Source: Daucus carota subsp. sativus | Lineage: Eukaryota; Streptophyta; Magnoliopsida; Apiales; Apiaceae | Reading direction: 5' to 3' | Length of the DNA stretch: 64,000 nucleotides | NCBI RefSeq assembly: GCF_001625215.2 | Contig: NC_030381.2 | Span: 54,175,214-54,239,213, forward strand | Shown: positions 1 to 64,000 of the stretch, piece by piece | Layout: the number at the start of each line of letters is the position of its first letter | How positions within the stretch are numbered: position 1 is the first letter of the stretch | Made by a program: the position numbers and the translations under genes | The notes under the pieces: model-generated | Databases searched by the model: none | What the model was told of the DNA's origin: nothing | What the model saw: only the letters and a program-made list of their open reading frames with translations

Positions 1-212
1 TACCCAGGTGGGATTATTTATATTACTCATTATAATGCATGATTGATTTTGTCTTTTTAATTGATTTTAGGAACTTTGGATTCAAGCAGAACTCTTGGCA
101 ATTTAAGCACAACCTAATTTGATTTTCTGTTGAACTTATTTGCAGAACTCTATACAAGGTTTTAGTTTATAGTTGTAATTTATTTTCTTGAATAATTTTT
201 ATTTGCAAATTA

Positions 213-1212
213 ATGCTTATGGTATTTGTTATACGGTTTGCGTGGCAGCAGGATTGGCCTCAACCCAGCAAAGTTATGTCTTGCAATCCACAAGTCGGGG
301 TGCAGCAACACCGGCTCCGAGACGGTCATGTTGCAGTTCATGAGATGTATGCTTCAAGTGAGAACGTGAATCCAAATACAACATCCAGAATAAAGCTTGC
401 GTTTGGTACATCATCTCATCTTCAGTGCAAGAAATATGGGAGTCAACACCATGCATCAGGTAATGCCATTTTCTGATGCTTAGTTTATAATAATGATCCT
501 TGCCACTGTTTGCACTTTGTTAGTTCAGAAAAACAGAATTTTTTCTTGAACAAGAGAAAATGATATGAGGGATCAATGCCGCATCTACTGTTTGTTGGTT
601 CAGTCACTATGACCTATGGGCACAATAAGCATTCTGGGCAATAAGGAGGCATGAGAGATCTGCAGTTATTCTATTTCTCTGTAGGAGAACATTTGCACCC
701 TCATTTGTTGTTTTCAGTAGACTTGATCAAGAAACCCATTTGACTTCTAATTTGCCAATCCACAAGTCAAGTATGTCCTATGTACCGGGATGGCAATTTA
801 GTTTCATGGAATATAAAAGATCTTTGTAGACATAGTATAAGGGCTGCCACCCCTCAGAGTGCATAAGTTCTCAGAAAGAAGTTTTGTTGTCATTTGTTTC
901 CTTAAAGATTCAAAGATCTTTAATACATAATATGTATTAGTAGCCACTTGGACCATTCTATAAGGGCCAAACATAAATAAAAATATGATCTTGCCAAGTA
1001 AGCTTAAGCATGAGTATGCATGACATCACTGTGAGACCAAATTATGTTATAGTCTTAACACATTCTAAAATACTACAAGTAATGTCAGGGAAAACTCTTT
1101 TGTTATATAATTATGTTCCCTTTATTTTGTTATTCCTTTTATACTTATAAGATCAAATAATACTTTCAATCCAGGTTCACGTCTGGAAACTCTAACTCTC
1201 GCCGATAATTAA
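213..1212 (+). other. Doubtful two-exon gene fragment
   Basis: An open stretch 213-459 ends in a good donor (CAG then GTAATG). A second stretch starts after a good acceptor at 1175, joins in phase, and stops at 1212, giving the C-terminal residues SRLETLTLADN. The coding potential is weak and I recognise no domain. The start at 213 may lie inside an intron, because another plausible acceptor (GCAG) sits near 252. It lies upstream of a Helitron-like 3' end at 2741, so it could be a captured gene fragment, or the tail of a gene entering from the left edge. Confidence 0.2.
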
Positions 1213-2458
1213 TGCCAGATGCCATCGCATCCTACCTAAGCATCAGGTGAAATAAACTTTTGTGATTTCCGGATATTATTTGCTCATTAACTTCTTTAAT
1301 TACCTGATGTTCCCTTAATGCATTTTAATTATTTCCTTTTTTACTTACAACGTAGGTTCCAATATTCCAAATCGAACTCAATCCAATCATCCATGTCATG
1401 GGTTTCAAAAATTAACTCAAGCCTCACGATATGATGCTGCATCATTGTCTAATCATGACGTTTAGTCCAAATTTGTATCTTTATTTTTATACATGTGTAT
1501 TCTGAGTATTGCCTGGTATTGTAGGTTCCCAAAAATGTTCCTGTAATACTTTCATGTAGCTCAGAAATGTTCCGGTAGCTTTCATATATTGTATTAAGAT
1601 TGCTATAGAATGTGACTTTTTCTTACTCAATATAGACCTCATCTTCTTGAAAACAGCCTGCTTCTTATTACTTTTGTTATATTGACCGTTACTTTGAGTT
1701 CTGTTATATTGACCATTACTTTAAGTTTTGTGGCTATTACAATTAACAATGTGTTAGTGCTTTGCATATCATGCTTTGCTCATTTGGTCGGCAGGTTTGA
1801 GACTATGATTCTAAATTACAAATTACAAATTACTATTTGGTTATGCTCTCCGTAACTATTCTGGTTTGGTAGATGTTCATTGCCATTATATTAATGTGAA
1901 GCGAGTATTAGACCTGAATTTTAACTCGGACTCTAACTTGGACTGCATGAACATTCGACTCAACTTTGGCCTTGGTGAAGTCTTTCAAAATCTGGCACCT
2001 ACTATCATGGTAGTAGTGCAAATAAGCTACTCAACACTTTAAACAACATGACTTTCAAAATTTATGGTGTTAAATGCTTTCTTATAGCTAAATCTTCAGG
2101 TGGTATTGTTATCAAAGAGCCATATGCCAACACTTCGGCACGTGGTCAACTGGTTTAATGAAGAATAAAAATTAATCAGACTTCCAAGAATTGAGTGGTG
2201 CATTCCAAGTGTGATCGCATATAATTGAGAGCTACTACCGCGTTCATTTGTTTTGGTGATTATCTTCATGTGTGGAGACAGTGATAGAATGCAGTTCAGT
2301 GTCATAAGGCTTTGTTCAGGTTCAGGTTTTTTGCAGAGATATACAACCAGTGGACCTGTGCCTGCAAATTAAATAATAAGATATGGGTCAAGGCATAATA
2401 ATTGTGGTCTACGCGATATAGTTAGTACAAATTACAATCAAATATTTGAATATAAATA
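1213..2458. other. Intergenic or repeat DNA, no gene seen
   Basis: No convincing coding exon is visible. The part from about 2000 onward is a diverged copy of the sequence at about 3870-4440; shared blocks surround TTGGTG, GTGATA and AATAATTGTGG. I read it as the body of a repeat element ending at 2744. Confidence 0.5.
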
Positions 2459-2744
2459 CTCCCTCTGTTTTTTTTATATGTCACTTTTGACTTGGGCACG
2501 TACCTTTAGGTGCATTGACCGGATAGCAAAAATTATTTTTTTTAATTGCTTTTTTTGTGAATTAAAATTTTGGTTATATATTTTTATTCATAAAAAGAAA
2601 AATTCAAAAATAATAATTTTAACTACCCGGTCAAAGCACTTAAAAGTGTGTGCCAAAAAATCAAACGTCATATATTAAAAAAACAGAGGGAGTAATATAA
2701 GCATCACCGTGTGCGAAGCACGTTCGCACACGCAAGAATACTAG
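2000..2744 (+). mobile_element. Helitron-like 3' end, copy 1
   Basis: A perfect 10-bp-stem hairpin (2708-2732, arms CGTGTGCGAA and TTCGCACACG, 5-base loop) is followed 8 bases later by CTAG at 2741-2744. This matches the usual Helitron 3' terminus of a hairpin then CTRR. The base after CTAG is C rather than the usual T, so the exact end is uncertain. The upstream sequence is related to the copy ending at 4479. The left boundary was not found. Confidence 0.45.
2459..2692. mobile_element. Stowaway-like MITE (CTCCCTC ends)
   Basis: The 234 bp element begins CTCCCTCTGTTT and ends AAACAGAGGGAG, a clear terminal inverted repeat. A TA dinucleotide lies at each flank (2457-2458 and 2693-2694), as expected for Tc1/mariner-type insertion. 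It has inserted into the Helitron-like repeat that ends at 2744. Confidence 0.85.
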
Positions 2745-3324
2745 CCGGCTGGCAAAAGAACAATTTTCGGCTGGCAAAAGAAGGGTCAGAACATGAATGA
2801 ACCCACGTGTCTACGGGTTTTGAAACATCCGGTTATGTAGCTCAAGAATATGCGGCTGGAGGTTAATTCCACATAATCAGTTGTTAAAATGGTTCAACAT
2901 ATAACATATGTTCTTTTGCATAGTCTTGATATTTTTTTGGCATTTTAACTTGGTGTGTTACTTGGCACAATCAGAAATGTTCTATTCTACATGTCATGCT
3001 GTACAGGTTTTCGCATTTTGTCGGCTAACTGAGAAGTGAACTCCTTGCACCAGGATAATGTAGTTTATGATTTCTATACTGTATTCTTTTATCTCAAATA
3101 AGAATAAGAAAAATTACTTAGCACACAATTATTTTATGATTTTCTGTAACTCAAATACAGATTGTGTATGATTAGAACGAAGTTAAGTTTGTAGAATGTA
3201 AAAAGTACATATTGAAAATTTTTATTCTAACTAGAAATTACTTTGTCAACTATCATCAAAATAATCATTTCAATTCATTAATACTATTTTAGTCCATATT
3301 CAAAAATAATTAAGTTATTTTTAA

Positions 3325-3440
3325 GGACATTATTAACTAATTTGTTTATTATGTTATTTGATAATAAAATATTTTTTAAGGACATTAATACTATTTTATT
3401 TGTTTATTATATTATTTGATAATAAATATTTTTTAAAAAT
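3325..3440. repeat. Short tandem duplication, AT-rich
   Basis: Two diverged copies of a unit of about 60 bp lie side by side. Each carries TTGTTTATTAT, TTATTTGATAATAAA and a TTTTTTAA tract. Confidence 0.6.
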
Positions 3441-3869
3441 TATTGTGATTAAACTTTTTCAAATATTTACCTGATGTTTACATATTTATTTGTCATTATA
3501 TTTGAAGTGTATTACTAAAGACATTGTAATAAGCTTAACTCAAATTAGTTATTAAGTTTTTTAAGATATTTCACTAATCTGCTTAATATATGTCTGTATC
3601 GTTATTTTTAAAGTGCATTATTAAATTGATTATCTACTCCATGATCAAACTGAATGAGGAGATCATCATCGGTTCCTCAATGTTCACTTTTTCATTCATA
3701 TTCGTATTTTCAAACTATTCGCAATAGATGTTAATTAAGTTAGTTGTGTTTTTCCAAACTTTATAGAATGCTTTAGATTAATGTTACATCCAAGCCTTAT
3801 AGATGGCTTTGCATTTGGTCCGAAGTATTTTATATTTTTGACTACTTATCAAATTTAACAACAGTGTCG

Positions 3870-4479
3870 CACTTGGATGAAAATAAGACGATCCTTTCAA
3901 TAGCAAGAAATAAGCTAAACAAACTTTAAAGCATTGGTTCACAAAGTGATTAAAGTCTGCACGTGCAAAGCAATGTGACCAGTTTAGAATACTTTGATCT
4001 ACAGCTTATATTCTGATTTAAGTTTATCCCAGAAACTATTTCTGACGATTTAAACTTATCCCAGAAACTACTTCTGGCATGACGAGAGATATTATTTCAT
4101 TCCTTTGTCTTGGTGCTTATTTTCAAATATGCAAGCGGTGATAAAATGTAGTTCATTAGTCTCGGGCTTTGCTCAAGTTTTTGTATTTTGCACAAATAAA
4201 CAATCAGATGTCCTGTGTTTGCATGCACTTTGTTTGTTTTGCCTCAAATTAGAAGGTTAATGTTCCGATCGTGTCTGAAGCATCTGATATTCAGTCTGGT
4301 CTAAAAAATTAAATTTGAGTGAATTACAGATTGAATCACCGAAAGTTTAATAATAAATTATAGATCAAGGTGTAATAATTGTGGTTCACACGTTACAATT
4401 TAGAACACATTAAAATTAATTATTTAAATATTAAAATTATAAGCATTACCCGTGTGCGAAGCACGGGCCAAATTGCTAG
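3870..4479 (+). mobile_element. Helitron-like 3' end, copy 2
   Basis: The sequence ends with the hairpin CCCGTGTGCGAAGCACGGG (4449-4467), an 8-base spacer, then CTAG at 4476-4479 followed by T. That is the textbook Helitron terminus, with insertion between A and T. The preceding 500 bases are recognisably related to those before 2744. No Rep/helicase coding sequence is visible, so this is a non-autonomous element. The left boundary was not found. Confidence 0.6.
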
Positions 4480-7400
4480 TTATCCTAATAGCAACATGTA
4501 CTAAATTAATATTAATTATGGTTTGAGGCCCATGATGTTAACACTATTATCAAATTGAAGTCTTGTTGTCAAAATTTTGTTATTTATCAATTATATTTAG
4601 TTTCGTTCATCAGAGCTGGTAGTTAATTAATCTTCCTGGATTTTGTTTGATAGTACCTGGTGACGTAAAAGTTTCGGTTACTTATCCGATGGAAGGTGCT
4701 GAATTAGCAACAACAATTTAAGGTTTTTGTACACCTTAACTTAAGATTTAAATGTAAAATATAATGGATATGGAGTATGGAGGTTTAACTATCTTATTTC
4801 CGTTTTTTAAATATCTTTTTTTTTGAAGATAATATTTTAAATATCTTTTTTTTTTGTTTTGTAGGGAAAACGATATTATTTATATGCTTCTTGAGCATAA
4901 CATACTTTAAGAAGTGTTAAATATGGTTATACGCGTTTGTATCAGAACACTTGTTCCATGATCATTCATATTTATTTATTTTATAGTAAAATATGTTGAA
5001 ATCGAGAATCGACACTTTGATATTTTAAAATCTCCGATCCAAAACTTGAACTTTTGAATTTATTGAACCCCACATTTTTGATTTCAGATTCGGTTTTCAG
5101 ATTATATTTATATGCAATTATCTAGAAAAAACTTGGATTTCTAATTATATCCATACCTAAAAATTTTGAGTTTCATGTATATCCCGATCCAAAATCCGCG
5201 GGATTCGATTCAGAACCGATTAGGGAATAGATAAAAAAAAATTGGATTTGAATTTGAATTATGTCTTATGTGATCCGATTTCGATCTAATTATCATCCAT
5301 GTTGGTCGGTTGCTATAATTTTTTCAAATTTTTAAACCAATTTAAAAATAAACAAAACATGTTTCAAACTATTAACAAATTATCTATTAATATATTTTAA
5401 TATATTTTTTTTAAAAAATCGTCCAATAAAAGACATGGGAACATTTAATCATTACTTACAAAATTCAGAAACTTATTCCCATTTGCGCCGGGGAGTCCGG
5501 CAATGCGGAGACCTACTATGGAGTCAAGTCCGTTTACCTCTTTTCCGCAATCATTCATGTACATAATCTTCTTTCCATTTTCATGATAAATTATTTTTCC
5601 GTCTCATTTATTTCAATTATATTTGAACTTTTATATATCATATATTATTATTCACATTTAGTATTATTATAAATTAAATATTATTTATTTTAATATATTA
5701 ATTTAAATGAATAATAATAATGATAGACAAAAAAGGGAAAAAATTTAACGGCATCGCGACAGCATAATATAGGATATCGAGTCAAACCGTTGACAAACTC
5801 ATGTGAATCAAATGCTCAAACATGCAAATACGTGTGAGATATTATTATACGGCATGATTACAAAAACTAATTGTTTTTGTTCGTAGGTTAAGTTGATAAT
5901 TACAATAAAAAGTTATTCGGTAAGAATATCTATAGTATGACTAAAATATTATAAAGTTAAATATATAAAATTTGATGAACGATGTTTCAATCATATTTAA
6001 AAATAAAATATTGTTATCATTTTAAATTGTTATAACTTAAATATGTATTTTATTACGATATACTTGATAATGTATAATCTTCTTATAAGTGTCTTGTGTA
6101 AAATTATAAAAATTGACTGAAATTCTAGATAAACAAAATTTTAAGTAAAGACATTTCGTGGATATGTTTCTAGATTGGATTTCCCAAACTAGGCCCATAG
6201 TTGCAAAACACACATTTTTGCCCATAAATGTCTTAATCTTAACTTAATGGTTTAAAGGTATTGGGTCTTCTAATATGCTATGTTTGCTCAAGTAGGTTGG
6301 CCCATGAACTGATGAACCCACGAAACTTCTGACATACTGTATCTGCTAGAACCCAAATAGCAAATTTTTGCAATTTTATTTTTATGGAGTCAAAATATCA
6401 ATTATATATATTATAATAAAATTTTATACTCTCTTTTATCTATTGTATAAGTTGTTTGACTTTTTAAACAACATATTTAAGAGGTTTGACCATATATTTT
6501 AAATTAATATTTTTAAATTTTCCTTTCTAAAATAAAAATATTTATACTATATTTTTGTATAATTTTTTTAAAAATAAATTTTAAATATGTGGTACCCTCC
6601 TGTTCCAAAAGAAACAACAGAGGATAAACCCATCATATGGGCTATCTAATCGTGCTCAATATTAATATAATTGTTTACATTCGCATTTTTATGATTCTCT
6701 TGACGCGAGAGTTTGTATTTGGTCCGCTGTGTTAACTTTTATTCTCACTAAAAATATATGAAATATGGTGTTATTATCCTCTCAGGCGTGCTTCACTATG
6801 ATCGAATAATACCCGATTACATTTTCCGGAGAGATTATTTGGCACGGTCAGGTTTTGAGCAATGAAAATGTCGTCATTGAGTTTTGCTGAAACGACGTCG
6901 TTTAATAAGAGAGTTGGAGGTGCTGGTGCCTGGTAGTTGTAGGAGTAGTAATTAGATTAATGATTCCGGGTTTGATAAAGAAACTAATTAAAATTAAAAC
7001 TTTTTTTAGTTAAAATAATTCTGTTATTTTGTGTTCGGAAAAAAGATTCCAAAAATCATTATTTTAAGCTAAATGGACCTCAATGTCATGTTCTGAAAAG
7101 GTCTCCACTTTCACTTCAAGACACGACTTGAAGTTGTGTTATCATTTTTTTTAAGGAAAACATGACTTGAATTTGCTTCTTCAGCTGAAAACACGACTTT
7201 AAGTTGCGATTTTATAACACAACACAAAATCGCGTTTTGAAATGGCAGCTAAGGGACATTTTTTTAAAAAATAATATAAACTTTTTACTTCTGAATAGTG
7301 ACATTTGGGACCAACAACCCTTGTGTTCATCGTATCATACCAGGAAATCATATAGCATAATATAAAGGTGGGGTGCTGTAGATGATAAGTGTTGGCATTG

Positions 7401-7684
7401 TAGCAGTTTTTGCATCTCAGTACGAATACAATGTTACTGAGTATTAATGTTAGTGACTTGAACTCTCGATATCTTGTTATGATATGATCATAAACTCAAT
7501 CCCACCTTAAATTCGAAGGTGTTATTTCAGATTCATGTAATTCATATTTGTAAACTGTAGACGATTTATAGAACTTGATCTTGCATTCAGGTGTTTATCA
7601 TACTCTTGTAACTTTATTTGGTCTTACAATAATATTATTTGATATGCTTATTAGGCTCAAATCATTTCACCGGAATGAAGTTGT
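4480..7684. other. Intergenic AT-rich DNA
   Basis: No supported gene. It contains a degraded CTCCCT-type element (about 6429-6610), a copy of a dispersed repeat (6665-6772) that also occurs twice in the peroxidase intron, and short repeated ACACGACTT-AAGTTG words at 7120-7220. Confidence 0.6.
6665..6772. repeat. Dispersed repeat, copy 1 of 3
   Basis: About 105 bp, with blocks TGTTTACATTCGC, ATGATTCTCTTGACGCGAGAG and GTGTTATTAT. It matches 18510-18612 closely and 18686-18790 more loosely. The family is unknown. The TTCTCTTGACGCGAGAG block contains a small inverted repeat. Confidence 0.6.
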
Positions 7685-9470
7685 TTAAGCACAGCCTTTA
7701 GCCGCAAACCCTAACTTCCCTCCTGCAACATCATAGACAACTTGCATAGTCTTCTGCTGAACATTCCCGAAAATTAGCGCATCAGATGGATCACTGTTAG
7801 GGGCGAAGGCGAGACACACTCGATTCGAATTGGGCACGTACACAACTCCGGAATCATCAAGATCAATTTTCGTGTTACCACCGAAAACAATGCTGATGGT
7901 TGGAATCTTCATTGTACCGTATATACTCAAGTCGTAACATGTGTCAAATATGGAAACTGGTCTCGCCAGTGGATAACTGGTCATCTGTTTCCTGAACGCG
8001 TCTCGTAATGCTGTATAAGCTGGCAGAGGTAAACGTGTGATAATAGTGCCAGAATCGATGATGGATAAAGGGGTACTGGAGAACACAGTAGGACTAATTT
8101 GAAGTTTCTGGCCGCCTACGTACATTGCAAGAATGTCGATGGAGTAAAATGTTTTGTCTGGCGAAGTACTGAATGGAGTGTATTGTACTGAGTTTGAGAC
8201 GGATGATTTTCCGAAAGTCAAGTACCCTGTTTTACTGGCTTTAGACGGAAGACAGTAGGAGAAAACTTGTCCGTATTGTTTCGATGTTTGTTGAAGAATA
8301 GAAAGTGGATCTCTGCCTAGTCCGAGTACTCCAGCGGTCTGACCAAACCGACCTTGATTGTTTTGGCCACATCCGAAGAAGAAATTGGGGACGACATCGG
8401 TAGGAGTTAGCGTTAATGTATCTTTCGCGAAGAAACCTACCGAGGAGGAGTTGTCACCGTATAAGGTTCTGTATATACATGTGGTTCCCCCAGCGATACA
8501 GTCTGGAGTGATCCCTGTCGCGGATTTAAGTTTATTACACTGAGGTGTACGACATGAGATGTTCGAATAAGTAGAGGATTTTGAAGGATCGAAAATCAAA
8601 TCGGTTGGGCCTGGTCATAGCATGATATTGAGCATGGTTCACATTGTGTCCATGTCAGGGAACTTCCAGTGTCGAAAACTAGGGACAAGTCGTTTTTTGG
8701 TGTTCCCAGACCGAATGTGACAAGGTAGTTGCTAGTGGCGAATGACAAGCCTGATTTTGCTGGAAACGTGACAAAATCAGTGGAAGCGAAGGTGTTTCGA
8801 GCTGCATTGAAACCAATTCGCGAGTTGATTGATTTTACTCGGGATTCATCGGCAGCTAGGAGTTCTAATGCTGATGGCATTGACGATTCTTTTGTTTTGT
8901 GGCATGGTCCATGTTTGTGCACTACTCTGAGTGATGAAGATGATGGTAGTTTGTGACCTGTTAAATCGTTACACTGCTGTTAGAACGTAATATAGACAGA
9001 ATTATGTACAGAATGACGTGGATTCCCTGTCAGTATTCTTACTTCGTGAATACTCTGACTCAGGAACGAATGTGTAGAACATGTATATATAAGCATGTAG
9101 AGATTAATGATATGATATTTTTTTAAATGCTTACAAGTTTGTATGTGCATGTGTCATTTGACTAGGCTTATAAGTAGTTTATAAATCGAAAATATATATG
9201 TAATTTTCGGTTTATAAACTAGTACCGAGCCCTTGAAAGAGTTCAAAGGGAGAAAAGAAAGGAACCTTGTGAAGAGGAGTCGCAGACAGAATCTGGAAGA
9301 ATAGAACTGAGTTTAATGGTATGAAACTCATGTGATTCTGAGGCCAAGAGCTTTCTGTCAGCAGCCGCAACTCCATTATTGAAAAAAGAAACCAGGACTG
9401 AGCTTGCTACGAGTAAACAAAAGAAATGATCAAGTGGATTAGAGGAGGAAACAGTAGTTGGATTTCCCAT
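7685..9470 (-). pseudogene. Nepenthesin-type aspartic protease, copy 1, frameshifted
   Basis: Two exons are clear: 9470-9266 (start at MGNPTTVSS, a hydrophobic signal segment, then the propeptide) and 8957-7685. Both catalytic motifs are present, FDTGSS and IDSGT, along with the HGPCHK propeptide motif and the many cysteines typical of the plant nepenthesin/CND41-like A1 family. Such enzymes are secreted or organellar acid proteases. The reading frame is broken at about 8598 by a 5-bp tandem duplication (GATTT twice) that makes an immediate TGA after AQPI. The rest of the second exon stays open to the normal stop. Without the insertion the protein would be about 490 residues, a usual family length. 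A TATA box (TATATAAAGG, about 9545-9552) remains about 75 bp upstream. This copy forms an inverted pair with the one at 15807-17495. I infer a recent pseudogene, though a sequencing error at the duplication is possible. Confidence 0.85.
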
Positions 9471-9544
9471 TGAGCAAAGGAATGTAATTCTGTTCAAACT
9501 GCATGCAGCTGCTCTTCCAACTATCTTTCCACAATCACTAAGCC

Positions 9545-9552
9545 TTTATATA
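9545..9552 (-). promoter_or_regulatory. TATA box of protease copy 1
   Basis: Read on the minus strand the sequence is TATATAAAGGCTTAGTGAT, lying about 75 bp before the start codon. The same motif is conserved in front of the inverted copy (15729-15735), so the promoter was duplicated with the gene. Confidence 0.6.
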
Positions 9553-10303
9553 GCTGGTTAGTATACACTTGACCCTAGATGTATGGTTTTCGTGTATTCT
9601 TAACTTATCTCGTTATATAGAGTATATGTTTGTGCTTAAAGTTTCAACATGCATTTTGAAGTCTCTTAAAACAAGCAAAAATTTTAAAAGTAAATTATAA
9701 AATTATATTTTAATAACATTTTGAAATACATGTTAAGTTATAAAAAAAATTATATAGAATGGGCGAGGCGGAGGGAGCATAAATTTATTTGGATTGTAAC
9801 CCTTTCTTCCAGGTCACCCAGGTAGGACAACTCACCCATTATATGCTAAGGGAAATTCTAAGAAAATAAAAATAAAAAATAAATTAATTAATGAAATATT
9901 TTTTTAAATATCTATATTTTTAAAAGATTCAGAGACACGGTCCAAGTTGTATATAAAATTACAAGTCTGGGTTGAAATTAGTTGCAACATTCGTATTTGA
10001 GATTCCATATATGATTGCACTGTATTTTTGAAATTTTTCTGCAACTTGGGTACTTTTCAAAAAAATAAAATAAAATTGTATTTGCTGGTAACAAATGTTA
10101 TATTATTTAAAAATATATAAATAATATTAAAAAATAAATGAGCATGATTTTTTTCATAATAAATTTTTAATTTAAGATGTCTTGTAAAGTTACTGGAACT
10201 AAGATCGCCAAGCACCCAAGAGTTGCACATAAATGCTCCATGATGACGAAGACTTGTCTTTTCTTCTTCCCCACTTATCTATATATTTTTGTCTAGCATG
10301 TAA

Positions 10304-10679
10304 GAGCAAGTCCAACAATGTCCTAGTTAGAGCCCCAAATATAATATAAAATATGATGTCCTAGTGATTTAGGACATGGTTATGTAAGTTCAACTCCAAC
10401 AATGTGCCTTATTTTCAATATATGTTTAATATTTTATTATTAAAGACTCCCTTTCATAATTAAAGCACAACATAAAGTAGAGGGAGAAAGAGAATGGATA
10501 TAAGATTTTATATTAAAATATAGGATAGGGCAAGGAGAGAAGTGCCCTATTAATAAGGCTTCAAAGAGGTTGTCTTAGTGATATAAGGCATCACTAGAAC
10601 ACTGTTGGATCAACATTTTTCATGAAATGCCTCAAATTATGACTTAGGACAAGTTATAGGGCTTCTCTTGGACTTGCTC
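10304..10679. mobile_element. Tourist-like (PIF/Harbinger) MITE
   Basis: 376 bp with termini GAGCAAGTCCAACA and TTGGACTTGCTC. It is flanked by the 3-bp target duplication TAA (10301-10303 and 10680-10682), as PIF/Harbinger elements produce. No coding capacity. Confidence 0.85.
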
Positions 10680-10789
10680 TAACTTCTATTTTCTTACACA
10701 TCTTAATTCTCAAATGCAGAACATGTTTCATATGCTTCTGCATGCATCTACAGCTAAACATATCTACTCATAATTAAAAAAAATTAGGA

Positions 10790-10885
10790 GCTAAATTTTT
10801 TTTTTTGTAGGAACTAATCTAATTTTTACATTTTGGCTAAAAAATTTTGTAGGAACTAGTCTAATTTTTACATTTTGTTGTATAT
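10790..10885. repeat. Tandem pair of about 50 bp
   Basis: Two copies of a unit containing TTTGTAGGAACTA(A/G)TCTAATTTTTACATTTT lie in tandem. The right arm of the inverted duplication has related, less regular sequence near 14690-14760. Confidence 0.6.
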
Positions 10886-11101
10886 ATAAAAAATAAGTTT
10901 TTGTTTTTTAAAATTCAGGAGGCTTTAGCCCCTCGTCCCTTCTTCCACGCTGGTGGTAGAAGTCGTTCGAGATCCAGGATGTAAGATATATGTGGAAAAA
11001 CATGACCAGCAGCACTGAGTACTTGCTCATTTAAATTATGTTCGCGACTTCGAGTACCCGAAATATTATTATCTTATCAAGTAGTAAAAGCTTAGACTAC
11101 A

Positions 11102-11157
11102 TGCGTTAACTTAGATTTTTTTTTTTTTTTTTTTTGAAGTTTGCGTTAACTTAGATT
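11102..11157. repeat. Tiny poly(T) insertion with 16-bp target duplication
   Basis: TGCGTTAACTTAGATT occurs at 11102-11117 and again at 11142-11157. Between them lie only a T run and GAAGTT. Read on the other strand this is a short A-tailed insertion, which looks like an extremely truncated retroposition product. Confidence 0.6.
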
Positions 11158-11283
11158 AGTTGTTCATAACTTCTGAATTTTTATACTTACACGGAGGTGG
11201 AAGTAGAAGACATCTGAGGATTTAACTAATAAATTAGTACGGTTATTTTATTTTAATCAACTCCATTAAAAATATTTTTATAT

Positions 11284-11384
11284 AACCTTTTTTCTCAAAT
11301 TCGAAAGTTTGAAGTATAATTCAGTACGATTATTTTATTTGATTATACTTCAAACTTTCGAATTCGAGAAAGAAAGTTTTATAA
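11284..11384. repeat. Inverted repeat around 11330
   Basis: The words CAAATTCGAAAGTTTGAAGTATAA and, just downstream, its near-complement TTATACTTCAAACTTTCGAATT form two arms of about 40 bp with a spacer of about 25 bp. AAAATATTTTTATA and TATAAGAGTATTTTT extend the arms outward. This is probably a small foldback remnant. Confidence 0.6.
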
Positions 11385-12718
11385 GAGTATTTTTCAATAG
11401 GGTTGACTAAAATGATTTATAGAATATTTTGAGATAATTATTAAATCTGTAAGTTACTATGATTCGAAGATACGATTATATTTTAAAAATTCATTTTATT
11501 AATATTTTAAATTGTTATAAATAAAATACATCGTTTCAATATGTTATAAATGACATGAATTATTTTTATAGATTTTTTACAAGTTTGTACATATTCGACA
11601 AACATAGTCAATATGAGAAAGTTACAAACAAGTTAATGTATAATCACAATTATTTTCTTATAATTTTTATATTTTTTTGATATATAATATATATTAATAA
11701 TTTTTAACTCAGAGTTTACCTGGCGGGAGATTCTCGTTACTTTACATGCCAATGAAGTTTAACACGGAAGTGTTATAGGATTTGAGAGACTTGAAGTTTC
11801 AGTGTTTTATGTCATATCGATGGATCTAAACGACACAACAAGAAGGAAAGCTTTCAACTCAATTGTTCCATGCCTCATGTGATTAATTTGTGAACACCCA
11901 TTGGCTTAAAAGTTGGAATCTTCCATTGCGTTTTGTTTTGCTGAATCTTACTAGCTGTGTTTTATTCGCATGTGAGCTGTGAGTTTGTGATATGACATCC
12001 TGTATGGGTTATGTCTGGTACAGTAGTTTGCATATTATTTCGGGAATGGCCGAATTTGAAACCCATTCTCAAAAATCACGTGTCGACTAGACTTTAAATA
12101 AATAATTAACATTTTCTTTATTTTTATCTTATATTTTAATATTTTTAAATAATTTGATGATATAATTATTTTTTTAAATTTAACTTTTTATGAGTATGAT
12201 ATGCAAGCAGAATTATAATTTGCACAAAGTAATAATTTTATTATACAGTGAAAACGCCTAGGTGTAATTTAAAGTGTTAAATAATAATTGAACTTACTTA
12301 TTCGTAAAAACTTTAAATTGAGCAAAAATTGAGATGATAGTTCTTTTATTTCTTTTGTTTTGCCAAACCCCTTATATATTTTTAAATAAGATTAATCCAC
12401 TATTTCTGGTACATACTTTCTTGTCAATTCGAATTTTGAAGAAAATAAAAGACTGCAATTAAATATAAGAAATCCCTTTATTCAACAAAAAAAAAAACCC
12501 ATATAAAATCGATTTTGGTAGTTCTTTCTCTCTCTTTTTTTTTCCATGAAAAGCCATATTTTATTTTTTAAAGGCATACTATAATAATTCATTTCCAGCA
12601 GAGCTTGAAAATGAGAGCGTGGATTTCATAATCAATCATATCCATGTTTTAGTTATTTTCTGTAGACATTGGTAAATGACTAATCAACTTGGATCAGGTG
12701 ATTAGAGCAATCACAAAC

Positions 12719-13333
12719 GGGGCTGTTTGGCTGAGCTTAAAAGAAGTGACTTATTGCTTAAAGTAAAGAAGTGTATTAGAAGTGAGAAGTTGGTTTGGAC
12801 TTATAAGCTGTTATAAGTGTTTGGATACCGCGACTTATAAATTTTTAAGTGTTTGGATAACTTAACTTATAAGCTGGTATAGTTTCGTAATATTGTAATA
12901 TAATTATTTGATATTTACGAAATAAATTGAAAAAAGTTGATGAAAATATTAGATTAGACTAGTATTTATATTATATAAAATATGTCTCACATTTAAATAT
13001 TTAAGTGATTTATAAGTGTGTATATTTGAGTATTTCATAAAATTGAAGATAAAAGTTTAAATAAAAAAAATTATATTCAATCACCTCAAATATGAGATAA
13101 CACGAAGGAGACGGAATAAATAAAAAATAAACAAAAATAATAAGTACTGTAGCGGAATGTTACTGGTTTAGAACTGCAGTGCATGGCAGGAAGTTTGAAA
13201 AAAGCTGGAGTCCAAAAAAAGCTCCATATCGTAGCTTTTTTCCTTAACTTCTTTTACATATTTTAAGTGCTTAGTGTGGTTTGCCAAACATACAGCATAA
13301 AAGAGGAAGTGGACTTCCAGTTCCCAAACGCCC
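12719..13333. mobile_element. hAT-like MITE
   Basis: About 615 bp starting GGGGCTGTTTGGC and ending CCAAACGCCC, which are near-complementary termini. The inner sequence (AAAAGAAGTGACTTATTGCTTAA) recurs near 30557 and, in looser form, at 34625-34880. A target duplication could not be defined. Confidence 0.6.
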
Positions 13334-13337
13334 ACGG

Positions 13338-14004
13338 GCTCATTTGTTAAATCTGAATGAAATTTTCTCGATCATTAAAGTTCTGGATGAGTGATAAATC
13401 TGAATACAGAATGGATGATCTTGTTTGTTAAATATTGAATTCTTCTTAACCATAATTATGGTTTTTATTAAAATTTTATCATTACGGTTGGTATTTTTAA
13501 AAAATACCTCATTAGCCCATATAAAATATTTTACTATTTTGATTTTTAAACCTAATTTAAAATGATGAATAATTCTTGAATGATATTTTTTCATATTTAT
13601 TATTATTATTATATTAATAATATATATTAATCCTTATAGTTAATCTAATTAAATATTATACATTAACTAATTTAATCATAAATAAAAATTATCAACTTAA
13701 GAAACTTTTATTTTATTAAAGATTAATTTAAAAATTAAAGATTATATTGGAGTTGTGGAAATTATTTATCAATATATGACTCCCATAATAGTTGAATAGA
13801 TAAGTGGTGACAGAGTAATAGCATAGTAATACGTAAAAGCACAGCAAAAAGATTTCTGGACGACAGACCCTCTTGTTTTCGAGAGGTTTCGTCCAGATGA
13901 ATTTTGATTCATCCAGCTATTCAATAATTCTATCAAACAGTCTTAACCATCGAATATGACGTCATTCAGTCCAGTTTGTTTCATTCACTCGTTAACAAAT
14001 GAGC
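13338..14004. mobile_element. MITE with GCTCATTTGTTAA ends
   Basis: About 667 bp. The left end GCTCATTTGTTAA followed by TGAATGAAA is matched, inverted, by TTCATTCACTCGTTAACAAATGAGC on the right. It sits directly beside the preceding element. The superfamily is uncertain, and no open frame of note is present. Confidence 0.65.
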
Positions 14005-14473
14005 TTCTTGTTTACTCTACGGAGCATTATTGCATTCCCAAGTGCAAACATTTCTAGTCATCGACGTGATCGATTTTGAATATCATATACATAAACTGCA
14101 TTACATACACAACAGTTTAAAAAGAACACATAATATTATATTTGTAAAAATGATTTATTAAGAATAAAATACATAATTAAGTGTCAATTAAATTTAATAT
14201 ATGATATGTAACGTGAAACTTATCCAAATTATTAATATGAGATGTTATAGAATCTAAGAATAAAATCATATATATATTTTTTGTAGGATTAATATTATAT
14301 TATTTTTAGTCTATATATATTATTAAATATGTTAGATATTATTACTATTCATAATAAATATTTAATTATATTTATAAAGATCCTATCAATTATATCATAA
14401 TAGTATCGAATTCGCGAACTTAATATAAATGATCCTGTACTCATTGTTGCTGACTTGCTGGTCATGTTTTCCC

Positions 14474-14587
14474 GCATCGGTTTTTCTGTGGTGTGCCATG
14501 GGCACACACTAAGCGCTAACTTGAGTATGGTGCATTTTTATTGGTCCTCCAATCGATGGCCCCTGCATTTGCACCAAGTCCACCAAT
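14474..14587. mobile_element. Palindrome-tipped MITE, truncated copy
   Basis: It begins CGGTTTTTCTGTGGTGTGCC and resembles the element at 30035-30220 through GGTCCTCCAATC, GATGGCCCCT and GCATTTGCACCAAGTCCA. It then stops exactly where the right arm of the inverted duplication begins (CTGGATCTCG at 14588). One base of the terminal palindrome is lost. Confidence 0.7.
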
Positions 14588-15728
14588 CTGGATCTCGAAC
14601 GTTTTAATTCTACACCAGCGTGGGAGAAGGGACGAGGGGCTAAATTAAGCCTCATGAATATTAAAAAACAAAATACTTATATTTATATATCAAGAAATTT
14701 GTAAAAATTATTTTAAAAAAAACAAAATTTGTAAAAAATACTTTAGTTCCTATAAATTAAAATTTTATTATTAGAAAAAACCTGCTCCTTAATTTTTTAA
14801 CATTATTTATACATTTCTATATAATATAATATTCCTTATTAGTATTTATGTATAGGATTTTTTCTAAAATTATCCAATTTTTTTTTAAAAAATACGACGC
14901 AACCTTATATGCAATATCAATTATAACTATTGCAACCGATTTCAACCCGGCTTGTAATTTTGATCATATTTTTAATTCTCTTACAAATATAATATTTTTC
15001 TAAATTTTTATTTCATCAATTTATTCATATTTTTAAAGTCAAGGTTTAAATCCAAGGTTAGTTATTTTTCATCAACATAAATTTCTAATATTTTTTTTAT
15101 AAAGATTAGTAGTAAATCATAAGTTACTTATAAATCATTTTTAATTTTATTATTATTTTTTTTATAATTTATAAATCACTAATAATTCAAAATTATTTGA
15201 AAAGACATTTTAAACTCTAAACTTATGAGATTAATCCCATTAAGTGATAGTCATAACTTTAAACTCATTCAAACGATTTTCACTGAACCATAATCAAAAT
15301 TAATTTATACTTCATCCCTCCCACCAATTATATACAATTTTCTTACATTATTTGACACATACTTAAGATTTTTATAAAAATATAATTTTATAATTTATTT
15401 TTTAAAAAATTGGTTCCGAATAGAATTTTAAATTTTAAATAATATTTAAAAAATTAAAAATAACTTATAAAATCATATTCTATAAAAAAAATTTAAAAAG
15501 GTGCCCAACTTTCCATAAGAAATGTATATGAACCAAAATGCTTGGCGCACATAATTGTACATAATAGATTTTAACTAGAATGATCCACCTCTATTTGGGT
15601 GGACAATTTCAATTAAAATCCATTTATGTGCACAATTTTGTACACCTACTATGAAATGGCACAGAGGCAAGATAATATAATACATGAGAAAACCATGCAT
15701 CTACGAACAATTGTATACTAAATCCATC

Positions 15729-15735
15729 TATATAA
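15729..15735 (+). promoter_or_regulatory. TATA box of protease copy 2
   Basis: TATATAAGGCTTAGTGAT lies about 72 bp upstream of the presumed start codon at 15807 and matches the inverted copy. Confidence 0.6.
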
Positions 15736-15806
15736 GGCTTAGTGATCGAGGATAGATAGTTGAAAGAGCAGAAGCAGTTTGAAAAAGAATTACATTGCTT
15801 TGCTCA

Positions 15807-17495
15807 ATGGGAAATTCTACTGCTGTATCCTCCTCTAAATCACTTGATCATTTCTTTTCTTTACTCATAGTAAGCTTGGTCCTGGTTTATTTTTTGAATA
15901 ATGGAGTTGCAGCTGCTGACAGAAAGCTCTTGGCCTCGGAATCACATGAGTTTCATACCATCAAACTCAGTTCTATTCTTCCAGACTCTGTCTGCGACTC
16001 CGCTTCACAAGGTTTCTTTCCTTTCTTCCTTTAAACTCTTTCCTTTATCATCACTTGTTATTATGTTTGTGTATTTTTAAATATCAGAGTGTGAGGAGAA
16101 GGAGTAACGAGGATCGTATATTATATTCTACACATTCGTGAGTCAGAGTACTCATGAAATAAGAATGACAGGGAATCCACATCATTCTGTACATAATTCT
16201 GCCTTTATTATATTCTAACAGCAATGTAATGATTTAACAGGTCACAAACTACCATCTCCTTCATCACTCAAAGTAGTGCACAAACATGGACCATGCCACA
16301 AAACAGAACAATCGTCATTGCCATCAGCATTAGAACTCCTAGCTGCCGATGAATCCCGGGTAAAATCAATCAACTCCCGAATCAACTTCAACGCAGCTCG
16401 AAACACCTTCGCTTCCACCAAATCCGTCACGTTTCCAGCAAAATCAGGCTTGTCATTAGGCACTAACAACTACCTTGTCACATTCGGTCTGGGAACACCA
16501 AAAAACGACTTGTCCCTAGTTTTCGACACTGGAAGTTCCCTTACATGGACACAATGTGAACCATGCGCAAGATCATGCTATGACCAGGCCCAACCGATTT
16601 TCGATCCTTCAAAATCCTCTACCTATTCGAACATCTCATGTCATACACCGCAGTGTAATCAACTTAAATCCGCGACAGGGAGCACTCCAGCCTGTACCAC
16701 CGAGGGCACCACATGTATATACGCAACCTCATACGGTGACAACTCCTCCTCAGTAGGATTCTTCGCGAAAGATACATTAACGCTAACTCCTACCAATGTC
16801 ATCCCCAATTTCTTCTTCGGATGTGGCCAAAACAATCAAGGTCTGTTTGGTCAGACCGCTGGAGTACTCGGACTAGCCAGAGATCCGCTTTCAATTGTTC
16901 AGCAAACATCGAAACAATACAGACAAGTTTTCTCCTACTGTCTTCCGTCTACATCCAGTAAAACAGGTTACTTGATTTTTGGAAAATCATACGTCTCAAA
17001 CTCGGTACAGTACACTCCATTCAATAGTTCGCCAGACAAAAGATTTTACTCCATCGACATTCTTGCAATGTACGTAGGCGGCTAGAAACTTCAAATCAGT
17101 CCTACTGTATTCTCCACCCCCGGATCTATCATCGATTCTGGCACAGTTATCACACGTTTACCTCTGTCAGCTTATACAGCATTAGGAAACAGATGACCAG
17201 TTATCCACTGGCGAAACCAGTTTCCATACTCGACACATGTTACGACTTCAGTAAATACAGTACAATGAAGATTCCAACCATCAGCATTGTTTTCGGTGGT
17301 AACACGAAAATCGATCTTGATGATTCCGGAATTATGTACGCGTTCAGTTCGTCGCAAGTGATGTGTCTCGGCTTCGCCCCTAACAGCGATGTATCTGATA
17401 CGCTCGTTTACGGGAATCTTCAGCAGAGGACTATGCAAGTTGTCTATGATGTTGCAGGAGGGAAATTAGGGTTTGCGCTTAAAGGGTGTGCTTAA
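15807..17495 (+). pseudogene. Nepenthesin-type aspartic protease, copy 2, nonsense plus deletion
   Basis: Exon 1 is 15807-16011 (MGNSTAVSS with hydrophobic segment) and exon 2 is 16241-17495. Both join in phase at a Gly codon, exactly as in copy 1. The DTGSS and DSGT active-site motifs are both encoded. Two lesions are visible against copy 1. A CAG to TAG change at 17083-17085 ends translation after MYVGG, before the second catalytic aspartate. A 13-bp deletion near 17184 shifts the frame after SAYTAL. Downstream sequence to the normal stop is otherwise well preserved. Copy 1 is intact at both these sites, and this copy is intact at copy 1's insertion, so the two copies died independently. 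A truncated product of about 345 residues is possible, but it would lack the second half of the active site. Confidence 0.88.
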
Positions 17496-17919
17496 ACAAC
17501 TTAATTTCGGTGTCGATAAGTGCCGGAAAATATGAAATATTGCCTTCAGTCATCGGAAGAAATGATTTAAGGCATATTATTGAAAGAACAAATAAACACT
17601 TATCATGAATATGCAATAAAACCTTCGAATTTAAGATTTCCAAAAGATACATACATCAAATGATATTATTGAAATCCGTCTGATTACTGATTAATCGGTT
17701 AATCGGTTGAATTGTAGAACACTGATTAAAAGCAAGTAACTCGCACAATTTGAACGCAAAGTTTGATTTATTAATTAATCGAAGCCACACCATTTACTAT
17801 GACTGATTGGAATTTTCAACGCAAAATTTGTATTTTTAAATTCTGGAAAAAGTCTCTGACAAGCTGAACTTATTTGGTCATGGCAACTCTGGAGGCAAAA
17901 GCCTCTGACAACACCAAAC
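17496..17919. other. Spacer between protease copy 2 and peroxidase
   Basis: No coding signal. It presumably holds the 3' end of the protease transcript and the peroxidase promoter. Confidence 0.5.
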
Positions 17920-17927
17920 TATATAAA
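17920..17927 (+). promoter_or_regulatory. TATA box of the peroxidase gene
   Basis: TATATAAA lies about 107 bp upstream of the ATG at 18035, a normal plant spacing. Confidence 0.6.
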
Positions 17928-18034
17928 TGCTGCCTTTATTACACGAACCTCCCCCTTGTCAATAGTCATGTCCTAAGACAAAACATGACAAACACTTAAA
18001 AATTACATGTATTTCATTAGGCCTTGATCTGAAG

Positions 18035-19607
18035 ATGATGTTAACATATATAATGCTGCTGTGTCTGAGTTACTCAGCTCATTCTTCGGAGCTTGCCTTC
18101 GATTTTTATGCTGCTTCGTGTCCAATGCTGGAAACCATGGTGAAGGACACGGTGAGAGCAGCTTCGTCGAATGATCCGAGAGTGCCAGGGAGGCTTCTGA
18201 GGCTGTTGTTTCATGATTGCTTTGTGGAAGGGTGTGATGGTTCGGTTCTGGTGCAGGGGAATGATACGGAGAGGTCTGATCCTGCGAATGCTTCGTTGGG
18301 AGGATTCGAGGTGATTGAAGTGGCTAAAAATGTGGTGGAGATGTTCTGTCCGGATACTGTTTCTTGTGCTGATATACTTGTTTTGGCTGCTAGAGATGCT
18401 GTCGAATTTGTAAGTCCCCAGAAATATCGATCTTTTTTTGATTGAATTATGAATGGTTATGTTACTAAAGAAGGTAGTTGTGTTTTTTTGATAATTGAGT
18501 GTAGTATGATTGTTTATATTTACGTTTTCATGATTCTCTTGATGCGAGAGTCTTGTGCACTGTGTTAATTTTTGTTCTCGCCAAAAGTGTATCAAATGTT
18601 GTGTTATTATCATGGGAGTTGAGTGTCATACTTTTGTTGGGCAAAGAGTATAAATCACTTGTTAAGTGAAAATAACAAGAAGATTGTTTATATTCATATT
18701 TTCGTAGTTTCGCTGATGCGGGGTTCTTGTGCAGTTGTTTTCTAAGCTAAAAATGTATTGAATGTGATATTTTTAATTTTTTATCATGCAGACTGGTGGA
18801 CCAGGAATTGAAGTTCCAACAGGTAGAAAAGATGGGAAAATTTCCTTGGCATCTAATGTGAGACCCAATATTGTGGACACAAGTTTTAGTCTGAACCAGA
18901 TGAAGCACATCTTCTCTGCCAAAGGCCTTTCTTTCGATGACCTTGTCACCCTCTCAGGTGTGCTTTCACTACCATAAAAATAACGGTTTTTCTACTGTGT
19001 CGATTGTGTCTCGACATATGCTAAACACTAAATTTTCATATTTGATTTATTTTGATTGACTTTTATTTCTTAATAATGATGAACCCTGTGTATATGCAAA
19101 AACTATACAGGAGTGAAATGCATATAATTTAGCATTTAGCATGACAAACCGTAAAAATATGTAAATAAGCAACAATTTTCCTGGACAGGGGCGCACACAA
19201 TAGGATCAGCACATTGTAGCGCATTCAGTGAGCGGTTCAAACTCGACTCGAAAGGCAACCTCAAGCTCATTGACACATCACTTGACAGCACTTACGCAGC
19301 TGAGCTAACACAACAATGTGGCGCATCACAAGCTCAGACATCGATTACAGTTAACAATGACCCCGGAACTCCATTTATTTTCGATAATGAGTACTACCAG
19401 ATGCTGTTAGCTCACAAGGGACTGTTCGAGTCTGATGCAGTCTTGCTTGACAATGCCAAGAGTCTGAAGAAAGTAGAAGAGTTTGCGAATGACAAAAACA
19501 GATTTTTCGAAAATTGGGCTCAAGCATTTTTGAGGCTTGCGAGTACTGATGTTAAGACAGGGGAGGATGGTGAGATCAGGAGGTCCTGTTCTGTAATTAA
19601 CGGGTGA
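18035..19607 (+). CDS. Class III peroxidase, PER46-like
   Basis: Secreted haem peroxidase that uses hydrogen peroxide to oxidise phenolics and can generate or consume wall radicals. Exons are 18035-18409, 18792-18957 and 19189-19607; all junctions are GT-AG and in phase, giving 319 residues. A signal peptide (about residues 1-18) precedes the mature part. The distal site is RLLRLLFHDCF with Arg-56 and His-60, and the proximal haem ligand is His-183 in SGAHTIGSAHC. All eight conserved cysteines are present (ASCP, HDCF, GCD, FCP, SCAD, AHC, QQC, RSC). From memory the protein is closest to Arabidopsis PER46 (TERSDPANASLGGF, SNVRPNI-DTSF). ATG at 18038 is an alternative start. Intron 1 carries two copies of a dispersed repeat. 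The gene looks intact. Confidence 0.95.
18510..18790. repeat. Dispersed repeat, copies 2 and 3, in peroxidase intron 1
   Basis: Copy 2 (18510-18612) has ATGATTCTCTTGATGCGAGAG and GTGTTATTAT. Copy 3 (about 18686-18790) is more diverged. Both match 6665-6772. Copy 3 runs up to the acceptor of exon 2. Confidence 0.55.
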
Positions 19608-19786
19608 GAATTGGAGCTGATATATTCAATTACTGCTTTCTTTTTTTGTTAAACCGATGTCCGGACCAACTTGCGCTTATCTCGACTAATCTGTTTGAAC
19701 ATACTATAACTTCAATTTTTAATTTATTATGTACTCGATTTAATCAGTAATCTGTTCATGATGCAGAACTGCACCAGATACTAACA

Positions 19787-19838
19787 CTTAAATATGGGGT
19801 TTATTCAAAAAAAAAGAAAAAAACCTTAAATATGGGGT
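19787..19838. repeat. Tiny poly(A) insertion with 14-bp target duplication
   Basis: CTTAAATATGGGGT occurs at 19787-19800 and 19825-19838. The 24 bases between are TTATTC followed by A-rich sequence. It lies just downstream of the peroxidase stop, probably in the 3' flank. Confidence 0.65.
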
Positions 19839-20537
19839 GACCAATATCGAATCGCATGGAAATGAAAATTCAGAGAGTATCGTCATTCTCTATCAAATTT
19901 CCGATAAGAGAGGCTCTGACCACAATTTTATTTTTTTATTCTAACACAAAAATGATACTCACACACATTTAAGTGGATGGTTTTTGAAATTAATTGATAT
20001 GTGTTTGACAATATTTTTAATTTTAGTATTATATTTTAATATGATATTAAATGATGTTTTGATAAAATTTCGATTCTAGTAGTCTAATCTTCTTTACGTG
20101 AAATATGTAGTAGATCTTGATTCACTATTTCAATCAAAATATATAAACGCTTCTCACGAAACTTAAAAAACATATATTTGAAATTAAATAATCTTTACTC
20201 TGTTTTTCTAGTAAAATGCTTTTATTACTTTTAGTAACAACACCTTAACCTCGCTTGTGGACAATATTAAAGTTCAATATTTAATTAAACTTTTTTAAGC
20301 AAATATTTAATTAAACTTAAAATTAGGGGAAAAAAACTACCTGCAAAATAAATAATGGTAAATAAAAATAAAAATAATATTAGTTGGAGAACGGGATATA
20401 TATGCGATTCTTTCTGAGGGTTAAATTGACATTACGCCCGTCCTACTGTCCTGTGATTGCATAATTGTATTGACGGCGTCGGAAAATCTCGCAATCTCCG
20501 ATCAAATTGGCTAGTTTCAGTCGCCGGAGCAGACAAT
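19839..20537. other. Spacer between peroxidase and NAA40
   Basis: AT-rich with no gene. The NAA40 promoter and 5' leader should lie in the last few hundred bases; no convincing TATA box is evident. Confidence 0.5.
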
Positions 20538-21278
20538 ATGAAAAGAAGAGAGGCGAGCATTTTACATTATCTTTGTTTGTCTTTGATTTTCTTTTCTATT
20601 TTTCTGAAAATAGTTTGAAATTCGAGTAATATATGTGCTTATGTAATGTTGATTGATGAATTAACAAGCAGATAGTTGAGAAGAAGAAGGCGATTAGTGA
20701 GATTATCAAGGCTGCGTCTGCTCCGGAGAAGGATCATTTGTGTTTGTTTTCGCAGTTTCGGCATTACCAGTATAAGGGTAATTGTAGTTTTAGTATGTTA
20801 CTATGTGTAATGTGTGTGTGTGGGTGATTGTTTATATATATATATATATATATATAGGCAAACATTCAAGAGAGGGACTCCTTATATGAAGTTACATAGT
20901 GCGCCACTATAAATCATCAATTTTATTATAAATTCTGTTATAGAATACATATAAAACGTGATTCTAATATTTAATACTATAAAATAAATCTATTTTAAGT
21001 AATTTAACACTTAAAATTTGATTGAAAAAAGTATATTTTCGAAACTGATTCTACAACAGAATAATTCTGGATGATTATTATTCTGTTATAGAATCATATT
21101 GAGATATTGCATAATTTTAGATGATCTTTGGTATAAAAAAAATTGTATAACTTCGTTTTCGGTTTAATAATCAAAATTTGCAATTATATTTCATAAAAGA
21201 TATAATAAAATATATATTATGTATATATTTATAATGGTGTGCTACGTAACTCCATATAAGAGGGTATGCTATGGAGTG

Positions 21279-21319
<41 letters not shown>

Positions 21320-24143
21320 TAATTAGCCTAAAGAGAGAGAGGAGAGGGAGAGAGAGAGAAGGGGGAGAGAGAGGGAAGGGGGAGACAGACAGAGAGAGAG
21401 ATGGAAGGGGGAGACGGACAGAGAGAGAGGGGGAGGGGGAGAGAGAGGGGGAGGGAGAGAGAAAGAGGGAGAAAGAGAAGTGGGGAGGGAGATAGAGATA
21501 GAGATAGGGAGTGAGAGAGGGAAGGGGAGGGAGAGGGAGAGAGAGAGAGAGAAAGGAAGGAAGGGAGGGATAGAGAAAAAGAGAGGGAGGGTGAGAGGAT
21601 TTTTCTTTGTTGAAATTTGAAAACAGAAAACTTTTGATCTTAGTAATTAAGAATGGGGATTTTGAACACAATTTACTAGTGACTATTATTTAAAATGATT
21701 TGGTTTTTATTAGAGTGAGACTCTCCCTATATATATATTCCATTACCTTGATGCAAATTGTACTATTGTTTTTATTTTTATTACTAGGTCACTCCTTTTA
21801 CTTGAAGTCAGGACGCGGGGATAAACTCTCATCAATTCTAAAGCACCATATTCAAAATATCCTTAAGGTTGTAGTTTTATTGTGTTTACATTAGTTTCTT
21901 TTGCTGGTTGCATATATTAGTAGAATTTCTAATGTGGTCCATTTTAAAGATTAATATGGAAAAAGTATATGGATCTGAGTGGCCATCTGAGGAAAAGAGT
22001 AAGCGCAAGGAAATGGTTTCGCCAGAAGCGCGCTATATATTTATATACGAGACTGCAAATAGTGATCCTAACCAGATGTCTGAATCAGTTGGAGGAAGAG
22101 GCTCTCAAACTGTTTGTGCAAACGATACAGAGACTATTGTTGGATTTGTGCACTTCCGATTTACTTTAGAAGAAGAAGTACCTGTTCTGTATGTATATGA
22201 ACTGCAGCTTGAGCCTCATGTTCAAGGAAAGGGCTTGGGAAATTTCTTGATGCAACTAATTGAGCTTATAGCATGCGAGGTTATATACTTCTCCCTTCTT
22301 TTCAATAATTTTCATGTTATCTACAGAATTGGTGATCCCACTGTGAGTTATATACGAACTTATGTGATTATCTTGCTTACAGGCTGTACAGAATGTCCAA
22401 TCGGATACATGTAGTTTTTTAACAACAGACATGTGTTCATCAGATTGGTTAATTTAAAGTGTGTAAACCTTTTATGTGTGTCCACTGTCACGATGTTGAT
22501 TGTTAGATACGATGGTTAAAGCTGAAAGTGTATAGTTTTTTTTTTTTTTTTTTTGCTAAATGAAAGTGTATAGTTGATGCAATATAATACATAACCCTTC
22601 ACTTTACAATCTTAAGTATGCATCCTATATAAAAGCTTGCACCATCATCAAGTATATATTTGTTATTTAAGCCTGCAACACGTGTGGTTTGCAATTTTTC
22701 CCCTATTATAACTAGAATTTTTTCTGTTCTTTAACTTTATGTTCAGTCCCTCTCCTTGCTGAAGTTTTGTAGGTTTTCTATCTTATGTTTGATTGTGAGA
22801 GGACCAAACGCTATGGTAATGTGTGATAGTGATATATATTCTGTTATGTTTCAGAATCGTATGAGTGCTGTGGTGCTAACTGTTCAAAAAGAAAATCTCT
22901 TGGCTATGAACTTCTATTTAAGTAAACTAAGGTAACATCCGTGGAAGCACATTATTATCGTTATCCGTTTTTCAGCATTGCCATGCTGCATTAATTCTGG
23001 ATGGTACCTTTGATTTTTACTTGCAACTATAACTATCTGTTAATCTACGAAACATTAACTTGCACAGGTACACAATATCTAGTATATCACCGTCAAGAGT
23101 CAATCAACTGGTAATTAGATATATCTTTCACTCTCCTTATAGTATGCCCTACTCAAAACCTACAAAGATAAATAAATAATACATACACTTTTGCAGACAG
23201 GACCTGAGAAAAGTTATGAGATTCTTTGTAAAGTATTTGGTGTTGAAGCTAAAGCAGTTCTTGAGGTAATTTTCTCCATTGCAAATTCTGCTTACTAGCT
23301 AAAATATTGAATTAAACAATACATACACATGTAAGCAGTGAATTTTATTTTTGTTAATCATTAGATATGAAAGTTTTGAGAAAATCTTTTGATTGTCTGC
23401 TCCCAAGATATACTGTTATACTATTTTTCCAAAAGATCCTCATCCTAATCAAGGTTTTCTTTCTGAATATGTCAGGCTTAACACATGACACAAGTTCTCA
23501 ATATTAGCTTCGATGATCTCAACAAAAAAAGATTAAGATGTATGCAAAGAAATATAATCTTATTCAGCGATGTTGTAGAATATAACTGGTTTTACTGGTT
23601 GATCTTAACCATATTTTAAGGATTTGGTATGTTCTAATTTAGAATTTGATATGTATTATTTCAGAATCGTAATTAAGATGTTATATTCTAATTAAAGTTC
23701 AGTGATATTTTTTATGCAAACTTTTCTTTGTGAAATTACTGAAGCAAAGTTATACATATTTGGGAGGTTTTTATCTATCACTCTATGTATCACCTCAGAA
23801 TTGCATTTTCGATTAGTCAAGTCAGTTTTCCCACTGCACAGACTTCTTAATAATTTTATTTTCTTTTGTAAGTCTAACGATATAGATCCATTATCTTTTT
23901 GTTGCTAGACATTGATTTCTCCAAGCCACAAATACAATTATAATACAAATTTGTTTATTTGCATGTTTTTTACATCTGTATGATTGGAATAAACGAGAAA
24001 TAATTCTATACTTGTTTTTGTTGCATTAAATAAAAGTTACCTGAAGTGGACTTCAGGAACTCCAAGCCCACTTTTCTATAAATGATCGTCTAAAAGAGTA
24101 TAGGAAAGCTACTCAATGTTTTAGAATTGCTCCTTCCCAGTGA
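20538..24143 (+). CDS. NAA40: N-alpha-acetyltransferase 40 (NatD)
   Basis: GNAT-fold enzyme. NatD transfers acetyl from acetyl-CoA to the N-terminal Ser of histones H4 and H2A. Eight exons were assembled: 20538-20552, 20672-20777, 21788-21867, 21950-22279, 22855-22931, 23068-23110, 23197-23265 and 24057-24143. All are in phase, giving 268 residues. Visible family marks are an N-terminal EKKKAISEIIKAA helix, YLKSGRGDKL, YGSEWPSEEK, and the acetyl-CoA loop VQGKGLG followed by MQLIELIA and VVLTVQKEN. The first exon is only 15 nt, and intron 1 appears to use a GC donor (GAG then GCGAGC). Intron 2 (1 kb) is full of TA and GA microsatellite and a MITE. The last exon (ELQAHFSIND to IAPSQ) is the least certain part. 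Confidence 0.85.
20837..20858. repeat. TA microsatellite in NAA40 intron 2
   Basis: About 11 TA units at the left edge of the MITE-like element. Confidence 0.8.
20859..21284. mobile_element. MITE-like element inserted in a TA repeat
   Basis: About 425 bp bounded by TA microsatellites. Its ends are imperfect inverted repeats of about 50 bp: CTTATATGAAGTTACATAGTGCGCCACTAT on the left pairs with a complement containing CTTATATGGAGTTACGTAGCACACCATTAT on the right. It lies within NAA40 intron 2. Confidence 0.65.
21283..21600. repeat. TA tract plus long GA/GGGA purine tract
   Basis: About 17 TA units (21283-21316) are followed by about 265 bp of almost pure purine on the plus strand (GAGAGA, GGGAGGG), in NAA40 intron 2. 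Long open frames here on both strands are low-complexity artefacts. Confidence 0.9.
22523..22575. repeat. Tiny poly(T) insertion with 15-bp target duplication
   Basis: TGAAAGTGTATAGTT is at 22523-22537 and 22561-22575, separated by about 17 T and GCTAAA. It lies in NAA40 intron 4. The design is the same as the insertions at 11102 and 19787. Confidence 0.65.
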
Positions 24144-24932
24144 TATGCTAGTTTACATTAATCATATAATTTAGTCTTCATATATGAGTAATTTGAAGCT
24201 GTGCCTTTTCTTGTGGATACAGCAATCACCCATAAGTTTGATTGCTAATTTGTTGCTGATTTGATTAACCTTAGTTATAGCTTATAATCTGTAGGAAGAA
24301 AACCTTGGTTACGAAATAAGTTAGTAGTCGTTCCCAAGTTTTGAGATCCTATAGATTCAATCCAAGGGTATGAGCGGAACACAAAAGTTCATTATGTAAT
24401 TGTTAATTGATGAGTATACATGTAGCTTAATCCTCGTAGATATCATCATCTTTCTTCTTGCATAGGCATATAGACAGTTATAGTGGGCAGTAACACTAGG
24501 CCTGAAAGTGGCATTCGCTGACCAAGTAGGCTTTCCAAATCCATTATTTGTACAGGGATGTAGGCTATAGTATATATTAAAGACATAAATGATTATACTT
24601 ATTGAACAAACAAATTTTGATTTACAAATGATCTCCTTAGATGAAAATATAACTACATCAATAAAGATGGGAGCTTTATTATAGGCCCAACAGCACAAAA
24701 AAGACAAAACAATTTGTTGACTGGGCTCTGTTTGTCCATCAGCTTAGGAGTTGATATATTATTGTAACTCTCCTGAGAATAGGACACTTTTGTAAATTGA
24801 CACCTTTTAGCCATTTAACGCACTCCTCAGTACTCCCTCCATTCAATTGGCGAAGAAGAAAGATGAAAGGAGCGTTAACTAGATAAGAACAGGGAAATGC
24901 AGCAGGAGCTGAGAACTTGGCAAAGAAAAAAC
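24144..24932. other. Convergent spacer between NAA40 and the receptor kinase
   Basis: The two genes end toward each other here. Short open frames on the minus strand (24357-24707 and 24739-24936) show no family features. The sequence probably holds both 3' UTRs. Confidence 0.5.
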
Positions 24933-27630
24933 TCATCCATTGACTGAAAAAGTGAATTCATCATCGGTCAATCCTCGTGAAGAGTAAATGTCATCACTTG
25001 CATAAGAAGAGTGATCTTCCTCACTGTTTCTCTCCTTAAGCTCATTAATCTTCTCAAGAGCTTCCTTCAAATCCCACCTTTTCTCCACATTCCATTCGCA
25101 GCAACACATTCCAATCTTCAGTAGTTTTAGCATTTCACCCTGTCCATTCGCAGTCCCTTTCATATCTTTATCAAACACCTCTCCTGTCCACTCTTCTCGA
25201 ACAACAGAATTTACCCAGCTCGCTAAATCTGCATTTCCCCCCTTTCCCTGCTTTAAGTAATTTGCAGGGAACTTTCCTGTCAGCATCTCAAGTATTAGAA
25301 TTCCCAGACACCAAACATCCGTCTTTCTGGTGAGGCGGTTATTTTGTGCCAACTCGGGGGACTTGTAGGCTACCATAAACTGATAGGCATGTTCTTTATT
25401 GATTACAGGAACTAAAGCATAATCCGATAACAGAGGTACAAATGTTTCATCTAGTAGCACATTGGACGACTTTAAGTGACCATGGGGTAGAGCTAGGCTG
25501 GGAAAAGCTTTGTATAGATAATTTAATCCTTTGCCCACTCCTTTAATGATTCTTAGGCGTGTTGGCCAATCAAGTCCTGGTTGATTAGGTTTGAGATTAC
25601 CTGTGTACAAAACACATGTTAAATCTGAATTTTATGTGCAGGCTCCACAACTAGAGCACTCTATCGTGAAGGCAATGCCAGAAATTTCATGAAGTTGACT
25701 ATGCTATACATGAAGTTGTTGCAATTGATAGAATCAACTTACCATGGAGATGACTAGCCAAGCTACCATTTTCAGCAAAGTCGGTGATCAAAAGCTTTTC
25801 TTCCTTTTTGTAGTAAAACGCCACAAACGGCAGTAGATTAGGGTGCGATAGACTTCCTAACTTCCGCATATGCTCATAGAAATCTTCTTTTCCCACATTA
25901 CTCATCTGCTTATATCTCTTTACAACCATGGCTGGTCCACTTAAAAGGATAGCCTTGTATGATGATCCAAAGCTTCCGCTGCCCAAAACTTCAGCAGATG
26001 CTCTGAGGAGGTCTTGCAACTCGAACCTCTCTGTGCCATTCCGCACAAAATGTAGTTTTCCAGTCTGTTCAGTTTTCTTGTAGTTATCAGCTGTCTGTTT
26101 AGGCAATCCAATTTCCTTTCTGTTATCATAGTTATACTTGGTCTCTTTCTTCTGAGATTTTGTTGACCCTAGTCTTTCGACTTTTGACGTTTTGCGTCTG
26201 TTTCGCCTGTGAAACAATAATAAAGTAATGACAATAACAGCTAGAGCTAGGGCCCCAACAGACGCAACAATGATGGGGACTTTCGGGATGGATTTCTTCT
26301 TGGATGCCGGACAATTGTTCAAAGGCTTACCACATAAATTGTTTCCTGATTCGCAGTGAAAGAAATATATGATTACTACAAATGAATAATTGATCGATAA
26401 AAGTGCCTTATTAAAGAAGAAATAGATTTTATTTTGCATGTTCTTTATGTTGCCATTAGTATATCCTTGATGTGCACCCAACATAATCTGTTGGTATAAA
26501 TTAAAGTTTGTTATAATTAGGACTTCAATTGTTATATATGGATAGCTTTTATTATGTTAAACTGTTCACAGTGAAGAAAACTTAGTTTTATTAATTATTT
26601 GAAGCTGATAAACTTTCTGGTTTTGTTGATTTTTAGGGCTAGCATGCATGGGTAAAATATATTGATTACTTCAAGGCAGATGCTTCAAAAACAAAGGTAT
26701 CTTTTAATTTAAATTCTTTTTGATATCTTCCTATATGAGACTGTGTAGCTTATAACATCTTCTTTACAAATGACAAATATACTAAAAAGAGAATGTGATA
26801 ATTTATAATCTAACCCAACAGTTTGTATTACTAACGCAAATTTGGTTGGACTGAAAGGATATTGGTAATTCATGAATGGATATAAATTATTATTTTAAAA
26901 TAAAGCTAAAAGCTCCTATTATACTCACCAGTTACCAGAATTTATAAATCATTATTTAAACATAAAGCTAGAAGATATTATAATACTTACCAGCAAAAAA
27001 GCTCGCAGTCTCATCGCTTAAGACAGATGGAATAGGACCTTCAAGTTTGTTGTTGGCAAAATTCGCTATCAAATCTTTTTGCTTAAAATTAGGTATTTCA
27101 CCCTCAAACTTGTTGTTTTGCAGCTGCAGATCTACAAGCTTAGACAGAGTGGCAAGGGAATTTGGAATTTTGCCAGTGAGACCATTGTTTCCCAGATAGA
27201 CTCTTCTCATCTGATTCATACCCTTAAAAGCATCACCAGGAATCTCTCCAGAAAAGTTGTTATTTGCCAGGTAGAGTGTTCGAAGAGCGCGGATTTTGTT
27301 GATGTTACTAGGAATTGGTCCGTCAAAGTTGTTGTTCATGAAGCTCACAGAACGCAGAGTTGGCAACTTTGACAGGGAATCAAAATTTATGGTGCCTGAA
27401 AGCCCCATGGATTCAAGTTGCAACCCATTTAAGACGTTTGCTTTGCAAAGCAAGCCATTCCAGTTCGCGTTGTTACCATTACACGGTGAAACATCTTTAT
27501 TCCAATTTTCTAGTGCACCGGCATTTGATAATGTTTTTTTGAAATCCAGAAGAATTTCTGTTTCTGAATCATCAGACAACCCGACAGCGATGCACATTAA
27601 CAGTACAAAGAGCAAAATAGCCCGCCTCAT
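24933..27630 (-). CDS. Pollen receptor-like kinase (LRR-RLK III)
   Basis: Plasma-membrane receptor-like kinase of the pollen PRK group, which in known cases acts in pollen-tube growth with ROP-GEFs. Exons are 27630-26991, 26345-25743 and 25600-24933, all in phase, giving 636 residues. It has a signal peptide (MRRAILLFVLLMCIAVGLS), an LRR N-cap (ALENWNKDVSPC, NWNGLLC), about five or six LRRs, a transmembrane segment (VPIIVASVGALALAVIVITLL) and a kinase domain. The P-loop is LGSGSFGSSYK and the ATP lysine is in MVVKRYK. The catalytic HRD is HGH and DFG is DYA, so it is probably a weak or dead kinase, as is common in this group. From memory the nearest Arabidopsis gene is At4g31250. The intracellular juxtamembrane region is basic and rich in Lys and Thr. 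Confidence 0.92.
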
Positions 27631-28828
27631 TATTTTACAACTTTTGTCCTGCTCGTGTGCTCTGCTTCTCCGAATTCTCAATGCAGCTCTTCTTCTTCTG
27701 CAGTGCCTGAGAATAGAGTTATGTTTGTGTGTAAGAAATGCAATAACGAAATGTGCTCGGGGAGGGACAAATAAGAAGGATGGTAATTGGTATTGACGAG
27801 GTCTTTCCTGCAAGCTATGAGCTGTTTAAATCAAGCCGGCATCGCTCAGTTTCAACACAGTGTTGGCCAGTTTGGCTTGATGGCATGCTTAAGATAATCT
27901 GGTATTTGTAGTTTCCTTGTTTACTATGATGCTGACATATAATACTACTAAATTATATGCATAATCTTGTTTGCTCTTGTTATTGATGATTAAGTTTTTT
28001 AATCTGTATTGTAATCTCAGCCGTCTCACTACTACTTACAACCGTATTGAAACAATCTAAATTCTTCATAGTAGTATTTTGATATCCAAGGGTGTCCTCG
28101 ACTATTCGTCTATAGCCCTAAATAGTTAAATTCTATAAAATTTACATATTGAATTTATTTTTTCGGATCATGTATTCATGTCTATTGTATTGAACTTATT
28201 TTTCGGACTTGGTTAGTATCATCAGCAAACCTTTATTCCTTGTATTTTTTGTCCCAGCTAGTCCGAAATATTGGATCCATCTCCAACAGCAAGTATAAAA
28301 TCAATTAAGGTTCTGTTTGCTTGGATAGAGCGAGGAATCAGATATGAAAAAGACTAAACTCTAGAGGTGCAAATAAAAAAAATAACTGCAGAGTTGTTAA
28401 TAATGGAATATTCATTTTCAAGGATTAGTATCCTTCCTGTAAATTACATCATTAATCATGATCTTTACAGAAATTTGGATACGTACTTATAGATTAATAT
28501 ATATTTTCGAAAGATAGTTACAAAACAAAAGATCATGATCTTTCAGACAGATACATAATTATAGATTTAACAAATATATTTACTTGTAACATATATGTTT
28601 ATTCACAGATTAAATATAAATTTTTATAGAACAATATAATTATAACTACCTTAATATATGCATAAAAAATAGAGTTACATACACAATTCTTAAACAAAAA
28701 CATGTTACAGACATAGCCTGATGAGCTATATATCCAGGGAGCAATACTATTACATGATCTGGGCTAATTAAGAACAGAAAGATAAGTTGAGGAAACTGGG
28801 CATTAATCAAATATCATCTATCAAACTC
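27631..28828. other. Receptor-kinase promoter and AT-rich spacer
   Basis: Upstream of the minus-strand kinase start. No gene is seen, and an extended open frame into 27813 has no ATG advantage. No clear repeat. Confidence 0.5.
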
Positions 28829-28981
28829 ATGAAGAATCCATTATCTTCAAACTGCCACCACAATCACAATGTCCTGGTACGACTTTCTCTATTGGCTGTT
28901 GTGATAGTCTTCTTTGTCTTATATGTTAATTACATGCTGCTTCATGCATTAATGGAATCCGTAACTCGACGAAGGGGATGA
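28829..28981 (+). CDS. Possible 50-residue single-pass membrane protein
   Basis: The open frame starts MKNPLSSNCHHNHN and continues with a hydrophobic stretch (about residues 19-38, LLAVVIVFFVLYVNYMLL), then a short basic tail ESVTRRRG. The composition looks protein-like rather than random: one clean membrane helix with a positively charged C-terminus. I do not recognise a family, and no clear TATA box or intron is visible. It could equally be chance in AT-rich DNA. Confidence 0.3.
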   Translation: MKNPLSSNCHHNHNVLVRLSLLAVVIVFFVLYVNYMLLHALMESVTRRRG

Positions 28982-29457
28982 AGATGTTAAGTAATCAATT
29001 CTCCCAAGACCTCCAGGTAGTTGGGGACTTACCATGATCATATATTATCTCTCTGCCGAATGTATGCTACTGACATACGTATCTACGAGACCCGGACCCA
29101 TTTTATTTTGGGTATCGGGCACATTGTGATGAAGAAATATCTTGGCGAGTACCTCCATGACTTCTATCTTAATGATTAGAGAAAGAAAAACACCAAGAAG
29201 ATTCTTTCTGCAGAGACCCGAGGTATACAAAATACAGTACTTGATGAATGCACCGAGAGCCTCGTCTATTTGGAAGGATTCCAGAATGAGGCTGAATTTG
29301 AACAGTTAATCATGTTCTATGTGGCTGGTCTGAATTAATGATCAATAGACTGCTAAGCTAAATTCAAGTAGTTAAGATTGTTCTTGGAATTTTGTATTTG
29401 TTCAATGAGCACCAGATGCATATTTTCTGTGTAACAATTTGTTCTATATATCATTAC

Positions 29458-29648
29458 GGTTTGGCTAGTGTGTGCCCATGGACACATGCTAAGCACTAAC
29501 ATTAATAAAAATGGAAGGTTTTGATTGGTGTAGTTGTTGTAACTGCAGAGGGTCCACCATTATTAAAGAAGGTAAGCCAATAGAAACCCTCCAATTTCAT
29601 AAATTTTGGTGCTTAATGTGTGCCCATGGGCACACCATAGAAAAACCG
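29458..29648 (-). mobile_element. Palindrome-tipped MITE, copy a
   Basis: 191 bp flanked by a perfect 9-bp duplication, ATATCATTA, on both sides (29449-29457 and 29649-29657). The length of the duplication points to a Mutator-like element. Termini are CGGTTTGGCTAGTGTGTGCCC and its complement-like GGGCACACCATAGAAAAACCG. The right tip contains the perfect 18-bp palindrome GTGTGCCCATGGGCACAC. It is almost an exact inverse of the next element. Confidence 0.8.
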
Positions 29649-29690
29649 ATATCATTATAATAAAGGTCTTTCTAATGAGTAATATAATAA

Positions 29691-29882
29691 CGGTTTTTCT
29701 ATGGTGTGCCCATGGGCACACACTAAGCACCAAAATTTATGAAATTGGAGGGTTTCTATTGGCTTACCTTCTTTAATAATGGTGGACCCTCTGCAGTTAC
29801 AACAACTACACCAATCAAAACCTTCCATTTTTATTAATGTTAGTGCTTAGCATGTGCCCATGGGCATACACTAGCCAAACCG
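29691..29882 (+). mobile_element. Palindrome-tipped MITE, copy b (inverted)
   Basis: 192 bp, nearly identical to copy a in inverse orientation, after a 42-bp spacer. Together a and b make a long hairpin-capable structure (29458-29882). A clean 9-bp duplication is not visible around b. Confidence 0.8.
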
Positions 29883-30034
29883 ATTATTTATTTACCGATC
29901 ATTTGGGAAAAAAAATTAGAATTAGATTTGGGGTACATGACAATCAGCAACTTGTAAATGTGGTGCAATTCAGATCCTATCGGCATATTATGATGTAAAA
30001 TTAACAACTTGCAAATGTGGTGACTTTATTATAA

Positions 30035-30220
30035 CGGTTTTTCTGTGATGTGCCCATGGGCACGCGCTAACTTTCATGAGTATGATGCATTTTTATTGGT
30101 CCTCCAATCATAAATATGGATGGCCCCTCTGCATTTGCACCAAGTCCACTAATAAAAACCCACCAAACTCATCAAAATTAGTGTTTATTGTGTGCCCTTG
30201 GGCACACATTAGAAAGACCC
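30035..30220 (+). mobile_element. Palindrome-tipped MITE, copy c
   Basis: About 186 bp starting CGGTTTTTCTGTGATGTGCCCATGGG and ending GGGCACACATTAGAAAGACCC. The interior differs from copies a and b and matches the truncated copy at 14474 instead, so the family has at least two interior types. Confidence 0.75.
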
Positions 30221-31011
30221 ATAAATAATTATTCTAATTAGATGGTTTATATGCAGGGCACCTAATATGCTGATAAAATCTGGCCAAATTGTACATAGCA
30301 GGGCCTGTAGTCCTGAGGTTTTTGCATCTATCATCACAGTTGATTCGCTTAACAACTTAATCAATGGCCGATGAATGATCTGCCTCGGTCACAAGCACAA
30401 ATGATCATTTACTAATATATTTTATATTTGCATATTTTGAAATAAAAAATATGTAACAACTTTTATAAAAAATGAAATCGATTTTTCAAGGATTTGTTTT
30501 CTCTAATAACAATTTTTAAATTAAACATTTCTGTTAAAAAAATGGCACATAACTTAGGTTCCGTTTGGCTTAACTTAAAAGAAGTGATTTATTATTTAAA
30601 ATAAAAAAGAGAATTATAAGTGATAAGTGAACTTGACTTATATCTTATAACAGTTTTTGGATAACTTTTACTTATAGGTCAATTGTGTGTTTAGGAATTT
30701 TAATTTATAAATTTAAAAATAATTCAAATTATTAAATAAAATTTATCACATATTAAAATTTAAAAATTTCATAATAAAATATAAATCACTAAAAATTCCA
30801 AACTAAAACTAACATTTCTAACTTTCAAGTCTAAAAAACTTGTAAAAAACACTTCACATTCTTTTGCAAACAACATAAAAATAAAAATAGTTTAAAATAT
30901 TAAAAGAAACCGAATACGTCAAAACTAAGCATGGCCAAAAGCCCAAAACACCCGCTTAAATACTTAATCCACTCACGGAGATCTCACAGACGACTTTACT
31001 GTACATTCACA
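30221..31011. other. Spacer with hAT-like remnant
   Basis: No gene. From about 30557 the words GTTCCGTTTGGCTTAACTTAAAAGAAGTGA resemble the left end of the element at 12719, but the right end is unclear. Confidence 0.4.
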
Positions 31012-31736
31012 TAGGGCTGAGCATAATTATCCGAAACCGGTTCAAACCGGCCGATCCGAACCGTCCAAACCGAATATTTCGGTTTCTTAACGGTTTGGTT
31101 TGGTTTTGGTAATTGGAAAACCGAAAATTTTCGGGTTGGTTTCGGTTTTCACTTCCAAACCGATCGAAATATCCGAACCGCACCGTTATCACATATGTTA
31201 TGTAATTAATTTTATAAATTTAATTTAAGTATTTAAGTGTTCAAGTGTTGATCAATATTATGGATATTTCTTACATTTTAAAATTATTCTTTTTCTTTTT
31301 CTCCATTCTTATTTTATCTACTCGTCATTAATAATCAATCTTTTTTCTTTTTTCTCTTTTAAATAAAATATTTTGTTTAGTTTTAAAATAAAATGAATTA
31401 TTTGTTTTCATAGTAACGTAAAAGGGTAGCACCTAAAATTATTTATATCAAATAATTATACAAATTTCATCTTTATCTTTTATTAAGCATGTTGTTAAGT
31501 GACAAAAAAAAGGGAGCAAATGGAATTATTTTAAATTAATAAAAGTTTATTATATTTTTAATATTTTGGTATTAAACCGAAACCAAACCGAACCAAACCG
31601 TTAAGAATCGGTCGGTTTGGATTGGTTTTTACAACATTCGGTTTGGTTATGGTTTGTACGTTTTCCAAACCGAAAAATTCGGTTTGGTTCGGTTTAGACC
31701 TCCAAAACCGTCCAAACCAAACCGTGCTCACCCCTA
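31012..31736. mobile_element. hAT MITE with 8-bp target duplication
   Basis: 725 bp flanked by a perfect 8-bp duplication CATTCACA (31004-31011 and 31737-31744). Termini are TAGGGCTGAGCA and TGCTCACCCCTA. Both subterminal regions are packed with AACCGAAACC and GGTTTGGTTT words in opposite orientation, typical of transposase-binding repeats in hAT MITEs. No transposase frame. Confidence 0.88.
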
Positions 31737-32122
31737 CATTCACATGTCACTCAGGCCCAAGGATTAAGTCTCATTTCCTATGTCCAAGAACTAAGTGAAA
31801 GTAAACATAAGCGTAGGCTTGGACTCGTATAATTTTACCGGTAAAATTGATTTTAATAAAAATTATAGTGTCAATGAGTCCAATGTGTTTTATGAATGAT
31901 GAGATTTTGACATTAAAATAATATAAATATTATGTTATTTTAGCATCGCGGGTAGTTAGAACATATCTGCCATATCTAAAAATTATATAAAATTATAATT
32001 ACATAGTTAAATATCACTTAAACTTAATACATAAAATCTAACATTCAAATTCATTCACATCATTAATATGAAATATTATAAGATTGAGAATAGAATCCAA
32101 AATAAAATCATATATATATATA

Positions 32123-32884
32123 GGGTCAGGTTCGAGATAGAACCAAGTTATTGTTAGAACTTAGAACTCGCTAAGGACCATTAGATCTAAGTATATTATA
32201 TGGTTGAGATTGAAATTATATTTAATTATGAAGTACTATATGCATTAAATATGTACATATTTATGATCATTAACTAATCACTTTAAATAAAATGACTTAC
32301 TTACCATAACTAGTTTTAGTTTTAAATATAATTATTATATATTGCTGCAGTATACTCTATTTTTATGTCATATATTCATTAAAACAAAAAAATACTATTG
32401 CAGTATATCATAAATTATACTCTTACATTATTGTCGAACTAATACAAAAATAACATAACCATAGTATATACCATTGCAGTATATGTAAGTAATAGATAAA
32501 ATAATAGATTCAATTCATAAACACGATATTAGCTAAAATGAAATAATTAGTGAATTCATTATTTTATTGTAACTTAAATATACTGCAATGATATACCATA
32601 GTATATTTATAAATTGATTTGATTTTTTTATCTATTACTTAGATATACTGCAATGGTATACAATAATTATATCATGTGTGATATATTTCCTGAAATAGTG
32701 AGATATGATATATAATTTATTACCTAATATAATGTGAAATATAAGGTGTGCTTTAATGAGGGAAGATATTAAATGATTTAATATAAATGCCCTTTAAATC
32801 ATAGCCATAGATTTAAATAAATCTGACGGATGTCTACGGTCCTAAGTTCTAATTCTAGTATAGGTTCTAATTTGAACCTCACCC
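32123..32884. mobile_element. MITE with GGGTCAGGTTC ends
   Basis: About 762 bp inserted in TA-rich DNA. The left end GGGTCAGGTTCGAGATAGAACC is matched, inverted, by GGGTGAGGTTCAAATTAGAACC, and further inside TTAGAACTTAG also pairs. The interior contains repeated TATACTGCAATG words. The family is not named here; a TA target is likely. Confidence 0.75.
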
Positions 32885-32919
<35 letters not shown>

Positions 32920-32943
32920 TATATATATATATATACATATATA
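32885..32943. repeat. TA/CA microsatellite
   Basis: TA repeats interrupted by a short ACACACAC run, between two transposons. Confidence 0.85.
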
Positions 32944-33371
32944 GAACAAAGTTCTATGTAGTCCACATATATACTGTAGTAGCGTAGATCATGTATGTTC
33001 TGCAACTATAGAATGGCATAAAAACATTACAAAATGTGTTATTTTGCAAATCATGTTCTATAAATATCATTATTTTGTTAAAAATTTTGACAATCCTAAA
33101 CATTCTACAAGTTAAATAGTGAAAAACACATTATTCTGCAAAACATGTTAAGTTTGCAGAACATATTTACATATTACAGAACATATGTGTTCTACTTGTC
33201 GAACATAAATGATTTTCAATATTTTTCATGAAATAGTGATATTTATAAAATGTATTTCACAAAATAACAAGTTTCATACATTTTGCAATATTTTTATACC
33301 ATTTTATAGTTGCAGAACATACGTGGTCTACGGTACTACAGTAAATATGTGGACTACATGGAACTTAACTC
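32944..33371. mobile_element. Foldback MITE with very long inverted ends
   Basis: About 428 bp. Each end forms an inverted repeat of some 150 bp, sharing TGTAGTCCACATAT, TACTGTAGTA, CGTAGA, TATGTTCTGCAACTATA and AATGG-ATAAAAA, so nearly the whole element can fold. TA flanks both sides. The right side abuts an AT tract. Confidence 0.8.

Positions 33372-33430
<59 letters not shown>
33372..33430. repeat. AT microsatellite
   Basis: About 27 uninterrupted AT units. Confidence 0.9.
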
Positions 33431-33432
<2 letters not shown>

Positions 33433-33795
33433 CATTATTAATTTTATATAAAATTATGTTATTTTTAACCCAAATTTGTTGTTAAACATGACACATATTT
33501 TTATTATTCATAATAAAAAGTTAATCGGCTTAAAATTTGAAAATAATTAATGTTTTAGATGAGTATATATATTTGATTCTAAAATGTAGTCTGTTGTTAT
33601 TCTTTTAAAAATGTTCTTTTTGAGCAATGAACTACCTATATATATAAATCATTTTTGTTGAATCAAATGTAAGTAGGTGTTTGGGATGAAAGAAATTGAA
33701 ACATTACAAGAAATTTGATATTGGAGGTCTATAGGGAAAAATACCTTTTTTTAATCATCTTTATTCAAATATTGATCCCATAAATCGCAGGCATG

Positions 33796-34037
33796 CTATA
33801 AATCTAGAAGGAATAATTAAACTATCAGTTAAGTTAGAGTTAAAGAATGGGTTCACAACTTATCTTATTTTTATGAGTAAACACAAAAACATAGAGTAAT
33901 TAACTACATAATCGTTAAAACTAAACACAGTCAAGGAAGTGGTCTAAGGACCGGTGCTAATTATTAGTACCAGTTCTACGTTGATCAGAGGGGAGTCATC
34001 CCGCGTTGTGCTGGGATTTTCAAGTTGGCCTTTTAAC

Positions 34038-34074
<37 letters not shown>

Positions 34075-34510
34075 TGTTATTTTTATTATTATTGCAGTTG
34101 TTTTTTTTATATGCCCAACTTGTTCTTTTACATGATAACTAGCTTAAAATTATTCTATTTGTAAGTCATTTCAAAATATTAGAACAATATTGATGCGCTG
34201 CCCACAATAATTCTTAGTTATAAAACTTACCATGGATATTATAAATAAAAATTATGTAAAAAGTACTTTCCACAATGACGGGATATAATCTTTTTCATAT
34301 AAAATATATTGATAATTGATAAAAACTATTTTTTTTTTGACGTACAATTCTAGAAACAAAAAGTAGGGGAAAAAAAAAGAAGAAAAATGTGAAATTCTTA
34401 ACTAATTAATTATTTATTTTCCATAGAAAAAGCCCTAACGCGGTGGCAGGTAAAACAATATATATAAATGAATTTGTTACACTATAATAGCGACATCATC
34501 ACCTTCTCTG
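33796..34510. repeat. Tandem duplication unit A
   Basis: About 715 bp whose order of blocks (CTATAAATCTAG, AAGTGGTCTAAGGACCGG, TTCTACGTTGATCAGA, GCTGGGATTTT, ATGCCCAACTTGTTC, GCCCTAACGCGGTGGCAG, CACCTTCTCTG) is repeated in unit B immediately downstream. It contains an AAT microsatellite at about 34040-34072. No coding sequence. Confidence 0.85.
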
Positions 34511-34624
34511 CTATAAATCTAGCTAGAAGGAATAATTAAACTATCAGTTAAGTTAGAGTTAAATTCAGAATGGGTTCACAACTTGTCTTATCTTTATGAG
34601 TAAACACGAAAATATAAACTATGT

Positions 34625-34880
34625 GGGTGTTTGGCGGAGTTTTTAAACCCCGCTTATGGATTTCTAAGTTAAAGCATTTATTCGTACTGTTTGCGTAAAA
34701 AATCGAGAAACATGCACTTATAAAAAGTTAGGATTCCAACTTTTGTTTCATAACTTATACTTTTTTCTCAAACACTTTAATCACTTATAAATCTTAATTA
34801 ACTTCTAACTTCTATTTCACTTTTTCACTTTTTCATTTTAATCAAGAAACACTTATTTTAAGTTTACTCAAACAGCCCCC
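34625..34880. mobile_element. hAT-like MITE in unit B
   Basis: 256 bp from GGGTGTTTGGCGG to CAAACAGCCCCC, and absent at the matching place in unit A. Confidence 0.7.
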
Positions 34881-34942
34881 TGTATAATCATTAAAAGTAA
34901 ACACAGTCAAGGAAGTGGTCTAAGGACCGGTGCTAATTAATA

Positions 34943-35245
34943 CTCCCTCCGTCCCCCTCAATTGTTTACATTGGAGGGGGACACGGAGACCAAGACAATG
35001 TATGAAAAATGAGTAAAGTTAGGTGAAAAGTGGGTAAAGTGGTGGGACCCATCAATATTTAATAATAGATTTGAGATAGTGGAGGAAAGTAGTGGGTGTA
35101 ATAGTAGTTTTTATTGTTAAATATGAGATAGTGGGATTAGATAGTGGGTGTAATGATGAAAAAATTTACTATTTATGGTAACGTAAAGAAATGAGAGGGA
35201 CATCCCAAAATAGTAACCGTAAAGAAATGAGAGGGACGGAGGGAG
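34943..35245. mobile_element. Stowaway-like MITE in unit B
   Basis: 303 bp with ends CTCCCTCCGTCCC and GGGACGGAGGGAG, flanked by TA. Unit A has a single uninterrupted TA (TAGTACCAG) at this point, which directly shows the insertion. Confidence 0.92.
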
Positions 35246-35812
35246 TACCAGTTCTACGTTGATCAGAAGGGAGTCATCCGGCGCTGTGCTGGGATTTTTA
35301 AGTTGGCCCTTTAAAAAATAAAATAATAATAATAATAATAATTTTTTTATATGCCCAACTTGTTCTTTTACATGATAACTAGCTTAAAGTTATTCTATTT
35401 GTAAGTCATTTCTAAATATTAGAACATTGCTGCCCACAAAAATTTTTAGCTATAAAACTTGTGAGGCACATCATAAATAAAAATTATGTAAAAAAAACTT
35501 TCCACAATGACAGGATATAATCTTTTTTATATAAAAATATATTGATAATTGATAAAAACTAATTTGTTTTTGACGTACAATTCTAGAAACAAAAAGTAGG
35601 AAAAAGGATAATGTGAAATTCATAACTAATTAATTATTGCTTTTCCAGAGAAAAAGCCCTAACGCGGTGGCAGATGAAACCATATAAATAAATTTGTTAC
35701 ACTAATAGCGACATTATCACCTTCTCTGCGTCTGAGAGATAAGCTATTTACAATCATCCACAATTATAAGTTGACCTAATATAATAAGCCTACTGGGAAG
35801 AACAAAAACACC

Positions 35813-35820
35813 TATAAAAA
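35813..35820 (+). promoter_or_regulatory. TATA box of the secreted-peptide gene
   Basis: TATAAAAA lies 81 bp upstream of the ATG at 35894, followed by a pyrimidine-poor, CAAACCAAACC leader. Confidence 0.65.
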
Positions 35821-35893
35821 CCCATGCAGTTTATGCAGTAATGCACCAAACCAAACCAAAGCCTAAACGCAAACATAAAGTCCAGAGCTCAAA

Positions 35894-36079
35894 ATGTCTG
35901 TCAAATACTTCAACCTCCTGCTACTAGTTATTTTTGGATCTCTACTTCTCGCGGCTCCTTCCCTTGCTCTCGCTATCCGACTCAAAAGCCCCAAACAGAA
36001 TGCAACCCAGCTTCACCGAAATCCGTCTCACCATCATCAGTATACGAACTTCCCCAGTACCAAACGTCCAGGAAATTAA
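35894..36079 (+). CDS. Small secreted peptide precursor (first ORF)
   Basis: 61 residues, beginning MSVKYFNLLLLVIFGSLLLA, a strong signal peptide that probably ends near ALA (about residue 27). A basic, His- and Pro-containing tail follows (QLHRNPSHHHQY, STKRPGN). There is no transmembrane segment apart from the signal. The TATA box and leader spacing suggest a real transcribed gene. The stop TAA overlaps the ATG of a second open frame by one base (TAATG). I do not recognise the family. The layout is that of a signalling-peptide precursor, but no known peptide motif is certain. Confidence 0.6.
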   Translation: MSVKYFNLLLLVIFGSLLLAAPSLALAIRLKSPKQNATQLHRNPSHHHQYTNFPSTKRPGN

Positions 36080-36222
36080 TGGGCCTCGGAGGTTTATTTA
36101 AAGGCATTTGGAAAGCAACTGCTAAATCTGCTAAGGGTAGAGCTAAGGATGGAGCAAGTGAAGCAGCAGAATATTTACTTTCGCCACCGAGCTCACCACC
36201 ACCATCACCGCTTCGACACTAG
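36079..36222 (+). CDS. Overlapping second ORF: basic helix and proline-rich end
   Basis: 47 residues starting MGLGGLFKGIWKATAKSAKG, then a charged Ala-rich part, then SPPSSPPPSPLRH at the end. It starts one base before the first ORF ends, in another frame. The Pro/Ser-rich end with a terminal RH recalls hydroxyproline-type plant peptide hormones only loosely. The simplest idea is that both ORFs once formed, or still form through an unrecognised event, one secreted precursor of about 108 residues. Independent translation of the second ORF is uncertain. Confidence 0.4.
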   Translation: MGLGGLFKGIWKATAKSAKGRAKDGASEAAEYLLSPPSSPPPSPLRH

Positions 36223-37925
36223 TGAGCATGCACCTACTGGTTCTCCTATAGTCACCAAGTACCGCAGCTTTTCAGTTCCCTGCTAGTTTGGTTTCTTTGT
36301 AATTCTAGCTTATTCATTATTCTGCGTGTAGTAAATCGGTGTTTGCTGTGTTATTGTATGATTTAATATGTAATCTTATTTGTTAAAATAAATTTTTGGT
36401 CTTGATTTGGTGATGAAAGTTTGTATGAAATCGCTGTTTTGGTCGATAGCCCAAACGATAACTCTATGATGATGAAGAGGGTACCAGTAAATCAACGAGG
36501 ATGCATCAGTAACTGTCTTTTATGAGAACATTTATTTATGAGAACAGGCGATTGCAATTTACTGTTTATTCAACTCGATCATTAGGGTAGATGCCGTATG
36601 ATTTTTTATTTTTAGATTAACACCTTTGTTTCAAAAAAAAAGTTTGGATATGTGTGAGCCATTTCTCATGTTTTGCATGTATTTCACAACACAATCAAGA
36701 TTTATTTAAAAATAATATTTTCTCGGATACTCGTAATTCGGTGAAGAAATGAGAGTCTTAGCGCGGTCATAAGTAGTAGTATATGTTAGGGGTGAAAAGA
36801 AAATAGAATTCAAATGGAAACTGAAACCCTAGAATTGCATAAAATCGAGCTATCAAAGTCGAAAAATTTAAAATCGAACAAACCCGGCTGTGCTGGGATA
36901 TTCAATTGTTGGCCCTTTAAAATAATGACAGTAGTTTGTATTTTTATATGCCAACTTGTTCTTTTACAGGATATATATAGCTAGTTTTAAATTATTGTAT
37001 TGTAAATCATTTCTAAATATCATCAGAGCATTTCTGCCTACAAATTATTGCAGTTTGCGCATGTGTAACTATTCTATTTTGATTACTCTAAAAAAATAAA
37101 TCTTTCTTATTCTAAATATTGGATGTCAAGATAATAATGACGGAAAGTTGAGAAGACTATTAGAATAAAATTTAAGAAATCCCAATTTACAACGGAAAAT
37201 ATCCGCCAATAATCTCTTTATTCATTAATGATCGGTTAATGAAGAAATGTTTTCGTCGTTAAACGATGCGATGAATACCTGTAACCCCCAAAACAAAAAT
37301 TGTTATATACGATATCAAATTTGTTATGTTTGTTATATATATTGCCTATTTTAATTTTCATAAAATACAGGAAATGTATTTGATTGGGATTTTATTTCAT
37401 TCATAAAATCGGAAGGTATTTAATTAAGATTATTTTTAAAGATTGTATTCAATCTGGGAGAGTGCATAAATATAACTATCAAAACACAAAATGAATAAAC
37501 TAGAAAAAGAAATTTTCATTCAGATATTTTTTTAAAAAAATAGATAATATTATTCATTCAGATTATTTTATGTATTGTACAGATCTTTAAAATAACCCCC
37601 AATTAAGTCAGAGTTAAGGTTAATTTTTTATTTTACATTTCTATTAATTAATTCAGTATTAGTGATGCTAACCAGGAAAACATGGCCTAGCTTTTCTCCT
37701 AACTATTGTCAAAGATTCATATTCAACCAACAAAAAAACAAGCGAAAAGTTATTATGTTCAGATAATTTTCTTGACAACCCAACAAATTCTTGAGAATTA
37801 AGAACAATACTTGCAGAAAATCAGAATGGGCACATAATACAAGCAAAAAAATGACTGGAGAATATATATATTTTTTAACAATTTGATGAAATTTTGTGGG
37901 AAATTGAAAAGATTGGGAAGAGGAG
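36223..37925. other. Spacer between peptide gene and USP-kinase
   Basis: No gene. It begins with the likely 3' UTR of the peptide gene (AAATAAATTTTTGG near 36388). It holds a block (36538-36623) related to 46613-46710 and a third partial copy of the tandem duplication (about 36893-37060). Confidence 0.55.
36893..37060. repeat. Third, partial copy of the tandem duplication unit
   Basis: GCTGTGCTGGGATATTCAA, TTGGCCCTTTAAAATAATGA, ATGCCAACTTGTTCTTTTACAGGAT and ATTTCTAAATAT match units A and B in the same order. The peptide gene therefore sits between copies of the unit. Confidence 0.75.
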
Positions 37926-40900
37926 ATGTTGGGTCCATCAGACAAGGATGCAGCAAAAAATAAATTGGTAGCAATTGCAATAGACAGAGATAAAGGAAGC
38001 CAGGGTGCAATGAAATGGGCTGTTGAATATATATTGAGCAAAGGCCAGAATATTCTTTTGGTTCATGTCAAAGCTAGATCTTCTAATTCTGCCACATCTG
38101 TTGCCTCCTCAAGTATGTGTTAAATATTTTTTCATGATCTTTGGAGTATCTAAATATGCATGTATGGATTTAGTGTTGAAAATCCGTCGTAAATAGGCCT
38201 GTTTGTTGTCGTGTCCATGATTTATATGTGCATGCATGTATTCAGGTTTAGATGTGTGAAAATATTTGAAGAATGCATGTCTTTTTGTTCATGTCTTAGG
38301 CAAGGAAAATTATTAGGCATCTAATAATACTAATAACAAATTATCAGATTTCGAAGAAATTGACTGGTGAACTTTGCAGAGTTTATTACTGTTTAGTAAT
38401 TTGCAAATATGATGGAGTGGTAGTGATACAGTAGTAGACTAGTAGCACACAACCAGAAGAATAAAATTGTGCATCAGTCCTGAGATTTTGAGAGGTGAGA
38501 GCAAGATGCAGGGACCTTGGCTAAAGATAGCCTGGAAGAGTAATGACACAAGTATTGATCAAATGGTCTTGAAGATGGAGGAAGCATCTTCGAGCAGATT
38601 TCAATTTTTCCAAAAAATCTGCAACAGAAATGATATTATTCAGGAACGAAACACCTGGGGGCGTTTGGTTCATGGTTAATAACTAATATGCCCCGTTAAC
38701 GGGAATTGGAACCTCAAACACCTGTGTTGGTGTTTGGATTAGCCATTTTGTGGTAGAATGGGAACCTCATTCCCACTTGACGGGTAAATCATACATTCCC
38801 CACCTCTTGGCATACTCAATCTCGTACCCCTCATTCTCATTCCCATTTACCATCCAAGCATCCCCTAGTGATTCACTCTTCTACTCATAAATTAGCTTTC
38901 GAGTGAGGGGGTTGGAGAAATAATATGATCCTCAAGTTTTTATTTTTTTGCAATATATATGGCTTCTGTATATGAAAATAAAGTCATGTTCATCCTTTAG
39001 TTTTTTCAAACATGAAATCTATATTGCTTCTGGGTGCAGAGTCGAGCCAGGTGTCTGATTTTGATGATGAAACTGGATCCGCATCAGGAGATGCTGATTG
39101 CAAAGATGTGTTCAGACCTTTCCGAGCTTTTTGTACACGTAAAGATGTACGTAAGAGGGCTTAGACCTAACCAACACCAGTATTGATTACAGTATTGAGC
39201 TGATTCGTTTGATTAACACTAGTAAAAGAATTTTAAAATTTACAAATTTCATAAACTCGGAGTGATCATTCTTCATATTTGTCTTTTGACAACTAATGAA
39301 TACTCATGTCATCAGATTAACTGTCATGATGTTCTCCTAGAAGACAATGATGTATCCAGAGGAATAGTCCAGTATGTCACGGAAACAGCAATAGAAATTT
39401 TGGTGATTGGTGCTGGCTCGAAAGGAGGGTTTTTCAGGTATGCATAAGTGAAATCATAAATGTCTTGAACTTTCAATTGAAGACGGTGGTTTCTCATTTA
39501 TCCGATGCATACTTTGATTTCTTGATTCATGCCTAATGCAACTCTGTACACTATCCTTTCTCCGTGAGCAGAACAATGGATTTACATGTTAAAACCAGTA
39601 CTCAGTTTCTAATTTTTCTGATATTTCTGGACTGTAGATTTAATAAGAAAGATATTCCTGGAAGTGTGTCAAAAGGTATACCTGATTTTTGTACTATATA
39701 CGTCATCTCTAAGGGAAAGATCTCCAGCACGCGAGCTGCTTCAAGGCCTGTCCCGTTTATTTCACCCATCCGTAGCCAAATACTGCACCAGCCTAGCACC
39801 AGAACTGAATCGGAGATATCAATACCCATCCCCAACAGTGCAAAAGGTAAATAGTCCATCACTTCAATATCCTTTTACTGTTACATAATGAATTTGCCTG
39901 ATGCCTCTCGTCGTTGCTGAGCAGTTCCAAGGCCACCACCGGAGCAAACTTCTCATAGCCTTCCAAGTGATGTGGGTTCCAGGCAAGTCAGATGAATTAA
40001 CTTTCCAAGATCTTAGAAGGGATGTTTGCATTTCTGATGTAGTTTAGTTGGTTACTTTGCAATTCTTTTAAGGCTGCGAAATATTATCTTCCAGTAAAAC
40101 ACGGAACTCAGTATGGTGAATGTTATCTATTTTACTTTCTAATAGCTGAACTGACTAAGTTTGTTTTTCACAGATCACCATTCGCGAGGAGAGGCAGAAA
40201 TTCAATTGATCTTGATCTATCCTTCAACAGTTCTGGTAGACCGAGCACTGATCGCCTGTATCCCTCATTCGACAGTTTTGAGACGAGTTCAACCCCAAGG
40301 CTTTCAAACTTTTCAAACTTTTCAGACTTAGACAACCCTGCATTTGAACCATTTCAAAACGAAAGAAGATCAATGGACGATAGAAGATCAATGGATACTT
40401 TCACAACTGAACTCTCATATGCCTCGGGTGACAGTGATATTCTGGGCTCATCACCAACGGTAAGAATCAATCATAAATTTGTATGCAGGAACTAGCAGCT
40501 GTGACATTTCCCTTGAAAGTCCTTCAGCTATTACCTGTAACCAAATAATTAGAACTTAAGTGCCAGTCTGCCATCGCATGAACGTTGATGTTGTTTAACC
40601 TTAATAGTTAAATATGAATACTGATATCGGTCTTGGTCTTCGTATTATACAATTCAAGGATGATTTAGAATCAGAGATGAAAAGACTTAAGCTGGAGCTC
40701 AAGCAAACAATGGATATGTACAGTACAGCTTGTAAAGAAGCACTCACAGCTAAACAGAAGGTATGTAAAGTCGATTCAGCCTTGCACGACAACAACTAGA
40801 CAGCATGCTCTGACATTGTTTATAGGCAATGGAGCTCCAGCGCTGGAAAATGGAAGAAACGCAGAGACTAGAAGAGGCCCGGATCGCTGAGGAACATGCA

Positions 40901-42291
40901 ATGGCACTTGCAGAAAGAGAGAAGGCCAGGTCCAAGGCAGCTATAGAGCACGCTGAAGCTGCTCAGAGGCTTGCAGAGATTGAAGCAAAAAAGAGGGTTA
41001 CTGCAGAAATGAAATCGTTGAAAGAGTCTGGAGAGAAGGACGAGACAATGACTTCAGTGGCAAAGACGGATTTAAGGTACAGAAAGTACACGATTGAGGA
41101 GATAGAAGAAGCAACTGAATTCTTTGCCAAGTCTCGTAAGATTGGTGAAGGAGGTTACGGGCCAGTATACAAATGTTATCTGGACCACACACCTGCTGCT
41201 GTTAAGGTTTTACGCCCAGATGCAGCTCAAGGGAGATCACAGTTTCACCAAGAGGTACGCACAATTACAAACACATGAATAGAAATTTAGAGTTTTCATG
41301 TATTCGAAATGATCATTGGTTCATTTTTAGCTGTATGTTTTTCCAAAAAATGAAATGTCCATGACCGCTCTTAGGTTGAAATACTAAGCTGCATGCGGCA
41401 TCCTAACATGGTTTTACTCCTTGGAGCTTGCCCTGAGTACGGGTGCTTAGTATATGAGTACATGTCAAACGGAAGTTTAGAAGACCGTCTTCTTCAGAAA
41501 GGAAACACGAAACCACTATCTTGGCAGCATAGGTTTCGGATTGCAGCTGAGATTGGAACAGGGCTCCTTTTCCTTCACCAAACAAAACCAGAACCACTAG
41601 TTCATCGCGACCTAAAACCTGGAAATATCTTGCTTGACCGCAACTTTGTTGGCAAAATTAGTGATGTTGGATTGGCCAGGCTTGTCCCTCCAACAGTGGC
41701 AGATTCTGTTACTCAGTATCGTATGACATCTACAGCAGGAACTTTTTGCTATATAGATCCAGAGTATCAGCAAACAGGCATGCTCGGTGTAAAGTCTGAC
41801 GTATACTCCTTAGGAATCATGTATTTACAGATCATAACTGCCAAACCACCTATGGGATTAACACATATTGTTGAAAAGGCTATTGAAAATGGAACTTTTC
41901 ATGAGATTCTGGATCAATCTGTTCCTGATTGGCCGGTTGAAGAGGCATTAAGCTTTGCCAAGATCTCTCTTCAGTGTGCTGAGCTACGGAGAAAAGATAG
42001 ACCAGATCTTGGCACAGTTGTCTTGCCAGAGCTTGAGCGTTTGAGGGACCTTGCTGAAGACAACATGACAGATGCAATGTTGTACGGGACAGGTCTCTCC
42101 CCCAACCAAAGTCAGGCCTCCATGTCTCAAGTAAGTGACATTGCACATACTAATACTATGCCAGAAATTTTAACTGTGAGATTTTAACTTCTATCGATGC
42201 CTGACAGCTTTTTAACCAAACCATGCAGATGAGTTATCCGCAATCTGGCTATACCAGTGACAGTATTACAAGCACAGGTCCTGATAGTTGA
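37926..42291 (+). CDS. USP-domain receptor-like cytoplasmic kinase (RLCK IX, no U-box)
   Basis: Exons are 37926-38112, 39040-39146, 39316-39437, 39638-39846, 39925-39982, 40174-40459, 40608-40760, 40826-41254, 41375-42130 and 42229-42291. All are in phase, giving 789 residues. The N-terminal universal-stress-protein domain is LVAIAIDRDKGSQGAMKWAV to VLVIGAGSKGGFFR and IPDFCTIYVISKGKI. A Ser-rich linker and a coiled coil (ELQRWKMEETQRLEEARIAE, AAQRLAEIEAKKR) follow. The kinase has IGEGGYGPVYK, AAVKVL, HRDLKPGNILLD, DVG in place of DFG, and IDPEYQ. The protein ends soon after the kinase without a U-box, as in the U-box-less branch (from memory At4g31230, At2g24370). Intron 5 has a GC donor (AG then GCAAGT). 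Likely a cytoplasmic or membrane-associated signalling kinase. Confidence 0.93.
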
Positions 42292-42893
42292 AGCAAGGAA
42301 GAAATCAAACCTCCGTGTGTAGGTTTCATCAGATAACAGATTATAATCCGCTTTAGAAGATAGACATTTCAGATATTCCACAAGGCACAGCTCACTTCGT
42401 CGTTTCCAAATCTCAACTGCTGCCATTGTAACATCTCTGTACAGTTGGATCAGAAGAGGTAATACTTATTTCTTAGTAAACTTTCTGTAACGATTATATC
42501 AGTCTGTTAATGGGTATACAGTTTACTCCCCAGAAACAACAGATTATATCGGTCTGTAGGTATACAGTTTTCTCCCCAGAAACAGATCGAAGTTGTAAAA
42601 CGATACATGTAAAATGATAGCTCCCGCCACAATTTTGTAATTTTGAATTGGGTTATATCCAAAAAAGTCCAACTAAAATTGAACTAGAGCTTTAAAATTA
42701 ACAGGTTTTATATCAACATTAATAGCTTCTGTATCAAGACTGAAGTTGCATGCAGCCAAAAAAGAAATTCCAGGCTCTAGTTCAATTCACATTTTCTCAA
42801 ACTACTCCTTCACCTATGAGCTGAATTTTATAGACAACAAGGAAAAAATTTCAACAACTAGCAAGGATAACTACTACAGTACCTATACCATAT
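42292..42893. other. Convergent spacer between USP-kinase and trihelix gene
   Basis: 3' UTRs of the two genes. Contains a short duplicated phrase (ATATCAGTCTGTTA and ATATCGGTCTGTAG, each followed by GTATACAGTTT and CTCCCCAGAAACA) at about 42497-42590. No gene. Confidence 0.5.
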
Positions 42894-45362
42894 TTAACTA
42901 CTATTCAGAATCTGGCGAAGTTGGTCAATGGTGTGTGTATAATTTTCTAAACATGTGATAAGCTCATCGCCTTGACGTCTAACATCAACAGCTTGGGTAG
43001 TCTTTGCACTTCCTATATCAGCCAACACGCAGTTTACTTCTTCCACGAGTTTTGCCTCAAGTACGACATTGATCTGTTCTGCAGAATTCAGCAGCTCTAT
43101 GGTTACCTTTTCCACCTCTTCTTGATTATTTTCTCTCTTCATACTTTTTACATCTACACTCTCTTTCGGACATTCTACTTCTACCTTTACTTCTGATCTG
43201 CATGACTTATTCGGTTTTCTTACATTTTTGCTGCTTTTCCGACGTGCACCCCAGCCTTCCAGAAAGTGTTTCTTTGGCATACTCTTGAGCTTATACTTCT
43301 TGGCATGTGGCAATACTGAAATATAAAGGGTCCCATAGTAAGTATCACAACTCTTGAGTAAAAATCTAACAGGTAGTAATGAAGTTTTAAACACGAAAGC
43401 AGATAATTTATGTCATATAGATTAGTCCCATGTCACCAGAAGATAAAAGCTAGTTAATCTGTTAGGATGCGTCTTCCAGTGTAATTTTTTCTTGGCAGCA
43501 TAAAAATGGTCATTTTTGCAGTGTTTATAAGCCTTTGCCAAGGGGAAGTTTTAAACCAAAGGTGTATGGATGACAGTTCCAATTTCTTATTATCTTAGGT
43601 CTCTCTAAAATCTCGCATCAACGAGCGAAAAATAGGAACCTTGACAGCTCACAGCAGTTCACTGCCATGCCAATCTAATTACATTAAAATGGCACAATAA
43701 CCAAATAGCTCAAACAACTAAACAAAATAAAGATACAGATATAGAATCAATTTAACACTTATAACTTTGGTTTACTGGGATTAATTCACCGAACATAAAG
43801 AAGGATTTGCAAGGAAAGCTTTTCCTGAATGTTCCTTGATGTGCATTTGTGAAGCTTAACACGAATGGCATCATCCACACACAAGAAGGAACAAGTAGAG
43901 GGGGAGACAGAGTACAAAATTTAAAGTGGCCTACAAGGTAACTTAAGTTTTAACATCTTCTTAGCACCATTCCCGTCTTTTAGTTAGAGCCTATTGAATT
44001 AACTGTTTAGCTTTTCAATAACAAGAAACTGGTTGGCTAGACAAACGAATTATTTTCGTACCTGACAAGTTCAAAACCAGCTTTGCAATTAAAGTTAGTA
44101 AAAACCAACACACTGTTAGCATGAGTGCAGTCGCATGGTGTACATGTTGAATGTAAGATTATATTAACAAAATGGTGACATCTGTGGCCAATATAGATTG
44201 ATATACCACATCTAGACAGAGCAGCAGAGGGGAACACGCCAAGATTGAGTTGGACAGATACAGTGGCGGGCTATATACATGCGCACAACAGAACTCATGA
44301 ATATGATGGCATGGTCCTAGATAGGGGGAAGAATGTGGGCACAACAACAGGTCTAATGGACGTGTCGTGGTCCTCCTGATTGGGAGCTACAAAGAAACTT
44401 ACAAATTACTAAAAATATCGCATGTCCAGCACCAACTAATTTAGGATAATTCATATTCACTTAATCAATTAGTAAAAAGAAGCCAAAAAGAGCGATATCC
44501 TATTATCTTTTTTCATATCTTCTGAAAGACACTTGTGCCACTTCCCAGCACCTTCCAAAAACACGTATTTCATAATCCAGTTGCACAATTAGTCATATGA
44601 TCACGATAGCCTCTTTTTATTAGCTTCTTCAACCAAAGAACTCCACAAACAAAATCTCCCTCACATTCATTCTCGAAAACAAATATAAAAACAAATCCAT
44701 CATCTACTGCATATACAAAAGCAATAATACATAAATCACGAAAATTAAAAAAAACTTTAAGAAAACAAACATACAATACAATTCATTTCAATACATATCC
44801 AATGTATCAAAATGAATTGTATTGACTGCTCCACAAAATTCATTTCGATACCTATCCAATGTATTAAATCAAATTGTATTTAACACTCCACTCGATTCTC
44901 TAAACACAACCGTAACAGTTTTGGCGCGAGAACACGTGAAACCAATAAACACATTCCAAAAAAACCTACACAATGTATTAACATACCAGAGTGAGCGTTA
45001 GCAACAACATCAACCAACAATTCATCACCCGGGTCAAGATCCGGGTCGGACCCCAACTCGCCACGCCCATCTCTAACCCTAACAAACTCCTCAATAGCTC
45101 CATACACCTCAGCATCGAAGTTTCTGAGCTCATTATAATCATCAAACAAGGTGTTCCACTTCTTCTTACACTGATTCAAGCTTCTATTGAGCCCTAGCGC
45201 GTGGCAATTCTCGACGATGATTTGCCATTTTTGGAAAGACGAGAAGGTGTTCAGACAGTCGCGCTCGACGGCGGTGATCTCGTTGACGAGGATGAGGTGT
45301 TCCTGGTGGGTCCAGTCGGGGGCGGCCTGGGAGCGTGTCCGGAGAGTGGTGGAGTTTGACAT
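42894..45362 (-). CDS. Trihelix (GT/MYB-like) transcription factor
   Basis: Two exons, 45362-44987 and 43315-42894, join in phase for 265 residues. The N-terminal trihelix domain shows the three spaced tryptophans (DWTHQEHLILVNEI, FQKWQIIVENC, QCKKKWNTLFDDYNEL) that form a DNA-binding helix bundle. Exon 2 encodes a basic stretch likely to be nuclear targeting (KKYKLKSMPKKHF, ARRKSSKNVRKPNK) and a C-terminal acidic or coiled region (EEVEKVTIELL to TIDQLRQIL). From memory it resembles At4g31270, an ASR3-type small trihelix protein, which fits the neighbouring genes. The start is the only in-frame ATG; the frame stays open upstream but has no other ATG. The 1.67 kb intron holds no recognised gene. 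Confidence 0.85.
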
Positions 45363-46033
45363 TGGGGAGGTTGTAAGTATAGGTTGGGAGTTGTAAGTAT
45401 AGTTTGTGTTTTGTAGTGAAGGTGGATAAAATGGTTTGTTTGGTTTTGGGTTTCGTGGCCTAAAGGGATGAGTTGGTGAATCTGTGTGGGCCAAGGGCCC
45501 GTAAATTTGTTCAGTATTTCGGATCCGTAAATGTTTGGATAAATTTGATCCATTTATGCGGTAAATAATGGAGTCATGCGCGTTAAAAGTTTTGAATTTC
45601 TTCTATTTTTTTGAATTTCGAACTCGGAAGTACGTTTCGAATGTGCATAATAAAATTGGATAACGAATTGAATCTACAGTAATACATATTTAAGAGTTCG
45701 ATTAAACTCTACAAATAGATCAAGATATATAGACGAGTGATTTTTAAAATTGTTTAGGAGATTTCAGATACCTAATTAATATAGTACTTGCTTCATCTCA
45801 TAATTAATATAGTACTTGCTTCATCTCATTTTACATTTCTTTCTTTAAAAAAATAATTATCTTCAAATAATTGTCTTTCTTTTTTTAAAAAAAAGTTTTA
45901 GATATTTATTTTTTGAATAATATTTAAATATAATTTTTAATATTTAACTGATACACGTATACATATGTAACTCGATTTAATTTATCGTACTTATTAAAAA
46001 ATAGAGAAAAAAAGTTTAAAGTACTAATATCTA
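45363..46033. other. Trihelix promoter and spacer
   Basis: No gene. A 28-bp tandem duplication (AATTAATATAGTACTTGCTT then CATCTCAT, twice) lies at about 45773-45830. Confidence 0.55.
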
Positions 46034-46346
46034 CTCCCTCTGTCCCAATCAATTCTATACAGTTTCCTTTTTGGGATGTCCCATCATTTCTATACATTCC
46101 CAAAATAGCAACTTTTTATAATATAAAACACTACTCCACCCACTCCAATCTCCCACTATCTCCATTCTATAATAATAAAAACACTATTACACCCACTACT
46201 TTCTTCCACTACCTCAAATCTATTATTAAAAAATATGTGGGTCCCACCACTTTACCCATTTTCCATCTAACTTTACTCATTTCTTACACTTTTTCTTGGT
46301 CTCCGTGTCCAATCCCAATGTATATAATTCATTGGGACGGAGGGAG
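46034..46346. mobile_element. Stowaway-like MITE (CTCCCTC ends)
   Basis: 313 bp from CTCCCTCTGTCCCAATC to ATTGGGACGGAGGGAG, flanked by TA. Confidence 0.9.
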
Positions 46347-46725
46347 TACTAATTAAAATATAAGCATTAAACTATTTTCATCTCATCTAAAAAATCTTAA
46401 AATTATCTACCTACTTGAAGCGGTCATATTGGCTAGAGTTTTTCTCCTAAGCTACGGTGTTAATTTGGCATGAGATTGTGGTTCTGGTCGTTAATCAAAC
46501 AATAGTTCATCGGGGGTATGATAAAAAGGACAGTAGTAATCTAACGAAAATTCATAAAACAGATACATGTATTTGTATATATATTATTTTCAAAATATTG
46601 TTTAATTATCTTTTCATGGAAACGGATGATTGCACTTTAGTGCTGGTTCAATTCGATAGTTGTTGTAGATGGTTTATGATTTTTTATTATCATGTTAACA
46701 CAATCTTTTTTTATAAACAAAAGCA

Positions 46726-46915
46726 CTAATTCTAATGTGTGCCCAAGGGCACACAATAAGCACCAACTTTCATGAAAATAGCTTGTTTTGATTGGTGGAA
46801 TTGATTTGAATGCAGGGGGTCATTTACATTTATTATTCATCCACCAATCAAAAGGTAGAATTCTCATGGGAGTTAGTGACTATTGTGTGCCCTTAGGCAC
46901 ATCATAGAAAATTCG
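46726..46915. mobile_element. Palindrome-tipped MITE, copy d
   Basis: About 190 bp. The left tip is GTGTGCCCAAGGGCACAC and the right tip GTGTGCCCTTAGGCACAT, ending AGAAAATTCG. The interior includes TTTGATTGGTGGAATTGATT and CCACCAATCAAAA, giving an additional inner inverted pair. Confidence 0.75.
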
Positions 46916-49607
46916 ATTTACGTTTAAGATACCTAATGACTAATGTTTTCAAAAAGAACGTATAAAATGGAATAAAAGACCACCAGCTTGATGGATTAAT
47001 ACATCACCAACTTGGGTTGAATCAAATTCGAATTAAAGTTGCAATCACTTAGAAGTTTATGTAAGTTTGAATACTTTTTAAAAAAAAATAAAAAAATTTG
47101 TATATAATTTTTTCTCCCCTAAATTCATACAGTTGTTCAAACCAAACTCCAAATCGTTTTCGAGCCTATTGACATTATTTTCACCAAGTCAAATTTCAAC
47201 AATTCAATTTAAATTATAAGAAATTTGAATTTTCGGAGTTAAAGGAGACAGGTAAAGCTGTACAAAAGTTGAAGAATTTCCATATCCTGTAGGCGTGTGA
47301 CCACAGCATCAGAAGATTGACAGAAGATGCAAATCTCTGAACAAATTCAAGTTCATTGAACCTGGACTCTTTTCCTGCTCTACCCTCGTTTTTCGTGCAC
47401 CCGTTTTTGTGGACATGCGTTGAAAAACACCGAACTAATTAATAATCCAATTATTTCATTATTTTATTTCTGAATATTTATCCCCTTAATTGTGGCCTAT
47501 AATAAACTTTGTTAAAATTGAGCAAAGATATGGTTTAATCAAGGACACAACCGTCAGATATTTAATGCTGCAGTGTGTGGGCGCAATCCACCTTTATATT
47601 CTAACGATTACTCCTCTCCGTCCCACTTTACATAAGTGGTTTACTGTTTACACGTATTTTAATATGTTCGATAAATTCAAGTTGAATTTTTTTGGGTTCG
47701 ACTCGAATTCAAGTTGACTCGTAATCAACCCCAAAAAAATAATTATTTTCAGATGAATTCGGATTATCAAGAATTAACCTAAAACTAATATATAATATAA
47801 ATATTATGTATATTTATATGAATACATGTATTTGTATTATTTTTATAAAATTTATTAGTTAAGTTTATTTAAAAATATTTATTTAGATTAAAATGATATT
47901 ATTTATTATTTAAAGGAATATTTATCAATAAATATTATGTGTCGGGTCCGGTTCGGTTTACCCGTGAGTAGTGCGGGTTGGATATTCTGATCCAATAAAA
48001 TTTTGAGTCTGATAAATTTTCTAACCGGCGACTATCAACCCGACTCAAACTAATACACGAAATTATCGGCCCTACCTTTGTTGCTCATTAAATGATATTT
48101 TATTTAAAATTGTTTTTTCTCATGTTATGGACTCCCTTTAACATTAAAAGCAAGAAATACATAATTGCAATATCGTATATAACAAAATAGTCTATAAAAT
48201 TGAAGACATTTATTTGCGAAGTAATCATTAAAATAATATGTCATTATACCTCAAAAAATATTCAAGATTAATATTAAGTAGTTACAACTCATTGATTGAA
48301 AAATATGACTTAAAAAATAACTTTACATTAAAATTTTGAAATTTAGATTATTATGATATTAACATTTTTTTATTAATTACTATTTATGATGAAAAACAAT
48401 CACTTACAAGATGTGACATAATTAAAAGATTGAAAAATAATTAACTTTGCCACTGAGACCTGAAGTTAAGGCTGAATTGTGAGATATTGAGTATGTGGAT
48501 TTGGTGCCGTCCTGGAAATTTTTTGCCTCTAAACAGCGAATTTTTGTGTGTTGTTTACCTCCATTTACTAAATTTCTAGATACGTCCTTGCCAAGCAGGG
48601 ATAAGAAATAGTCGTAGTAATGATGACTAAGTAATTTTAGGTGAAATTGAGAAGAACATAGTAGAGTAGAAGACTGACTCACAAGTTTCTTATTTCTATC
48701 TAACCAAAGGAATCCCCTTTGGTTAGATTTGAATGTTCCCTTATGAATTATTTTATTGATTCTAGTTGATAAAATAATGAATTTTATAGCTATTTATTAA
48801 TGGCTCAAATCCAAGATAGACAGTTAGTTTTGTTATATTTATTTAAGTTAGGATTCACTCGATTTTTGTGTAATTTGATGCAGGTATTGGATACGGGCTT
48901 TGGAGTAGAGGAGTCGAGGATGCTTGAAGAGGGTTTATCTTTTTAATATTTAAAGCCTTATTTTCTAAGCTTCTGGGGACATCTTGCATGACTTTCAGTT
49001 TGAAAATAAACTTTCTTGAATGAAAGAATTCTCTTAATGCAGCTATTGTATTTTATACAATTCATTTACGTGTATGCAGACCCTGACAAAAAAAAATAAT
49101 AATAATACTACGTATTTTGAATTTCGTTTCTAAAACTTTTTGGCTACACGACACACAAATATATTTTAATGAGTTGATTTATGTGCAGAGAGGATTTCAT
49201 TATATTAAGACGGATGGAATCCATCACAGGTTATATACCTAAATTTGGAAAAAAAAATTAAGTATGATGGTATATATCCAAATAAAAAATAGGAGAAAAT
49301 CTTAGCATCGGTTCATTTTAAGAGGAAGGATCGTCTTAACATCGGTTAATTAAGAAGGATCAACATCAATTAAGTCTCGAATCCCTCCCAAAAAATCTAA
49401 CCGAATATCCAATAATAAAGCATCTCGGAATAACTAAAAAACCCAATTAAAATCTGACGAGACACAGAATTTAACGCAAAGTAAATAAAGTACGTGGACA
49501 CCGAACCCATCACGCACATACACGTGATCCCGTCCAAATACATTCCTTTCATCACTCCTCGTTTCATTACAATATCATATTTAACGTACATGTCTAGATT
49601 TTCTATC
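46916..49607. other. Intergenic repeat-rich DNA
   Basis: No supported gene. An 86-codon minus-strand frame at 48422-48682 has no recognisable domain. Includes a CTCCGTCCCACTTTAC fragment near 47615 that looks like one end of a CTCCCTCC element. Confidence 0.5.
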
Positions 49608-49924
49608 TATATAATCCCTCGTTACGTACCCTCCTTCATTCACCCTCGTAAACCCACCTCAACAAACGAGGGCAAAGCATTGTCTGTGTTTTATCGCAAA
49701 ATTCACCGTAAGTCCTCGTCTTTTCGATTCGGGTGTATTCAATTCGGATTTACGGGTTTTGTACGAGTTATTCTTGAACGGGAGAAATTTACGGGTTTTT
49801 GTGATTTTGATTATTGTTACTAGGAAGGTGGTAGGTAAAATAATAGTGCACCTAGAAATTATATTTTTGATTAATTTTTTACGATAATTTAACTGATTTT
49901 TTTTTTTTGGTGCAGTTAAGAACC
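49608..49924 (+). promoter_or_regulatory. TATA box and 5' UTR intron of the cyclotransferase gene
   Basis: TATATAAT near 49608 precedes a leader that reads into a good donor (ACC then GTAAGTCC at 49708). The matching acceptor GGTGCAG ends at 49915, nine bases before the ATG. An intron in the 5' UTR is therefore likely. Confidence 0.6.
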
Positions 49925-52005
49925 ATGGTTTTGTGGGTTTTTGGGTATGGCTCTCTGGTGTGGAACTTTGGGTTTGAGTATGATGAGAAAGTGATTGGTT
50001 TTATTAAGGACTACAAGCGTGTTTTCGATCTTGGTTAGTATTTGAGGCCAGATGAATATTAGTATTTTTTTCGATTTCGATGAATTTGTGGGATAATAAT
50101 TGTTGTTTGATTTGTTGCAGCGTGTATTGATCACAGAGGGACGCCTGAACATCCTGCAAGAACTTGCACACTGGAATACGAGGAAGGAGCCATTTGCGTA
50201 AGTGTTTACTCCTTGTGGTTGTTATTGATGCTGTGCTATGTTGTAGTTTTCGGAGATTTGGGTTCTTCAAATCTGTAATTTTACGACATTAAGTTAACAG
50301 TTATGGTAAAACCTCCAAATCTGTAATTTTGCCACTTTGTGTAATATGTGAAGTTGACGGTTCCCTGAAACCTTTAAATCTGTAATTGTATGGCCTAAAA
50401 CCTTCAAAACTGTAACTGTATGACTTGTGTAGCATGTGAAGTTAACATCTTCAAATCTGCAATTCTACGACATTGTGTAACATGTGAAGTTAACAATTCT
50501 CGTAAAACCTTCGTTGCTGACCTAAAACCTTCAAAGTTGTAATTGTATGACTTGTGTAGCATTTTGTGATAAAACCTTTGCGACTTTGTGTAACGTGTGA
50601 AGTTGGTAGTTCTCCTGAAACCGTAAAACCGTAATGTAGTATTCCCTCCGTCCCTTTTTACATGTCCCTTTTGAAAAAAAAATTTGTCCCAAATTACTTG
50701 TCCACTTTTTTGTATGTTTTTTCAAAATGTAACAACTTCCAATGTTTGACTAGCATATATATATACACAACTCTATCTAATTCATTACATTTATTAGGGA
50801 TATGTATGAAAACAAGACATTCACCTAACATTTTCTTAAGATGCGTTATTTTTTCAAAAGGGACAAGTAAAAGGGGACGGAGGGAGTATATTTTAGCAAG
50901 ATATACCTGACCTATTTGTAAATGCCATTTTCTTTTGCATTAGCCTAAGACTATGATTTCTTTCAGTGGGGTGTAGCTTACTGCATTCGAGGTGGTCTGG
51001 AGAAAGAAAGAGCTGCAATGGAGGTAGGCCTTTCTGGAAATAAAAGAGTCGATTTCGTTCTGTAATTGAATTTTCGTTTAAAAATAGCTTTGATAAAACT
51101 TAGGTACTGATCTGATTCTTTTTTTTCCCAGTATCTAGAGCGAAGAGAGTGCGAGTATGATAGAAAGACGATTGTCGAATTCTTCAAGGCAAGTACATTT
51201 GTAATTCTATGCTGTTATATACATGATTTCATTTTCATTAACAAGTTTCTTCGCGAGAATGTGCCCCTTATTATATTTTCATGTGATTTCCTTCTCCAGG
51301 AAGAAGATTCGGAACAACCTGCTATCACTGGAATGCTAGTGTAAGATACTAACCAAAGATATCTATATTGCATCGGAGATAATTTATAACATTTAACTTA
51401 CATATATGGAAAGATTCTCAATTTTGATTATATTTTCTGCAGTTTCACATCTACTCCAGACAAAGTGTCGAATAGGTACTACCTAGGGCCTGCCCCGTTG
51501 GAGGATATGGCGAGGTGCGGTTTCATAGATTACACTGCTGCTTGACATTTGTCGCTATTTTGGCTTGCTCTACTTGTGTGTTTACTTTTTTCTTCGTCGA
51601 TAGCTAATCCTCTTAATTGGTTCTGCAATCAGGCAAATTGCGACAGCACATGGTCCCTGTGGAAACAACAGAGACTATATCTTCTTGTTGGAGAAAGCCC
51701 TGTTTAATATTGGTAAGCATCCTGTCTCGTACTTTTGAGGTTCGTGATGCTACCTTTTCATGCTTGGTTTAACTTATGTGACTTGAATCGATGCATCAGG
51801 CCACGAAGATGACATGATAATAGAGCTTGCGGCTGAAGTGAGGAAATATACTGAAATCACCAGTATTGTGAAAGCCACTGGTGTTGTGAAATCGAATGAT
51901 AGAAGGTTAACTGGAATCACTGGATCATCCAGTCCCCGCGGTGTGCACATGTCGTCTCCTCTTAAACTGCTCCCACTCCAAGAAGCTGTTGCCACTGATT
52001 CGTGA
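49925..52005 (+). CDS. Gamma-glutamylcyclotransferase, ChaC type (GGCT2)
   Basis: Cytosolic enzyme that cleaves the gamma-glutamyl unit of glutathione to 5-oxoproline and Cys-Gly, so it acts in glutathione turnover. Exons are 49925-50033, 50121-50197, 50967-51023, 51132-51188, 51301-51341, 51443-51514, 51633-51712 and 51800-52005, in phase, giving 232 residues. Family marks are the N-terminal substrate loop [38 protein letters not shown] carrying the presumed catalytic Glu-87, the YYLGP motif, and [18 protein letters not shown]. From memory it corresponds to the GGCT2;2-type gene At4g31290. Intron 4 uses a GC donor (AAG then GCAAGT). Intron 2 holds a Stowaway-like MITE and a set of AAAACCTTCAAATCTGTAA repeats. 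Confidence 0.95.
50262..50640. repeat. Irregular tandem repeats in cyclotransferase intron 2
   Basis: Several diverged units contain AAACCTTCAAATCTGTAATT, TGACTTGTGTA and CATGTGAAGTTAAC. Low copy number; the unit is about 55-65 bp. Confidence 0.65.
50642..50886. mobile_element. Stowaway-like MITE in cyclotransferase intron 2
   Basis: About 245 bp with ends TTCCCTCCGTCCC and GGGGACGGAGGGAG, flanked by TA. Confidence 0.88.
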
Positions 52006-52920
52006 TCCGATTGCATATTGAAATTGGAAGAGCCTCCGTAATCAACCCATAATACCTATCATAGTCCCCGCTAATTACAGCAACCGTGCACTTCATTTTT
52101 CGAGCATTAGACTAATCAGGGGAGTGAAAAGATACTGACAAGTCAGTGAAAGGTATATGTAATGTCAAGTGCAAGTGATTTGTTCGAATGATTAAATGAA
52201 ATATACTCTGTTATGATTTTCAAGTTCTTACATTGTTTTTGTGCATAATCATGTCGATCTGAATTCGAATCTGTTCAGTTTCTTGTGAGTAGTATGAAGC
52301 TGCTGGTCTGAAAATCAGTATGTTCTCGTTACCGACGTGTGCTCAATCTAAAACCGTGCGGGCTCAATCCAAATCGAACAATATCAGATCTAAAACCGTC
52401 CGAGCTCAGTCCAATTCGAACAAATTGTGAAGTTAGGATTGACTATGCTTTGCTTTTGTTCGATAGGATCCTCAAGAGAACCAAACTAAATGAGGTTTAT
52501 CCATTTGAACCATACAAATGCAACGCGAATAGCTTTGGTTTATCTTGTTATGCTATACATTTTTAGGTTTACATTTTTCGATATCATTTGGAGCAAAAGA
52601 AACGACAAATGGATCAAGAAGAGAAGGATTGCGCTTCAAACATCATTTACCATAGCCACTGAAGTTGTACAGGAAATTTACAAAAAAACCTCAAGACATC
52701 ACAAATCTCAAGCGCTTTAGCTAAGAGTGCTACAAATGGTACTAGTTGGTAGAGCCAAAGTGTTTTCTATGATAGGAAAAACCAATAATCTCAAGTCACT
52801 TTCCAATCCACCAGATTGTTGCGCACTGATAAAATTAAAGAACATCTGCTTTACCAATCCCATAACAATTTTAAACAAACAGTGGCCAAAGCGAAAAGGT
52901 AATGAGCGTAGAAGGTCCGC
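52006..52920. other. Convergent spacer between cyclotransferase and PBA1
   Basis: 3' UTRs of the two genes; no gene found. Open frames here overlap the PBA1 3' end in antisense or are short and featureless. A repeated phrase ATCTAAAACCGT and GCTCA(A/G)TCCAA(T/A)TCGAACAA occurs at 52343-52428. Confidence 0.5.
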
Positions 52921-55900
52921 TTATATATTCATTGGCTCAGGAGCAGGTGCGTTTAGAATATCGAGCAAAGAGTTCTGGGGCTCAAGTTCTTCATGCCACA
53001 ATGGGAGAGTATCACCAGGATAAAAGTTTCTAGTAACTCCGTCCGAGTTTATCTGGAACGGGAAATCAATAATAAGATGACAGAAATGAAAGGAATAACA
53101 TATACAACCATCCAGTTTCAGACGCATGTGTATCTGTAAAGAAATTGGAAAAGGCAAACTAGATAGAAGTAAATAATCTTACAATGACTGTTCGGACAAC
53201 ACCACCACTAGCACCATCTCGAGCAATAGCTAGGGAAACTGCCTTGACAACCAATTGCTGCAAAAGAAAAAAAAAGAAGACAAGTGTTAAAAAATAATTT
53301 TGGGTCTAGCATTCAACATCTCCTAGGTATCTGGGCTTCAGCAGCTGATTGCCAAGAGATATATACACAGAAACATGAACAAACATTTGTATAACTTTCC
53401 AAGTTATCAAAGCATGATACTGAACTTTAGACCGTCAAGGAAGATATAATTTCAAGGGAACCAAGTTTAACATCTTATATCTGCACTATAGTAGACATGC
53501 TTTATCCAAGTGCCTGAAAGCGGTACAAACTAAAGGCACAGAACAGCCTTGGTTTTAAATATGCTCCAAAGTTTTTACATCTTTTCTTCAAACTTTCAGA
53601 TTAGATATTTCTATATAGGTTTATATAACAAGAAAGTGGTGCACAAGAAGTAAATACCTCGGCCTCATCCTTGCTCATTCCCTCCTTCCATGCCTGATCA
53701 AAGAATCCATACAAGTAACTCGAACCGGACCCTGCAGAGTACCACAGCCCACAGGCATTATGAAAAACTCAAACAGTGATAATTAATACATGGCACCACT
53801 GAAGTCCAGTTTACATCGACTCTACTACTTTTTTGCAATATAAAATAAATAAGTAAAAATTGACAAGGAACCTTTTAGAAGTAAACCCCGGGTGTGGACC
53901 TACTAGACCCAACACCAAGTAAATCGAGTGCTTATGCAATATAAAATATTTATGGTAAGAGAAATATAAACGTATTATCACATCATATTTTTATATAATT
54001 CTATTATCAGCATTATAAATTGGGTTTATTTATACTTCATCTACATTTACCATGAACAAATACAATAAGAGAAACAGTGAAACACAGAAAGATCAAAGAT
54101 GACTGTCACACTTATGCCACAACCTAATCAAGACAAAGTAAATACAAATATACCAGCCTATACAGATGAATATGGATGATGATCTTTTCTTAATTATCAT
54201 ATCCAACTTGTAACCTTGTCCATCTTAAATTCCTCAGATTGGTGTCTAAGAGTTCACCAACTGGAAAGGCCACTGATGAGGGACAGGGGCCAAGATAGGG
54301 TTTTGGACAATACTTTGTAAAATCCTCATGCAAGAGAGTGAAAATTAACCACATACAATTCTCATATAATAAACTGTTGAATGACAAAGTATGATCCCCT
54401 ATTTATAATTAAACTAAACTACTTGCCTAATCCAAATTAAAGTCTTAAAGATAACCAACTAAAATTTAAAAAAAAACTGCTCCTACTTTAAAAGATTCCA
54501 ACGTCATTTATAATTGCATTAGCCACAGTCATAATATTTTGACCATAGTTACATAGGACTGGGTTCGATTCGAAACGGGGAACGAAATCGGGTACGTGGA
54601 ACATTAGTTTTAGTGAATCTGGTACGATGGAACGTATAGGTACGATGGAACGTATGGGTACGATTGGTCCTTTTAAAAAGAATTCTATAATCATATATAT
54701 AAATTCCATTATAATATACAATTTTAGTTGATAATTTATACATTTATAATTTTTTATAAAGAAAAAGATATTGAATACCAAATAAAAGTACACATTTATT
54801 GATAAAATAAATTACTTATCATATGACATAGACATGGATCTATTGTTCAAAACAAGAATGAAGTGTGTTCTTGCGGGTCGTCACTTCCGGCGATCTGGGT
54901 CGCGACCCTGAACGTTTCCGTTCGCGTTTCCGACCGTATCGGGTACGAACGATCTAGATCGCGGTTCGTGGCAGCGTACCCGTTTCCTTGTATCTATGAT
55001 TTTGACACATGCTTTCTAGAGATGTAGTGACAGGAAATATGGAGTTCAAAGCACTACAAGTATTAAGATAGAAAAGAACCTCCAATGGCAAAAGGCTGCT
55101 CTATAATTGTTCCCCCGAGCGGGACTCCATATATCTTGCCTCCTTCATACTTGTCCCATCCACCAACAATTATACCAGTTTGCAGCATGTTCTGTGATAC
55201 TTATAAATCACATTACTCGGAGATTTCATAGATATAAAATCAGGGGGGAAGATAAGAGTTGGGATCAGAATTGACTATTCACGCACAATAGCAGAAGCCT
55301 CAGCATTACAGCTACATGTTTCACAAACATATCTTTTTAAATTTAAAACAATACTTTTTTCCAAAAGTGAGAGAAGAATACCCTCTGTTACCCAGAGTCT
55401 CATGCTATTCAATCTTTCGTGATACGATGCCAGATACGAAAAAGGTATTACATATCCAATCCTTCCTGTTGCGATCAGAAATTTCTTACTTAAGCAATTC
55501 AACCTATATATCCATATCCATTTCCAACTTATATGTATGGAGCAAGACCTTTACTGCAATTACACACATATATATTCGACTGATTTTGGTGTTTTGATGG
55601 CAATATCGTAATAGACATCATATCAGAACATATAGAATATATAGTATCACAGTTGCATACCAGGTCCTAGCGCTTATGTCCAATTTTGGATCTACATCCC
55701 TAAAATCCTAAAATTGGGAATCTGACTCATTATCTATCTTCTATGCACTTAGGCAGCACCTAGACAGATTGGACATAGACTTTAGTTGTGATCTTTTGGT
55801 ATTTATCTTACAGTAAATCTTCATTTACTAATCCTCCGATAATTATTTTACAGATAACCAACAATCTAAAATTTATTTATTGCTAACATCAAAACTTGCC

Positions 55901-57785
55901 AAACCCTGTGAGAGAATGGCTACTAAAAAGCAAGTAAGACTCATTCTGTGATAGGCTAGTAGGGAAGCTTCAACAGTATAAAGGTTTTCCCATAATGCTT
56001 ATGTAGAGTCTACAAAACACTACCGGTAATTAAATTATGTTAGTCATAATCCAATTTTGTTGCATCAAATTTCCCTTCAATAATGATGTTGAAATAACTG
56101 AGAACGGAATTAATACAACTAAATTATAGGAGTCACAATTATGTCAAATGTTATTACACCTAAAAGATTAAATAACAGTTACATGGAAATGCAAAAATAT
56201 TTTAACAATCAAACCTTGTTGTTATACGACAATAGCCTAACAAGATTCGCTGCAACTTTTACAGTTGCAGGCTGCCCCAACTGGATCCTGCAAGGACAGA
56301 ACCTCATTATCTGATAGACATAAGACAAAACATTACAAATTGACAAAAGCTATATGCACTATAAAGTAACCCAAATGGCAGTAATTTAACTTGATGCATA
56401 GATGAATAGACCGACATGCAGGATAAAATCAGTACAGAACATACCACTTTCTGTGGTCAAACACCCAATGCATTTTAGATTCCAGTATAGGGATGGGATT
56501 CTGAACTATAGTTGAAGTGCAGCAAATGAGTTTGACCTAGTCAAATATAATATTCCCCACTTCCAGAACTAACATCGTCCAATAATTACACTAGAAAATG
56601 TATTTCAATCAACATACAATTGTGGAAACATAAACAAAATCTCCACCAGATAATAGCTTCATTATGCATCAACCAAAAATGTTTTCCTAGCTAATTACTC
56701 TGTAGCTCTGTGTGCATTCAATATAAGGAATAGGCCTTTATCATCTACCTCTACTCTTACTATATATTTTCCGCACACTCTAAATCCCACACTCAAATAT
56801 CTAAAACCATATTTGATTTTATCAAAATCAAAACAAAAAATGCTCAAAGCATGAGCTGATCTAAATGATGTAAACCCAAAAACAAAACTAGGAAATAAAA
56901 ATGTACAGAGACGCAAGACAGTGATCACTCACGTGTGTTGATGGAGAAAATATCGAACATAATCAGATACAATTTGTGAATCAGCTGCCTGAAAAATTCA
57001 CACAAACATCCAAACATACAATAAGAGTAGGAACCATGAAAACCCAGCAACCACATAACCTTATCCGTCATACTCATTAATACTCAGCAAACACACAATT
57101 GTCAAATCGAGTGAAACTATATAGATAATTTCACTCCAAAAATACGAGACACTCCTCCCAAAAATCACTCACAGCATTCTCCTCCATTTCAATGTAGGTC
57201 ACAATTTCAAATTCTACGAGTTTCTACATTAGTGTAGCATCACTAGTTGCAATATTAAAATTTAAGTCAATCACATTTCACACTTTACAGAATCCACATT
57301 ATACCTCATATGTCAAAAACTACAACCTAAACCCGCCAATTAAACTTGCAGTCATACTTCACAACATCCACATTACACCCGAACACCCGAAAACTACAAC
57401 CTAAACCGCCTATTAAACACCTAGTCATACTTCACAACATCCACATTACACCGAAAACTCGAAAACTATGCCAAAAACACTAAACAAAGTCCACGAGAGC
57501 CCGAAAACATACCGAACCGGACCGGCAAATGTACACATTATCAGTGAGCTGAGTGATCTTATCCGACGCCCTATTCGCCACATACATACCTATCCAATCC
57601 AAATTCAATCACATAAGCAACAGTTAATCAATAAAACACTCAATTCAATTAAAATTATCCCAAAAAAACAAGAAATTACCAGTGCTAGTTCTGGAGTCGG
57701 CGCCGAGGACGACACCGCCGTCGTAAGTGACGCCGATGATCGTTGTTCCCATTGAGTGCGGGGCGTTTAGATCCATATTTTCCAT
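52921..57785 (-). CDS. PBA1: 20S proteasome subunit beta-1 (PBA1)
   Basis: Catalytic beta-1 (caspase-like) subunit of the 20S core. Exons are 57785-57680, 57589-57513, 56988-56933, 56287-56215, 55191-55080, 53731-53658, 53257-53183 and 53052-52921, in phase, giving 234 residues. The propeptide is very short. Cleavage after HSMG exposes the nucleophile Thr (residue 14 from the first ATG), and Asp17, Arg19 and Lys33 of the mature numbering are all present ([13 protein letters not shown]). [27 protein letters not shown] and [10 protein letters not shown] are typical. A second in-frame ATG at 57776 (MDLNAPHS) matches the start I recall in Arabidopsis At4g31300 and may be the real one. The intron between exons 5 and 6 (53732-55079) carries a transposon remnant. 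Confidence 0.96.
54546..55006. mobile_element. Transposon remnant in PBA1 intron 5
   Basis: A region rich in GGTACG, GATGGAACG and CGATCTAGATCG words lies in a calm intron. Its ends CATAGTTACATAGGA-CTGGGT and, inverted, CATAGATACAAGGAAACGGGT look related. The GC-rich right part (TCGGGTACGAACGATCTAGATCG) is unlike its surroundings. It is probably a non-autonomous hAT-like element; the boundaries are tentative. Confidence 0.5.
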
Positions 57786-58901
57786 TTTTGTTAATTGAAT
57801 ATCTCAAAAATAAAATCCTAATTTCTTGAAGAACAAGAAGAAGAAGAGACGAACAAATGTATATCCGTTGCGGGATAAAACGAGGTTGGTCCTTCGGTAT
57901 AAGCTCTGTTCCAAAATTCGATTAATCACGATTAATCACCGATTATTCATGTTCACGAACCGATTAAAAATAAATTAAATATATGATTATTTACCATATT
58001 AACGAATTTTTTTCATTATTATATTTCTTTTATTAATTTCTGATTAATTTTAAAAAAAATTAACTGATTTATCAATTACACTCTCATTTGAATAAAAAAA
58101 TAATAAGATAAGTTGGAGTCAGCGTTACACTCTCATTTAAATAAAAAGAAATGATAAGATAAGTTGGAGTCGACGGCTCTGATAGGGTTCCCTCATCTGG
58201 GTTCCCTCATCTGGGAGGTTAATCCCACATCTCAACACCGAATTAATTAAAGATCCTAAAAAATCCCAACACTGAGTTAATTAAAGGCCCCCATAATCTT
58301 CACAGCTAGAGAATCTGAACACAAATAACTATTATCAGAATTATCATCCAATACACGGTCATTAATTTTTAGAAATTGAATTACAGGACACCGTTGGAAG
58401 ATGTTCTTCCATCGGATTGAACAAAATTTGGAGAATTTGTTTTTCTTCCTCCTACTGATGCAGCATTTTCTCCTACTTGATTAAACTTGTTTTTTTTCGT
58501 CTCTGTAATGCAACATTTTCTCGTCACTTTTTGCATCGTAAAAATTCGCTCTTAAAGTAGCATGAAGTCAACTAACTTTTATAACTAGTAATCTGTTCTG
58601 ATAAATCTCGGAGTGAGCTACGGTGCATTCAAACACAATACACCGAGCTCTAACATTGTTTAAGAAACACATGTATACATCTGCAAGTTCTCATCGAAAT
58701 TCCACTTGCAATATAAAAGCTATATAAAATCACAATCCTCACCCACCTATATATACTACACAAGATTCTTTGGTCCAAGTCCAGAGACGATGATACTGTC
58801 TTGCTTTGTGCGGATAGTGGAACAATGGTGAGCTCAGACGTGACAGATTATTAACCACTAAGAACGTGTATATTCTTAATTTCGTATCTTTTGTTTGTAT
58901 A
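57786..58901. other. Spacer between PBA1 and arabinokinase
   Basis: PBA1 promoter and arabinokinase 3' UTR. Contains a tandem duplication of about 55 bp (ACACTCTCATTT, AAGATAAGTTGGAGTC twice; 58076-58171) and a direct duplication of GGGTTCCCTCATCTG at 58186-58218. No gene. Confidence 0.6.
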
Positions 58902-61900
58902 TTACTGTTTGTGCGAGAGGCGACGACGAATTCTTAAGTGTCCAAACTTTCCTGCACCCGGTGATGAACCTTCAAAAACAACTGGGAGATACCCAGTGGC
59001 AGCCTTGTATCGCTGCTGAATCTGGAAAATGAAGATTAAATGAGTCAGTTGTTCCTTCATAAATCCTGTAATTTGTTACAAGAATTATTGCATCTCATAG
59101 ATGTTTAGTTACGACTTTCAGTGGTAAAAAATTGAAGATTATTTATCGCTTTTACTTTCTTGTACATAAATACAAATGTTTGGTTTAATCAAATATGCCA
59201 CTATGCAATGCTTACTAATTATGTGTTAATTTATCTAGTTACTAGGTTTGTCTCACATTTTACTTAACTCATGAGTTTGAACTTTCAACCTCTCAGCTAC
59301 AAGAGACGAATAACCATTGGGACAAGAACTTCATTATACCTCACTAATTCAGGAGTCGCATTGCTTACAAAAATGACCTAGTTTACTTTATTATCTACGA
59401 CATCATGTTTCAAAACCACCATAAGTGCAAACCGTGGTCCTTGCATTCATATACAAAAGAAGTTTATTCCTAACATACTAAGCTTTTAGACTAGAAGAAA
59501 TCAGAAACAGCTATAAACAATAACAAACTGAAATTTCAGACAAATTCGTAAAGATAAGAAACTCGCCTGAAATATCTGTTGGCTGCTTCGTAGACAGTTC
59601 CTACCAACGACGCTAATTGTTCCTCCAGATCCACCCCCTGTAATTTTTGCCCCATACAGAGTCCCATCACCAGATTTAGATGGTTTACTGTGCTCAGTTT
59701 CTTGCACCAGTTGAACCAGCTTATCTGTGCCATCCGAGCCAAGTCCACAAGCACTATAACTATAGTGGCACTGCAGAAAATGGTACACAAGGAAGCACAA
59801 CCCATTATAAACTAGTCCTGCCTTATATTTGCATTTAAAATTCTTTCAAATTTTATTATGTCTAACAATTTTCTAATATAATATATAACTAGGCGGGATC
59901 TATCATTTTACTCAACAGGTATGAAATATTTATTGATAGTCAAATCCGAGTGGTCCATTAAACTGCATAAAGTCTTGACATAATTGATACCTATAATAAT
60001 CAGTGATGTTAATACTTGACAGTTTTCTTTATGATTTTCAACTCAGACACTCGTACAAGACTGCAAGTTTCGAACACTAAACCTCATAGAGAAGATGGGT
60101 GTCCCACCAGTAGGGCATCCTCTACTAGTTACTGACTTGAGATTTTGCATTAAAATCATATTGTACGACAACTAGAGAAACTGCAGGAGCAGAATTCTAC
60201 TCAAACAAATGAGGGTTCACATTTAAATCTATGTGCACCATACCTGATACATCAGTTCTCCAAGTGCCGTAAGTTGGTCGTCTGATGCAGCAGATGTTAG
60301 TAGTGCTTTGAATGCCTGTACATCAGTATATATTGATCATTTCCTTGTTAAATTTACACATTATAATAGTATAATAGATGCAGCATTTATGTTTTCTCTT
60401 ATCGAAATCATGAAAATTTGAGAACAAGTAAAGAGCAATTATTTCACAATGCTATATACAAATGCAGTGTCTGACAGTTCTTGCTATTTATTTGTAGAGC
60501 AAGTTCTTATCTATAGTTCATAGTAGATTTTGTTTGTCACACAGCTTCCATGTTTAAGAAAACCATCATATTACATTCCTATATACACTATTGATGCTTC
60601 TGAGATGTAATTACACAAGCGATGCCAAGAGCACATGCATACTCAGCAGTCAGCTCGATGGTGGTTTTGCACTTGTTTAATGTTTGATCACCTTTATTGT
60701 ACAATCTTGCACTCTTGATGCTAACAGCCTGCTCCGTTCACCCTAGATCTTACAATATTTCTTGAATATATTCAACTAATGTTCCTATCAGTTTTTCAAA
60801 GCCATCGAAAGTCACAACTCTTTAAAGACTTTGTAAAACTAGAAACTATTGTTTTTACTTCTGAACCTTATTCAATTGTTCCATAACATGGACTATGATG
60901 ACTTCACAAAGAGAATGATCTCAAACGTAAAAGTTAGTAATGAAAAGGTATGCAGACACAAGGGATGTCATGTAACATACGACAGGAGTAATATGCTAAC
61001 CTTCACACGGAAATTTTCATATATAGGATGTTTAGCAGCAGCTTTAACTCCATAATTACGCTTCCTATCAATGATTGTCACAGGATCATTGTGGTCTGTA
61101 TATTTTTCCAGAAATGTGTCGCCAAGCATAGACTGAGGAAGAATCTTAGCGTATAGAGCTTCATATCTACAATGTAAAGAAATTTAGATAAATTAGATGA
61201 ATAATCTGGATGAGCACTACTAATTTATTAATCTGGACTCGTTTTGCTCAATTTGGAACCAGTACTTAGTTGAGTTGTACTGGACATAATACCTGTGAGG
61301 TGACAGGTTGCACAAGTAATCTAGTGATTTTTCAGCTTCAAGTGGTTCAAGGCTGTCTTCTTCCAGTTCATCTGTATGTGTCCCGTTTGCAATAGATAGA
61401 AATTTACATAACTTGGCAGATGCAGTAGATTTGATTATTTCTCGACCCATAAAAGCTCCAATTCTGACAGAACCATAGTCTGCACCACCAACGCTGCATA
61501 ATTTCCCATTATGGGGTGCATAACAAAAGATAAGCTTTTTTTTCTCCGAAGGAAATAGGGATTGGGAATGGGGAGACAGATCAAGAAGACAAGTCTGGGG
61601 TAATCTTCCAATTATCACAGGAATAGCTCAAATATTGGTAATAGATATGATACCTGTGCCGCAATCCTGAATCAATTCCCCAAAATTTTATATGACTAGG
61701 AATATCTACAAGCCCAAGTACTTCAGCTGGCTGCAAAACATACAATCAATATTTTTTTCTAAAACATCAGACTATTATTATGTTTGTTTCTGCAACAGAT
61801 ATTACAAATCTTACCTGACAAACCATAGCAAGCAGTTTGTTGGCTTCACCACACGCTGAAGTCATCTGATCCATCACGCCACATGGAGCTCCAACAACAT

Positions 61901-63908
61901 GGTTCTCTACCTGTTAAAAAAAAATTATAATTAGAAGTTAAACAGATAACCTCTGTAAAAGGCCGCAATACTAAATGATTATATGCCGAGTGCTAATGCA
62001 TTATTATTATCAAGTCCATTACATGTCAGACCTTTTGGCAGAGCAAAGCAAGGTCCCTTGGGCTGATGTCGATGCCTGTATTGCATAGTTTAAAGAAATC
62101 AAATGTTTTTCATTACTATGAAGCTAAACTAGTACTCAGCATTACTATGAAGTAAACCTTAGAGACCAAGTTATTCATTTATTTTCCACTATATTACCCA
62201 TATTGAAAACATGCAGACTTGGTAGTTAAGTTTGCTGTGGAAGAAACAAGATTCACAACATAGAAGCTAGTGTTCACTCTTAAAAGATTTCAAGGTGGAA
62301 ACACCATCCAGATAAAAAGTGAATAACATGGAATTATAGATATCGACTTGCATAAAAAAAAAATCTCATACATTCTCAACAAAAACGTGAGTGCTATCAT
62401 GGATAAAATTGAATTATAAATTAAATGCCTCGAGTCATTAGGCAACTAAAGTGAGTACCATGAGCAGCAGCTATGGCAGACATGCTAGCAACCTCTACTG
62501 AAGCAGAAGAAGAAACACCTTTGCCTTCTGGGACAGCAGAAGAAACCTATTCAACGAATAAAAACCTGTTTTTAATAAGATATCACTTGTGATTTATAAA
62601 TTTTACTACTTAGTAATTTATCACTGTCGCATACAATCAAGTAATCCTATTACTTGACAGAAAAAGTAATAACAATTCTAGCTAAGCGTACACAAAAGAA
62701 GAACGAAAACTGGCTAGACAATTGTCTTCCACAAATTTGTGAGTGTATATATGGTCAGTGAATTCCAGTAACTAAGTGCAGAATGTTCCCCAAATCATAC
62801 ATGCAATCCAGATTTCTAGACCAATAAAATATCAACAACAAAAAAAAAATCCAATTAAACTATTTAAAGATCATTTGACGATTTAAGTGCCCGTCATAAA
62901 TGCTTCTAGTCAATATTAGTAATACGAAATAACAAATAAAAATCAAGAAAAATTCTTAACAGGGTATAAACATGAACATTTGAGCAATTTTTATAATTAA
63001 TGTTGGGAAAAATTCAGGCATCAAGAAAGAGCAGAATAAAAAACTAAACAAATATAAGTCGCACCAGCATACTGATGCTATTCTCAAAGCGTACACCCAG
63101 CTCTTTCATCAAAACCAAAATAGTTCCCGCAACATATGCAGCCCATCTACAATACACCCTTATTAGTAAAACATATATGGCACACTAAATTTAGACAAAA
63201 CAAACACAAAAAAATTTGACACACTTTTGCGATGGATCTTGAGCAAAGTAAACTTTAGCCTTTTCATATGCCATTGGCTCCTCGCCATCCATAAAATCTG
63301 AGATGTCCATGTCAAAGGTTGGACCACGATTACTTAGTTCAGAGCCATATGATACCTGGTATAAGTGATTAAATGTTATAAATAGTAAAATCTTAGAAAC
63401 ATAATAAATAGAAATTACTAAACATATAAGTCTGGATTCACACGTTTTGTTGTTAAGACTACAATGACTTGTGCATTTTATCATATATGACACCTTTAGT
63501 TTGGCATCTCCTGCCAAAGATCGATCCTAACAAGACTTATAATGCCACTAGCTACAAACCATAAACTATGGGAAACAAAATATGAGAAGTTTCGTCCTTA
63601 TTGCTTTCTCTAAAAGCATGCACTTGATTACTATAACAAAGAACAACAACATATTAATAAATGCCTTTTTGTCATGTTAACATGCATACACAAGGACTTA
63701 TCATATAATAATGGTATTTACTCCTCTCAAGATGATAATATCAGTATTTCTATGCATATTAACAAGTAGAAATAAGCAGAGCCCAGAAATGTACTATCTG
63801 TAGCACTGGCGTCGATCCTTGACGTCGAGCTTGGGCATGCTTCCAGAGCCTCTGTTTACTTGGATGAATCATTTGGACAGCAACATGGCAGGCTTCTCTA
63901 ATAGGCAT
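58902..63908 (-). CDS. ARA1: L-arabinokinase, GHMP-kinase half (gene runs off the right edge)
   Basis: Sugar-salvage enzyme forming L-arabinose-1-phosphate with ATP, in the galactokinase/GHMP family. Thirteen exons are visible: 63908-63795, 63355-63225, 63146-63065, 62546-62459, 62075-62032, 61910-61815, 61730-61654, 61493-61293, 61166-61001, 60315-60244, 59770-59567, 59021-58902, with the first one continuing from beyond the window in phase 0. Motifs are [12 protein letters not shown], the ATP loop [49 protein letters not shown], and the third GHMP motif [12 protein letters not shown] near the C-terminus, ending [19 protein letters not shown]. The N-terminal glycosyltransferase-like half of the family (about 1,000 residues in all) would lie to the right. 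The last intron appears to use a GC donor (CAG then GCGAGT). (The listed exons number twelve; I saw no further one inside the window.). Confidence 0.9.
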
Positions 63909-64000
63909 CTGCAAAGTATGTGAACAATGTTAGTGAATCACGTCATACTATTATTTCTTGGAACTATTCAAAAAAAAACATTTTGATCAATTCATCCTAT

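Follow-up and report, generated by a model that had tools for sequence, protein, structure and literature searches.

A head-to-head inverted pair of disabled TAXi-type aspartic protease genes in the carrot genome

The occurrence of two damaged aspartic protease genes in inverse orientation, close to each other in the carrot genome, raises the question of whether such a locus represents the remains of a gene duplication or acts as a source of double-stranded RNA. The window, that is, the whole stretch of DNA analyzed, comprises 64,000 nt of Daucus carota subsp. sativus (NC_030381.2, 54,175,214 to 54,239,213, forward strand). It is A+T rich (33.6% G+C) and contains plant-type genes, with frames featuring Pfam peroxidase, protein kinase, Myb/SANT-like and TAXi domains.

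Layout of the pair and extent of homology

Two TAXi-type aspartic protease genes were found in head-to-head arrangement, with the minus strand carrying copy 1 (9470-7685) and the plus strand carrying copy 2 (15807-17495). The inverted pair, as initially described in a first-pass annotation of this locus, was recovered by inverted-repeat matches, by blastn, and by Pfam matches to TAXi_N and TAXi_C in both copies. Scores above the cut-off were obtained for pieces of copy 1 (TAXi_N 125 bits, TAXi_C 102 bits) and of copy 2 (TAXi_N 192 bits, TAXi_C 60 bits), so that both copies carry the domains of a plant A1 aspartic protease of the TAXi_N/TAXi_C type. The exon limits of both copies were predicted from the alignment of the two copies and the splice-site consensus (Table 1), and an intron is kept in both of the inversely oriented homologous arms. 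A further copy was not detected in the window by blastn or by tblastn with three pieces, and Rfam returned no matches at the gathering threshold. The TATA boxes, which had been described as kept, are present as TATA-like string matches upstream of both start codons. Retention of these strings and of the splice sites makes transcription possible, an observation that runs against ordinary decay.

Table 1. Predicted gene parts, lesions and homologous arms of the inverted protease pair (positions within the window).
Feature	Position	Strand	Basis or remark
Copy 1 exon 1	9266..9470	-	ATG at 9470, GT donor after exon; copy alignment and splice-site consensus
Copy 1 exon 2, frameshifted	7685..8957	-	TAXi_N divided between two frames, the second of which also holds TAXi_C
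Copy 1 TATA-like string	9543..9553	-	83 bp before ATG; string match only
Copy 1 stretch with 5-bp tandem duplication (AAATC repeat)	8591..8608	-	Frame stops right after; 188 aa left
Copy 2 exon 1	15807..16011	+	ATG at 15807; copy alignment and splice-site consensus
Copy 2 exon 2	16241..17495	+	ORFs, Pfam, copy alignment
Copy 2 TATA-like string	15729..15737	+	78 bp before ATG; string match only
Copy 2 in-frame TAG (CAG in copy 1)	17083..17085	+	349 aa left, N-lobe only
Copy 2 13-bp deletion, junction inside stretch	17177..17195	+	Alignment with copy 1
Arm 1, outer limits of detectable patchy homology	7506..11053	-	blastn matches with arm 2; shuffle tests
Arm 2, outer limits of detectable patchy homology	14406..17635	+	blastn matches with arm 1; shuffle tests
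Spacer between arms, about 3.35 kb	11054..14405	.	No ORF of at least 100 aa listed

Most of the gene body is covered by six ungapped inverted repeats that are 88-93% complementary, and a seventh, located upstream, is 74% complementary. The two main blocks of the pair gave blastn E-values of 0.0 and 2.6e-126, and chance likeness is excluded. In total, 101 differences were counted over 1252 aligned positions of exon 2 (8.1%) and 18 over 205 positions of exon 1 (8.8%); the coding parts are about 92% alike, in line with the high similarity originally noted. The two aligned parts of the intron differ by 13% (4/31) and 9% (11/118), the value for its 3' part being 9.3% in pairwise alignment.

Arms of about 3 kb had been proposed to span 7685-10981 and 14588-17495. 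Their inverse orientation was corroborated, but these limits were too narrow, since homology extends further on both sides (Table 1). On the inner side, four upstream blocks, each of which outscored all 200 dinucleotide shuffles, extend the homology to about 11053 and 14406. On the outer side, the block 7506-7537/17604-17635 exceeded all 500 shuffles, and no homology was detected beyond it, where 405 of 500 shuffles reached the observed score. A second outer match (7578-7635/17574-17637, 77%) uses the same bases of arm 2 and, therefore, the two cannot both be in register.

Likeness outside the gene body is patchy, and the corresponding figures vary with the alignment used. For the four upstream blocks, pairwise alignment gives differences of 24, 24, 6 and 16% (6.2% and 15.6%, with 23.7% in two of them), as compared to 41, 49, 18 and 67% in a whole-arm MAFFT alignment, the last value being based on 3 positions. 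Likewise, the leader with the TATA-like string is 11.2% different pairwise and 19.5% different in the whole-arm MAFFT alignment. The two most divergent upstream blocks (19-21% G+C; 23.7% different in pairwise alignment) may have arisen from separate insertions of one repeat family, or may be rapidly evolving sequence. With differences of at least 24% in rounded figures, these two blocks may point to a divergence step outside the gene.

Disabling lesions and divergence of the two copies

Alignment of the two copies reproduced the damage reported in the first-pass annotation, namely a tandem duplication of 5 bp leading directly to a stop in copy 1, and a CAG to TAG change together with a 13-bp deletion in copy 2. 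Besides these lesions, the coding parts contain two further indels of 3 bp each. Each copy is intact where the other one is damaged: the copy 1 ORF 7685-8599 (minus strand) covers both lesion sites of copy 2, and the copy 2 ORF 16276-17085 (plus strand) covers the lesion site of copy 1. All three lesions are private to one copy and, therefore, later than the duplication or its last homogenization, in agreement with the independent, post-duplication losses that had been suggested. The best-matching relatives of solved structure (gastricsin, with 2.2e-9, plasmepsin V and cardosin) were rejected as outgroups for polarizing the lesions, being too distant.

Both the 188-aa and the 349-aa product contain the first catalytic motif (DTG) and lack the second (DSG). 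Since neither copy encodes a single product holding both, neither product can be a normal two-lobe protease. Independent disabling lesions, combined with homologous inverse arms that retain an intron, characterize the locus as an inverted-duplication pseudogene pair.

For 482 codons, the Nei-Gojobori method yielded a dN of 0.074 and a dS of 0.128, corresponding to a ratio of 0.58 (bootstrap 95% interval 0.39-0.89, with 0.55% of bootstraps reaching at least 1). Ratios of about 0.74 and 0.70 were obtained by YN00 and ML, respectively, so that silent divergence ranges between 0.11 and 0.13 and dN/dS between 0.58 and 0.74 across methods. The intron differences of 9-13% agree with dS. As point values, dN/dS amounts to 0.87 past the copy 2 stop versus 0.46-0.54 in the three preceding parts, and rises to about 1.2 when the border is placed slightly further on; a higher ratio past this stop is expected where both copies are dead. 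In a neutral simulation with 118 changes, 3.5 stops were expected versus 1 seen, and 13.5% of 1000 runs contained no more than one stop. Simulated neutral values of dN/dS had a mean of 0.87, and 4.7% of 300 runs fell as low as the observed value. Some of the divergence, therefore, probably accumulated in a phase of constraint that preceded decay, the evidence for this being modest. The weakness with which the stop count and the neutral-ratio simulation speak for a constrained phase is a point against the ordinary-decay account.

Gene conversion was also considered as a cause of the coding likeness and was discarded, as dS (0.11-0.13), the intron (9-13%), the leader and the far upstream block show no clear difference from one another. 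The far upstream block is 6% (pairwise) or 18% (MAFFT) different, which is not clearly unlike the coding parts. A run-length test, being a weak test for gene conversion, gave P = 0.15 for the longest run and P = 0.045 for the sum of squares.

Taken together, the locus is very probably an ordinary duplicated pseudogene pair that arose by inverse duplication and was partially selected for a time before separate mutations disabled each copy. According to this scenario, a plant aspartic protease gene would have been duplicated in inverse orientation, selection would have acted at least in part on the duplicate pair for a certain period, and each copy would then have acquired a disabling mutation of its own. 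The inverted pair, its lesions and its divergence are direct observations; the succession of these steps and the lack of any function today are inferred.

Transcription across the arms and comparison with known silencing loci

Alternatively, the pair could be a natural RNAi locus, in which a transcript running across both arms would fold, be diced, and silence related aspartic protease genes elsewhere. This role had been put forward on the basis of the inverse arms. The sequence match between the arms would indeed permit silencing: 24 perfect runs of at least 20 nt were counted (761 nt in total, the longest being 75 nt), and 287 of the 3181 21-mer positions in arm 2 match arm 1. A sign of silencing in the sequence is, however, missing. 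Due to the head-to-head order, with the predicted promoters inside and firing outward, both predicted mRNAs are sense and, therefore, unable to pair with each other. For a hairpin to form, transcription would have to enter one arm at its 3' end and continue across the 3.35-kb spacer, over a length of up to about 10 kb if the whole arms are to be included.

A gene that could drive such read-through across the arms was not found on the left. In the left flank (1 to 7684), no ORF of at least 100 aa from a start codon was present, and Pfam gave no matches in 15 of the 16 listed stop-to-stop frames of at least 60 aa (all except 7199-7495, minus strand); this absence of a coding gene still leaves room for a promoter without one. 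On the right, the nearest gene, which is peroxidase-like and located at 18035, is directed away from the locus. Receptor-kinase-like frames at 24933-27813 (minus strand) are directed at it and speak for the RNAi reading, but they lie 7 kb off, on the far side of the peroxidase gene.

Among the usual consequences of silencing is long-lasting germ-line methylation, by which CpG should be depleted. Decay of CpG as a mark of past methylation was rejected for exon 2, where the observed/expected ratio is 0.95-0.96, compared to 0.42-0.85 in six other ORF stretches. The spacer has a ratio of 1.00 and the whole window one of 0.69, and low values occur in exon 1 (0.36 in both copies) and in the upstream part of copy 1 (0.40). 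Changes from CpG to TpG or CpA account for 24 of the 119 coding differences, indicating that some CpG mutation occurs. The undepleted exon 2 counts against the RNAi locus but does not disprove silencing, because purely post-transcriptional silencing leaves no such mark.

Published systems, described here as far as the available part of each source goes, offer precedents with differing degrees of resemblance. In the Arabidopsis accession Ws, PAI1-PAI4 forms a tail-to-tail pair fused to a foreign promoter that transcribes into the repeat (PMC3203196). Like it, the carrot locus consists of two endogenous gene copies in inverted repeat; it differs in being head to head, with its own predicted promoters inside. 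GmIRCHS, at the soybean I locus, likewise consists of a gene-family pseudogene in inverted repeat; its 1,087-bp repeat is arranged tail to tail, the arms being separated by 78 bp, and lies behind the promoter of the DnaJ gene GmJ1 (PMC13051633). In contrast to GmIRCHS, the carrot arms are separated by the long spacer, and a comparable outside promoter was not found. The tail-to-tail order common to PAI1-PAI4 and GmIRCHS is absent from the carrot pair.

Further soybean and rice loci are closer in some respects. The soybean CHS1-3-4 clusters, identical inverted arms of 10.91 kb around a 5.71-kb spacer, produce siRNAs (PMC6710647, PMC13051633) by a mechanism whose details are called unclear (PMC13051633). 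The carrot pair resembles them in having extended inverted gene arms separated by several kb of spacer, a distance that is, therefore, no bar to silencing; unlike the identical CHS1-3-4 arms, its arms are about 92% alike in the coding parts and patchy outside. In rice, 11,956 non-transposon pseudogenes, mostly derived from gene duplication, were reported, including two adjacent inverted pairs with small RNAs and duplexes of 154-185 nt (PMC2708354). Judging from the strands and coordinates in the table of that source, one of these pairs, whose plus copy lies to the right of its minus copy, appears to be head to head, and the second pair tail to tail (PMC2708354). The apparently head-to-head pair has a loop of 1,283 nt and an identity of 83% (PMC2708354). 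Both rice pairs are, as in carrot, adjacent and inverted duplicated pseudogenes, but the carrot arms exceed 3 kb, whereas the rice duplexes are short and their small RNAs were observed. An inverted-duplication model has also been described for miRNA genes (PMC3237417).

Since one rice pair with small RNAs appears to be head to head, the layout of the carrot locus lowers the odds of silencing without excluding it. The proposed double-stranded RNA role is, nevertheless, not supported, considering the two sense transcripts expected from the inside promoters, the 3.35-kb spacer, the lack of a driver gene on the left, the outward direction of the nearest gene on the right, the undepleted CpG of exon 2, and an analogy to PAI1-PAI4 and GmIRCHS that fails in both gene order and foreign promoter. 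Hence, an RNAi locus appears improbable. It is quite improbable, in particular, that the pair persists as a source of double-stranded RNA through an unseen outside promoter and tunes intact protease relatives, in a layout opposite to that of PAI1-PAI4 and GmIRCHS. Among the systems compared here, the short rice pair that appears head to head would be the sole precedent for such a locus.

Truncated products, assembly and the fate of the pair

It is very improbable that the truncated product is in use, with the start region and the whole N-lobe of copy 2 serving as a non-catalytic decoy or inhibitor. In favor of this reading, a complete TAXi_N match (profile positions 1-176 of 176) precedes the copy 2 stop, and dN/dS is about 0.5 in the parts before this stop. 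However, the pre-stop ratio cannot tell past from present selection, the second catalytic motif is absent from the copy 2 product, and copy 1 stops much earlier. Near-copies in inverse orientation can be difficult to assemble, yet the notion that one or more of the lesions are assembly errors and that a working gene is present seems just as improbable, given three different types of change (a 5-bp tandem duplication, a base change and a 13-bp deletion) and a coding difference of about 8% between the copies, which is enough to separate reads.

With ordinary decay of an inversely duplicated protease gene as its most likely history, the locus adds one further example to the known decay of duplicate genes. 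Detection of small RNAs would turn it into a long head-to-head gene pair acting as a natural RNAi locus, as opposed to the tail-to-tail PAI1-PAI4 and GmIRCHS.

Short elements within the inverted pseudogene pair

Arm 1, the left half of the inverted duplication, carries in its upstream portion a short element with inverted ends, which was found to be without a blastn match in arm 2 and resembles a MITE in appearance. No blastn match in copy 2, the plus-strand protease pseudogene, was detected for the part of the copy 1 intron holding the snapback.

Features in and around the protease pseudogene pair (window coordinates)
Feature	Position	Location or strand	Remarks
Snapback, 19-nt arms	9175-9221	within copy 1 intron	
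Short element, inverted ends	10300-10683	upstream part of arm 1	16-nt ends, 94% complementary
Inverted repeat, 53 nt, 21-nt loop	11268-11394	spacer between the arms	89% complementary
Insert, ~110 bp	14478-14587	arm 2	resembles 30035-30153
Peroxidase-like gene, first part	18035-18445	same direction as copy 2	Pfam PF00141
Receptor-kinase-like frames	24933-27813	minus	kinase part: Pfam; leucine-rich part: by eye from ORF listing

Neighboring genes

The start of the peroxidase-like gene lies closely 3' of copy 2, and the receptor-kinase-like frames are oriented toward the protease pair.

Insert in arm 2

The insert and its counterpart were 81% alike, and additional partial matches to the insert were located within 29611-30222. 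The insert and these matches are assigned to a separate repeat family.
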